Counted from the first letter of the stretch, positions 1-40,627 are shown. The stretch is DNA of 40,627 nucleotides from Burkholderiales bacterium (GCA_947475815.1 CANJOT010000007.1:1-40627); one strand, 5' to 3'. The notes: generated from the letters alone by a model not told the origin. Translations and numbers: made by a program.

Positions 1-254
1 CGCGAGGAGCCAGACACGTTTTGATTGATCGATCACTTTCAATTCATCCTCCTGAAGAATGAAGAAAATTAACCAATCAACGTGACGGTTTGATGACTAG
101 GCAGAGTCTACCCGGCAAACGATTCATTGAACGCGAGGGCTTCCCTGATCCATTTGCTCAGGGAAGCCTTCGTACCGACAAGCTCTGCTGCAACATACGA
201 ATAAGCAATGATCAGGTCATTGGCTGAAACTCGCGGCCGCATTCAGACTCCGTG
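1..254. other. Intergenic left edge, no gene seen
   Basis: No convincing coding region starts or ends in this stretch. The only structure I see is the inverted repeat at 136-170. The region lies downstream of the minus-strand dehydrogenase gene. What lies to the left of the window is unknown, so a promoter for a neighbouring gene cannot be ruled out. Confidence 0.5.
136..170 (-). terminator. Inverted repeat, possible terminator of the SDR gene
   Basis: The arms GGCTTCCCTGA and TCAGGGAAGCC pair perfectly over 11 bp around a 9-nt loop, and one wobble plus one A-T pair extend the stem to 13 bp. It begins about 85 bases past the stop codon of the minus-strand dehydrogenase gene. There is no clear U-run on either strand, so it may be a factor-dependent terminator or an mRNA-stabilising hairpin. 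Confidence 0.4.
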
Positions 255-1085
255 TCAGGATTGCCCACCACTGCAATTGATCACCTGCCCCGTGATGAAC
301 GACGCATCGTCCGAAGCCAGGAATGCGATGGCGGCAGCCTGCTCTTCGGCCTTGCCCAGGCGCTTGAGAGCCTGCTGATTCTTGATGTCATCGAACAGTT
401 CAACACGGTAAGCGTCATACTCTTCGGTATCGGGAGCCGATGCCATCACGCCCGGCTTGATGGCCAGTCTTGGGGTGATGCGGTCGGTCTGCTCGGTGCC
501 GCCCGGCGAAACGCAATTAACGCGGATGTCGTAGCGGCCATACTCCATGGCCAGCACCTTGGTCATCGCGATGACACCACCCTTGGCGGCGGCATACGGC
601 AGACGGTACAGGCCGCGCGGCGACTGTGAACCCAGATTGACGATCGATCCGCCCTGCTGCGCAATCATGTAGGGTAGCACCGCGTTGCAGCACCACATGG
701 TGGTATGCAGACTGCGCTGCAGTTCAAGATGAATCTGTTCTTCGGTGTAGAGGTGAAAGGGCTGGATCCAGATCGTGCCGCCAACATTGTTGACCAGCAC
801 ATCAATGCGGCCATAGCGGTCGACCACGGTCTGCATGAGATGCTTCGCACCGTCGAGCGTGCTGACGTCGGCCACCACTTTGAGGGCGGTCACGCCGTGG
901 TCCACCAGTTCCTGCGTTGCTTTTGCGGCACTGTCTTCCACGCGCTCGGCCACAACGACCGTCGCACCTTCAGCGCCGAGGCGTCGCGCGGTGGCCCGCC
1001 CGATGCCCTGCCCCGCTCCGGTAACGATACAGATCTTGCCTTTGAGGCGCGTCGCACCACCCGCTTTCGGGTCCAGACCAGTCAT
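255..1085 (-). CDS. SDR-family dehydrogenase, BenD-like
   Basis: NAD(P)-dependent short-chain dehydrogenase/reductase of 276 residues, a normal length for classical SDRs. It shows the Rossmann motif TGAGQGIG near residue 22, the NNVGG motif, the active-site Ser in the SIVNLGS strand and the YAAAK catalytic Tyr/Lys pair. The stretch NNVGGTIW...PF..Y followed by WCCNAVLPYM closely resembles BenD-type cis-dihydrodiol carboxylate dehydrogenases of benzoate catabolism, which convert the diol to catechol with CO2 release. The start is well supported: AAGGAGGAGA lies just upstream of the ATG. No benzoate dioxygenase genes are visible here, so the true substrate is unknown. The oxidoreductase class is secure; the BenD assignment is inferred from remembered sequence similarity. 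Confidence 0.88.
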   Translation of the reverse strand: MTGLDPKAGGATRLKGKICIVTGAGQGIGRATARRLGAEGATVVVAERVEDSAAKATQELVDHGVTALKVVADVSTLDGAKHLMQTVVDRYGRIDVLVNNVGGTIWIQPFHLYTEEQIHLELQRSLHTTMWCCNAVLPYMIAQQGGSIVNLGSQSPRGLYRLPYAAAKGGVIAMTKVLAMEYGRYDIRVNCVSPGGTEQTDRITPRLAIKPGVMASAPDTEEYDAYRVELFDDIKNQQALKRLGKAEEQAAAIAFLASDDASFITGQVINCSGGQS

Positions 1086-1102
1086 GATTTCTCCTCCTTA
1101 TA

Positions 1103-1122
1103 TTGTTCTGTTTTGTTCTGTT
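1103..1122. repeat. Perfect 2 x 10-bp tandem repeat upstream of SDR gene
   Basis: TTGTTCTGTT occurs twice in immediate succession, reading AACAGAACAA twice on the minus strand. It sits directly upstream of the Shine-Dalgarno sequence of the minus-strand dehydrogenase. A spacing of one helical turn could suit an operator, but it may be chance. Confidence 0.4.
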
Positions 1123-1265
1123 CCTGCCTAGGCGCAAGTATACCGCGCTGGTGGCGATCGTCTGTCCCATACCAAAGACAAGGACTCGTGGCAAAATGCG
1201 TTCAAGCATGCCCGCCGACGCCTGAACACGGCGGGCACCAAACAATGACAAGAGGAGATCCAGGC

Positions 1266-2276
1266 ATGAATGCAACCCGCGCCGGCGCCGGGGGACGGCT
1301 GTTTATCGTCTTCGTTTTTTCCCTTTTAACGGGAATGTTTCCCCATCAGGCACAGAGCCAGAGCCAGAGCCAGCCCTGGCCGACCAGGCCAGTCAATTTC
1401 ATCGTATCGACATCGCCAGGCACGGCTTCAGACATCCTTGCCAGACTGATGGCCAGCCGCCTGAGTACCGTGTGGAAGCAGCCCATCGTCGTTGACAACC
1501 GCACCGGTGCCGGAGGCGCGATCGCCATGGGTTATGTTGCCAAGGCAAAGCCCGACGGTTACAACATCCTGTTCACCCCCAACACCATTACCATGATCGG
1601 TGCGCTGAGCAAATCGATCGACTGGGATGTTGTTCAGTCCTTTACACCCGTCAGTCTCATTGCCAGAACCCTGACGGTCGTGGTGGTAAACACCGACCTG
1701 CCCGCGAAGAACGTTGCCGACGTGATGGAACTGGCCCGCAGCCAGCCTGGCAAGCTGAATTACGCCTCACCCGGGGTGGGCACGCCACAACATCTTTTTG
1801 GTGAACTGTTCAAGCAGGCCTACAACCTGAATGTGGTGCACGTGCCCTACAAAACCAGTGCAGGCGCCGTGACGGACATGGCGGCGGGCACCACGCAGTT
1901 CGGCTTCTTTGCCCTCGGCACCATCATGCCCATGGTTAAAACCGGCAAATTGCGCATCCTCGCGGCGAGCAGCGAGCAACGCTCGAGCTTTGTCCCCGAT
2001 GTCCCCACTTTCAACGAAGCCGGCATCGGGAAAATTCAGGCCAGCAACTGGGTCGGGACCTTCATGCCGCGGCAGATGCCTGCCGACGTTGTCGAGCGGG
2101 TCGCGCGCGACTTCGCCGCCCTGCTTGCCGACAGCGGTTTCCAGCGCGAGTTGCAAAATGTCGAACTCATCCCCAACCCCTCAACCGGCAGCAGTCAGGA
2201 GTTTGCCGCAACGGTCAAGTTTGACGCCGCACGCTGGAAAAAAGTTGTGGTCGACGCCAACATCGTCACCGAGTGA
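1266..2276 (+). CDS. Bug/TctC-family periplasmic solute receptor (1)
   Basis: Periplasmic binding protein of the Bug (TctC) family, 336 residues from the chosen start, which bind small, often carboxylated, ligands. The ORF track begins at 705, but the ATG at 1266 follows AAGAGGAGA and opens a typical signal peptide (FIVFVFSLLTGMF, then a SQSQSQ stretch before the mature protein), so the 187 upstream residues are read-through antisense to the dehydrogenase. Family landmarks are RPVNFIV, DNRTGAGGAIAMGYVAKAKPDGYNILF and HVPYKTSAGAVTDMAAG. It lies divergent to the BenD-like gene, 180 bases away, so the receptor and dehydrogenase may serve one pathway. No TctA/TctB partner is present. The ligand cannot be predicted. 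Confidence 0.93.
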   Translation: MNATRAGAGGRLFIVFVFSLLTGMFPHQAQSQSQSQPWPTRPVNFIVSTSPGTASDILARLMASRLSTVWKQPIVVDNRTGAGGAIAMGYVAKAKPDGYNILFTPNTITMIGALSKSIDWDVVQSFTPVSLIARTLTVVVVNTDLPAKNVADVMELARSQPGKLNYASPGVGTPQHLFGELFKQAYNLNVVHVPYKTSAGAVTDMAAGTTQFGFFALGTIMPMVKTGKLRILAASSEQRSSFVPDVPTFNEAGIGKIQASNWVGTFMPRQMPADVVERVARDFAALLADSGFQRELQNVELIPNPSTGSSQEFAATVKFDAARWKKVVVDANIVTE

Positions 2277-2297
2277 CAGCCAGACAGCACGAATCAC

Positions 2298-2331
2298 CCC
2301 GGCGTCACGCGGCGCGCCGCGTGATGCCGGG
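2298..2331. terminator. GC-rich 16-bp hairpin between convergent genes
   Basis: CCCGGCGTCACGCGGC and GCCGCGTGATGCCGGG form a 16-bp stem with a single G-U wobble and almost no loop. It sits between the ends of the plus-strand receptor gene and the minus-strand ycaO gene. There is no U-run on the + side beyond the stem. The position suggests a bidirectional, perhaps Rho-assisted, transcription end. Confidence 0.55.
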
Positions 2332-2348
2332 AAAACCTCGGGCAAACT

Positions 2349-4061
2349 TCAGGCAAACAGCTTGTCGTAAGCGGCCAGCAGCGTGGTATGCATCGCGCTG
2401 CCTTCCATGTCGGCGCCGAGTGTGGCCAGACCAAAATACTTTTCGCTGCACTCGAGCAGCGCCTTGGCCTGACGCACTGTTTCTTCACCGTACAGCAACT
2501 GCAGCGAGCGCCCGTAGTTGTCCGGATTGTCGAGGTTCATCAGGCTCTCGATGCAGCGGTAGACCAGCCGGCGCACCGGATTCATTTCGTGGTACTGGCG
2601 GATCCAGTCGCAGCCTTCGCGCGTGGCTTCTTCATCACCTACCGCGAGGGCCAGCAGGGTCTTGAGTTCGCCGATGCGCAATTCTTTCCAGGTGGTATTG
2701 ACCGGGATGGCAAGGCCAAGAATTTCCCACAGCGGGCGCTCATCGTTCAGGTTCAGGGTCTGCAGGTCGGCCAGCAGCTCGCTGGCTTCCGTGTCGCTCA
2801 GCGCGTGCAGATCGAGCAGCGCCGGGCGGATGTCATTGCCGACGCTGTTGTTCTCCCATTCGAGGTCTTCGACCGGGTAGATTTCGGACATGCCCGGCAC
2901 CAGAATGCGGCAGCTGTAGGCACCCTGTTCGGTGAAGTCGGCGACGTAGATATCCTTGCCTTCGTTCTTGATGCACTCGCACAACCAGGCATAGTCCTCG
3001 GCGGTGGTGGTGCCGAAATTCCAGTCGCAAAATGGATGATCGGGTGTGTCGCCGAGGAAATTCCAGCTGATCACACCGCTCGAATCGACGAAGTGGATTT
3101 CAAGGTTCGAGGGCAGGCGGATTTCGTCCATGTCGAAGCCCGGCTCGGGAAAACTCTCGAGTGAGTCGAGCGCGCGGCCCTGCAGCAGTTCGGTGAGCGC
3201 ACGTTCCAGTGCCACTTCAAAGCGCGGATGGGCGCCAAAGCTGGCAAAACAGCCCTGATCCTTGGGATGCAGCAGCGTCACGTTCATAACCGGGTAGCGC
3301 CCGCCCAGCGAGGCGTCACGCACCAAAATGCCGAAACCGGCTTCACGCAGGCCCTTGATGCCCGCAGCGATGCCGGGGAAACGGGCAATCACGTGATCGG
3401 GCACCTCGGGCAGGCACAGGCCCTCGCTGATGATGCGGTTCTTGATGTGGCGCTCAAAGATTTCCGACATCGCCTGACTGCGCGCTTCCATCATGGTGTT
3501 GCCGGCCGCCATGCCATTGCTGACGTAGAGATTGCCGATGATGTTGACCGGGATCCAGGTCTTGGCGCCGTCGCGCAGACGCGTGTAAGGCAAGGTGCAG
3601 ATGCCGCGGTTGACATTGCCGGAGTTCAGATCAACCAGCACCTGGCTGTCGATCGAACTGTCCGGGTTGTAAAACGCATGCAACTCGGGGTTGAGCATTT
3701 CAGCCGGCCATTTGCCATCCTCCGTGGGCGCAAACCAGCGCTCCTGCGGGTAGTGGACAAAGGGCCGGTTGGCGCGCGTGTTGCCGAGGTAGAAATGGGT
3801 CCAGAAGTAATGCGTGTTCAGGCGCTCGAAAAATTCGCCGAGCGCGCTGGCACGGGCCGCCAGCTGCGTGGCGCCCTTGCCGTTGGCAAACAGCATCGGA
3901 CAGTCATGGTCGCGCACATGTACCGACCAGATCGACTCGACCGGATTAAGCCACGACATTTCATCGAGGTGAAAACCGCGTGCACCGAGCTTGTTCTGCA
4001 TGGTGGCGATGGTCGATTCAAGGGAGGCATCTTTGCCTGGGATGAAACTTTCGGTGGTCAT
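2349..4061 (-). CDS. ycaO: YcaO, ribosomal S12 methylthiotransferase accessory factor
   Basis: This 570-residue protein aligns end to end in memory with E. coli YcaO (586 residues). Shared stretches include FIPGKDA, SWLNPV, NGKGATQ, SALGEFFER, MNIIGNLYVSNGM-like text, CFASFGAHP, PGMSEIYPVEDL and RIGELKTLLALA. E. coli YcaO participates with RimO in beta-methylthiolation of an Asp in ribosomal protein S12. The family binds ATP through conserved Glu residues, here probably E76 and E79 in the ALGEFFER motif and those in EARSQAMSEIFER. The C-terminus lacks the PxPxP ending of peptide cyclodehydratases, and no precursor peptide gene is seen nearby, which argues against a natural-product role. It stands alone, 76 bases after the lactonase-like gene on the same strand. 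RimO is not in the window. The start has a weak ribosome-binding site. Confidence 0.92.
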   Translation of the reverse strand: MTTESFIPGKDASLESTIATMQNKLGARGFHLDEMSWLNPVESIWSVHVRDHDCPMLFANGKGATQLAARASALGEFFERLNTHYFWTHFYLGNTRANRPFVHYPQERWFAPTEDGKWPAEMLNPELHAFYNPDSSIDSQVLVDLNSGNVNRGICTLPYTRLRDGAKTWIPVNIIGNLYVSNGMAAGNTMMEARSQAMSEIFERHIKNRIISEGLCLPEVPDHVIARFPGIAAGIKGLREAGFGILVRDASLGGRYPVMNVTLLHPKDQGCFASFGAHPRFEVALERALTELLQGRALDSLESFPEPGFDMDEIRLPSNLEIHFVDSSGVISWNFLGDTPDHPFCDWNFGTTTAEDYAWLCECIKNEGKDIYVADFTEQGAYSCRILVPGMSEIYPVEDLEWENNSVGNDIRPALLDLHALSDTEASELLADLQTLNLNDERPLWEILGLAIPVNTTWKELRIGELKTLLALAVGDEEATREGCDWIRQYHEMNPVRRLVYRCIESLMNLDNPDNYGRSLQLLYGEETVRQAKALLECSEKYFGLATLGADMEGSAMHTTLLAAYDKLFA

Positions 4062-4137
4062 AGAAGAGGCGCTCGGTCGAAGGGCTGGGGCACAGATATT
4101 ACGCGAGTTCGGCGTTGCCCCGTGCGAGTTGCTCGAT

Positions 4138-5037
4138 TTACCAGTTGAGTTTCAAGCCTGGCCCCGTCCATTCCATTTCGAGCAACTGCCCCTTGCCCGA
4201 CAAAGTGATGAACGCAGTCGTGCCTGTCGGGCCGCCAAAGCAGAGATTGGTGGGATACACATCCGGCATCGCTACCTTGCGCACCAGTTGGCCACCAGGC
4301 GAGATAACGCAGATGCAACCGGCGTTCAGGCTCGCCACGCAGACGTTGCCATTGTCCTCGACAGCAAGGCTGTCAAAGCGGTGGATGCCGTCGGGCGCAC
4401 ACACGAGCCGCGCCCCATTGGGAGAGGGAAAGGGCAGCTTGCGGAGCACGCCCGGAGCCTCGATGTCATAGGCCCACAAACGCCCACCCTCGGTTTCGGC
4501 GAAATACAGGGTCTTCTGGTCAGGCGATAGACCGATGCCGTTCGGGGTCTGCACCATGTAGGCCAGTTCCGTGATCATCGACCCGTCGGACTTCGCGTAA
4601 TAGATGCCGCCATATTCACGATAGCGCGCAAACTTCTTGCCGATGTCGGTGAAATAAAATCCGCCGTGGCGGTCAAACACCATATCATTGGGCGCAGACA
4701 GGCGCTGGCCGTTGCACGCGCTGTAAAGCGTTCTGACCTCGCGTGTCAGCATGTCGATGGTCTGGATCGACCCGCCGGTATAGTCATCAGACGGCCCGGA
4801 TGAAGCCAGGGCACCCGGCTTAAACCTGACGCCACCCGCATTGCAGAGATACAGCTTGCCGCCCGGCCCGGGCGCCATGCCGTTCGGGCCGCCACCGGGC
4901 GTGGCATACACGCTGTTGCGGCCGTCACGAAACACCTGACGGATGGTGCCGGTCTTGAGTTCAACGACCGCGATCGAACCATCCGGCAACTCGACCGGCC
5001 CCTCCGGAAACTGCAAGTCACTGGCCAGAATCTTCAC
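4138..5037 (-). CDS. SMP-30/gluconolactonase-family hydrolase
   Basis: Six-bladed beta-propeller hydrolase of the SMP-30/gluconolactonase/LRE family, 299 residues, a typical length. The expected metal-site residues can be followed: the Glu of FPEGP near the N-terminus, the Asn of SAPNDMVFD, the Asn of TPNGIGLSPD and the Asp of DSLAVEDNGNV. Known members open sugar or aromatic lactones using one divalent metal ion. The first codon is GTG with GGGAG about a dozen bases upstream, 28 bases after the stop of the Bug receptor gene, so the two are very likely co-transcribed. A lactone-derived acid as the receptor ligand is possible but is only inference from this pairing. No signal peptide is seen, so the enzyme is probably cytoplasmic. 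Confidence 0.85.
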   Translation of the reverse strand: MKILASDLQFPEGPVELPDGSIAVVELKTGTIRQVFRDGRNSVYATPGGGPNGMAPGPGGKLYLCNAGGVRFKPGALASSGPSDDYTGGSIQTIDMLTREVRTLYSACNGQRLSAPNDMVFDRHGGFYFTDIGKKFARYREYGGIYYAKSDGSMITELAYMVQTPNGIGLSPDQKTLYFAETEGGRLWAYDIEAPGVLRKLPFPSPNGARLVCAPDGIHRFDSLAVEDNGNVCVASLNAGCICVISPGGQLVRKVAMPDVYPTNLCFGGPTGTTAFITLSGKGQLLEMEWTGPGLKLNW

Positions 5038-5065
5038 GTCGCCGTTACTCCCGTTTGCAGAGGAC

Positions 5066-6064
5066 TCAATTAGCCGTCACACCGGCGCTCTTGATGACCG
5101 TCGACCATTTGCTCACTTCACTGCGCAGGTAGTTTTGCAATTCTTCCGGCGTTGAGTGCAGCGGGTCGGAGCCCAGATCGGCCAGCCGTGTTTTGGTTTC
5201 GGGCTGGCGCAACACTTCGCCGATTTCAGCATTGAGCTGATCGATCACCGCCTTGGGCGTGCCGGCGGTGGCGAAAATGCCGAACCAGGCGGTCGCTTCA
5301 TAGCCGCGCACGCCCAGTTCATCAAGCGTGGACACGTTGGGTGCAATCGAAGAACGCCGTGCGGTGCTGACCGCGAGCGCACGCAGTTTACCAGCCTGCA
5401 CATGGGGCATCGCCGTCATGATGCTGTCGAAGGTCAGCGGCACGAGGCCGGATAACACATCGTTCATGGCCGGTGCTGCCCCTCGGTAGGGCACGTGGGT
5501 CATCTTGATGCCGGCCTGATTCGAAAACAGTTCCATGAACAGATGGGCGCCCGATCCCGGCCCGGCGCTGGCGTACTGCAGACGGCCCGGCGACGCCTTC
5601 GCCTCGCGTACCAGATCAGCCACCGAGCGGATGTCCGACTGGGCATTGACAAGCAGCACATAAGGCGAGGTGGAGATCAGCGAAATCGGCGCGAAATCGC
5701 GCAGCACGTTGAACGGCAGGCTGGTAAACAGCCCCGGATTAATGCCCGTCGACAGGGTCGCAAACAACAGGGTATGTCCGTCCGGCGCCGCTCTGGCAAC
5801 CCGCTCGGTGCCAATGTTGCCGCTGGCGCCAGAAATATTGTCGACAAATACCGTCTGGCTCAGGCGTTTGGACAGGCCGGCGGCAATCACGCGCGCGGCC
5901 ACGTCTGACGCACCGCCCGCCGGAAAGGCCACCACCAGCCGCACCGTCTTGGTCGGGTAGTCAGCGGCCGCGCCCATCAGCGGCACACCAGCCCCCAACG
6001 CGCCAGCCAGCAGTACGCCCAGCATGCCAATTCGAATCCTTGCCTGATATGCCATTGATGCCAT
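5066..6064 (-). CDS. Bug/TctC-family periplasmic solute receptor (2)
   Basis: Periplasmic Bug-type receptor of 332 residues from the ATG at 6064, chosen over the ORF-track start at 6124 because GAGGGAGA lies 8-10 bases upstream and the protein then begins with a signal peptide (IRIGMLGVLLAGALGAGVPL). Family marks are TVRLVVAFPAGGASDVAARV, GASGNIGTERVARAAPDGHTLLFA and THVPYRGAAPAMNDVLSGLVPLTFD. It is downstream of the SnoaL-like gene and directly upstream of the SMP-30-type hydrolase, all on the minus strand, forming a likely three-gene unit. No membrane partner is encoded nearby. The ligand is unknown. Confidence 0.92.
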   Translation of the reverse strand: MASMAYQARIRIGMLGVLLAGALGAGVPLMGAAADYPTKTVRLVVAFPAGGASDVAARVIAAGLSKRLSQTVFVDNISGASGNIGTERVARAAPDGHTLLFATLSTGINPGLFTSLPFNVLRDFAPISLISTSPYVLLVNAQSDIRSVADLVREAKASPGRLQYASAGPGSGAHLFMELFSNQAGIKMTHVPYRGAAPAMNDVLSGLVPLTFDSIMTAMPHVQAGKLRALAVSTARRSSIAPNVSTLDELGVRGYEATAWFGIFATAGTPKAVIDQLNAEIGEVLRQPETKTRLADLGSDPLHSTPEELQNYLRSEVSKWSTVIKSAGVTAN

Positions 6065-6136
6065 AACCCGTCTCCCTCGTTGGTGATTGGGCCTGTCCGG
6101 CCCCGATCCGGCAAGCGGCGACATGCGCCGGCGCTT

Positions 6137-6173
6137 TAAGACTGCTTATTAAGACTGCTTATTAAGACTGCTT
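6137..6173. repeat. 13-bp tandem repeat (2.8 copies) at a gene end
   Basis: TAAGACTGCTTAT is repeated twice and followed by TAAGACTGCTT. The repeat covers the last codons and stop of the minus-strand SnoaL-like gene. Read on that strand, every copy spells AAGCAGTCTTAA, so a 13-bp period puts a Lys-Gln-Ser-stop ending into successive frames. Confidence 0.9.
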
Positions 6174-6590
6174 GTACAGGTGTTCAAGACGCAGATTGCT
6201 GATGCGCCACTGCCCCTGTTCACACCGGTAGGTATCAAAATAGCGGCCGTAACCGTGCATCGGGGTCCTGGCCGCCGCCCCTGGCCGGGCCAGCGGAACC
6301 ACGCAGCTATGCAGCGACCAGATGCCCGAGGCTCTGGTCGGTGATTCAATCAGGATTTCGGGCATGCAGCCGTGATGGGAAGTAAATGCAAGGCTGCCGA
6401 GCCGCAGCTTGAGCGCTGCCATGGCGACGTCACGGGTGTGATGCAGGCCGATGGTCGGATGATCGAACATGATGTCGTCGGTCATGGTCTCCGCGAGGCC
6501 AACCCAGTCGCGCAGATCCATGCAGCGGAAATACCGCGCCTTCAATTGCTTGATGGCCTCGATTTCCCAGAGCTGCTCGGCGGGGCTCAT
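6162..6590 (-). CDS. SnoaL/NTF2-like domain protein
   Basis: Small 142-residue protein with the look of the SnoaL-like/NTF2-like cone fold: an N-terminal helix (EIEAIKQLKARYFRCMDLRDWVGLAETMTDDIMFDHP), a central HHG segment and a final strand GRYFDTYRCEQGQWRISNLRLEHLY. The pattern LKARYFRCMDxxDW..L...MTDD is common in this family, whose members include small isomerases, dehydratases and ring-hydroxylating dioxygenase beta-like proteins. No definite catalytic set can be assigned. It is the first gene of a probable unit with the Bug receptor and the SMP-30-type hydrolase. The C-terminus falls inside a 13-bp tandem repeat. The ribosome-binding site is weak, but a good promoter candidate lies 110-140 bases upstream. 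Confidence 0.8.
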   Translation of the reverse strand: MSPAEQLWEIEAIKQLKARYFRCMDLRDWVGLAETMTDDIMFDHPTIGLHHTRDVAMAALKLRLGSLAFTSHHGCMPEILIESPTRASGIWSLHSCVVPLARPGAAARTPMHGYGRYFDTYRCEQGQWRISNLRLEHLYKQS

Positions 6591-6698
6591 TGATCAGGCA
6601 GACAAATGCGGTCAGACAACACACAGGCAGCCATGCTTGATTTTCCTCAGCCTCTAAGGGCCATGCACACCGATGCAAAGTCGGGTGTTCGCGGGGAA

Positions 6699-6727
6699 AT
6701 TATCCAACAAAAATTTTAACATTGCAA
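6699..6727 (-). promoter_or_regulatory. Candidate sigma-70 promoter for the SnoaL-Bug-lactonase unit
   Basis: On the minus strand TTGCAA is followed after exactly 17 bases by GATAAT, five of six matches to the -10 consensus. The element lies in the one AT-rich patch between the amino-acid transporter ATPase gene and the SnoaL-like gene, and points into the latter. Confidence 0.5.
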
Positions 6728-6785
6728 TTTTCAACGCCAGCTCGGGTTGATGGTTCGCAGGCCGAGGAATCAATCTCCGGCTGTT

Positions 6786-7526
6786 CTAGAATTTCACCAG
6801 AATCTTGTCGAGGAATTCCCGTGCGCGTGCCGATTGCGGATTGCCAAAGAAGCTTTCGGCTGAACCTTTTTCGACGATGCGGCCGTGATCCATGAAAATG
6901 ATTTCGTCGGCGACTTCGCGGGCAAAGCCCATTTCGTGGGTCACCACCAGCATGGTCATGCCATCGCGCGCCAGATCGAGCATGACCGCGAGCACTTCGG
7001 AAATCAGCTCAGGGTCGAGCGCCGACGTCGGTTCATCAAACAGCATGGCTTTGGGTTCGAGGGTCAAGGCCCGTGCGATCGCAGCACGCTGTTGTTGTCC
7101 GCCGGACAGGCGCGCGGGATACTTGTCCGCCTGATTGGCAATACCGACGCGCTCCAGATAAAACATGGCGCGTTCTTTGGCATCCGCCGCCGCCATCTTC
7201 TTGGCCTTGATCGGCGCAAGCGTCAGATTTTCGAGCACGGTCATGTGCGGATACAGCTCAAAATGCTGAAACACCATGCCGACATTGAGGCGAAGTTTGG
7301 GCAGGTCCTTGCAGTGGCGCACGCCGACACCGTCCACCTGAATGTCGCCCTGCTGGAAAGTTTCCAGCCCGTTAATGCAGCGCAGGAGCGAGCTCTTGCC
7401 GGACCCGCTCGGTCCGCAGATCACCAGACACTGGCCCTGATTGACCTCCAGCGACACGCCGTCCAGAGCCTTGAACTGTCCGAAGGACAGGCCAACGTCC
7501 TGAATCTGGATGAGGGGAGAAGTCAT
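6786..7526 (-). CDS. Polar amino-acid ABC transporter ATP-binding protein (GlnQ/GltL-like)
   Basis: Cytoplasmic ATPase of a polar amino-acid uptake transporter, 246 residues, the normal GlnQ/GltL length. Walker A is GPSGSGKSS, the Q-loop is in [18 protein letters not shown], the ABC signature is LSGGQQQR, Walker B is [12 protein letters not shown] and the switch His is in VVTHEMGFA. The [12 protein letters not shown] segment is characteristic of the glutamine/glutamate/aspartate subgroup. Its ATG overlaps the stop of the upstream permease by four bases (ATGA), which indicates translational coupling. It is the last gene of the operon reading from 11051 to 6786. Confidence 0.95.
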
Positions 7527-8173
7527 CGGTGCAGCCCTTTTTCAAAATGTCTGGAAAGCAGCGAGCCAGCGTAACAGATCAGGAAATAGATCAGACCGAC
7601 GAACAGGTATAACTCTACCGGCCGGCCGGTACGTTCAGCGATCATGGCAGCGGTATGCAGCAACTCGTCATAACCGACCACGTAGGCCACGGTCGTGCCC
7701 TGCAGCACCAGGATGCACTGGGTGGTCAGCGCCGGCAGCATCGAGCGGATGGCCTGCGGCAGAATGATGTAGCGCATGGTCTGGGCATAGGTCAGGCCGG
7801 ACGACAATCCCGCCTGAATCTGCCGGGTGCCGACCGACTGAATGCCCGAACGGACGATTTCGGCAAAATAGGCCGAAAAGAAAATGACAAATGCCACGAT
7901 GATCGAAGTCAGGTCATCGATTGCCCTGCCGATGATCATCGGCATCAAAAAATAAAACCAGAACAGGATCAGGATGAGCGGATTGCAACGCAGCAGATTG
8001 ACAAAACTCGCACAAATCCTGCTCAGCCAGGCCCGGTGGCTGAGCCGGCCCACGGCAATCAGGCACCCCAGCGGAAAACTCAGCACGATGGCCACCAGGG
8101 TGAGCTTCAGGGTCGTGAGCAGGCCTTTGCCGAGCAGCGGCAGGCTGGCCTCAATGACTTGCCAGTCAATCAT
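7523..8173 (-). CDS. Polar amino-acid ABC transporter permease (GltK-like)
   Basis: Inner-membrane permease of 216 residues from the His/Glu/Gln/Arg/opine family. Several hydrophobic segments are visible, and the EAA loop that contacts the ATPase reads [29 protein letters not shown]. The segment [20 protein letters not shown] matches the usual FRgtPllvQLff region of this family. It overlaps by four bases with both the upstream permease and the downstream ATPase gene, so all three are translated from one message. It probably forms a heterodimer with the 241-residue permease encoded just before it. Confidence 0.93.
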
Positions 8174-8895
8174 GGTGCGCTGCCCTCCCGCTTGATCAGG
8201 CCGGGAATGTGCATGCGTTTTTCAACCCAGTTCATGAACACGATCACGAGCACGGTGGTCATCATGTAGGTCAGTGATGCCACCGAGTAGGCTTCGATGC
8301 CGCGGAAGGACCAGGCTTCGATCTTGCGCGTGGTAGCGGTGATTTCCATGACGCCGATGGTCATCGCCAGAGCGGTGTTTTTGAAGGTGGTAAGGAACTC
8401 GGATGTAATGGCCGGAATGACGATGCGCAGGGCATAGGGAATCACCACATAACGGTACATCTGCACCGTCGTCAGGCCGGTGGACAGGGCCGCCTTGAAT
8501 TGCCCGGCGGGAATGGCGCCGATGGCGGAACGGATCTGCTCGGCCACGCGCGAGGCGGTATAAAACGAGATGCCGACGACTGCCGTCCAGTAGGGCACGT
8601 ATTCAAGCCGGTTCCACCACATACCCACATCTTCGGGCAGCAGTTGCGGAATGACATACAGCCAAATGAACAGTTGCACCAGCAGCGGAATGTTGCGAAA
8701 CACCTCCACATACGCGCCGCCAATGAAACGCAACACGCGCGAGTTGCTGACCCGGAACACCCCGATGAGAATGCCCAGACCGAGCGCAATGCACCAGGAC
8801 AATAGCGCCAGATGAAAGGTGGTCAGGATGCCATCAACAATCCATTGGGCATAAGGCGCCTTGACCAGCATGCCCCAATTGAATTCGTACCGCAT
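8170..8895 (-). CDS. Polar amino-acid ABC transporter permease (GltJ-like)
   Basis: Second membrane subunit of the amino-acid importer, 241 residues. Landmarks are VEVFRNIPLLVQLFIWLYVIPQLLP and the EAA loop AALSTGLTTVQMYRYVVIPYALRIVIPAITSEFLTTFKNTALA, both typical of GltJ-like permeases, which are a little longer than their GltK partners. Its start codon follows immediately after the aminotransferase stop and its end overlaps the next permease by four bases. The likely substrate class is a polar amino acid such as glutamate or aspartate, inferred from the subfamily only. Confidence 0.93.
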   Translation of the reverse strand: MRYEFNWGMLVKAPYAQWIVDGILTTFHLALLSWCIALGLGILIGVFRVSNSRVLRFIGGAYVEVFRNIPLLVQLFIWLYVIPQLLPEDVGMWWNRLEYVPYWTAVVGISFYTASRVAEQIRSAIGAIPAGQFKAALSTGLTTVQMYRYVVIPYALRIVIPAITSEFLTTFKNTALAMTIGVMEITATTRKIEAWSFRGIEAYSVASLTYMMTTVLVIVFMNWVEKRMHIPGLIKREGSAP

Positions 8896-10086
8896 TCAAG
8901 CCCGCAGCGACTTGAGAAACACCTGAAGTTTTTGCAACCCTTCGTTGATATCGGCCACCGGCGCATTGAAAACAAAGCGCATATGGTTTTCACCCTTATT
9001 GCCGAAGGCGGATCCGGGCTGGCCGGACACCTGTACCTCGGTCATCAGCCGTTTGCTCAACTCTTCGGAGTTGATGCCAAAGCCGGTGAATTTCGGGAAG
9101 GCAAAATAGGCACCACGCGGCACCACGCAACTCACGCCCTTGATGGCCTTGAGGCCGGTCATGAAGGCATCACGCTGGTCCTGGTAGCTTTTCACCAGAT
9201 CGGCGATGGTGAACCTGCCCTGCGCCAGCGTGCCATCCAGCGCCGCTGCGCCGCCCGCCTGGGCAAAGGAAGTGACACACGAAAATGAATGCGAGGCGAT
9301 CAGCTGGATTTTTTCGCTGACCGCCGGGGGCGCAATAATCCAGCCGACCCGCCAGCCAAACATGTTGTAGGTCTTGCTGGCCGTCTGGATGGTGATGGTG
9401 CGCTCGCGCATGCCTGCGAGCGTGGCAATGCTGACATGCGGCACACCGTCAAACAGGAAGTGCTCGTAAGCCTCATCCATGATGACGTACAGGTCACGCT
9501 CGATCACGACCTGGGCGATGGCTTCGAGATCGGCGCGGTCGAACACGCGGCCGGTAGGATTGTGCGGGTTACAGAGGATCAGCGCCCGCGTGCGCGCATT
9601 GATGCGCTTGCGCAGGTTATCCATGTTGAAGCGGAAACCGTCACGCTCGACCAGCGCCAGGGGCACGGGTTTGGCGCCGGCGATCCGCACCATCGGTTCA
9701 AAGGCAAACCAGCCGGGATCTTCGACCAGCACTTCATCGCCGGCATCCACCAGAGCCAGCAAGGCCGTCAGGATGCCCTGCTTGCCGCCCGGGGTGACGG
9801 TGATTTCCGTGTCCGCATCAACCGTCATGGCGTTTTCACGCAACAGCTTGCGTGCAATCGCCTGACGAAATTCCGGCAGTCCGCGCGAATCCGCATACAG
9901 CGAGGCAGCGGGCGTTTCCAGAAAACGCATCGCTGCCTGCTTGATGTGCTCCGGCGTGTCGTACTTGGTGCCGAAGTCGTGCACCTTGACACCCTGCTCG
10001 CGCAACTCCCTGATCCGGCGCATCGAAGCCATCGACGTCGAATAACGCAGCTTTTCAACGCGTTTGGCAAATGGTTTATTGGGCAT
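8896..10086 (-). CDS. Class I/II PLP-dependent aminotransferase
   Basis: Pyridoxal-phosphate enzyme of 396 residues of the aspartate-aminotransferase-like fold type I group. Visible signatures are the TPGGKQGI cofactor-phosphate loop, ILCNPHNPTGRVF (Asn contacting PLP), the YVIMDEAYEH segment (Asp to the pyridine nitrogen) and the Schiff-base Lys in TASKTYNMFGWRVGW, followed by Arg residues for the substrate carboxylate. Such enzymes move an amino group from an amino acid to a 2-oxo acid. The gene is placed inside an amino-acid transporter operon, between the receptor (41 bases before) and the first permease (no gap after), so it very likely acts on the imported compound. The exact amino acid cannot be told from the sequence. 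Confidence 0.93.
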   Translation of the reverse strand: MPNKPFAKRVEKLRYSTSMASMRRIRELREQGVKVHDFGTKYDTPEHIKQAAMRFLETPAASLYADSRGLPEFRQAIARKLLRENAMTVDADTEITVTPGGKQGILTALLALVDAGDEVLVEDPGWFAFEPMVRIAGAKPVPLALVERDGFRFNMDNLRKRINARTRALILCNPHNPTGRVFDRADLEAIAQVVIERDLYVIMDEAYEHFLFDGVPHVSIATLAGMRERTITIQTASKTYNMFGWRVGWIIAPPAVSEKIQLIASHSFSCVTSFAQAGGAAALDGTLAQGRFTIADLVKSYQDQRDAFMTGLKAIKGVSCVVPRGAYFAFPKFTGFGINSEELSKRLMTEVQVSGQPGSAFGNKGENHMRFVFNAPVADINEGLQKLQVFLKSLRA

Positions 10087-10127
10087 CGTCGCGACCAGGG
10101 AGTATGGGACAGGAATGGTTAGTTGAA

Positions 10128-11051
10128 CTAGGTCTTGCTGAGCCAGTTATCAATCCCCAGCGGGCATTGATTGTGCAGGATCGTTTTGGTCATCGCGTTC
10201 TGCGGCAGGGGGAAGCCAGCCTTGGGCGTCTTGCCAGCAAACCACGAGTCATACAGCTTGTCGTACTCGCCCGATTCAATGAAATAGCACAGGGCATGGT
10301 TGACCATATGGCGCCATTTCGAATCGTTCTGCGGCAGGATGATGCCACTCAGCGTGCAGAACACATCCGGGCCATGGACCGTCCACTCAGAAGGTTTTTG
10401 CGCCTTGGCCGCCAGAGCCAGCAGTGCCGAGTCGAGCGTGATGTGCACGTCGGTACGCTTTTGCTCGAGCGCCAGGAAACCGACCGCGTGGGTCGGGAAG
10501 GCGATCACCTGCGGCGCAGGCTTGACCTTGCCGCTGGTGCCCAGTTCGGTGACAAACTTCTGCTCCACGCTGCCGTTGGTCACGCCGACACGCTTGCCGG
10601 CCAGATCCTTGATTTCACGGATCGGCATGCTCTTGCGGTTGAGCATCTTGACGCAGGCGGTGTTGTTGATCAGCGAGAAGTCGACCACCTGCTCGCGTTC
10701 AACCGTGATGCCAGTCGTGCCCAGTACCCAGTCGAGCGAGCCGTTGACGATCAGCGGGATGCGCGTTTCCGGCGTGACCTTGCGGAATTCGAGGGCGATC
10801 TTGATGCCCATTTTCCGCTCGATCAGAGCGTGCAGCGCCTTGCTCAGATCAACCGACCAACCTACCAGTTCACCCTTTTCATCGACATAGCCATAGGGCG
10901 CTGTACCTTCCTGGGCGCCGACGATGAGTTTCTTTTCCTGCAGAACCTTGTCATATTTGCTTGAATTCTGCGCCAGCGCCACGCCTGCGAAGGCCACTGA
11001 CAAGCCGAACCCGGCACAAACGACGTTCTTCAATAAATGGCGTATCTTCAT
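10128..11051 (-). CDS. Polar amino-acid ABC transporter substrate-binding protein (GltI-like)
   Basis: Periplasmic receptor of SBP family 3, 307 residues from the ATG at 11051. The ORF track uses a GTG nine bases earlier, but GGAG lies eight bases before the ATG and overlaps the GTG, so the ATG is preferred. A signal peptide (KNVVCAGFGLSVAFAGVALAQ) is followed by KYDKVLQEKKLIVGAQEGTAPYGYVDEKGELVGWSVDL, the ligand-binding start of GltI-like proteins, and by LDWVLGTTGITVEREQVVDFSL. It is the first gene of the transporter-aminotransferase operon and is divergent from a LysR gene 221 bases away, the usual arrangement for a regulator and its target. Confidence 0.92.
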   Translation of the reverse strand: MKIRHLLKNVVCAGFGLSVAFAGVALAQNSSKYDKVLQEKKLIVGAQEGTAPYGYVDEKGELVGWSVDLSKALHALIERKMGIKIALEFRKVTPETRIPLIVNGSLDWVLGTTGITVEREQVVDFSLINNTACVKMLNRKSMPIREIKDLAGKRVGVTNGSVEQKFVTELGTSGKVKPAPQVIAFPTHAVGFLALEQKRTDVHITLDSALLALAAKAQKPSEWTVHGPDVFCTLSGIILPQNDSKWRHMVNHALCYFIESGEYDKLYDSWFAGKTPKAGFPLPQNAMTKTILHNQCPLGIDNWLSKT

Positions 11052-11110
11052 GGGGGCCACTCCAAGGTGATAATTCAGTCAAGCCTGCAGTTTAAGATCG
11101 TGGATTCCAG

Positions 11111-11149
11111 ATCGGACGATATTCAATGAGGCCACGCAGATCGTCCAAT
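11111..11149. promoter_or_regulatory. Interrupted inverted repeat, candidate LysR operator
   Basis: ATCGGACGAT and ATCGTCCAAT match in inverted orientation at nine of ten positions, 19 bases apart, in the space between the amino-acid transporter operon and the divergent LysR gene. LysR-type regulators usually bind such sites between themselves and their target. The assignment rests on position and symmetry only. Confidence 0.45.
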
Positions 11150-11272
11150 CGTAAATTTAAATCCGGTACATCATTTTTTTTTATCCCGCCAGACAGCCCG
11201 CGTCGCAGGCTTAGCACAATATCTACCGGATCTGGCATAAGAGCAAGATCCGCTCAGGATTGAAATCAATAT

Positions 11273-12178
11273 ATGATCAATTTTCGAAATCTGGAAACCT
11301 TCGTATGGGTAGCCCAAACCGGCAAATTCAACCTCGCCGCGGAAAAGCTCAACACTACCCAGCCCGCCATCTCGGCGCGCATCGCGCTGCTCGAGAACAA
11401 TCTGGGCGTGCGGCTGTTTGACCGCACGCCGCGCCACGCCGAACTCACCGCGGCCGGCCTGAAGCTGTTGGCCTACGCGGAAAAAATGCTGGCGCTGCGC
11501 GGTGAGATCGAGCAGGCCTTCGGCAATCCTTCGGCCATGAACGGCATTCTGCGCCTTGGCGTCCCCGAAACCATCGTGCATACCTGGCTGACACCGCTGG
11601 TGGAACACATTGCCGTCGAGTATCCCGAGGTTACCCTCGATATCGAGATCGATTCGACGCCCAATCTGTACCGCGCCCTGCTCAATGAGAAGCTTGACGT
11701 CGCCTTCCTCTACCAGCCCGGCTCGGCCGAGGAGGTGCACTGCGAGCCCCTGTGTTCCTACCAGCTTGGCTGGTTTGCCAATCCCGACCTGCCCCTGCCC
11801 GACGCACGCATCCAGGTCGAAGCCATGACGGCCTGGCCGGTCATTACCTTCCGGCGCGGTTCGCCCTCCTACGTTGCAGTGCGGCAGTTGTTCGACCGTC
11901 TGGGGCTGAGTCAGGGACGGATCTTTGGCAGCTCGGCCATCGCGGCCATCATCCACATGACCCTGAGCGGCATTGGGGTATGCGTGCTGCCCCGCGTCGT
12001 GGTACAGCACGAACTGCAGGAGAAAAAGCTGCGCCAGCTCGACGTTGACTGCGCGCTGCCGACGCTTGATTTTTTTGTCTGTCATCGCACCAAGGCGGCC
12101 AATCCGCTCAACCGGATCGTCAGCGACATCGCCATCGGCATCGCCAGAAGCTACCAGGAACAAACCCTCGAAACATAA
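11273..12178 (+). CDS. LysR-family transcriptional regulator (1)
   Basis: Typical LysR-type regulator of 301 residues. The winged helix-turn-helix occupies about residues 1-60 (FRNLETFVWVAQTGKFNLAAEKLN, then TTQPAISARIALLENNLGVRLFDRTPR), and the rest is the periplasmic-binding-protein-like effector domain. These proteins commonly activate a divergent operon when a small molecule binds. Here the divergent operon is the amino-acid transporter plus aminotransferase, and hyuA starts 95 bases downstream on the same strand, so the regulator may link both sets. The inverted repeat at 11111-11149 is a candidate binding site. The inducer is unknown. Confidence 0.93.
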   Translation: MINFRNLETFVWVAQTGKFNLAAEKLNTTQPAISARIALLENNLGVRLFDRTPRHAELTAAGLKLLAYAEKMLALRGEIEQAFGNPSAMNGILRLGVPETIVHTWLTPLVEHIAVEYPEVTLDIEIDSTPNLYRALLNEKLDVAFLYQPGSAEEVHCEPLCSYQLGWFANPDLPLPDARIQVEAMTAWPVITFRRGSPSYVAVRQLFDRLGLSQGRIFGSSAIAAIIHMTLSGIGVCVLPRVVVQHELQEKKLRQLDVDCALPTLDFFVCHRTKAANPLNRIVSDIAIGIARSYQEQTLET

Positions 12179-12273
12179 AAACTTTTAATCATCGATATTC
12201 AAAAGAAAGATTGGACACCCTCCCCCGGGCGCCCGCAGACTGAGGGCTTATCGTCCACTTTCAGGGTTTCGAG

Positions 12274-14430
12274 ATGCCTGCTGTTCCCAACACGACACCG
12301 CTGAGCCGGGTTTCTTACCGGGTCGGCATCGACATCGGCGGGACGTTTACCGACATCGTCGCCACCGGCTCCGATGGTCAGGTGTTTGTGCGCAAGACCT
12401 CGTCAACGCCGGACGACTACAGCGTCGGCAGCGCGCGCGGCGTGCAGGAACTGCTTTCCGAAGAGGGCATCCATGCCGACCAGGTCGATGTGGTGGTGCA
12501 TGCCACCACCATGGCCACCAATGCCGTGCTCGAGGCCAAGGGTGCGCGCACCGGGCTGATTACCACGGCCGGCTTTCGCGACGTGCTCGAGTTCCGGCGC
12601 GTGCGCGTGCCCGACCTGTACAACCTCGATTACGTCAAACCCAAACCTTTGGTGCCGCGTCAACTGCGCCTTGAGGTGCTCGAGCGCATGGGGCCGCTCG
12701 GTGAAATCCGTGTCGCCCTTGACGAAACCTCGGTGCGCATCGCGGCCGAACGACTCCGACAGCTGCGCGTCGAGGCCGTGGCAATCTGCCTGCTGCATTC
12801 CTATGCCAACCCGGCGCACGAACAGCGCGTCAAGCAGATCGTCGATGAGATTTTGGGCGGCTCGGTGTTCGTCACCTGCTCGCACGAAATCTTGCCCGAA
12901 ATCCGCGAGTACGAGCGCACCAGCACGACCGTGGTGAATGCGTATCTCGGCCCGGTGATGAACAACTACCTGCAGGTCCTGACACAGCGCCTCGCGGCAT
13001 TGGGCATCAACAAGTCGCTGCATGTCATGACCTCGGGCGGCGGGCAGATGAGCGTGCGCGCCGCCATGACCAAACCAGCCTACCTGGTGGAATCCGGCCC
13101 GGCCGCCGGCGTGATCGCCGCGGCTCGCGTGGCCAAGCGACTCGACCTGCTTAACATCATCACTCTCGACATGGGCGGCACCACCGCGAAAACCGCGATT
13201 GTTGAAAACGCCGAGCCGGCCAAAACCAGTGAGTTCGAGATCGGCGCGGGTATCAATCTGTCGAGCAAACTGGTGACCGGTGCCGGATATGCCATCAAGC
13301 TACCGTTCATCGATGTCTCGGAAATCGGTGCCGGCGGCGGCAGCCACATCTGGTTTGACAAGGGTGGTGCCCTCAAGGTGGGTCCGCGCAGCGCCGGCTC
13401 CGAGCCGGGTCCGATCTGTTATGGCCGTGGCGGTACGCAGGTGACCGTGACCGATGCGCTGCTGGCGCTCGGGTATATCAATCCGGACTATCTGGTCGGT
13501 GGCGCGCTCAAGCTCTCGTCAGGTGATGCGCTGGCGGGCGTGATGCAACAACTGGCCGAACCGATGTCCAAGACCTTGCACGAAGCAGCGCATGGCGCGT
13601 TGACGGTGGCGGTGGCCAACATGGTACGCGCGGTCAAGTCGGTTTCGACCTACCGCGGCCGTGATCCGCGCGAATACACGTTGATCGCCTTTGGCGGCAA
13701 CGGCCCGATCGTCGCCGCCGCCATTGCCCGCGAACTGGCCATGACGCGCGTGCTGGTCCCGCCGCACTCCGGCGTGCTCAGCGCGCACGGACTGCTGGTC
13801 GCCGACCACGAACAGGAACTGGTGCGTTCCTTCCCCGGTCGCATGAGTGAACTGACGGCGCACCAACTCAGCGAGGCGTATGAACGCCTCGTCCTTGAAG
13901 GACGGCAGGCCCTGATGGACGAAGGCTTTGACGAGGGCTTGATTCAAATCGAACGCCATGCTGACTTGCGCTATGTCGGTCAGGCCTTTGAGCTGACGGT
14001 GCCTGTGAAGGGAAGCACTGCGGGAAGCACCGCAGGAAGCACCGCGGGAAGCACAACGCCGGACCTGAACAATATCACCCAGGCCTTCCATCAGGAACAC
14101 CTGCGCACCTATGCGCACATGGCGGAGAGCGAACCGGTGGAACTCGTCAACATCCGCGTCCTTGCCCGGGTCCCTACCGCCCCACTGGCGACCAAGGGCC
14201 CTGAAAGCCGGACCGCCCCTGTTCTTGTCGAAGCCGGCGCGCGCGACGTCTACTTCGGCCCTGTCTTTGGCACCTGCAGCACGGCGATCCTCAAACGCGG
14301 CCATCTGCGCGGCGTCTGGCGCCAAGGCCCGCTGATCATCGAAGAATACGACTCCACCTGCGTGGTGCCGCCGGATGCGCAGGCCACGGTCGACGACGGC
14401 AACAACATCATCATTTCCCTGAACGGCTGA
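12274..14430 (+). CDS. Hydantoinase/oxoprolinase subunit A (HyuA-like)
   Basis: ATP-dependent amidohydrolase subunit of 718 residues. The N-terminal Hydant_A_N domain has the phosphate-binding motif YRVGIDIGGTFTDIV; the central hydantoinase A domain carries LDMGGTTAK, SEIGAGGGSHIWFD, SAGSEPGPICYGRGG and YRGRDPREYTLIAFGGNGP, all family hallmarks. With HyuB it forms an enzyme that opens cyclic amides such as hydantoins or 5-oxoproline, or in the related acetone and acetophenone carboxylases activates a ketone. Those carboxylases need extra subunits that are absent here. Residues about 580-594 contain a low-complexity insertion, three and three-quarter copies of Gly-Ser-Thr-Ala encoded by a 12-bp tandem repeat. 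The start has only a weak AGGG upstream. hyuB follows after two bases. Confidence 0.92.
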   Translation: MPAVPNTTPLSRVSYRVGIDIGGTFTDIVATGSDGQVFVRKTSSTPDDYSVGSARGVQELLSEEGIHADQVDVVVHATTMATNAVLEAKGARTGLITTAGFRDVLEFRRVRVPDLYNLDYVKPKPLVPRQLRLEVLERMGPLGEIRVALDETSVRIAAERLRQLRVEAVAICLLHSYANPAHEQRVKQIVDEILGGSVFVTCSHEILPEIREYERTSTTVVNAYLGPVMNNYLQVLTQRLAALGINKSLHVMTSGGGQMSVRAAMTKPAYLVESGPAAGVIAAARVAKRLDLLNIITLDMGGTTAKTAIVENAEPAKTSEFEIGAGINLSSKLVTGAGYAIKLPFIDVSEIGAGGGSHIWFDKGGALKVGPRSAGSEPGPICYGRGGTQVTVTDALLALGYINPDYLVGGALKLSSGDALAGVMQQLAEPMSKTLHEAAHGALTVAVANMVRAVKSVSTYRGRDPREYTLIAFGGNGPIVAAAIARELAMTRVLVPPHSGVLSAHGLLVADHEQELVRSFPGRMSELTAHQLSEAYERLVLEGRQALMDEGFDEGLIQIERHADLRYVGQAFELTVPVKGSTAGSTAGSTAGSTTPDLNNITQAFHQEHLRTYAHMAESEPVELVNIRVLARVPTAPLATKGPESRTAPVLVEAGARDVYFGPVFGTCSTAILKRGHLRGVWRQGPLIIEEYDSTCVVPPDAQATVDDGNNIIISLNG
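14011..14055 (+). repeat. 12-bp in-frame tandem repeat inside hyuA
   Basis: GGAAGCACTGCG, GGAAGCACCGCA, GGAAGCACCGCG and a partial GGAAGCACA follow one another, encoding GSTA repeats. The copies differ only at one or two positions. A flexible linker-like insertion with an expandable repeat is expected at the protein level. Confidence 0.93.
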
Positions 14431-14432
14431 CC

Positions 14433-16256
14433 ATGAGCACACCAATCTCCCAGGGCATGGCTGCCGGCATCGACCCGATCACCCTTGAAGTGATCCAGAA
14501 TGCCCTCGGCTCGATTGCCGACGAACTGGCGCTGGTCATCATGCGCTCGGCCTATTCGAACATCGTGCGCGATTCGATGGATTACTCCACCGCGGTGTGT
14601 GACCACACCGGGCGCATCATCGCCCAAGGTCTGACCACGCCGGTGCATCTGGGCTCGTTCCCGGAAGCCATGCGCAGCCTGATCCGTCAGTATGGCGGCA
14701 ACATGCAGGCCGGTGATGTGTTCATCTTCAACGATCCTTACGGCTCGGGCGGCATGCATCTGCCCGACTTCTACGTCATCAAACCCATCTTTATTGAGGG
14801 TGTCGTGGAGGGTTATGTGGCGACCCTGGCGCATCAGGCCGACGTTGGCGGCATCGCCCCCGGCGGCATGGCCGTTTATGCGGCCGAGGTTTATCAGGAA
14901 GGCCTGCGCATTCCTACCCTCAAGCTGTACGAAGCGGGTCGGCTCAATGAAGCTATCTTCAGGCTGATTGAAAAGAACTCCCGCCAGCCGGTAGAAGTAC
15001 TGGGCGATATCCGCGCACAGCTGGCCGCCTGCGGCAATGGCGAGAAGGGTCTGCTTGGTCTGATCAACCGCTACGGCACGGCCGAGTTTCGCCGTTATAC
15101 CGAAGAGTTGCACGACTATGCCGAGCGCCTGATCCGCGCGGAAATCCGCGCCTTGCCCGACGGCATTTACGAGTATGAAGACTTCTTTGATGGTCTGGGG
15201 GAACAGCCCGAACCCATCCGCTTCAAGGTGACGCTGAAAATTGAAGGCGACCAGATTCACATTGACTGGACCGGCACTTCAAAACAGGTCAAGGCGGCCA
15301 TCAATGGCCCCATGCCGACCACCTACGCCATGGGTTATCTGGCGGTGCGCTGCGCGCTCGGCACGGCCATTCCCAGTTGCGAAGGTTACATGCGTGCCAT
15401 CACGGTGACGGCGCCCAAGGGCTCGATCGTCAACCCCGATGAGCCGGCGGCCTGCGGCGCGCGCGGCGTGATCTGTTTTCGCATGTACGACACCATCCTT
15501 GGCGCCTTCTCGAAAATTCTGCCACACCGTATCCCCGGGGCCAATGAAGGCGGCTCTTCCGCGCCACATATTTCCGGGCGCCGTGCCGGCAACAACAAGC
15601 CGTTTCTGGTGTCGGGCGGACTGATGGGCTGCTGGGGTGGCAGTGCAGCACGCGATGGACAGGAGGGCATTTCCAATCCGGCCGCCAATCTGGGCAACAC
15701 ACCGATCGAACTGCTCGAGTCGCGCCATCCGGTGGAAGTCACCTGTTACGCCTTTGTGCAAAATTCGGGCGGACCCGGCAAACATCGCGGCGGGGTGGCA
15801 CTGAAACGCGGCTACCGCCTGCTCGAAAAAGAAGCCGAGCTGATCATGCGCTCCGACCGGCGCGACGTATTGCCCTACGGCCTGTCCGGCGGCATGCCCG
15901 GCACGCCCTCATGGAACCTGATCAACCCGGGCGCCGATCAGGTCATCCTGCCGACCTGCCCGATGAAAAGCACGCCGCTGCTTCAGGGTGATGAGTTCCT
16001 GCACATCCAGGCGGGCGCGGGTGGGTTTGGCGAACAACTCGAACGCGATCCGGACAAGGTCTTGATCGATGTGATCAACGAATTGATGACGGTCGACTAT
16101 GCCGCCGATGTGTACGGCGTGGTCATCCAAGGCGAGACGGTTGACCTGAGCGCCACGGCCCATCTGCGTGAACAGCTCGCCCAGAGCGGTTCCTGCCGGA
16201 GCGCATACCTGAGCCACTTCTACCGCTCGGTTGGCATCAAGCCAAAGCGGCAATAA
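14433..16256 (+). CDS. Hydantoinase/oxoprolinase subunit B (HyuB-like)
   Basis: Partner subunit of 607 residues, family hydantoinase B. Recognisable stretches are DPITLEVIQNALGSIADELALVIMRSAYSNIVRDSMDYSTAVCD near the N-terminus, FIFNDPYGSGGMHLPDF, ATLAHQADVGGIAPGGM, and late GGPGKHRGGVALKRGYRLLE and SDRRDVLPYGLSGGMPGTPS. These are seen in HyuB and in the catalytic side of related acetone-type carboxylases. The gene starts two bases after the hyuA stop, so the two subunits are made together. With the LysR gene upstream and the transporter operon divergent, a role in using a cyclic amide that yields an amino acid is reasonable but unproven. Confidence 0.93.
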   Translation: MSTPISQGMAAGIDPITLEVIQNALGSIADELALVIMRSAYSNIVRDSMDYSTAVCDHTGRIIAQGLTTPVHLGSFPEAMRSLIRQYGGNMQAGDVFIFNDPYGSGGMHLPDFYVIKPIFIEGVVEGYVATLAHQADVGGIAPGGMAVYAAEVYQEGLRIPTLKLYEAGRLNEAIFRLIEKNSRQPVEVLGDIRAQLAACGNGEKGLLGLINRYGTAEFRRYTEELHDYAERLIRAEIRALPDGIYEYEDFFDGLGEQPEPIRFKVTLKIEGDQIHIDWTGTSKQVKAAINGPMPTTYAMGYLAVRCALGTAIPSCEGYMRAITVTAPKGSIVNPDEPAACGARGVICFRMYDTILGAFSKILPHRIPGANEGGSSAPHISGRRAGNNKPFLVSGGLMGCWGGSAARDGQEGISNPAANLGNTPIELLESRHPVEVTCYAFVQNSGGPGKHRGGVALKRGYRLLEKEAELIMRSDRRDVLPYGLSGGMPGTPSWNLINPGADQVILPTCPMKSTPLLQGDEFLHIQAGAGGFGEQLERDPDKVLIDVINELMTVDYAADVYGVVIQGETVDLSATAHLREQLAQSGSCRSAYLSHFYRSVGIKPKRQ

Positions 16257-16279
16257 GCTGGGGCAGCAGCACTAGCAAA

Positions 16280-16313
16280 CCGCGTGGGCGCGCCATCAGG
16301 GCAACCCGCGCGG
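16280..16313. terminator. Hairpin between convergent hyuB and lysine-rich gene
   Basis: CCGCGTGGG and CCCGCGCGG can pair over nine bases with one G-U wobble around a 16-nt loop. It lies just after hyuB and before the end of the minus-strand small gene. No U-run follows, so the terminator role is tentative. Confidence 0.3.
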
Positions 16314-16334
16314 ACTGAAACGACAGGCCGGCAA

Positions 16335-16451
16335 TTAGGGACCCTGACGTTTCGAGGCTTGCTTCTTGGCATCCTTCACCGCCTTTTTTTCCTTCGGCGT
16401 TTTGACGGGGGCTTTCTTTTCGGTTTTTTTGCTGTCGCGTGCTTTGGTCAT
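16335..16451 (-). CDS. 38-residue lysine-rich basic protein
   Basis: The ORF track gives 79 residues, but the ATG at 16451 is preceded by AAAGAGAAATC and opens a compact, highly basic chain (start MTKARDSKKTEKKAPVK), with 13 Lys and 2 Arg in 38 residues and no hydrophobic core. The 41 upstream residues are of quite different composition and probably not translated. Similar small Lys-rich proteins with PKEKKA-type repeats occur in proteobacteria as hypothetical proteins; I cannot name a family. Nucleic-acid or ribosome binding would suit the charge but is speculation. It is divergent from the YgaP-type membrane protein gene. Confidence 0.55.
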   Translation of the reverse strand: MTKARDSKKTEKKAPVKTPKEKKAVKDAKKQASKRQGP

Positions 16452-16587
16452 GATTTCTCTTTTTGGGAATGTTGTGGTCAACCCGCATAGTATGACCCTT
16501 TCCCTGAAATTGCCCCTGGCGGCCATATTTGCCATCGCGCCAGCCGCCATGATTGACGTCAGGAACGTCATCAATGAATTGTTACGG

Positions 16588-16616
16588 TTGACACAAAATT
16601 ACGTCTTTGATACATG
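16588..16616 (+). promoter_or_regulatory. Candidate sigma-70 promoter for the YgaP-type gene
   Basis: A perfect -35 box TTGACA is followed after 17 bases by TACATG, a weak -10 match. It lies about 95 bases before the start codon at 16711, in the 259-base space between the two divergent genes. Confidence 0.35.
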
Positions 16617-16710
16617 AATTTGTGGCCTGCTTGACGAGTATATTGAATCAGGACGTTTTTTCGCTGCACCCGATCCCTCGATTCAATACAACACGAAGCA
16701 GGTGATAAAA

Positions 16711-17604
16711 ATGAAAAATATTTCAAGCCCTGACCAGCTGGCCCGCATTTTTCTGGGCGTGGTCATTCTCGAAGTTGCCGCATTCTGGCTCCCCCCAGGG
16801 TGGCAAATCGCCGCCGGCATCGTCGGCCTGATTCTTCTGGGCACCGGACTGATGCGCTTCTGTCCGCTCTACCGCCTGCTAGGCATCAACAAGAATACCG
16901 CCATTGGCAAGCCCCTTGGCAAACCCGCATTGGTCGTTGCGCTGCTTCTGCTTGGCGCTCTGATTATCGGCGGAAGTTACGCCAGTGCCTTTTTTACCAG
17001 GAAGCTCTTTCTGGAAGATTTCAATGTCATGAACAATTACTACAAACAAACACTGTTCCTGACCGGCAAGAACGAACGCGAAAAAGCGGGAGCCAATTAC
17101 GACCGGCTGATTCCGGAATACCAGAAATTTCAGGCCAAATACACCAGCTATCGGCCCTATGCGCTGCGCGGCGATGACAAACTTGGCGTCGATCTCGCCA
17201 GCGCGGAAAAGATGATCTCGGCGGTCAGTCCGCTGGTCAAAACCGGCGATCTGCATCAGGCTCACCTTGACCTGGAAAAAGTGCGTCCGGTCTTTCAGGA
17301 GATCTTCAAGCGCAATGGCTTTTCGATGCTGGCAGTCGCCCTGGTCGATTTTCACGATGCCATGGAACTGATGCTTGACGCCGCCAACGCCAAAAGCGAC
17401 GCCAAAGTCACCACACTCTATCCACCGGTCAGTGACCTGCTCAAGGTCGTGGAAGCCGAAGCCAACGACGCCGAGATTCAAACCATCCGCAAGAACCTTG
17501 ATGACCTGCTCGCCCTGGCCACCGCCAAAACCCTCGACAAAATGCCGGCCAAAGGCGATGAGCTCAAGACCAGCTTCGTCAAAGTCTATCTGAAGCGCGG
17601 TTAA
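16711..17604 (+). CDS. YgaP-type (DUF2892) membrane anchor with helical C-terminal domain
   Basis: 297-residue membrane protein. Residues 1-65 match the YgaP-like transmembrane domain (DUF2892): two short helices and the hallmark RFCPLYRLLGINK. A third membrane helix (about 68-90, ALVVALLLLGALIIGG) is followed by about 200 residues that look all-helical and soluble, with no recognised catalytic motif. DUF2892 is usually found alone or next to a rhodanese domain, so this arrangement is less common. The ATG at 16711 is preferred over the GTG at 16702 because CAGGTG stands seven bases before it. The stop overlaps tail-to-tail with the DedA gene in the palindrome TTAA. Function unknown; a sensor or a stress membrane protein is possible. 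Confidence 0.75.
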   Translation: MKNISSPDQLARIFLGVVILEVAAFWLPPGWQIAAGIVGLILLGTGLMRFCPLYRLLGINKNTAIGKPLGKPALVVALLLLGALIIGGSYASAFFTRKLFLEDFNVMNNYYKQTLFLTGKNEREKAGANYDRLIPEYQKFQAKYTSYRPYALRGDDKLGVDLASAEKMISAVSPLVKTGDLHQAHLDLEKVRPVFQEIFKRNGFSMLAVALVDFHDAMELMLDAANAKSDAKVTTLYPPVSDLLKVVEAEANDAEIQTIRKNLDDLLALATAKTLDKMPAKGDELKTSFVKVYLKRG

Positions 17605-18185
17605 CGCCGGCGGCGCACGATCACCAATCGGATACCGGCCGCAAGGAGCACGATGCCCAGCAGCACGCCACCCAGATCGGTGGCGAGCTGGCTGAGCGTC
17701 TCCCATTGATCGGCAAACAATCGGCCCAGGCCACCAAACAGCAATACCCAGATAAGTTCGCCTGCGACGACCGCCAACATGAAGCGCATCCAGCCATAAC
17801 GGGTCGAGCCGGCCAGCAGGTTCACCGGCAAGGCCACCGGCGTCACCAGAAAGCGGGTGATGAAAACGCTCCAGCCGCCCCAACGTGCAAACAGAATGTT
17901 CGCCCTTAACCAACCGCTTGAGTCAAGCAATCGTCGCGGCGCCAGTTTGAGACTGAAACGCCCAAGCAAGTAGCTGCAGCCATCGCCTGCGATCGCACCA
18001 CAGCTTGCCGAGATCAGTGCGCCTTGCAGGGACAATTCACCCTGTTGCGTGAACGCGCCGGCAGCCATCAGCAGCATGGTGGCGGGCAAGGGAATGCCCA
18101 ACGCCGCAAAAAACAGCGTTGTACCCAGCAGCAGGTTGCCGTGATTGAGCAGGCCGGTGAGCAGCCATTCGCCGAGGTCAACCAC
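17601..18185 (-). CDS. DedA-family inner-membrane protein
   Basis: DedA/SNARE-associated membrane protein, 194 residues from the GTG at 18185. Family features include FFAALGIPLPATMLLMAAGAF near the N-terminus, GDGCSYLLGRF, a FITRFLVTPVALPVNLLAGSTRYGWMRF segment and GELIWVLLFGGLGRLF. DedA proteins are linked to membrane homeostasis, some acting as undecaprenyl-phosphate or phospholipid flippases. The ORF track extends to 18257, but that adds 24 residues that overlap the upstream gene; the GTG overlaps its stop codon (GTGGTTGA), indicating translational coupling. The exact start is moderately sure. Cosmid neighbours suggest a two-gene unit with the unknown membrane protein upstream. Confidence 0.85.
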   Translation of the reverse strand: MVDLGEWLLTGLLNHGNLLLGTTLFFAALGIPLPATMLLMAAGAFTQQGELSLQGALISASCGAIAGDGCSYLLGRFSLKLAPRRLLDSSGWLRANILFARWGGWSVFITRFLVTPVALPVNLLAGSTRYGWMRFMLAVVAGELIWVLLFGGLGRLFADQWETLSQLATDLGGVLLGIVLLAAGIRLVIVRRRR

Positions 18186-18549
18186 CCTTGGACCCGCGCC
18201 GGGCAGCCTCGCTGAGGATGAGCGCCTCAATCCGCCTTCGCCCCTCGAGTGCGTCAATGCCCTGAAGGCTCAGCCAGGTGCCCAGGCTGCGCTCATCACC
18301 GCCCGTCGCCGGCAAACCGAGGCTGCCACGGAGTTGGGATTCGGGCACACCATAGACACGAGCGATGTAGGGCAATGTCATCCAGCCACGCAGACTCTCT
18401 ACCTGAATCTGTCCCGCGGCGACACGCTGCGTGAACTGGTACTGCCGCCAGCTGCGAACGCCAAAAACGATCAGCAACAACACTCCCGCGACGATCGCCA
18501 CGATCCCGAGCCAGCGAGGCAGACGTCGCACCTGCACGGAGCTTGCCAA
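18178..18549 (-). CDS. Hypothetical single-pass membrane protein
   Basis: 123-residue protein with one clear transmembrane helix near the N-terminus (WLGIVAIVAGVLLLIVFGV) and a soluble remainder containing SLRGWMTLPYIARVYGVPESQLRGSLGLP, which reads like a small helix-turn-helix-shaped fold, and a final helix (RIEALILSEAARR). The first codon appears to be TTG, preceded by AAGGGG at good spacing. I do not recognise a named family. The gene overlaps the start of the DedA gene, so a shared function in membrane upkeep is likely from context. The nearest upstream gene, the HpaI-like aldolase, ends 87 bases before. Confidence 0.65.
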   Translation of the reverse strand: MASSVQVRRLPRWLGIVAIVAGVLLLIVFGVRSWRQYQFTQRVAAGQIQVESLRGWMTLPYIARVYGVPESQLRGSLGLPATGGDERSLGTWLSLQGIDALEGRRRIEALILSEAARRGSKGG

Positions 18550-18636
18550 AGTGATTCCCCTTCATTTCGCGACGGCTTCATGCCACTGACGTTCCCAGGA
18601 CTGCGGGCACGTCACCGATCCTACCATCCGGCCGGC

Positions 18637-19437
18637 TTATTTCAGGATATGGCGCAAGGGCTTGAGAAAATCATTCATCGCCACCTGAAACAGGAAATTC
18701 GCGCCCTGAACCAGAATCATGCGTGCGCCGTGGGCGTGCAGTTTGGCGATGCGCTTTTGCAGTTCCTCGAGGGTGTAGGCATAGCTGGTATTGCCGCCAA
18801 TAATGACGTTATGCTCGCGCCCCAACGCGACCGCACGGTCGAATCGCTCCCACAGGGCGGGCAGGTACCAGTCAGGCGCCTGCGATTCATTGAGGATGCG
18901 TGAAGAATCGGTCATGGCGATGCGCACCACCTTGACGCCAGGCATCCGGATGATGTCGTCGAGTCGCTCAAGCGCCTCTTCGCTTTCAATCAGCGGCATG
19001 ACGAAGGTTTCCTTGCTGCGCGCTTCCTGTTTGGTCGACCATTCGTCGTAATCCTTGTAGTAATGAATAATCATCACTTTGCGGTGCCAGTCTTCACCGG
19101 CGGCCAGACACTGTTCGGCCTCCTTGAAATTCGACACGGACGTCGTGACGAACTGCGCGCCCACGCCGAGCGCGCGCGTGACATCCACCGCCATACGCGG
19201 ATCGTAACCATTCCAGGGATTCGACTGGATGCGCACCACCGGCGTGATGCCAGCGGCCTCGCCAGTGCGGATCATCTCTTCGGTACGGCCCCAGTCCAGG
19301 CCACTGAACATCTGGTCGATGATGAAATAATCGAAACCAAGATGGGCGCACAACTCCACCATGTCGGGCGAATTGACGTAGAGGCCGAGCGCGGTACCGC
19401 CGTTCTGCAATTTTTCGAGGAGGGGGCTTTTGGCCAT
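18637..19437 (-). CDS. HpcH/HpaI-family aldolase-like protein
   Basis: 266-residue protein of the HpcH/HpaI class II aldolase family, which cleaves or forms carbon-carbon bonds with pyruvate or oxaloacetate and a divalent metal. Metal ligands appear kept at E151 (PLIESEEA) and D177 (IAMTDSS), and the substrate Arg is R69 (PVVRIQ). The motif usually written FDWLLIDGEH reads FDYFIIDQMF here, so the active-site His of HpaI is replaced by Phe44. The protein may therefore differ in chemistry or substrate. It starts 55 bases after the Bug receptor stop on the same strand, with AAGG before the ATG, and is probably cotranscribed. Confidence 0.85.
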   Translation of the reverse strand: MAKSPLLEKLQNGGTALGLYVNSPDMVELCAHLGFDYFIIDQMFSGLDWGRTEEMIRTGEAAGITPVVRIQSNPWNGYDPRMAVDVTRALGVGAQFVTTSVSNFKEAEQCLAAGEDWHRKVMIIHYYKDYDEWSTKQEARSKETFVMPLIESEEALERLDDIIRMPGVKVVRIAMTDSSRILNESQAPDWYLPALWERFDRAVALGREHNVIIGGNTSYAYTLEELQKRIAKLHAHGARMILVQGANFLFQVAMNDFLKPLRHILK

Positions 19438-19468
19438 CTGGGAAATCCTTGTTCGAGGAAAGATACAA

Positions 19469-19487
19469 CCGGTCCATAAAAGACCGG
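19469..19487 (-). other. Small hairpin between Bug receptor and aldolase genes
   Basis: CCGGTC and GACCGG pair around a seven-base loop a few bases after the Bug receptor stop codon on the minus strand. With no U-run, it is more likely an mRNA-processing or stability element within an operon than a full terminator. Confidence 0.35.
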
Positions 19488-19492
19488 AGGGT

Positions 19493-20500
19493 TTACTCCA
19501 GCTTGATCTTTGCGTCCTTCACGACCTTGTCCCACTTGCGCAGTTCGGCGGCGATGAAGGTGGCGAATTCAGCTGGCGTGCTGGTCACAAGTTCCAGGCC
19601 TTCGCCGGAAAAACGCTCGGCCACATCAGGCACCTTGACGGCCTGCTGAATGGCACGATTGAGGCGCGCAATGATCTCGGGGGGCGTGCGTGCCGGCGCC
19701 ATCAGGCCAAACCAGGAGGTATAACCATACCCCGGCAAGCCCTTGGCCAGCGATGGCCAGTCCGGCACGGCCGCGAGCTGCCCTGCCCCGGTCACGCCGA
19801 GCACGCGCAGCTTGCCGGCCTTGACATGCGGCACGGCCGTAATCACGGGTAGAAAGCCGAGTTGCACATGACCACCAAGCAGATCGGTCATGGCCGGTCC
19901 GCTGCCTTTATACGGCACGTGCAGCAATTCGATGCCGGCCAGGCTCTTGAACAACTCGGCGGCCAGATGCGGGCCGGTGCCCGAGCCGCCCGAGCCGTAA
20001 CTCATGGGCGTAGGCCGCGACTTTGCGTAGGCGATCAATTCGGCGACCGAGGTTATCGGCACCGAGGGATGCACCACCAGCGCCAGCTGTGAAGACGCCA
20101 GCATGGAGATGGGCGCGTAATCCTTGACCGGATCAAACGGCAGATTTGGATAGAGCGCCGGATTGATGGCCATGGTGCCGTTATAGGCAACGACCAGCGT
20201 ATAGCCGTCCGGCGCGGCCTTGGCTGCCGCCTCCATGCCGATGTTGCCCCCGGCGCCCGGGCGGTTTTCGATGACCACCGGCTGGCCGAGTGATTCGGTC
20301 AGCTTCTGGCTCAGGATGCGCGCCAGCAGGTCGGCGCTACCCCCCGTGGAGAACGGATGAATCAGGCGGATCGGACGGCTGGGATAGGTTTGCGCAGAGG
20401 CAGGCTGCATGACCAGGCCCAGTAGCACTGCGCTCAGCGCGATACAGCGGCAAACGCCGCTCCGTTGCTGCCGCAAGGCTGTCAGCAGAGGATGTTGCAT
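19493..20500 (-). CDS. Bug/TctC-family periplasmic solute receptor (3)
   Basis: Bug-type receptor of 335 residues from the ATG at 20500, chosen for AGAGAA just upstream; the ORF-track extension to 20548 is not supported. A signal peptide (CRCIALSAVLLGLVMQPASAQ) leads into TYPSRPIRLIHPFSTGGSADLLAR, NRPGAGGNIGMEAAAKAAPDGYTLV and HVPYKGSGPAMTDLLGG. It is divergent from another Bug gene at 20716 and followed by the HpaI-like aldolase, which suggests a receptor plus enzyme pair for a hydroxy or oxo acid. Ligand unknown. Confidence 0.92.
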   Translation of the reverse strand: MQHPLLTALRQQRSGVCRCIALSAVLLGLVMQPASAQTYPSRPIRLIHPFSTGGSADLLARILSQKLTESLGQPVVIENRPGAGGNIGMEAAAKAAPDGYTLVVAYNGTMAINPALYPNLPFDPVKDYAPISMLASSQLALVVHPSVPITSVAELIAYAKSRPTPMSYGSGGSGTGPHLAAELFKSLAGIELLHVPYKGSGPAMTDLLGGHVQLGFLPVITAVPHVKAGKLRVLGVTGAGQLAAVPDWPSLAKGLPGYGYTSWFGLMAPARTPPEIIARLNRAIQQAVKVPDVAERFSGEGLELVTSTPAEFATFIAAELRKWDKVVKDAKIKLE

Positions 20501-20715
20501 GGCTCGGTTCTCTTTTCTATTTATTGTCTTGCCGGAAGGGCCAAACATAGCGTGTATTCGAAGACCCCGTCAAGAACGACCCGGCCAGAATGTTCACGAG
20601 GTGACACCGGGATTGCCCGAAAGCCCGGAATGGCCGTACCATTCCTGTCGTTGAGCCAAAATCAAGAATAACGAGCAAAACCGTCGGTGCAATAAAACAA
20701 GAACAGGAGAAACAC

Positions 20716-21675
20716 ATGCTTCAGATCAGTCACTTCGCACTTGCCGCTACACTCAGCCTGAGCCTTACCGCTGCCTTCGCGCAACAGTTCCCCACACATC
20801 CGATTCGTGTCATCGTGCCCTACCCGGCGGGACAAGGCGCAGACTTGGTGGCACGCCGTCTGGTCGCCAAGGTCGGGCCGATCCTGGGTCAGCCGATGGT
20901 CATTGAAAATCGCGGCGGCGCCGGCGGCAACATTGGCACCGACGTGGCCGCCAAGGCCAAACCCGATGGCTACACCCTGGTGCTCGGCACCAGTGCCACC
21001 CACGCCGCCAATGAATTTTTGTATGAAAAGATGAGCTTCGATGCGGCCAACGATTTCACGCCCATTGTCGCTGCCGTGTCGTACGGCATGATTCTCGCCG
21101 TGCCGACCACCTCGCCCTACAAGACGCTGGCCGATCTGGTTGCCGCGGCCAGAAGCAAACCAAAGAGCCTCGAAGTCGCCTTGCCGAGCACGACCGCACG
21201 CCTGGTGCTGGAACTGTTTCATACCGCCTCGAATGCCCAGATCCTTGCCGTTCCGTATGTCGGCAGCCCGCCAGCACTGGTCGACAGCATCTCAGGACGC
21301 GTTGCCATGATCATCGATACCTCATCAGCCCTGATGGGTTCGATCAAGGGCGGCACCCTGCGGCCGCTGGCCATGGCCACCGAAAAGCGCATGGATTCCT
21401 ACCCGAACGTGCCGACCTTCAAGGAGCAGGGTTTCGAGGTCATTCAGCCGCCCGCCAACGGTTTGTTCGCGCCCAAGGGCACGCCCGCCCAGGTGGTGCA
21501 GATCATCAACGCCGCGGTCAACAAGGCCTTTGCTGACCGCGAACTGTTCGATGCCTTCGTGGCCGACGGCGCACAGCCCATCGGCGGCACGCCGGAAGAA
21601 CTCGACCGCATGATGCGCACCGAGCGCCAGAAGTGGGAACGCATTGTCAAAGCCACCGGCATGAAAGCGCAATAA
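20716..21675 (+). CDS. Bug/TctC-family periplasmic solute receptor (4)
   Basis: Bug-type receptor of 319 residues with a clear signal peptide (HFALAATLSLSLTAAFAQ). The start is supported by ACAGGAGAAACAC before the ATG. Family landmarks are HPIRVIVPYPAGQGADLVARRLV, ENRGGAGGNIGTDVAAKAKPDGYTLVLG and AVPYVGSPPALVDSISGRVAMIID. The usual GGxxD binding loop reads GQGAD, a small change that may affect the ligand. It is divergent from receptor 3 and ends in front of a strong bidirectional terminator, so it is probably a single-gene transcript. Confidence 0.92.
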   Translation: MLQISHFALAATLSLSLTAAFAQQFPTHPIRVIVPYPAGQGADLVARRLVAKVGPILGQPMVIENRGGAGGNIGTDVAAKAKPDGYTLVLGTSATHAANEFLYEKMSFDAANDFTPIVAAVSYGMILAVPTTSPYKTLADLVAAARSKPKSLEVALPSTTARLVLELFHTASNAQILAVPYVGSPPALVDSISGRVAMIIDTSSALMGSIKGGTLRPLAMATEKRMDSYPNVPTFKEQGFEVIQPPANGLFAPKGTPAQVVQIINAAVNKAFADRELFDAFVADGAQPIGGTPEELDRMMRTERQKWERIVKATGMKAQ

Positions 21676-21697
21676 CAGCCGGCAATACCGCAGCAAT

Positions 21698-21731
21698 AAA
21701 AAAGGGGATCGTCGCCGATCCCCTTTTTTTT
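21698..21731. terminator. Strong bidirectional intrinsic terminator
   Basis: AAAAAAGGGGATCG, the loop TCGC and CGATCCCCTTTTTTTT form an eight-base GC-containing stem flanked by A-run and T-run. It separates the convergent Bug receptor genes 4 and 5 and suits termination in both directions. Confidence 0.93.
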
Positions 21732-21744
21732 CGTCATGTGAAAC

Positions 21745-22701
21745 TCAGTCAAGCTTGATATTGCGGCTGCGGATGATGCCGCCCCACTTCACCAGTTCGC
21801 CCTTGAGGAAGGGGGCAAAATCCTCGCGACCCAGCATGGCCGGCTCAAGGCCAATGCGGATGATTTCATCGCGCAGTTCTGGCGTGGCAAGCACGTCCTT
21901 AAGGTCTTTCTGAATCTGCTCCTGCAGTGCCGCGGGTACCTTGGCCGGTACGAAAAATCCAAACCAGCTGGCCGACACAAAACCCGGCATGCCCATCTCC
22001 GCAGTCGTCGGCAGATTGGGGGCGGCAATCAGGCGCGTCGGGTTGGCGACGGCGATGGTTCGCATCTTGCCTTCCTTGGTATGTTGCAGTTGCGCCGAGG
22101 TGCCCCAGTAGCCATGAATGCGGCCACTCATCATGTCGATCATGGCCGGCGGACTGCCCTGATACGGCACGTGCGTGATCTGCATGCCGTTGTCGGCAGC
22201 AAACAGTTCGGCCGTCAGGTGCGGGCTCGAGCCAATACCGGCCGAACCAAACATCATCTCGCCCGGGCGCGCCTTGGCATAGGCCACCGCTTCCTGCAGG
22301 GTCTTGATCGGCAGGCCACCGCTGACATACAACATCAGCGGCGAATTGGCGACGCGGAGGAGCGGCGTCAGCGAGGCCGGATCATAGGGCAGCGGCGTCG
22401 AGCCGAACTGGCTGGTGATGTAACCAAAGCTGGTCAGCAGCACGGTGTAGCCATCCGGTGCCGCACGCGCGGTCAGATCGGCGCCGAGCACGGCGGCCGC
22501 ACCGGGACGGTTTTCGACAATGACGGGCTGCTTCCATTTGGCTGACAGGCGCAGGGCAATGGCACGCGCGACCAGGTCACCCTCGCCACCCACGCCATAC
22601 GGGTAGATGATGCGCACCGGTTTGTTGGGGAAAGCCTGGGCAAAGGCGGTCTGTGCCAGCAGGGAACAGAGAAGAAGTAAGAGTACTCGCAGGTATTTCA
22701 T
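21745..22701 (-). CDS. Bug/TctC-family periplasmic solute receptor (5)
   Basis: Bug-type receptor of 318 residues from the ATG at 22701. The ORF track runs to 22827, but residues before MKYLRVLL have no signal-peptide character, while LLLLLCSLLAQTAFAQ after it is a textbook one; the ribosome-binding site is weak. Family marks are KPVRIIYPYGVGGEGDLVARA, NRPGAAAVLGADLTARAAPDGYTVLL and THVPYQGSPPAMIDMMSG. It is the last gene of the CoA-transferase cluster, 142 bases after receptor 6, and ends at the strong terminator. Ligand unknown, perhaps the acid processed by the upstream CoA enzymes. Confidence 0.9.
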   Translation of the reverse strand: MKYLRVLLLLLCSLLAQTAFAQAFPNKPVRIIYPYGVGGEGDLVARAIALRLSAKWKQPVIVENRPGAAAVLGADLTARAAPDGYTVLLTSFGYITSQFGSTPLPYDPASLTPLLRVANSPLMLYVSGGLPIKTLQEAVAYAKARPGEMMFGSAGIGSSPHLTAELFAADNGMQITHVPYQGSPPAMIDMMSGRIHGYWGTSAQLQHTKEGKMRTIAVANPTRLIAAPNLPTTAEMGMPGFVSASWFGFFVPAKVPAALQEQIQKDLKDVLATPELRDEIIRIGLEPAMLGREDFAPFLKGELVKWGGIIRSRNIKLD

Positions 22702-22791
22702 GTGTTGTGGCCCCGTTGTTGTTCTTGAAAGCGCGCCATCGCCTTGGTCCGCACCAGACTGCGCACCGAGATCATAAACCTTTCGAACGCG

Positions 22792-22818
22792 CACGGCGAT
22801 GACCAGAGCATCGCCATG
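22792..22818 (-). other. Hairpin between two Bug receptor genes
   Basis: GGCGAT and ATCGCC pair around nine bases, and the stem can be extended by GCA/TGC with one wobble pair. It follows receptor 6 on the minus strand. No U-run is visible, so this could attenuate rather than end transcription into receptor 5. Confidence 0.3.
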
Positions 22819-22843
22819 CACCGGCAAGCTTGCCCGCCTGCGC

Positions 22844-23833
22844 TTATTCCACCTTGATGCCGATGTCCTTGACCAGCTTGCTGTAACGTCCGATTTCGGT
22901 TCGCATCATCGTTTCGAACTGCTCGGAGCCGAGGCCGGCCGGCTCGACACTTTGTGCCAGCATCAGGTCGCGCACTTCCTTGATCTGCACCACTTTCGCA
23001 ATGGCTGCATGCAACTGGGTCACAATTTCCTTGGGCGTCCCACGCGGCGCGAGAATGCCAAACCAGTTGTTGAACTCGAAGCCGGGCACGGTCTCGCCGA
23101 TGGTCGGCGTATCAGGCGCCATCATCGAACGGTTCGTGCCGGTTACCGCGATCAGGCGCAGCTTGCCGGCATTGACCAGCGGCATGGCGGCGACCAGACT
23201 GGTAATGGTGGCTTGCACCTGACCGCCGATGACATCATTGACCGCAGGCACCGTACCTTTATACGGCACGTGTACCATCTTGATGCCCGCCATGCCATTG
23301 AGCATCTCGGTGGCCAGATGAAGCGAGCCGCCGTTGCCGGCCGAGGCATAGTTGAGCTCGCCGGGCTTGCGTTTGGCCAGATCGATCAGATCCTTCATCG
23401 TGCGCACCGGCACATTCGGATTGGTCACCAGGATGTAAGTTGAAAACGCCACCAGAGTCACGGGCGTGAAGTCGCGCAGGGAATCGTAGGGCAGCTTGCC
23501 GTTGGTCGCGGCATTGGTGGTGAATGAGGTGGTAACCAAACCGAGGGTATGACCATCGGAAGCGGCCTTGGCAATGTAGTCAGCGCCGATGACGCCCCCT
23601 GCCCCCGCGCGGTTCTCGACGATGACCCCACGCTTCCAGGTCTCGCCCAGGCGCTGTGCGAGCAGGCGCGCCACAAAATCAACTGTACCGCCCGGCTCGG
23701 TAGGCACAACAATGCGCACGACCTTTGAAGGAAATTCCTGAGCCTGCACCAGCGCGCCAGACAGCATCAGCACACCGGCAAACCCGAACCTGCATATCAT
23801 GAGTCGCAGACCCATCTTGTTGTTGCTGTTCAT
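22844..23833 (-). CDS. Bug/TctC-family periplasmic solute receptor (6)
   Basis: Bug-type receptor of 329 residues. The signal peptide (RFGFAGVLMLSGALVQAQ) precedes KVVRIVVPTEPGGTVDFVARLL, NRAGAGGVIGADYIAKAASDGHTLGLV and VHVPYKGTVPAVNDVIGGQVQATI. The start ATG follows GGGAGAG, which is the end of the isochorismatase-like gene; the two genes are one base apart (TGACATG). This ties the receptor tightly to the CoA-transferase operon, so it is the best candidate for the receptor of the operon substrate. Confidence 0.92.
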   Translation of the reverse strand: MNSNNKMGLRLMICRFGFAGVLMLSGALVQAQEFPSKVVRIVVPTEPGGTVDFVARLLAQRLGETWKRGVIVENRAGAGGVIGADYIAKAASDGHTLGLVTTSFTTNAATNGKLPYDSLRDFTPVTLVAFSTYILVTNPNVPVRTMKDLIDLAKRKPGELNYASAGNGGSLHLATEMLNGMAGIKMVHVPYKGTVPAVNDVIGGQVQATITSLVAAMPLVNAGKLRLIAVTGTNRSMMAPDTPTIGETVPGFEFNNWFGILAPRGTPKEIVTQLHAAIAKVVQIKEVRDLMLAQSVEPAGLGSEQFETMMRTEIGRYSKLVKDIGIKVE

Positions 23834-23834
23834 G

Positions 23835-24422
23835 TCACTCTCCCAGAGTAGCGATCAAGTCGGTGGACTGAACGACGTCCGCCTGGCGTGGAAAAATCTT
23901 CTGACACAAAAAATCATGCACGGCCGCGTCCTGATCGGCACAACAGTCTTCCACCACCAGAACGCGCAAGTCCATGTCTGCCGCATAACGGCTGGTCGAC
24001 AGCACCACTCCGCTGGTGGCGTAGCCGAGCAGGACAAGTGTGCGAATCCGGTGGGCACTAAGCACGATCGGCAGGTCGGTGCCGAACAGCGCATTGACGC
24101 GCCGCTTGCCGACCACCACCTCATCGCCGGCCGGCCGCAGCGCCGGGTGTATCAAGGTCAGAGGATCAGCGACCGCGGGGTTGCCAGACAGCTTGCGCGG
24201 CACCAGAATCTTGTTGTAATCGCCAATCTCGGGATAGCCCGGACGAAACACCGTCGCCGAATAGCAGACCAGCAATCCTGCCTTGCGTGCCGCCTCGCGC
24301 AGACGCACCGTGCGCGCCAGACATTGCCGGTCGACCGCGTGAGGAAGGCTGCTCATGATGTCGGCATAGCAGTCGCCGATCAGCAGCGCGGTGGAGCCCT
24401 TGTCAAGTTCTATTGCTGCCAT
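23835..24422 (-). CDS. Isochorismatase-fold hydrolase-like protein lacking the nucleophilic Cys
   Basis: 195-residue protein from the ATG at 24422, which is preceded by an excellent AGGGAGGAG; the ORF-track start at 24470 is less likely. The isochorismatase/cysteine-hydrolase fold is recognisable: D17 of the triad (ALLIGDCYAD), K106 (VVGKRRVNALFGTDL) and the nucleophile loop GYATSGVVLSTSRYAADMD. In active amidohydrolases the loop has Cys where this protein has V139, so the standard thiol chemistry should be absent. Homologues reading ATSGVVLST are familiar to me as annotated cysteine hydrolases, so it is probably a real subfamily and not a mutation. It sits between CoA-transferase 1 and receptor 6. 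Confidence 0.85.
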   Translation of the reverse strand: MAAIELDKGSTALLIGDCYADIMSSLPHAVDRQCLARTVRLREAARKAGLLVCYSATVFRPGYPEIGDYNKILVPRKLSGNPAVADPLTLIHPALRPAGDEVVVGKRRVNALFGTDLPIVLSAHRIRTLVLLGYATSGVVLSTSRYAADMDLRVLVVEDCCADQDAAVHDFLCQKIFPRQADVVQSTDLIATLGE

Positions 24423-24471
24423 CCTGCTCCTCCCTGTTATCGGTGATCCAGCGCGACGCCCGCGCAGCATC

Positions 24472-25704
24472 TCACGCCCGCGGGGGCGCCCATCCGGTAC
24501 CGACCTGCGTCAGTACCGCAACCACGCCCGCCGCCTGCAATACTGCACATTCAGGTTCCTGATACCCAATGGAAGCGAGCACCGCCATGGTGTGCTCGCC
24601 AAGCAGTGGCGGTGGCAACTCACCCTCCAGAGGCGCGCGCTGATGCGGCAAAGGCAGGTTGGGCAAGTCAAATTGATGTTGGGCGTAACCAAGACGGGCA
24701 AGCTTGCCCGGAACCTGCGCCTGGGCTTCATTGAGCACCTGATCGGAGGGTTTGATTTCCGTGAAGCCGACGCCCGCGTCACGCAACCGGCTGGACAACT
24801 CAGCCAGCGGCAGTGCGGCAACCGCCGTCTTGACGATCAGTTCCACCTCGGGCCGGCGTTTTTTTCTGGAGCGCGAGGTCGTCAGCGTTTCGTCGTGTGT
24901 CTCTGCAGGAACCAGCGCATCGCAGAACTTCTTCCAGTGACCATCACTGAGCATGAGCAGATAGACCCAGCGGCCATCCGCCGTTTCATAGGCGCCATAA
25001 CCGGGTGCGCTGAACTCGCCTGGATCCGCCCCTGCACGGGCCACCACGCCAAGCTGAGCCTTCAGCTGATCACCGGCATAATCGCGCGCCGCAACATGCA
25101 AGCCGGTTTCATACAAGCCAAGCTCAACACAGCGCGCATCGACATCATCAACTGGCGCCTGCAAGGCAGCGAGGATGCCGATAACCGCATACGAACCGGC
25201 GAACTGGTCATGGTACGAAGGCCCGAGACGTGTCGGTCGGCCATTGATGCGATGGCCAAACATGACCCCGGTCGAAGCCTCAATCACCGGATTGGAAGCG
25301 AGTTCGTTTTCCAGCGGGCCGCTGCCATATCCCTGAATGTGGCAATACACCACGCCTGGATTGACGCGCAGGCAGTCCGCCCGGGTGACGCCCAGCGCGC
25401 GCGTTGAGGCTGGCGAAAGATTGTGCAACACGACGTCGGCACTGGCGATCAGGCGCATCAGAACAGCCTGACCTTCACTGGTCTTGAGATCAATGCAGAC
25501 ACTCTGCTTGCCGCGGTTGTAGGCGAGAAAGGAGCCGCCCGCACCGCCACGCGTGGTGGTGCGCGTTGGATCGCCGGCCGGTGGCTCAACCTTGATCACC
25601 TCGGCACCCAACTGTGCCAGCAGATGGCCGGCAAAGGGCGCCGCCAGCATGGTGCCCAGTTCGATCACACGACGGCCTGCAAGGACAGGATGTTGCGCGG
25701 CCAT
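24472..25704 (-). CDS. CaiB/BaiF family III CoA-transferase (1)
   Basis: Family III CoA-transferase of 410 residues, the usual size. N-terminal features are VIELGTMLAAPFAGHLLAQLGAEVIKVEPPAGDPTR and NRGKQSVCIDLKTSEGQAVL. The catalytic Asp, which forms an aspartyl-CoA mixed anhydride in formyl-CoA transferase, is D166 in the SYHDQFAGS motif. Such enzymes move CoA from a donor thioester to an acceptor carboxylate. The ATG overlaps the previous gene stop (TGATG), so it is coupled to CoA-transferase 2. Substrates cannot be predicted. The Frc/CaiB-type core is intact, so this and CoA-transferase 2 are likely the active enzymes of the trio. Confidence 0.95.
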   Translation of the reverse strand: MAAQHPVLAGRRVIELGTMLAAPFAGHLLAQLGAEVIKVEPPAGDPTRTTTRGGAGGSFLAYNRGKQSVCIDLKTSEGQAVLMRLIASADVVLHNLSPASTRALGVTRADCLRVNPGVVYCHIQGYGSGPLENELASNPVIEASTGVMFGHRINGRPTRLGPSYHDQFAGSYAVIGILAALQAPVDDVDARCVELGLYETGLHVAARDYAGDQLKAQLGVVARAGADPGEFSAPGYGAYETADGRWVYLLMLSDGHWKKFCDALVPAETHDETLTTSRSRKKRRPEVELIVKTAVAALPLAELSSRLRDAGVGFTEIKPSDQVLNEAQAQVPGKLARLGYAQHQFDLPNLPLPHQRAPLEGELPPPLLGEHTMAVLASIGYQEPECAVLQAAGVVAVLTQVGTGWAPPRA

Positions 25705-26921
25705 CAGTAGATGACCTTGTCAGCCACCAGCGCTTCGATCTCGTCGCGCGGCAGTCCGAGCAACTCGCCAAACACATAGTCGTTATGTTCGCCCATATGG
25801 GGCGACCAGCCGGTAGTGCCGGTCTGCGAACGCGAAAACCTCCAAGGTGCGCCAACCACTTTGCGCGTCTCGCCATCCGGTCCGGTCAGGGTCTGGATGG
25901 TGCCGCGTGCGGCAAGGTGCGCATCGTTGCACAGGTCGGCACCATGGTAGGACGGAAAAGCCGGCACACCATGCTGTTGCAGCAGACGCGTCACCGCGTC
26001 ACGGTCGTGTGTCACCGTCCATGCGGCGATCTCGCGGTCGAGGGCTGCCCGATGCGACCAGCGTCCAGCGCCATCGGCGTAACGTGCGTCTGCCAGCCAG
26101 TCGGGCCGCGCCAGCGCGCGCGCCAGCCCGGCCCACTCCTGATCGGAGCCAACCGCAATCGATATCCAGGCATCGTCACCAGCACAGGGGTAAACGTTGT
26201 GAGGTGCCATGCCCCAGGCGTCGTTGCCCTTGCGTTGCGGCACCTCGCCGGTCGCGGCAAACTGCAACAGCGCATCGCCAATGAACGAAGCCGCCACCTC
26301 ATTGGCAGACATGTCGACGTGCGCGCCCTGGCCTGTGCGTTTACGCCGGTAGCATGCCGCCAGCACCGGCGAGAGCGTAGTGATGCCGGTGAGATGGTCC
26401 ATCATGTGACGCATTTCGACCGGCGGACCATCCTGATATCCAGTCAATGTACCCAGTCCACCCGTGGCGCCAAATACCGGAGCGTAGCCCGCGTAACTAC
26501 GCTCGGGCCCGGTCTGACCCGAAGCCGACACCGAAACCATGATCAGATCCTGTTTCACCGCCCTGAGTGCCTCATAGCCCAAGCCAAGACGCTCCATCAC
26601 GCCGGGACGGAAAGATTCGCACATGATGTCGCTGACCGCCACCAATTGGCGCGCCAGTGCCACGCCTCGGGGATGTTTGAGGTTCAGTTGCACCGACAGT
26701 TTATTGGCGGCCACCTGTGCAAACGTCGCTACCCCAACACGGCCATAGACCGGATGCGGTTTGCGAAACGAGTCCAGCCGCAGGCCGGTTTCCACCTTGA
26801 TGCATTCGGCACCGAGCAGCGCCAGCAGGTGGGCACAATACGGACCGGCGGCACGGGCGGTAAAATCGGCCACGCGCAGTCCAGCCAGAGGCTTTCGGGA
26901 TGTCTGCTGTTTGTCCATCAT
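25704..26921 (-). CDS. CaiB/BaiF family III CoA-transferase (2)
   Basis: 405-residue family III CoA-transferase. It opens with LAGLRVADFTARAAGPYCAHLLALLGAECIKVE, and the catalytic Asp is D175 in RHMMDHLTGI. The stretch NLKHPRGVALARQLVAVSDIMCESFRPGVMERLGLGYEAL is typical for the family. The ATG shares one base with the stop of CoA-transferase 3 (TAATGATGG), and AGGTGG lies inside the end of that gene, so translation is coupled. The order and lengths of the three genes suggest heteromeric assemblies, as known for benzylsuccinate CoA-transferase BbsEF, or successive CoA transfers. Confidence 0.95.
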   Translation of the reverse strand: MMDKQQTSRKPLAGLRVADFTARAAGPYCAHLLALLGAECIKVETGLRLDSFRKPHPVYGRVGVATFAQVAANKLSVQLNLKHPRGVALARQLVAVSDIMCESFRPGVMERLGLGYEALRAVKQDLIMVSVSASGQTGPERSYAGYAPVFGATGGLGTLTGYQDGPPVEMRHMMDHLTGITTLSPVLAACYRRKRTGQGAHVDMSANEVAASFIGDALLQFAATGEVPQRKGNDAWGMAPHNVYPCAGDDAWISIAVGSDQEWAGLARALARPDWLADARYADGAGRWSHRAALDREIAAWTVTHDRDAVTRLLQQHGVPAFPSYHGADLCNDAHLAARGTIQTLTGPDGETRKVVGAPWRFSRSQTGTTGWSPHMGEHNDYVFGELLGLPRDEIEALVADKVIY

Positions 26922-28147
26922 TACACCACCTGCTCACGGGTCCAGCGTTCGAGGTCGGCTGGAGAGTGTCCCAGCCATTCACACAGCCAGCGGGCGTTGT
27001 CGGCGCCGGGTTGCGCCGGACAGGGCAATAACGCCGCAGGCAAATCATGCTGAAACGGTGCGGTCAGTACCGGCACGACGCCCGCGCCCGAAAATTTTAA
27101 GGGTGTGAACATGGCGCGCGCCTGCGTTTGCGGCGAGGCCATGATTTCGGCAGGTTCAGCATATTTGGCGATCGGCACGCCGAGCGCCTGGCCACCGATC
27201 ACCAGTTCGCTGACCTTACGGTCTTTTGCCCAGGCACGCAGATGGGCATTGATTTCCGGGCCCCGACGGCCGCGTTCGATTTCGTCCTTGAGCCCGGGAT
27301 CCTTGCTCCACTCGGGTTCACCCATCAGTTGAATCAGACCGGCCCACTGGCGTGGCTCGAGGGTCAGGATCTGCACATAGCCATCCACACACTCCAGCAC
27401 GCCGCCATACCGGAACGAACGTCCGGCGCGGTTTTCTATCACCCCATCGCCCACACGCTGCACATTGAAGCAGCTGATGGCGACGTTGGCGTCCTGCTCG
27501 GACACGTCAACAAACTGGCCGCCGGTTTCGTCCTGCACCAGCAGTGCCGTCAGGATGCCCGCAGCCGCCGAGGTGCCGCCTACCAGCGCCGCGAAATGAC
27601 CATAAATTTTCACTGGCGGTCGCTCCGGAAACAGTTCGAGTGCCAGACCGTTGGGCATCAGGTAACCTTCGCCACCGGAGTGGAAAACATTAAGCTCATG
27701 AGCCACATAATCACGCCAGGGACCGGTCGCGCCAAACGGAAGTACCGACGCATAGATCAGATGGGCATAGCGTGCCGTCAGATCCTCCGGATCAAGACCA
27801 AGCGCGGGTCGCTCCGCAGGACGCGTGTCATCAATGAAAATGTCGGCACGCGCCAGCAGTTCGCCCAGCAGGACCTGTCCCGCCGGCTGGGCAAGATCCA
27901 GCGTGAGACTGCTCTTGTTGACATTGAGATAGTTGAACAGCACGCTGCCATCAGCGCCCATCGATGGCAAAGCCTGTCGCATCGGATCGCCCTTGCCCGG
28001 CGCCTCGAGTTTGATGACCGTGGCGCCCATCAGGGCGAGGATGCGCCCCGCATACGAAGCCGCCACGTCAGCGCCGTGCTCAACCACGATCACGCCGGTC
28101 AATGCCGGCTCGTCCGGATTTCCTTGATGGTGCGTCCCATCCGCCAT
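26921..28147 (-). CDS. CaiB/BaiF-like protein (3), catalytic Asp replaced by Ala
   Basis: 408-residue member of the CaiB/BaiF family: GVIVVEHGADVAASYAGRILALMGATVIKLEAPGKGDPMR at the N-terminus and NVNKSSLTLDLAQPAGQVLLGELLARADIFIDDTRP next. Where the other two have an Asp in HxxDxxxG, this one reads YGHFAALVGG, so the position is Ala (A186 or A187 depending on alignment). Without this Asp the standard aspartyl-CoA intermediate cannot form. A structural or CoA-binding partner subunit is the simplest reading. A good GGGGAAGAC precedes the ATG, and the hydratase gene ends 30 bases upstream. The fold call is secure; the inactivity is inferred. Confidence 0.93.
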   Translation of the reverse strand: MADGTHHQGNPDEPALTGVIVVEHGADVAASYAGRILALMGATVIKLEAPGKGDPMRQALPSMGADGSVLFNYLNVNKSSLTLDLAQPAGQVLLGELLARADIFIDDTRPAERPALGLDPEDLTARYAHLIYASVLPFGATGPWRDYVAHELNVFHSGGEGYLMPNGLALELFPERPPVKIYGHFAALVGGTSAAAGILTALLVQDETGGQFVDVSEQDANVAISCFNVQRVGDGVIENRAGRSFRYGGVLECVDGYVQILTLEPRQWAGLIQLMGEPEWSKDPGLKDEIERGRRGPEINAHLRAWAKDRKVSELVIGGQALGVPIAKYAEPAEIMASPQTQARAMFTPLKFSGAGVVPVLTAPFQHDLPAALLPCPAQPGADNARWLCEWLGHSPADLERWTREQVV

Positions 28148-28177
28148 GTCTTCCCCCTGCCCGCTTGCGGGCGCTGC

Positions 28178-29377
28178 TCAGCGTATTTGTGCCAGGCCCA
28201 GCTCGAAACTACCGTCAATCACCGGTCTGTGCGCCAGGTCTCTGGACGGTAACATCACGGTCGCAATGCCGGGCGCGGTGATTTCGCCACGCTGGTTTTC
28301 GGCCCAGATCTCAAGGTCGACCAGAGCGTAGCCATCCTTGGCGTACTTGCGCGCCACCTTGCCCTTGAGCCAGGTGGTATCGCCGACAATGTTGAACTTG
28401 CGGATCTCGCCACGGATACGTTTGAGGAAAGCGGCATCGCCCATCCAGTTGCTTACCAGGCTGGTCATCCAGCTCATGCGGCCCGGGCCATAATCGTAGG
28501 CCGAGGGCGCGCCCGACTTTTGCGCCGTCGAGGCGTCGGAATGACCGGCGCCGGTATATTCGATGCCACCGCCACCGGCCTTGCGAAAATAATGACCGGG
28601 ATGGCGCTGCGCCTGCATCAGGATCAGGCCATGCGTCAGACCGCGGCCGACGCCGACATTGATGCCCTTGAGATCGGTGGCCGTTAGCGGCCCGCGCGCA
28701 ATGGTGTCGAGTTCTTCACCCACCTGCACGTCCTGCCAGTAACGGATCTTGCCGCCGCGGATGCAGTTAACCTCGTCAAGTTCAACCGCCTCGATCCGCT
28801 CCATTTCCTCGGCGCTGTACTGATAGGTACGAATGGACTCATGTTTGCCCGACGAACGCGCTGCGCGCCGCTCGTGTCGCGTGCACCAACCGAGCACCCG
28901 AGCCATCAGTTCGTCGCGCTGGTTGATGAAGTTGGCCTCGACATACTGAATCACAAGGCGACCGGAAAGCGTGCTTTTCTTTTCTTCGACACCAACCACG
29001 CGCTCGACACAATTCATGCGGTCACCCAGGCGCCAGGTGCGGAAGAATTCCCAATCATTACCAGCAAAAAAACCATGTACGCCCGGAAAACCCCAGCGTG
29101 TGCGGCCGATGTATCCATAAGCCATCGGAATGGTCGGATGTCCGACCAGCACCGAATGACGGCTGCGGCGGGCCGCTTCCATGTCACGGAACAGAGGATT
29201 GAGGTCACCGATGCCATTGCAGTAATTGCGCATGGTGTCATAGGTCAGATCCTGAATGAACGGCCCCTCCGGACGCAGGTAGGAGCCGACCATGGCCCGC
29301 GCGGCGGCCAGCGACTCTTCGGTGATGCGCGCCTCGGCCGGGCCGTTTTCAGTGACCGCTTGAATATCGTCTGACAT
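28178..29377 (-). CDS. Double-hotdog acyl-CoA hydratase (MaoC/FAS1-like dehydratase)
   Basis: 399-residue protein with two hotdog domains. The N-terminal FAS1-like dehydratase half (about 40-190) has YCNGIGDLNPLFRD, where the His of the usual GDxNPxH motif is Phe. The C-terminal half (about 225-390) has the EYTGAGHSDASTAQKSG segment with a HxD pair, then YDYGPGRMSW, NWMGDAAFLKRI and FNIVGDTTWLKGKV, a pattern common in these two-domain hydratases. They hydrate or dehydrate acyl-CoA thioesters; the second half is therefore the probable active one. The GAGGGGAACAAG ribosome-binding site supports the start. It is the first gene of the CoA-transferase operon, divergent to a LysR gene 144 bases away. 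Confidence 0.88.
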   Translation of the reverse strand: MSDDIQAVTENGPAEARITEESLAAARAMVGSYLRPEGPFIQDLTYDTMRNYCNGIGDLNPLFRDMEAARRSRHSVLVGHPTIPMAYGYIGRTRWGFPGVHGFFAGNDWEFFRTWRLGDRMNCVERVVGVEEKKSTLSGRLVIQYVEANFINQRDELMARVLGWCTRHERRAARSSGKHESIRTYQYSAEEMERIEAVELDEVNCIRGGKIRYWQDVQVGEELDTIARGPLTATDLKGINVGVGRGLTHGLILMQAQRHPGHYFRKAGGGGIEYTGAGHSDASTAQKSGAPSAYDYGPGRMSWMTSLVSNWMGDAAFLKRIRGEIRKFNIVGDTTWLKGKVARKYAKDGYALVDLEIWAENQRGEITAPGIATVMLPSRDLAHRPVIDGSFELGLAQIR

Positions 29378-29425
29378 GTCTTGTTCCCCTCATGTTTATT
29401 GGATCCGGTCCGGAATTGAAATTTA

Positions 29426-29444
29426 TCCTTAGTGACCGCAAGGA
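29426..29444. promoter_or_regulatory. Candidate LysR operator (interrupted palindrome)
   Basis: TCCTT and AAGGA flank nine bases (TCCTT-N9-AAGGA), containing the T-N11-A core typical for LysR-type regulators. It lies in the 144-base space between the divergent hydratase and LysR genes, 49-67 bases upstream of the hydratase start codon. This is a prediction from symmetry and position. Confidence 0.5.
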
Positions 29445-29521
29445 AAAAGATACCATCGCAAATTGATAAGAACAAATCATGATTTATTTACTTAGCATTC
29501 AAAAAAATGAATGGATAAGGC

Positions 29522-30472
29522 ATGAAAAACATCACCCTTAAGCAGCTGCGCATCTTTGCTACCGTAGCCCGGCAGCTCAGTTTCACGCGCGCTGCAAATG
29601 CGCTCTCCCTAACCCAGCCGGCGGTGTCGACACAGATCCGAGCTCTCGAAGAGTCACTCGTTTCAAGACTGTTTGACCGCGTCGGCCGCAGCGTGCAACT
29701 GACCGAAGCCGGTGTCAGGCTGTTGGCCAGCGCCGATGAAATCGAGCATGTACTCGAACAGACCTTCGAGTCACTGGCCGGGCTGCGCGACGTGAAAATG
29801 GGCACACTCAAGGTTGGCGCAATCCACACAGCCAACTACTTCGCCGCCTCGCTGGTCAATGCCTTTGCCGCCCAGCACTCGGCCATTACCGTCCGGTATA
29901 CGGTCGACGCCACCCCAGAGATCATCAGCCAACTCGTACAGAGCCAGACAGAGCTGATCATCATTGGCAGAGCCCCCACCAACATCAACATCGTCGCCGA
30001 GCCGTTTGCGAAACATCCTTATGTGATCGTTGCACCGCCCGATCATCCGCTCGCCCGATCGCGGCGTGTGCCCCTGACGCGCCTGTTCCGCGAGCGCCTG
30101 CTGTCGCGCGAGCCTGGCGCCGCGGCTCGACTGATCATGGAAAACCTGGCGCTCGAGTGCGGGCTGCCGCATCAGCCCGTGCTGGAGACATCGAGCAACG
30201 AAACCATCAAGCAGGCCGTCATGGCCGGTATCGGCATCGGCTGCATCTCGCGCCACACCATCAGTCTGGAGCTGCTCACCGGCAGGCTGGTGATGTTGCA
30301 CGTCGAAAAATTCCCGGTGATCCGTGACTGGTATGTGATCAACCTGCGCGACCGCCGGCTCTCGCCTGTGGCTCAGGCCTTCCGGCAATACCTCACCACG
30401 GATGGCGCTGCGATCATTGAGCGCGTTCTGGGCAAAGACCTTGAGGGACAGACAAAGCGGACCAGGGCCTGA
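29522..30472 (+). CDS. LysR-family transcriptional regulator (2)
   Basis: 316-residue LysR-type regulator. The helix-turn-helix (residues about 4-62) reads ITLKQLRIFATVARQLSFTRAANALSLTQPAVSTQIRALEESLVSRLFDR, and the effector domain has GTLKVGAIHTANYFAASLV and VAPPDHPLA. The similarity to CbbR/CysB-type members of the family is general only. It is divergent to the seven-gene CoA-transferase cluster and followed by the MmgE/PrpD gene on the same strand, so it most probably controls the cluster in answer to the operon substrate or a CoA ester. AAGG lies close before the ATG. Confidence 0.93.
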   Translation: MKNITLKQLRIFATVARQLSFTRAANALSLTQPAVSTQIRALEESLVSRLFDRVGRSVQLTEAGVRLLASADEIEHVLEQTFESLAGLRDVKMGTLKVGAIHTANYFAASLVNAFAAQHSAITVRYTVDATPEIISQLVQSQTELIIIGRAPTNINIVAEPFAKHPYVIVAPPDHPLARSRRVPLTRLFRERLLSREPGAAARLIMENLALECGLPHQPVLETSSNETIKQAVMAGIGIGCISRHTISLELLTGRLVMLHVEKFPVIRDWYVINLRDRRLSPVAQAFRQYLTTDGAAIIERVLGKDLEGQTKRTRA

Positions 30473-30587
30473 ACAGAAGCTTTTTCGCGCCGCTCAGGCA
30501 AAGCACAGCGCACGCTCCCCAGAACCCGATAAAATACCGCCACCACCCTCCGCCTCCCCTCCAATCGCCCCGAGAAGAACAATAACC

Positions 30588-31943
30588 ATGACGCCAACCA
30601 CCGAACTGCTCGCCCGTTTCGTCACCTCCACCAGCGTCGACGCCCTGCCCGCCGTGACGCTGGAACGGGCCAGCATGAGCATCGCCAGTACCATCGCCAG
30701 CGCGGCCATGGGCCACGACATCGAGTCCAGCCGCATCATTCGCGACATAGAGATCGACAACGGCGGCAAGGCGCAGTCGTCGGTCTGGTTTGAAAGTGCC
30801 CGCCTGCCCGCCGCGCATGCTGCCCGCATCAACGCCGTCGCCAGCGACGCCGCCGCCTCGGACGACAGCGACCTGCGCAGCATCGCCCACATCGGTACGG
30901 TGGTATCCAGTTCTTCGGTGGCCATGGGCGAAGCGCTGGGGCGCACGGGGCGCGAGGTGCTGCACGCCATGGTGCTCGGCTATGAAGTGGCTGGTCGGGT
31001 CGATGAAGCCCTCACGCCGATCCGCGGCCAACGCGGCTTTCACGGCTGTATCTCAACCATTTTTGGCGGCGCCGTGGCAGCGGGTACGCTGCTCAGACTC
31101 AACACGCAACAGATGACCTACGCCATCGCCACCGCAGCCACCTCGATCGGCGGCATTTACATTGCCGCCAATACCAGCTGGGCACGCGAATATCACGCTG
31201 GCCTGTCTGCCATGCTTGGCATCAATGCAGCGCTCGCGGCGAGCCGTGGTTTTATTACCGAGCCGGTCGTGCTCGACGGGCCAAAAGGATTTTTTGCCTT
31301 GTTCGGTGGTCAGGCGCTTGAGGACGTAACGCGTGATTTCGGCCAGTCCTGGGACATTGCTACCGACATGGCCATCAAGCTCATGCCGGGTGCGCACCCG
31401 TATCACGCGATCGCCGAAGCAGCCATCGATGCGGCGACCGAAGGCAACGTCAATCCGGCCGATGTCGCGCAGATCATGATCTCGGCGGCCCAGCACAGCA
31501 ACTGGCACGGTCCTACCCATCCAACCGACCTGATCGGCGTGGCGCACAGCATTGTTTATTTTGTCGCCGCCTGCGTGGCCGACCGCAGGTTCAGCTGGGA
31601 ACACGTCACCCAGGAAAAAATCAATGATCCGGTGATTCGCGGCCTGCTCGACAAGGTCGTGTTCGATCCGAATCCGACACCCCTGCCCGACCGCTTTCCG
31701 CACCGCCATGGCGGCACGGTCATCATCACGATGAAAAACGGCCAGAAATTCTCGAACACCTGCAAGGCACCGCGCGGTTCGGGACCGCGTGGCGTGGAAT
31801 GGGCGGATGTCGATGCCAAGTATCGCCACCTCCTTCCCCTGTCCGGCCTGCCCGGCGATCGCATCGAAGAAAGCCTGCACACCATCCACGGACTGGCTGA
31901 TCTGCCGTCCATTGCGACACTGACCAGCCAGTTGCGCAAATGA
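30588..31943 (+). CDS. MmgE/PrpD-family protein
   Basis: 451-residue MmgE/PrpD-family protein, the group that includes 2-methylcitrate dehydratase, cis-aconitate decarboxylase and iminodisuccinate epimerase. The ATG at 30588 follows GAGAAGAA; the ORF-track start at 30402 lies inside the LysR gene. Typical elements are [17 protein letters not shown] near the N-terminus, the [17 protein letters not shown] helix, [39 protein letters not shown] and the [18 protein letters not shown] segment. The gene follows the LysR gene after 115 bases and may supply a step in the same acid pathway. Substrate not determinable from sequence. Confidence 0.9.
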
Positions 31944-31953
31944 AAGCGATCTG

Positions 31954-32298
31954 ATGAGTGCCCTTCCGAACTGCCCGAAATGCAATTCCACATTTACCTA
32001 CGAAGACGGCAGCATGCTTGTTTGTCCCGAGTGTGCGCATGAGTGGTCAGCCTCGGCGGTCGCGGCCGAGGGCGGCGAGCAGGCCGCCGTTGTGCGCGAT
32101 TCGGTGGGAAACGTGCTGGCGAACGGCGACACCATCACTGTCATCAAAGACCTGAAGGTCAAGGGCTCATCCCTGGTGGTCAAGGTGGGCACCAAGGTGA
32201 AAAACATTCGTCTGGTCGAAGGCGATCACGACATCGATTGCAAGATTGATGGCATCGGTGCGATGTCGCTGAAATCGGAGTTCGTCAGGAAAGTCTGA
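31954..32298 (+). CDS. yjdM: YjdM (PhnA-like) zinc-ribbon protein
   Basis: 114-residue protein matching the alkylphosphonate-utilisation operon protein PhnA/YjdM. Its N-terminal zinc ribbon has two CxxC pairs (NCPKCNSTF and VCPECAHEW), and the C-terminal half matches PhnA/YjdM ([58 protein letters not shown]). Despite the old name its role in phosphonate use is doubtful and the cellular function is not settled. It begins ten bases after the MmgE/PrpD stop and ends six bases from the opposing regulator gene. Confidence 0.92.
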
Positions 32299-32304
32299 GA
32301 GCGC

Positions 32305-33165
32305 TCATGCGCCGGCATTGCGCGCGAGTTTTTCCAGACGGTAGTTAAACTGCCGCAATGTCAGGCCGAGCGACTGCGCTGCGCGTGAATGATTGCCGGC
32401 ATGCTCCTCAAGGGCATCATGCAGATCCTGCAGTCCATGCGAGCGTACTGGCAGGTATTCGCGGATGGCATCGGGCTCGCGCGCCGGCCCGGTGACGCGC
32501 GCCTGCCCCGCTTCAAGTGCCTGCAACAAAGCGAGGTTTTGCGCCTCAAGCTTGCGGGTGCGCTGCTCAACACCCAGCTGCAGGGCGAGTAACTGGCCAA
32601 TCAGAGTGGCGAGGATGTCGAGCAGGGCCAGATCATCGGCCAGCGGCCGGCTGCGGTTGCGCAGGCGATGACAGGCCAGCACTCCTACCGTGGCACGCTC
32701 GATGCGGATGGGCAAGGCCAGGAACGACACCGGCCCTGCTGGCAGGTCGGCGCGCCTGACGGTGCGCGCCAGAAAGACGGGCTCGTCATCAATGTCCTGC
32801 ACGATCATGAACTGACCGGTGGCCAGCACCGTGCCGGTAATGCCCTCGCCGGGCCTGAACCGGCCGCGACCGACCTGCTCGCGAGTCAGTCCGTAGGAAT
32901 ATCGGATGCTGGCTGAAGCAATCGCCGGCATGCCCGCGGAGTTCTGGTCGAAGAGCTGTTCGAGCCGGTCGGCCAGCAGAATGCGCCCGCGGTTCAGGCC
33001 AAGCAACTCCGAACACAAATGCAGCATCTCGCGACAAACCACCTCGGGCGACAGACTCTTGCCGATGTGTTTCATCACCTCCCTCATGAGCAGCATTTCC
33101 TGGGTGCACCAACTCTCCCGACCCGAGGGGTCGTGCGTCACCACCGGCGCGGCCGGGCCTTCCAC
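32305..33165 (-). CDS. GAF-Fis regulator, NifA-like without AAA+ domain
   Basis: 286-residue regulator. Residues about 30-190 form a GAF sensor domain (MKHIGKSLSPEVVCREMLHLCSELLGLNRGRILL, then GEGITGTVLATGQFMIVQDIDDEPVFL), followed by a short coiled-coil-like helix (about 198-220) and a Fis-type helix-turn-helix at about 240-284 (NHSRAAQSLGLTLRQFNYRLEKL), the latter very like NifA. The AAA+ module that contacts sigma-54 is missing, and nothing in the sequence suggests a deletion scar, so sigma-54 activation is not expected. The GTG start has AGGAG six bases before it, overlapping the cynS stop. It is the last gene of the cyanate operon and may sense cyanate or a nitrogen signal. Confidence 0.85.
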   Translation of the reverse strand: MEGPAAPVVTHDPSGRESWCTQEMLLMREVMKHIGKSLSPEVVCREMLHLCSELLGLNRGRILLADRLEQLFDQNSAGMPAIASASIRYSYGLTREQVGRGRFRPGEGITGTVLATGQFMIVQDIDDEPVFLARTVRRADLPAGPVSFLALPIRIERATVGVLACHRLRNRSRPLADDLALLDILATLIGQLLALQLGVEQRTRKLEAQNLALLQALEAGQARVTGPAREPDAIREYLPVRSHGLQDLHDALEEHAGNHSRAAQSLGLTLRQFNYRLEKLARNAGA

Positions 33166-33173
33166 CTTCGCTC

Positions 33174-33617
33174 CTAGTACTGCTTGTAAGGCAGAAATTT
33201 TCCCGACAGCACGACATTGACACGATCACCCTTGGGGTCGGGCTGGCGCACGATGTCCATGCTGAAGTCGATGGCGCTCATGATGCCGTCACCGAACTCT
33301 TCATGGATCAGTTCCTTGATGGTCGCGCCATAGACATTGACGATTTCATACCAGCGGTAGATGAGCGGGTCGGTCGGCACGGCACTTGGCAGCGAGCCCT
33401 TGTAGGGCACCACCTGCAGCCATTTTCGGTCCTCCGCGTCGAGGCCGAAGATATCGCCGACGATGCTGGCCTGGGTCGCATCCAGCGTCATCTGCCCGAG
33501 GCAGGCGGCGGTGGTCCATTCCTTGGACAGGCCAACTTTCTTCGCGACATCGTCCCACTTGATGCCCTTGCTGACTTTGGCGCTGATGATTTTTTCGGTA
33601 ACGTCCAGACGGTTCAT
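33174..33617 (-). CDS. cynS: Cyanate hydratase (cyanase)
   Basis: 147-residue cyanase, matching E. coli CynS (156 residues). It converts cyanate and bicarbonate to ammonia and carbon dioxide, giving detoxification and nitrogen supply. The catalytic Arg, Glu and Ser are R88, E91 and S114 (E. coli R96, E99, S122), in DPLIYRWYEIVNVYGATIKELIHEEFGDGIMSAIDF. The N-terminal helical domain keeps KGIKWDDVAKKVGLSKEWTTAACLGQMTL, and the C-terminus ends in GKFLPYKQY. It lies directly after the ABC transporter genes, a layout known from cyanobacterial cynABDS, and before the GAF-Fis regulator. Confidence 0.97.
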   Translation of the reverse strand: MNRLDVTEKIISAKVSKGIKWDDVAKKVGLSKEWTTAACLGQMTLDATQASIVGDIFGLDAEDRKWLQVVPYKGSLPSAVPTDPLIYRWYEIVNVYGATIKELIHEEFGDGIMSAIDFSMDIVRQPDPKGDRVNVVLSGKFLPYKQY

Positions 33618-33655
33618 GAGATCTCCAGATTCAATAAGAAAGTAATGGGACCGGC

Positions 33656-34450
33656 TTAGTGGGCCAGTGCCCGCGAGACTAGAAAATCAACAACGTGATT
33701 GCGCAGGTTGTAATAACCATCAAGGTGATGCAGGCTGGCGCGCTTGCGGTCGCGCGGCAACGGATTGACCACCACCTCGGCAATACCGCCCGGCCGGTAG
33801 CCCGCGTCCGTTTCCGCGCCATTACTCATAAGCAGGATGCGATCCGCCAGCAGGATGGCCTCATCCACATCGTGAGTGATCATGAAAACGGTCTGATGCG
33901 TCTCGCGCACGATGGCCATCAACTCATCCTGAATGGTGCCGCGGGTGAGCGCGTCGAGCGCGCCGAAGGGCTCATCAAGCAACAGCATCTTGGGTTGGAT
34001 GGAAAAGGCGCGGGCGATGCCGACACGCTGTTTCATGCCGCCCGAGAGTTCGCTCGGCTTTTTGTCGATGGCCAAGCTCAGGCCGACCATGGCGACAAAT
34101 TTTTCGACATGCGTATTGATCGCCGCACGCGACCAGTCCGGCCAGCGCGACTTGACCGCAAACGCGATGTTCTGGCGCACCGTAAGCCACGGCATCAGTG
34201 CATGACTCTGGAACACCACGCCGCGATTCAGGCTGGGCCCGGACAGCTCGCGCCCTTCCATGAAAACATTGCCGGACGTGGCCGTATCCAGACCGGCGAG
34301 CACATTCAGCACCGTGGTTTTGCCACAGCCCGAGTGGCCGATGATGCAGACAAACTCACCGCGGTCGAGCGTGAAGGACAGGTCGGCAAACACCGGCTTT
34401 CCTGGCACATAGGACTTGGCGAGACTTTCAATTTTAAGCAGACCATCCAT
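33656..34450 (-). CDS. Cyanate/nitrate-type ABC transporter ATPase (CynD/NrtD-like)
   Basis: ATPase of 264 residues from the ATG at 34450; the ORF-track start at 34579 adds residues that overlap the permease gene. Walker A is GHSGCGKTT, the ABC signature LSGGMKQRVGIARAF, Walker B LLLDEPFGALDALTR and the switch His lies in MITHDVDEAILLADR. The stretch VFQSHALMPWLTVRQNIAFAVKSRWPDWS is typical of NrtD/CynD-type proteins for nitrate, cyanate or sulfonate uptake. It starts 11 bases after the permease stop and precedes cynS, which favours cyanate as substrate. The ribosome-binding site GAGG is distant. Confidence 0.92.
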   Translation of the reverse strand: MDGLLKIESLAKSYVPGKPVFADLSFTLDRGEFVCIIGHSGCGKTTVLNVLAGLDTATSGNVFMEGRELSGPSLNRGVVFQSHALMPWLTVRQNIAFAVKSRWPDWSRAAINTHVEKFVAMVGLSLAIDKKPSELSGGMKQRVGIARAFSIQPKMLLLDEPFGALDALTRGTIQDELMAIVRETHQTVFMITHDVDEAILLADRILLMSNGAETDAGYRPGGIAEVVVNPLPRDRKRASLHHLDGYYNLRNHVVDFLVSRALAH

Positions 34451-34461
34451 GCCCGTTGCCT

Positions 34462-35328
34462 CTATTCCACGTAAGTGACCAGCTTTTGCAGCCGGCCAAA
34501 CATCATGTCGAGCAACATGCCCACCACGCCAATCACCAGAACCGCAAAGATCACATTCACCAGTGACAGATTGTTCCACTCGTTCCAGACAAAATATCCA
34601 ATGCCCGTTCCGCCCACCAGCATCTCGGCCGCCACGATCACCAGCCAGGCAATGCCCATGCTGATGCGCATGCCGGTCAGGATGGTCGGCGCGGCCGCCG
34701 GCAGGATGACCAGCAGCGCCTTGCGCCAGGGGCTGACTTCAAGCGTCGCCGCCACTGCCAGCCACTCGCGCTTGACCGAGGCCACGCCAAAGGCGGTATT
34801 CACCAGCATTGGCCAGATCGAACAGATGAAGATGACGAAGATACCGCTGGTTGAAGAATCCTTGATGGTATAAAGCGCCAGCGGCATCCAGGCCAGCGGA
34901 CTGATCGGCTTGAGCACCTGAATGAAAGGATCAAAAGCGCGCCGCAGCAGCGGCGACATACCGATGACAAAACCCAGCGGTATGGCCACCAGACAGGCCA
35001 GGCCAAAACCGAGGGCAACTCGGCCGAGCGAAAACGCCAGCTGAATGCCGATGCCCTTGTCGTTCGGGCCGTTGTCGAAAAACGGATTCGACAAATGCGT
35101 AACGATGGCGGACCCCATCTGGGCAAGCGTCGGGAAACCACCGGTCTTCACCGCCCCGGGGTCCTTGCCCATCATTGTCGCGTATTCGATTTGCTCTGCA
35201 GTCAAGCCACTGCTGGATCCGCCCACCGGCGCGTTGCCGGTCGCCAGATGCCAGATGCCCAGAATGAGCAAAAATATCAGCAACGACAGCAGCGCCGCCT
35301 GCAGCTTGAGTCGGGTCGCGCCGTTCAT
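34462..35328 (-). CDS. Cyanate/nitrate-type ABC transporter permease (CynB/NrtB-like)
   Basis: 288-residue inner-membrane permease of the nitrate/sulfonate/bicarbonate family. An N-terminal membrane helix (LLSLLIFLLILGIWHLATG) is followed by a periplasmic insertion of about 60 residues, then the core ALGFGLACLVAIPLGFVIGMSPLLRRAFDPFIQVLKPISPLAWMPLAL and the EAA loop VAATLEVSPWRKALLVILPAAAPTILTGMRISMGIAWLVIVAAEML. These sequences are characteristic for NrtB-type permeases. It starts one base after the receptor stop, so the transport genes are coupled. Confidence 0.93.
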   Translation of the reverse strand: MNGATRLKLQAALLSLLIFLLILGIWHLATGNAPVGGSSSGLTAEQIEYATMMGKDPGAVKTGGFPTLAQMGSAIVTHLSNPFFDNGPNDKGIGIQLAFSLGRVALGFGLACLVAIPLGFVIGMSPLLRRAFDPFIQVLKPISPLAWMPLALYTIKDSSTSGIFVIFICSIWPMLVNTAFGVASVKREWLAVAATLEVSPWRKALLVILPAAAPTILTGMRISMGIAWLVIVAAEMLVGGTGIGYFVWNEWNNLSLVNVIFAVLVIGVVGMLLDMMFGRLQKLVTYVE

Positions 35329-35329
35329 C

Positions 35330-36718
35330 TCATGAAACCTTGTTGATCGGAAAACTCTTGACGTATTCGGCCGCCTTGCTGGCGTCGAATTCCTTGCCCA
35401 TGATCCTGAACTTCGGGCTGGCGCCTTCGGGATACTTCATGCCCAGCTCTTTCATGGTTTTTTTGGCGTCGGTCAGCAAAAATACCTTGTCGGCGATCTG
35501 CTTGTAATTGACTTCGCCCTTGATGTAACCCCAGCGTTTCATTTGCGTGAGGATCCACACGGCCATGCTGTCCCACGGCATCGGGTCAAAATCGGCGCGA
35601 TCGGGCACGGTCTTGATGTTGCCAAGACCGTCGGCGAACTTGCCGGTCAGCACCTGCGCAATCACTGCCTCCGGCTGATTGAGATATTGGGTCGGCGCAA
35701 TCACCTTGGCGATCAACTCGCGGTTTTTCGGATCGCGCGCCATGGCCGCCGAATTCAATACCGCACGGTACAGGGCGGCGAAGGTGTTGGGATTCTTCTG
35801 GATGAATTCGGTGCTCGTGCCAAACGCGCAGCAGGGATGGCCGTTCCACAGGTCCTTGGTGAGCAGGTGGATGAAACCCACCTCGTCATAGACGGCGCGC
35901 TGGTTAAATGGATCGGGTCCGAGGAAACCATCGATGTTGCCGGCGCGCAGGTTGGCCACCATTTCAGCCGGCGGCACGACCCGCAACTGCACATCGGTAT
36001 CAGGGTTCAGGCCTGCCTCGGCAAGGTAATAGCGCAGCAGGAAATTATGCATGCTGTATTCAAAGGGAATGGCAAACTTGAAACCCTTCCAGTTTTTGGG
36101 ATCGCGGTTGTCCTTATGTTTGAGCGACAGGGTGATCGCCTGACCGTTGACGTTCTGGATGGTCGCAACGTTCATGGGAGTGGCATTCGAGCCCAGACCC
36201 ATCGAGATGGCCAGCGGCATCGGGCTCAGAAAATGCGAAGCGTCGTATTCCTTGTTGATCATCTTGTCGCGAACCAGAGCCCAGCCGGCGGTCTTGTTCA
36301 ACTCGACGTTGAGCCCCTGCTTACGATAGAACCCAAGCGGATGGGCCATGATCAGGGGCGTGGCGCAGGTGATCGGAATGAAGCCGATTTTCAGGTCGGT
36401 CTTTTCCAGCTTGCCCTTTTCCTGGGCCATGGCCTGCAGGCTTGCCAGCGGCAACACGCTGGCAATCGCCGCCATGGCGGTGCGCTGGCCGACGGCGCGC
36501 AGGAAATTGCGGCGCGTGCGTTCTTCCGGGAACAGGGCACGTACCGCCGCCGCTTCGATGAAGTCGCGTGACATCACCTCGATGTCGCTGGCCCGGCTGG
36601 CCATCGCAGCGGCGGAAGCCGCATCGTGCTCGGCATTGCTGGCATGCTGGCCACAGGCGCAGCCGCCCAGGCGCGATACCGTGGAGTACGGACGGCAGAT
36701 GTTGTCGTCTTCATTCAT
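35330..36718 (-). CDS. Cyanate/nitrate-type ABC transporter receptor, twin-arginine exported
   Basis: 462-residue substrate-binding protein of the NrtA/CmpA/CynA group from the ATG at 36718; the 36787 start of the ORF track has no support. A 68-residue N-terminal extension with two close Cys (GGCACG) precedes a twin-arginine signal at residues 69-70 (RRNFLRAVG, then AMAAIASVLPLASLQAMAQ), so export is probably by the Tat route. Mature-domain landmarks are LKIGFIPITCATPLIMAHPLGFYRKQGLNVEL, the VPPAEMVANLRAGNIDGFLGPDPFNQRAVYDE segment and WNGHPCCAFG, common in nitrate/cyanate/bicarbonate receptors. Neighbouring cynS argues for cyanate. A promoter is expected in the 115 bases upstream, but I see no clear one. 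Confidence 0.9.
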   Translation of the reverse strand: MNEDDNICRPYSTVSRLGGCACGQHASNAEHDAASAAAMASRASDIEVMSRDFIEAAAVRALFPEERTRRNFLRAVGQRTAMAAIASVLPLASLQAMAQEKGKLEKTDLKIGFIPITCATPLIMAHPLGFYRKQGLNVELNKTAGWALVRDKMINKEYDASHFLSPMPLAISMGLGSNATPMNVATIQNVNGQAITLSLKHKDNRDPKNWKGFKFAIPFEYSMHNFLLRYYLAEAGLNPDTDVQLRVVPPAEMVANLRAGNIDGFLGPDPFNQRAVYDEVGFIHLLTKDLWNGHPCCAFGTSTEFIQKNPNTFAALYRAVLNSAAMARDPKNRELIAKVIAPTQYLNQPEAVIAQVLTGKFADGLGNIKTVPDRADFDPMPWDSMAVWILTQMKRWGYIKGEVNYKQIADKVFLLTDAKKTMKELGMKYPEGASPKFRIMGKEFDASKAAEYVKSFPINKVS

Positions 36719-36805
36719 GATGGCAGGGCCTCGAAGGTAAGATGAGAAAGGTGGTTGGAGAGCACGTGCAGGACAGATCCGGGGCAAGCAAGATCAATGC
36801 AAGGT

Positions 36806-36824
36806 CGGCAGGTTTCGGCTGCCG
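36806..36824 (-). terminator. Weak hairpin after acyl-CoA-dehydrogenase-like gene
   Basis: CGGCAG and CTGCCG pair around seven bases, ten bases beyond the stop codon on the minus strand. No U-run follows, so read-through into the cyanate operon is plausible. Confidence 0.3.
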
Positions 36825-36833
36825 GTCTTCGTT

Positions 36834-37994
36834 TCAGGCAGATGTTTCCTCCTCGGCCATTCGGGCAATCTCCTTGCGCAGGTGTTTGATCGCCGGCGTG
36901 ACGATGGCGACGAAATGGGACTCGCGCACACGCCGCTGCACTGGCGAGCGCATCAGGTAACCACGAGCGCCCTGATGCATCAGTGCGGACTGGGCGGCGC
37001 GCAGGCAGAGTTCGGCGCCATCCGCGCGCGCCGCAAGCACTCTGGCAAAAAATACCGGCGACTCGTCCATGGGCGTCAACGCCAGTTTCATCACGCAGTC
37101 GGTCAGGGCATCAAGCTCGGCCTGCAGCGCGGCGGGACGATCATCAAGAAACTGGTTGACGTGCCCCAGCCGCGCCTCGACGGCCAGCATGGAATCGATG
37201 GACCCCTGCGCCACACCGACCGCCATGCCACACTGCAGCATCACGAAGCCGGCACGAATGCGGGCGATGAACGGCCGCGCCGGATCGGCAATGATCTCCT
37301 TGACGCCGACCACGTGGTTCTTCAGGGAAACCGCAAAGGTGGCCGTGCCTTCCATGCCGGAAAAACCCGGACAGCGGCGCAAGGTCACGCCCGGGTTGTC
37401 GCAGCGCAGCAGGAACATCAACTCGCGTGTGCCCGACTCGCCCTCGGCGACACTGCCCTGCACTGCCGCGATGGCGCCGCAATAATGGTCGCCGCTCAGG
37501 TTGCTGACCCAGGGCAAGCTTCCATTGACGACATACCCTCCGGGCACCGGCGTCGCCTTGAGCAGGAGTTCTTCGATGCCGGCGTAGCTCTTCATCGGAT
37601 TGGACAATCCCGTGCCGCCCATGCCGTCACCACGCACATGACGGCTGAGCACCGCCCCGGTCAGCGCGGCATTGCCCGACTGTTGCAGGTACAAACCGCA
37701 CACGACCTGACACCACATCATGAATCCGGTCGCGCCGCAGACCCGCGACACTTCGGCCATGGCGCGGATCGCCAGACCGTAGTCGCCAGGGCCGGCGGGA
37801 CTGTCGAGATGTGCGCTCATCGCCCCAAGAGCGGCCAGTTCCTGCAGCAGGTCCTTGGGATATGCGCCACGGTCAATGGCCTCGGCGCGGCCGGCCAGCG
37901 GGCCGGCCGCCAGAGCGCGTACTGCGGCCAGCAAGGCCTCCCCGGAGCACAGCGGGGTCTCGGGCGACGTCACGGGAAGGTCAGCATGGTTCAC
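36834..37994 (-). CDS. Acyl-CoA dehydrogenase-like flavoprotein with atypical active site
   Basis: 386-residue member of the acyl-CoA dehydrogenase superfamily. Landmarks are AALGAMSAHLDSPAGPGDYGLAIRAMAEVSRVCGATGFMMWCQVV, the flavin-binding TGLSNP and WVSNLSGDHYC segments and HQGARGYLMRSPVQRRVRES near the end. The usual catalytic Glu in YEGT is not seen: the corresponding text is IVTPAIKHLRKEIA, so a normal 2,3-desaturation is doubtful and a role closer to DszC/SfnB-like flavin monooxygenases is possible. The start is taken as the GTG at 37994, seven bases after GAGGAG; the TTG of the ORF track overlaps the OsmC-like stop. Functional link with OsmC is from gene spacing. Confidence 0.75.
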   Translation of the reverse strand: MNHADLPVTSPETPLCSGEALLAAVRALAAGPLAGRAEAIDRGAYPKDLLQELAALGAMSAHLDSPAGPGDYGLAIRAMAEVSRVCGATGFMMWCQVVCGLYLQQSGNAALTGAVLSRHVRGDGMGGTGLSNPMKSYAGIEELLLKATPVPGGYVVNGSLPWVSNLSGDHYCGAIAAVQGSVAEGESGTRELMFLLRCDNPGVTLRRCPGFSGMEGTATFAVSLKNHVVGVKEIIADPARPFIARIRAGFVMLQCGMAVGVAQGSIDSMLAVEARLGHVNQFLDDRPAALQAELDALTDCVMKLALTPMDESPVFFARVLAARADGAELCLRAAQSALMHQGARGYLMRSPVQRRVRESHFVAIVTPAIKHLRKEIARMAEEETSA

Positions 37995-38005
37995 TGTCAC
38001 GCTCC

Positions 38006-38572
38006 TCAATCGGCCAGGTTGATGGTGAACGGGATCGGATTGCGCATGCTGTTGGCAACCGGCGAGTAGAAATTGGCCTGCTGCACAATCTCATTGAGCA
38101 CTTCGCGCGCTGCATCGCCCTCCACCAGCACCTTGACGCGGATCGCCTGAAAGCCCATTTCGGCAGATTGTTTCTGCGCGCCGCCAGCGCCCCACGCAGC
38201 GGGATTGCCGATGTCGCCTTCAAGGAATACTTCCAGCCGGCTGAGCCTGACCTGCTTCCAGGTCGCCACGGCCGTGATGCCCACGGCCAGGCATCCGCCA
38301 AGGCCGGACAGCACGATCTCACCGGGTGCGGGAGCCGTGTCCTGACCAAACAGATGGAGCGGCTCGTCGACCACCACAGGCTGATGGTTGCCGACCTGAC
38401 TGAGCGAGCGGTACTGGCCTTCCATGACCGTGTGCACCTTGTTGGTGCCACGGCTGGCCGGGTTGTTGCGGCCTTTCTCGGCGAAGGTACTCAGGCCAGC
38501 GGGGTCGATGGGACGCAGCCAGGTTTTGACAGTCGTGACGGGTACGGCCGAATCAGCGCTGGTGATGGACAC
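38006..38572 (-). CDS. OsmC-like protein lacking the second active-site Cys
   Basis: 188-residue OsmC/Ohr-family protein. The first conserved Cys is C94 (GLGGCLAVGITAVATWKQV), and the C-terminal motif normally CPVxNT reads SPVANSMRNPIPF, so S170 replaces the resolving Cys. Classical OsmC/Ohr enzymes reduce organic hydroperoxides with both Cys, so either a one-Cys mechanism or a ligand-binding role is expected. The N-terminal 50 residues are slightly longer than usual. It ends 11 bases before the chosen GTG of the acyl-CoA-dehydrogenase-like gene, and the two probably share a transcript. Confidence 0.85.
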   Translation of the reverse strand: MSITSADSAVPVTTVKTWLRPIDPAGLSTFAEKGRNNPASRGTNKVHTVMEGQYRSLSQVGNHQPVVVDEPLHLFGQDTAPAPGEIVLSGLGGCLAVGITAVATWKQVRLSRLEVFLEGDIGNPAAWGAGGAQKQSAEMGFQAIRVKVLVEGDAAREVLNEIVQQANFYSPVANSMRNPIPFTINLAD

Positions 38573-38844
38573 AACATACTCCTGAGAATGAATGGGTTGG
38601 AAAATTCGTGCTTTGCATTGTCAACAATTCAAGTGCCATGCCAACATCTGGCAATGGCCAAGAATGATTTACAACCCTATGATCAGATTGAGTATTTTTG
38701 TTCAGTATGCCAGCTCAGAGCCCTCCGCAATGTGGCAAACCGCCCGTGACGGGCGCACCAATTGAAACCATTTTGAAGCCAATTTGTAAACAAAACGGGG
38801 CGCATCGCGCCCCGTTTTCATGCAGCCCTGATCGACCTTAACCT
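38573..38844. other. Intergenic region with terminator, no gene seen
   Basis: The 272 bases between the OsmC-like gene and the periplasmic-protein gene hold the strong hairpin listed separately and a smaller one, CGCCCG/CGGGCG at 38741-38755. A 31-residue ORF at 38654 has no ribosome-binding site and was not accepted. The promoter of the OsmC-like gene should lie in this region. Confidence 0.6.
38792..38818 (-). terminator. Intrinsic terminator of the periplasmic-protein gene
   Basis: AAAACGGGGCGC and GCGCCCCGTTTT form a perfect 12-bp stem with a three-base loop, 26 bases past the stop codon of the minus-strand gene. The TTTT tail on the minus strand (followed by GTTT) supports termination. 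Confidence 0.85.
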
Positions 38845-39504
38845 TCAGTATGACTTGGGCACGCTGCCATTTTTGCCCAGCGATACCGAGCCGGTACTCA
38901 GGCTGCCATCGGCCGCCTTGACGATCGCCACCAGCGCGTGTGCGCCGGGAACGATGAGGCTGCGATCAACCTGTTCAAGCAGCGTCACGGGCAGGTTGGC
39001 CGGAATCGTGGCGCGCTTCTCACCATCCTTGTATTTGAGCATGACGCTACGCGCACCCGAGGCGTCCATGACCTTGGCGACGGTGGCATTGGTCATGGTG
39101 TTGCGCGATGGCACCGGGTCATCCATGACACTGGCGACGGTCGCGTTGGTCATGGTATTGCCAGTCGCCGGCATTGGGCGGTGTCCATCGCCAACACCAC
39201 GCATGCTTTCCGGAAAGACATTGACGCGCGTTGCCACCAGCGAGCCATCAGCCTGCAGGTCGGCGGTGACTGCGAGATAAAAGCCGGGCTTGATGGCCGC
39301 GGGCAAGATCTGCGAGACCACCAGCACGCGCAGCGAGTCGGCCAGCTTGACGTTCATGGTCTCCCCGGTGGTGGCTTTGAACGTCACGTTCGACCCATTC
39401 ACGGCAACGACATCAGCGGCAATGCGCGGCACACCCTGGGCCGCAGCACCCCCCACACCACCCGACAGCAGCACCACACCCAGCAGGGACAATATTTTAT
39501 TCAT
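38845..39504 (-). CDS. Exported beta-rich protein (DUF5666-like) with internal duplication
   Basis: 219-residue protein from the ATG at 39504; the ORF-track start at 39633 adds residues without signal character, while MNKILSLLGVVLLSGGVGGAAAQ is a normal signal peptide. The mature region contains VVAVNGSNVTFKATTGETMNVKLADSLRV, the small barrel-like pattern of DUF5666-type domains, and a later domain with MLKYKDGEKRATIPANLPV and SLIVPGAHALVAIVKAADG. I recall Burkholderiales homologues with GEGHRP followed by a single STMTNATV motif; here NTMTNATVAxVMD occurs twice, 57 bases apart. Function is not known. A terminator follows. Confidence 0.75.
   Translation of the reverse strand: MNKILSLLGVVLLSGGVGGAAAQGVPRIAADVVAVNGSNVTFKATTGETMNVKLADSLRVLVVSQILPAAIKPGFYLAVTADLQADGSLVATRVNVFPESMRGVGDGHRPMPATGNTMTNATVASVMDDPVPSRNTMTNATVAKVMDASGARSVMLKYKDGEKRATIPANLPVTLLEQVDRSLIVPGAHALVAIVKAADGSLSTGSVSLGKNGSVPKSY
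39064..39159 (-). repeat. 57-bp-period partial duplication inside the exported protein
   Basis: Residues 116-128 and 135-147 read NTMTNATVASVMD and NTMTNATVAKVMD. The DNA copies differ at several third positions, so the duplication is not very recent. The start points lie 57 bp apart, an in-frame period. Confidence 0.88.
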
Positions 39505-39650
39505 CTGATCATCCGGTGAAAAGTTAAGGAACAGCGAAGAGAACAGCGGGCGCCGTGCAACCACTACCGCTGAAAAGGCATAAAATCTGCCTATAAACAT
39601 GACAGGGAGCTTACCACTGCCCGGATGACACATCTAGGGAGATCAAACTC

Positions 39651-40619
39651 ATGAAAATTCGTTCCATCGCGACGCTGATTGTTTTGACCGGCTGCGCCAC
39701 GCTGCCCGTCTGCGCCAGCGCCCAGCAGGATTACCCGAACAAACCGATCCGCGTGATTTCCAATCTGGCCGCCGGCGCCACGCCCGACATCATGATGCGT
39801 GCCCTCGGCCCGACCTTTCAGGCCATGCTCGGTCAGCCGATCATCATGGACAACAAAGCGGGCGCCAGTGGCCGGATTGCCTTTGAGTATGTCGCCAAGG
39901 CGCCGGCCGACGGCTACACCATTCTGGTATCCAACCAGAATCTGGCCACCGCAACGGCCTTCATGAAAGACCTGAGCTTCGACCCGGTCAGCGACCTGCC
40001 GCCGATTTCCATCGTCGCGTCAACACAGCTGATGTATGCCGCCAACACACAGCAGCCGTATAAAACCTTCCCCGACATGGTGGCCTACGCCAAGGCGAAC
40101 CCGGGCAAGGTATTCCAGGGACATGGCGGTGTGCAAACGACGCAGAACCTGTTCATGCTCGCCATCAATCAGAAATACGGCACACAGCTGACGGGCGTGC
40201 CCTACAAGGGCGGCTCGCCGCAGATGTGGCTGGCGGCCTACCAGAACGAAACCCAGCTGTCGTTTTTTACTGAAACGGCAGTCACCACCAACATCGCCCG
40301 CGTCACGCCGATAGCCGTCACCGGCGACCGTCGCCTGACGACCTACCCGAACGTGCCAACTTTCAATGAACTAGGCCTGCCACAGGTGATCGGTGTGGAA
40401 TACATAGTGCACGTGCCCCGAGGCACGCCGCAGGCCATCATCGACAAGCTGCGCGCCGCCATCAATGCCGGCGTGCAGAAGCAGGAGGTCAAGGATGCGT
40501 TCAGCAAGACCGGTCTGACCGCCGTCGGCTCCACCGCGGCACTGGCAGCGCAGCGCCATGCCGAATACACGCGCTTTTTCACCGAGATGGGCAAGACGTT
40601 CAATATCCAGCCGGAGTAA
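39651..40619 (+). CDS. Bug/TctC-family periplasmic solute receptor (7)
   Basis: Bug-type receptor of 322 residues. The start follows AGGGAGATCAAACTC, a good ribosome-binding site, and a signal peptide (SIATLIVLTGCATLPVCASAQ) leads into KPIRVISNLAAGATPDIMMRALG, NKAGASGRIAFEYVAKAPADGYTILV and TGVPYKGGSPQMWLAAYQNETQLSFF. The LTGC text resembles a lipobox, but the later ASAQ cut fits the family better. The normal GGxxD loop reads AAGATPD, a sign of a distinct ligand. It is divergent from the exported protein gene. The window ends eight bases after the stop, so a possible downstream partner cannot be seen. Confidence 0.92.
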   Translation: MKIRSIATLIVLTGCATLPVCASAQQDYPNKPIRVISNLAAGATPDIMMRALGPTFQAMLGQPIIMDNKAGASGRIAFEYVAKAPADGYTILVSNQNLATATAFMKDLSFDPVSDLPPISIVASTQLMYAANTQQPYKTFPDMVAYAKANPGKVFQGHGGVQTTQNLFMLAINQKYGTQLTGVPYKGGSPQMWLAAYQNETQLSFFTETAVTTNIARVTPIAVTGDRRLTTYPNVPTFNELGLPQVIGVEYIVHVPRGTPQAIIDKLRAAINAGVQKQEVKDAFSKTGLTAVGSTAALAAQRHAEYTRFFTEMGKTFNIQPE

Positions 40620-40627
40620 ACAGCGCA

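Follow-up and report, generated by a model that had tools for sequence, protein, structure and literature searches.

Seven consecutive minus-strand genes (21745-29377) in a 40,627-nucleotide stretch of a Burkholderiales bacterium genome (GCA_947475815.1, CANJOT010000007.1:1-40627; hereafter, the window) are best explained, with rather more confidence than doubt, as a regulated catabolic operon in which two family III CoA-transferase homologues (CoAT1 and CoAT2) would work as one two-chain enzyme on a substituted C4/C5 dicarboxylate, with acetyl-CoA and pyruvate as the predicted products. The operon is real and is most likely a catabolic unit for some carboxylic acid, the substrate itself being a prediction. 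Evidence for this reading was drawn from sequence, and comprises the operon layout, the protein folds, the loss of a catalytic aspartate from CoAT1, the pairing of such Asp-less (CaiB) domains with Asp-bearing partners, one gene fusion and the downstream genes linked to the operon's core in its relatives.

Results

The seven open reading frames (ORFs) and their Pfam folds (FAS1_DH, three CoA_transf_3, isochorismatase and two TctC) agree with the positions given in an earlier, sequence-only reading of the same DNA, as do its five tight junctions: a 30-base gap between the hydratase-like gene and CoAT1, 1-base overlaps at CoAT1/CoAT2 and CoAT2/CoAT3, a gap of 1 base (ATG 24470) or 49 bases (ATG 24422) between CoAT3 and the isochorismatase-fold gene, and a 1-base gap between the latter and Bug1. 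For the isochorismatase-fold gene, ATG 24422 has the superior ribosome site and gives a length that agrees with homologues. The sixth junction, Bug1/Bug2, spans 142 bases if Bug2 starts at the likely ATG 22701 (TTG 22827 was rejected as a less likely start on the basis of sequence). Approximately 15 bases past the Bug2 stop lies a hairpin with a T-run (21692-21732, minus strand; −22.2 kcal/mol, z −5.8), a predicted Rho-independent terminator common to the operon and the convergent Bug3; an automated terminator scan did not list it, probably because the stem takes up the T-run. Given this strong hairpin, the seven genes are likely transcribed as a single unit that starts at 29377 and ends near 21700. 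At the other end, a divergent intergenic (promoter) region (29378-29521) separates the operon from the LysR-type regulator that the sequence-only reading had also placed there (29522-30472, plus strand; Pfam HTH_1 and LysR_substrate), which scores as CbbR-like at 274 bits, under the 450 cut-off. That reading saw no ligase, and the operon indeed contains none.

All three transferases carry a PF02515 domain (236-338 bits, cut-off 23.3), and each falls far under the cut-off of every named NCBIfam family. The catalytic aspartate is present in CoAT2 (25704-26921, minus strand; Asp175) and all 69 of its homologues, and in CoAT3 (24472-25704, minus strand; Asp166), a separate family III enzyme, and all 23 of its homologues. 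CoAT1 (26921-28147, minus strand) has Ala187 in the same column and the aspartate is missing from 69 of 69 homologues (Glu in 41, Ser in 12, Ala in 7, Gln in 6, Cys in 2 and Gly in 1); CoAT1 is therefore classed as a non-catalytic family III homologue. The best solved relative of CoAT2 is the Asp-bearing chain of the benzylsuccinate CoA-transferase BbsEF (9fn0_B, 205 bits), and CoAT1 matches 4ed9, 9fn0_B and 9fn0_A about equally; within 9fn0, chain B has the aspartate and chain A lacks it, in the identical column. Shinella lacus encodes CoAT1 and CoAT2 in a single ORF free of ambiguous bases, with an Asp-less N-terminal half and an Asp-bearing C-terminal half. A second candidate fusion was set aside (adjoining Ns and a broken frame), and a search of 200 Rhizobiaceae genomes for further fusions found two with the pair, only one of them fused. 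These observations argue strongly for one hetero-oligomeric enzyme, with CoAT1 as the putative non-catalytic and CoAT2 as the putative catalytic subunit; for their presumed physical association, the fusion and the pairing across genomes (below) speak indirectly. The operon would therefore encode two transferase activities, not three, and the excess of CoA-transferases over the needs of one pathway step, to which the sequence-only reading had drawn attention, would for the most part be accounted for.

The same arrangement recurs across the window's genome, which has 85 CaiB matches and in which 9 of the 75 CaiB domains with a residue at the Asp column lack the aspartate. Leaving out one Asp-less domain at a contig edge, all eight testable Asp-less domains adjoin an Asp-bearing partner, compared with 8 of 66 Asp-bearing domains that adjoin another Asp-bearing one (Fisher P = 8.5 × 10−7, counting domains as independent when some pairs share descent). 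An independent genome from the same taxonomic order gave 9 of 10 versus 2 of 53 (P = 2 × 10−8, read likewise), with six of the nine pairs within one ORF. Of the 17 pairs in the two genomes, 16 have the Asp-less domain ahead of its partner.

The first gene of the operon (28178-29377, minus strand; PF13452) encodes a 399-aa hydratase/dehydratase-like protein, for which a confident AlphaFold model (pLDDT 88.8) predicts a double-hotdog MaoC fold. Its best Foldseek matches include MaoC dehydratases, the mesaconyl-CoA hydratase MeaC (8hgn) and the itaconyl-CoA hydratase PaIch (8huc/8khg), a relationship reached through profile and fold searches; a single-sequence search of the PDB returned nothing significant, though the library includes PaIch, and by sequence the protein falls outside Ich. 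Neither hotdog domain has an intact Asp-x4-His motif (MaoC/R-hydratase 2), with the conserved Asp58 in the N domain only and the conserved His279 in the C domain only. Most aligned paralogues have the same split pattern, and a special loss of the histidine was rejected on that ground. Since the motif is incomplete in both domains, the name hydratase is correct at the level of fold, and the activity is putative.

The isochorismatase-fold protein (23835-24422, minus strand; 195 aa, PF00857) departs from the Asp-Lys-Cys triad of isochorismatase-like cysteine hydrolases: among 53 aligned sequences, the aspartate is kept in all 51 with a residue there and the lysine in 52, and the position of the nucleophilic cysteine is glycine in 50, including the window's copy. 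The last two genes, Bug1 (22844-23833, minus strand) and Bug2 (21745-22701, minus strand; 318 aa from ATG 22701), are TctC-type periplasmic receptors (PF03401). The sequence-only reading of uptake, CoA activation and hydration is a fair one, but the hydration step stands at the level of fold, and the Bug genes say little about the substrate because the genome holds at least 150 of them (and five TctA permeases).

A genome scan with the hydratase as query returned 79 loci, 70 of which (the Shinella fusion included) keep the core order hydratase-CoAT1-CoAT2; a CoAT1 homologue lies 3' of the hydratase on the same strand in 69, nearly always with CoAT2 directly next. Carriers span alphaproteobacteria, betaproteobacteria and Chloroflexi, and include named, sequenced Agrobacterium, Cupriavidus, Bradyrhizobium, Novosphingobium and Salipiger, with the core on annotated plasmids in Cupriavidus, Agrobacterium and Salipiger. 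Among proteobacteria the transferases are mostly 46-66% identical, and the presence of the pair in only 2 of the 200 sampled Rhizobiaceae genomes marks it as a patchy accessory trait. The isochorismatase-fold gene is found in about 50 of the 79 loci, and a CoAT3 ortholog in about 28, being placed away from CoAT1 and CoAT2 elsewhere. In the nearest betaproteobacterial relatives (L039, L042 and L044), hydratase-CoAT1-CoAT2-CoAT3 is followed by isochorismatase-fold, MmgE/PrpD and Bug genes in varying order; in L040, the isochorismatase-fold gene is missing at its usual place. Distances among the loci compared correlate for CoAT1, CoAT2 and the hydratase (r = 0.91-0.94), and at 0.68-0.81 with CoAT3, a correlation of linked genes that can come from common inheritance alone.

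Clues to the substrate come from genes linked to the core. In about 36 related loci, itaconyl-CoA-hydratase-like and citramalyl-CoA-lyase-like genes adjoin it: the former encodes a separate 284-aa protein (244 bits to PaIch), and the latter has as its best match an acyl-CoA lyase of P. aeruginosa (152 bits), and is taken to be a citramalyl-CoA lyase, with scores of 138-164 bits against the NCBIfam RipC/Ccl cut-off of 375. The operon itself contains neither an Ich nor a lyase gene, and the trio of ict, ich and ccl does not occur there; ich- and ccl-like genes of this genome lie outside the window, where contig C73 carries them together, along with genes for pyruvate carboxylase, a thiolase and a family I CoA-transferase. 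The clusters of some relatives include lactonases of two unrelated folds (metallo-beta-lactamase in alphaproteobacteria, SMP-30 in Cupriavidus), as well as an SDR and an NAD(P) oxidoreductase by annotation, and the two folds suggest a lactone precursor in those relatives. Those MmgE/PrpD family members whose function is known take 1,4-dicarboxylates as substrates (PMC12290011). Because of the Ich-like/lyase linkage, the C73 genes and these family substrates together, a substituted C4/C5 dicarboxylate is favoured, and we give that assignment about an even chance.

Discussion

In the pathway that we propose, the acid would be of the itaconate, methylsuccinate or alkylidene-succinate type, and it or a precursor may be the ligand of the Bug receptors. 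CoAT1 and CoAT2 would transfer CoA to the acid through a covalent intermediate on Asp175 of CoAT2, the donor probably being succinyl-CoA, which BbsEF uses on a substituted succinate (PMC10818641) and which is also the donor of itaconate CoA-transferase (PMC12290011). In the order that we infer, the MaoC-fold protein would then add water to, or take it from, the enoyl-CoA formed, CoAT3 would be an additional transferase, acting at a different stage or on a different acid, and the Cys-less isochorismatase-fold protein would probably catalyse non-thiol hydrolysis or serve as a scaffold. Itaconyl-CoA-hydratase-like and citramalyl-CoA-lyase-like enzymes would complete the route to acetyl-CoA and pyruvate.

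Among known systems, BbsEF of anaerobic toluene degradation (PDB 9fn0) resembles CoAT1/CoAT2 in having two homologous family III chains, encoded together, one of them without the aspartate, but CoAT1 shows no preferential similarity to the chain that lacks it. BbsH belongs to the crotonase-type hydratase family, whereas the operon has a MaoC-fold protein, and it lacks a BbsG-like dehydrogenase; none of the annotated genes in the window is a bbs gene. Malate CoA-transferase of Chloroflexus (SmtA/SmtB) is alike in that one activity needs two family III gene products, and the DMSP CoA-transferase/lyase DddD in its tandem CaiB domains with one catalytic, although DddD is a single polypeptide and has lyase activity. 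The itaconate/methylsuccinate cluster of Pseudomonas and Cupriavidus (ict, ich, ccl, mmgE and mcd; PMC12290011) shares with the relatives described here the logic of a CoA-transferase, a MaoC-fold hydratase and a CitE-type lyase, with the Ich- and Ccl-like genes adjoining the core as above and MmgE/PrpD genes near several copies. The operon differs from that cluster in its two-chain transferase, its isochorismatase-fold gene, the absence of Ich and Ccl, and its hydratase, which at 399 aa is a different protein from Ich (about 275-284 aa).

Other readings of the transferases have to be weighed against the two-chain enzyme. If the three acted independently, one acid each, in multi-substrate scavenging, with CoAT1 using another residue, the expansion of CaiB and Bug genes in this genome would suit them, and the glutamate in 41 of 69 CoAT1 homologues (glutamate being the nucleophile of family I CoA-transferases) keeps an activity of CoAT1's own formally possible. 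However, the window's copy has alanine, homologues vary freely at this position (E, S, A, Q, C, G), CoAT1 adjoins CoAT2 in nearly all orthologous loci and is fused to it in one, and Asp-less domains pair with Asp-bearing ones in the same way across two genomes, which makes independent transferases unlikely. We find it less probable still that the pair are acyl-CoA isomerases or racemases (of the 2-methylfumaryl-CoA isomerase or alpha-methylacyl-CoA racemase type): these share the Pfam family and give weak matches, but at 68-91 bits, far under curated cut-offs, compared with 205 for transferase relatives.

For the gene set as a whole, a chance run of genes from greatly enlarged families that share no pathway might be expected where Bug and CaiB genes are so extremely common, but an order kept across phyla and on plasmids, with proteobacterial transferases mostly 46-66% identical, refutes this for the core; chance is possible for the two Bug genes, and as an account of the whole set it is very improbable. 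A narrower form of the dicarboxylate reading, with which it can hold jointly, places the core ahead of an itaconate-type module and gives it a larger precursor as substrate in place of itaconate or methylsuccinate themselves, for example a dicarboxylate that derives from a lactone or bears an alkyl or aryl group. The lactonases and oxidoreductases of relatives, the bulky substituted succinate (benzylsuccinate) taken by CoAT2's closest solved relative, and the lack of Ich and lyase beside the core, both in the window and in the relatives nearest to it, all favour it; against it, the window's operon has no lactonases and those of relatives are known by annotation. We hold it tentatively, at somewhat less than an even chance.

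The enzyme families are already known, as is a family III transferase made of two chains of which one lacks the aspartate. The sequence-only reading recognised the set from no described pathway, and the open papers searched likewise yielded no description of the gene set, its spread, the Cys-less isochorismatase-fold partner or the genome-wide pairing rule, nor a homologous cluster with a proven substrate, which that reading had named as able to overturn it. Relatives of the set are widespread and tied to an itaconyl-CoA/citramalyl-CoA module. In some environmental bacteria, few enzyme families are as expanded and as little understood as the family III CoA-transferases (for example, five SAR202 genomes in which such an expansion was noted, with 62 in one family; PMC5395668), and such genomes would read differently if paired subunits lie behind part of the excess. 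The pairing gives a simple, testable rule, that an Asp-less CaiB usually lies directly 5' of an Asp-bearing partner, and the named, sequenced carriers make the substrate question directly testable. More speculatively, the core, often accompanied by a lactonase, Ich, Ccl and the isochorismatase-fold protein that lacks its Cys, may mark an undescribed, plasmid-borne and patchy pathway for lactone-derived or substituted dicarboxylates, and non-catalytic CaiB subunits may be a general, conserved route to diversity of substrate range in CaiB-rich bacteria.

Beyond the LysR gene lies an MmgE/PrpD family gene (30588-31943, plus strand; PF03972, 2 × 10−39) that was missing from the list of the sequence-only reading. 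A link to the operon is possible; its product is just 26-28% identical to the MmgE/PrpD proteins encoded inside related operons, for which reason orthology to those copies was rejected, and its active-site lysine is replaced by arginine.

Paralogue expansion in the window's own genome (G000) was extreme for both CaiB-type CoA-transferases and Bug (TctC periplasmic) receptors: across the whole 3.9-Mb genome there were 85 CaiB matches and at least 150 Bug receptors, the latter against only five TctA permeases. Two CaiB domains also occurred within single open reading frames, both here (contigs C80 and C164) and in G040, an independent genome of the same order (contigs C4, C6, C8, C15, C16 and C19), with Asp present in both halves of some of these frames and, in others, absent from the N half and present in the C half. 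One more Asp-less/Asp-bearing CaiB pair lay on G000 contig C47 (15946-18402). Compared with the benzylsuccinate CoA-transferase BbsEF (PDB 9fn0), its active-site stretch was similar to chain B (GTGTNYPDH), and the pair is a possible aryl/alkylsuccinate CoA-transferase.

On contig C124 (locus L118), G000 had the hydratase/CoAT1/CoAT2 core a second time as a near-copy, and on C149 (L119) a further close copy of the hydratase; each is truncated by a contig end. Contig C73 (L187, 1240-12195) holds a candidate itaconate-type pathway, in which genes for a thiolase, pyruvate carboxylase and a family I CoA-transferase are clustered with Ich-like (itaconyl-CoA hydratase) and Ccl-like (citramalyl-CoA lyase) genes.

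Elsewhere in the window were a hydantoinase/oxoprolinase A and B pair (12274-16256, plus strand) and, on the minus strand, a YcaO protein with a YcaO_C domain (2349-4061), an NMT1-type binding protein (35330-36787) adjoining an acyl-CoA dehydrogenase-like gene (36834-38009), and an SMP-30/gluconolactonase gene adjoining a Bug gene (4138-6124). The core of Cupriavidus locus L188 likewise has an adjoining SMP-30 gene; in that cluster, a DUF2889 protein (14028-14609) adjoins the lyase. The close betaproteobacterial core locus L042 comes from a metagenome bin titled Bordetella parapertussis, a name that seems doubtful in view of its relatives in the locus set.
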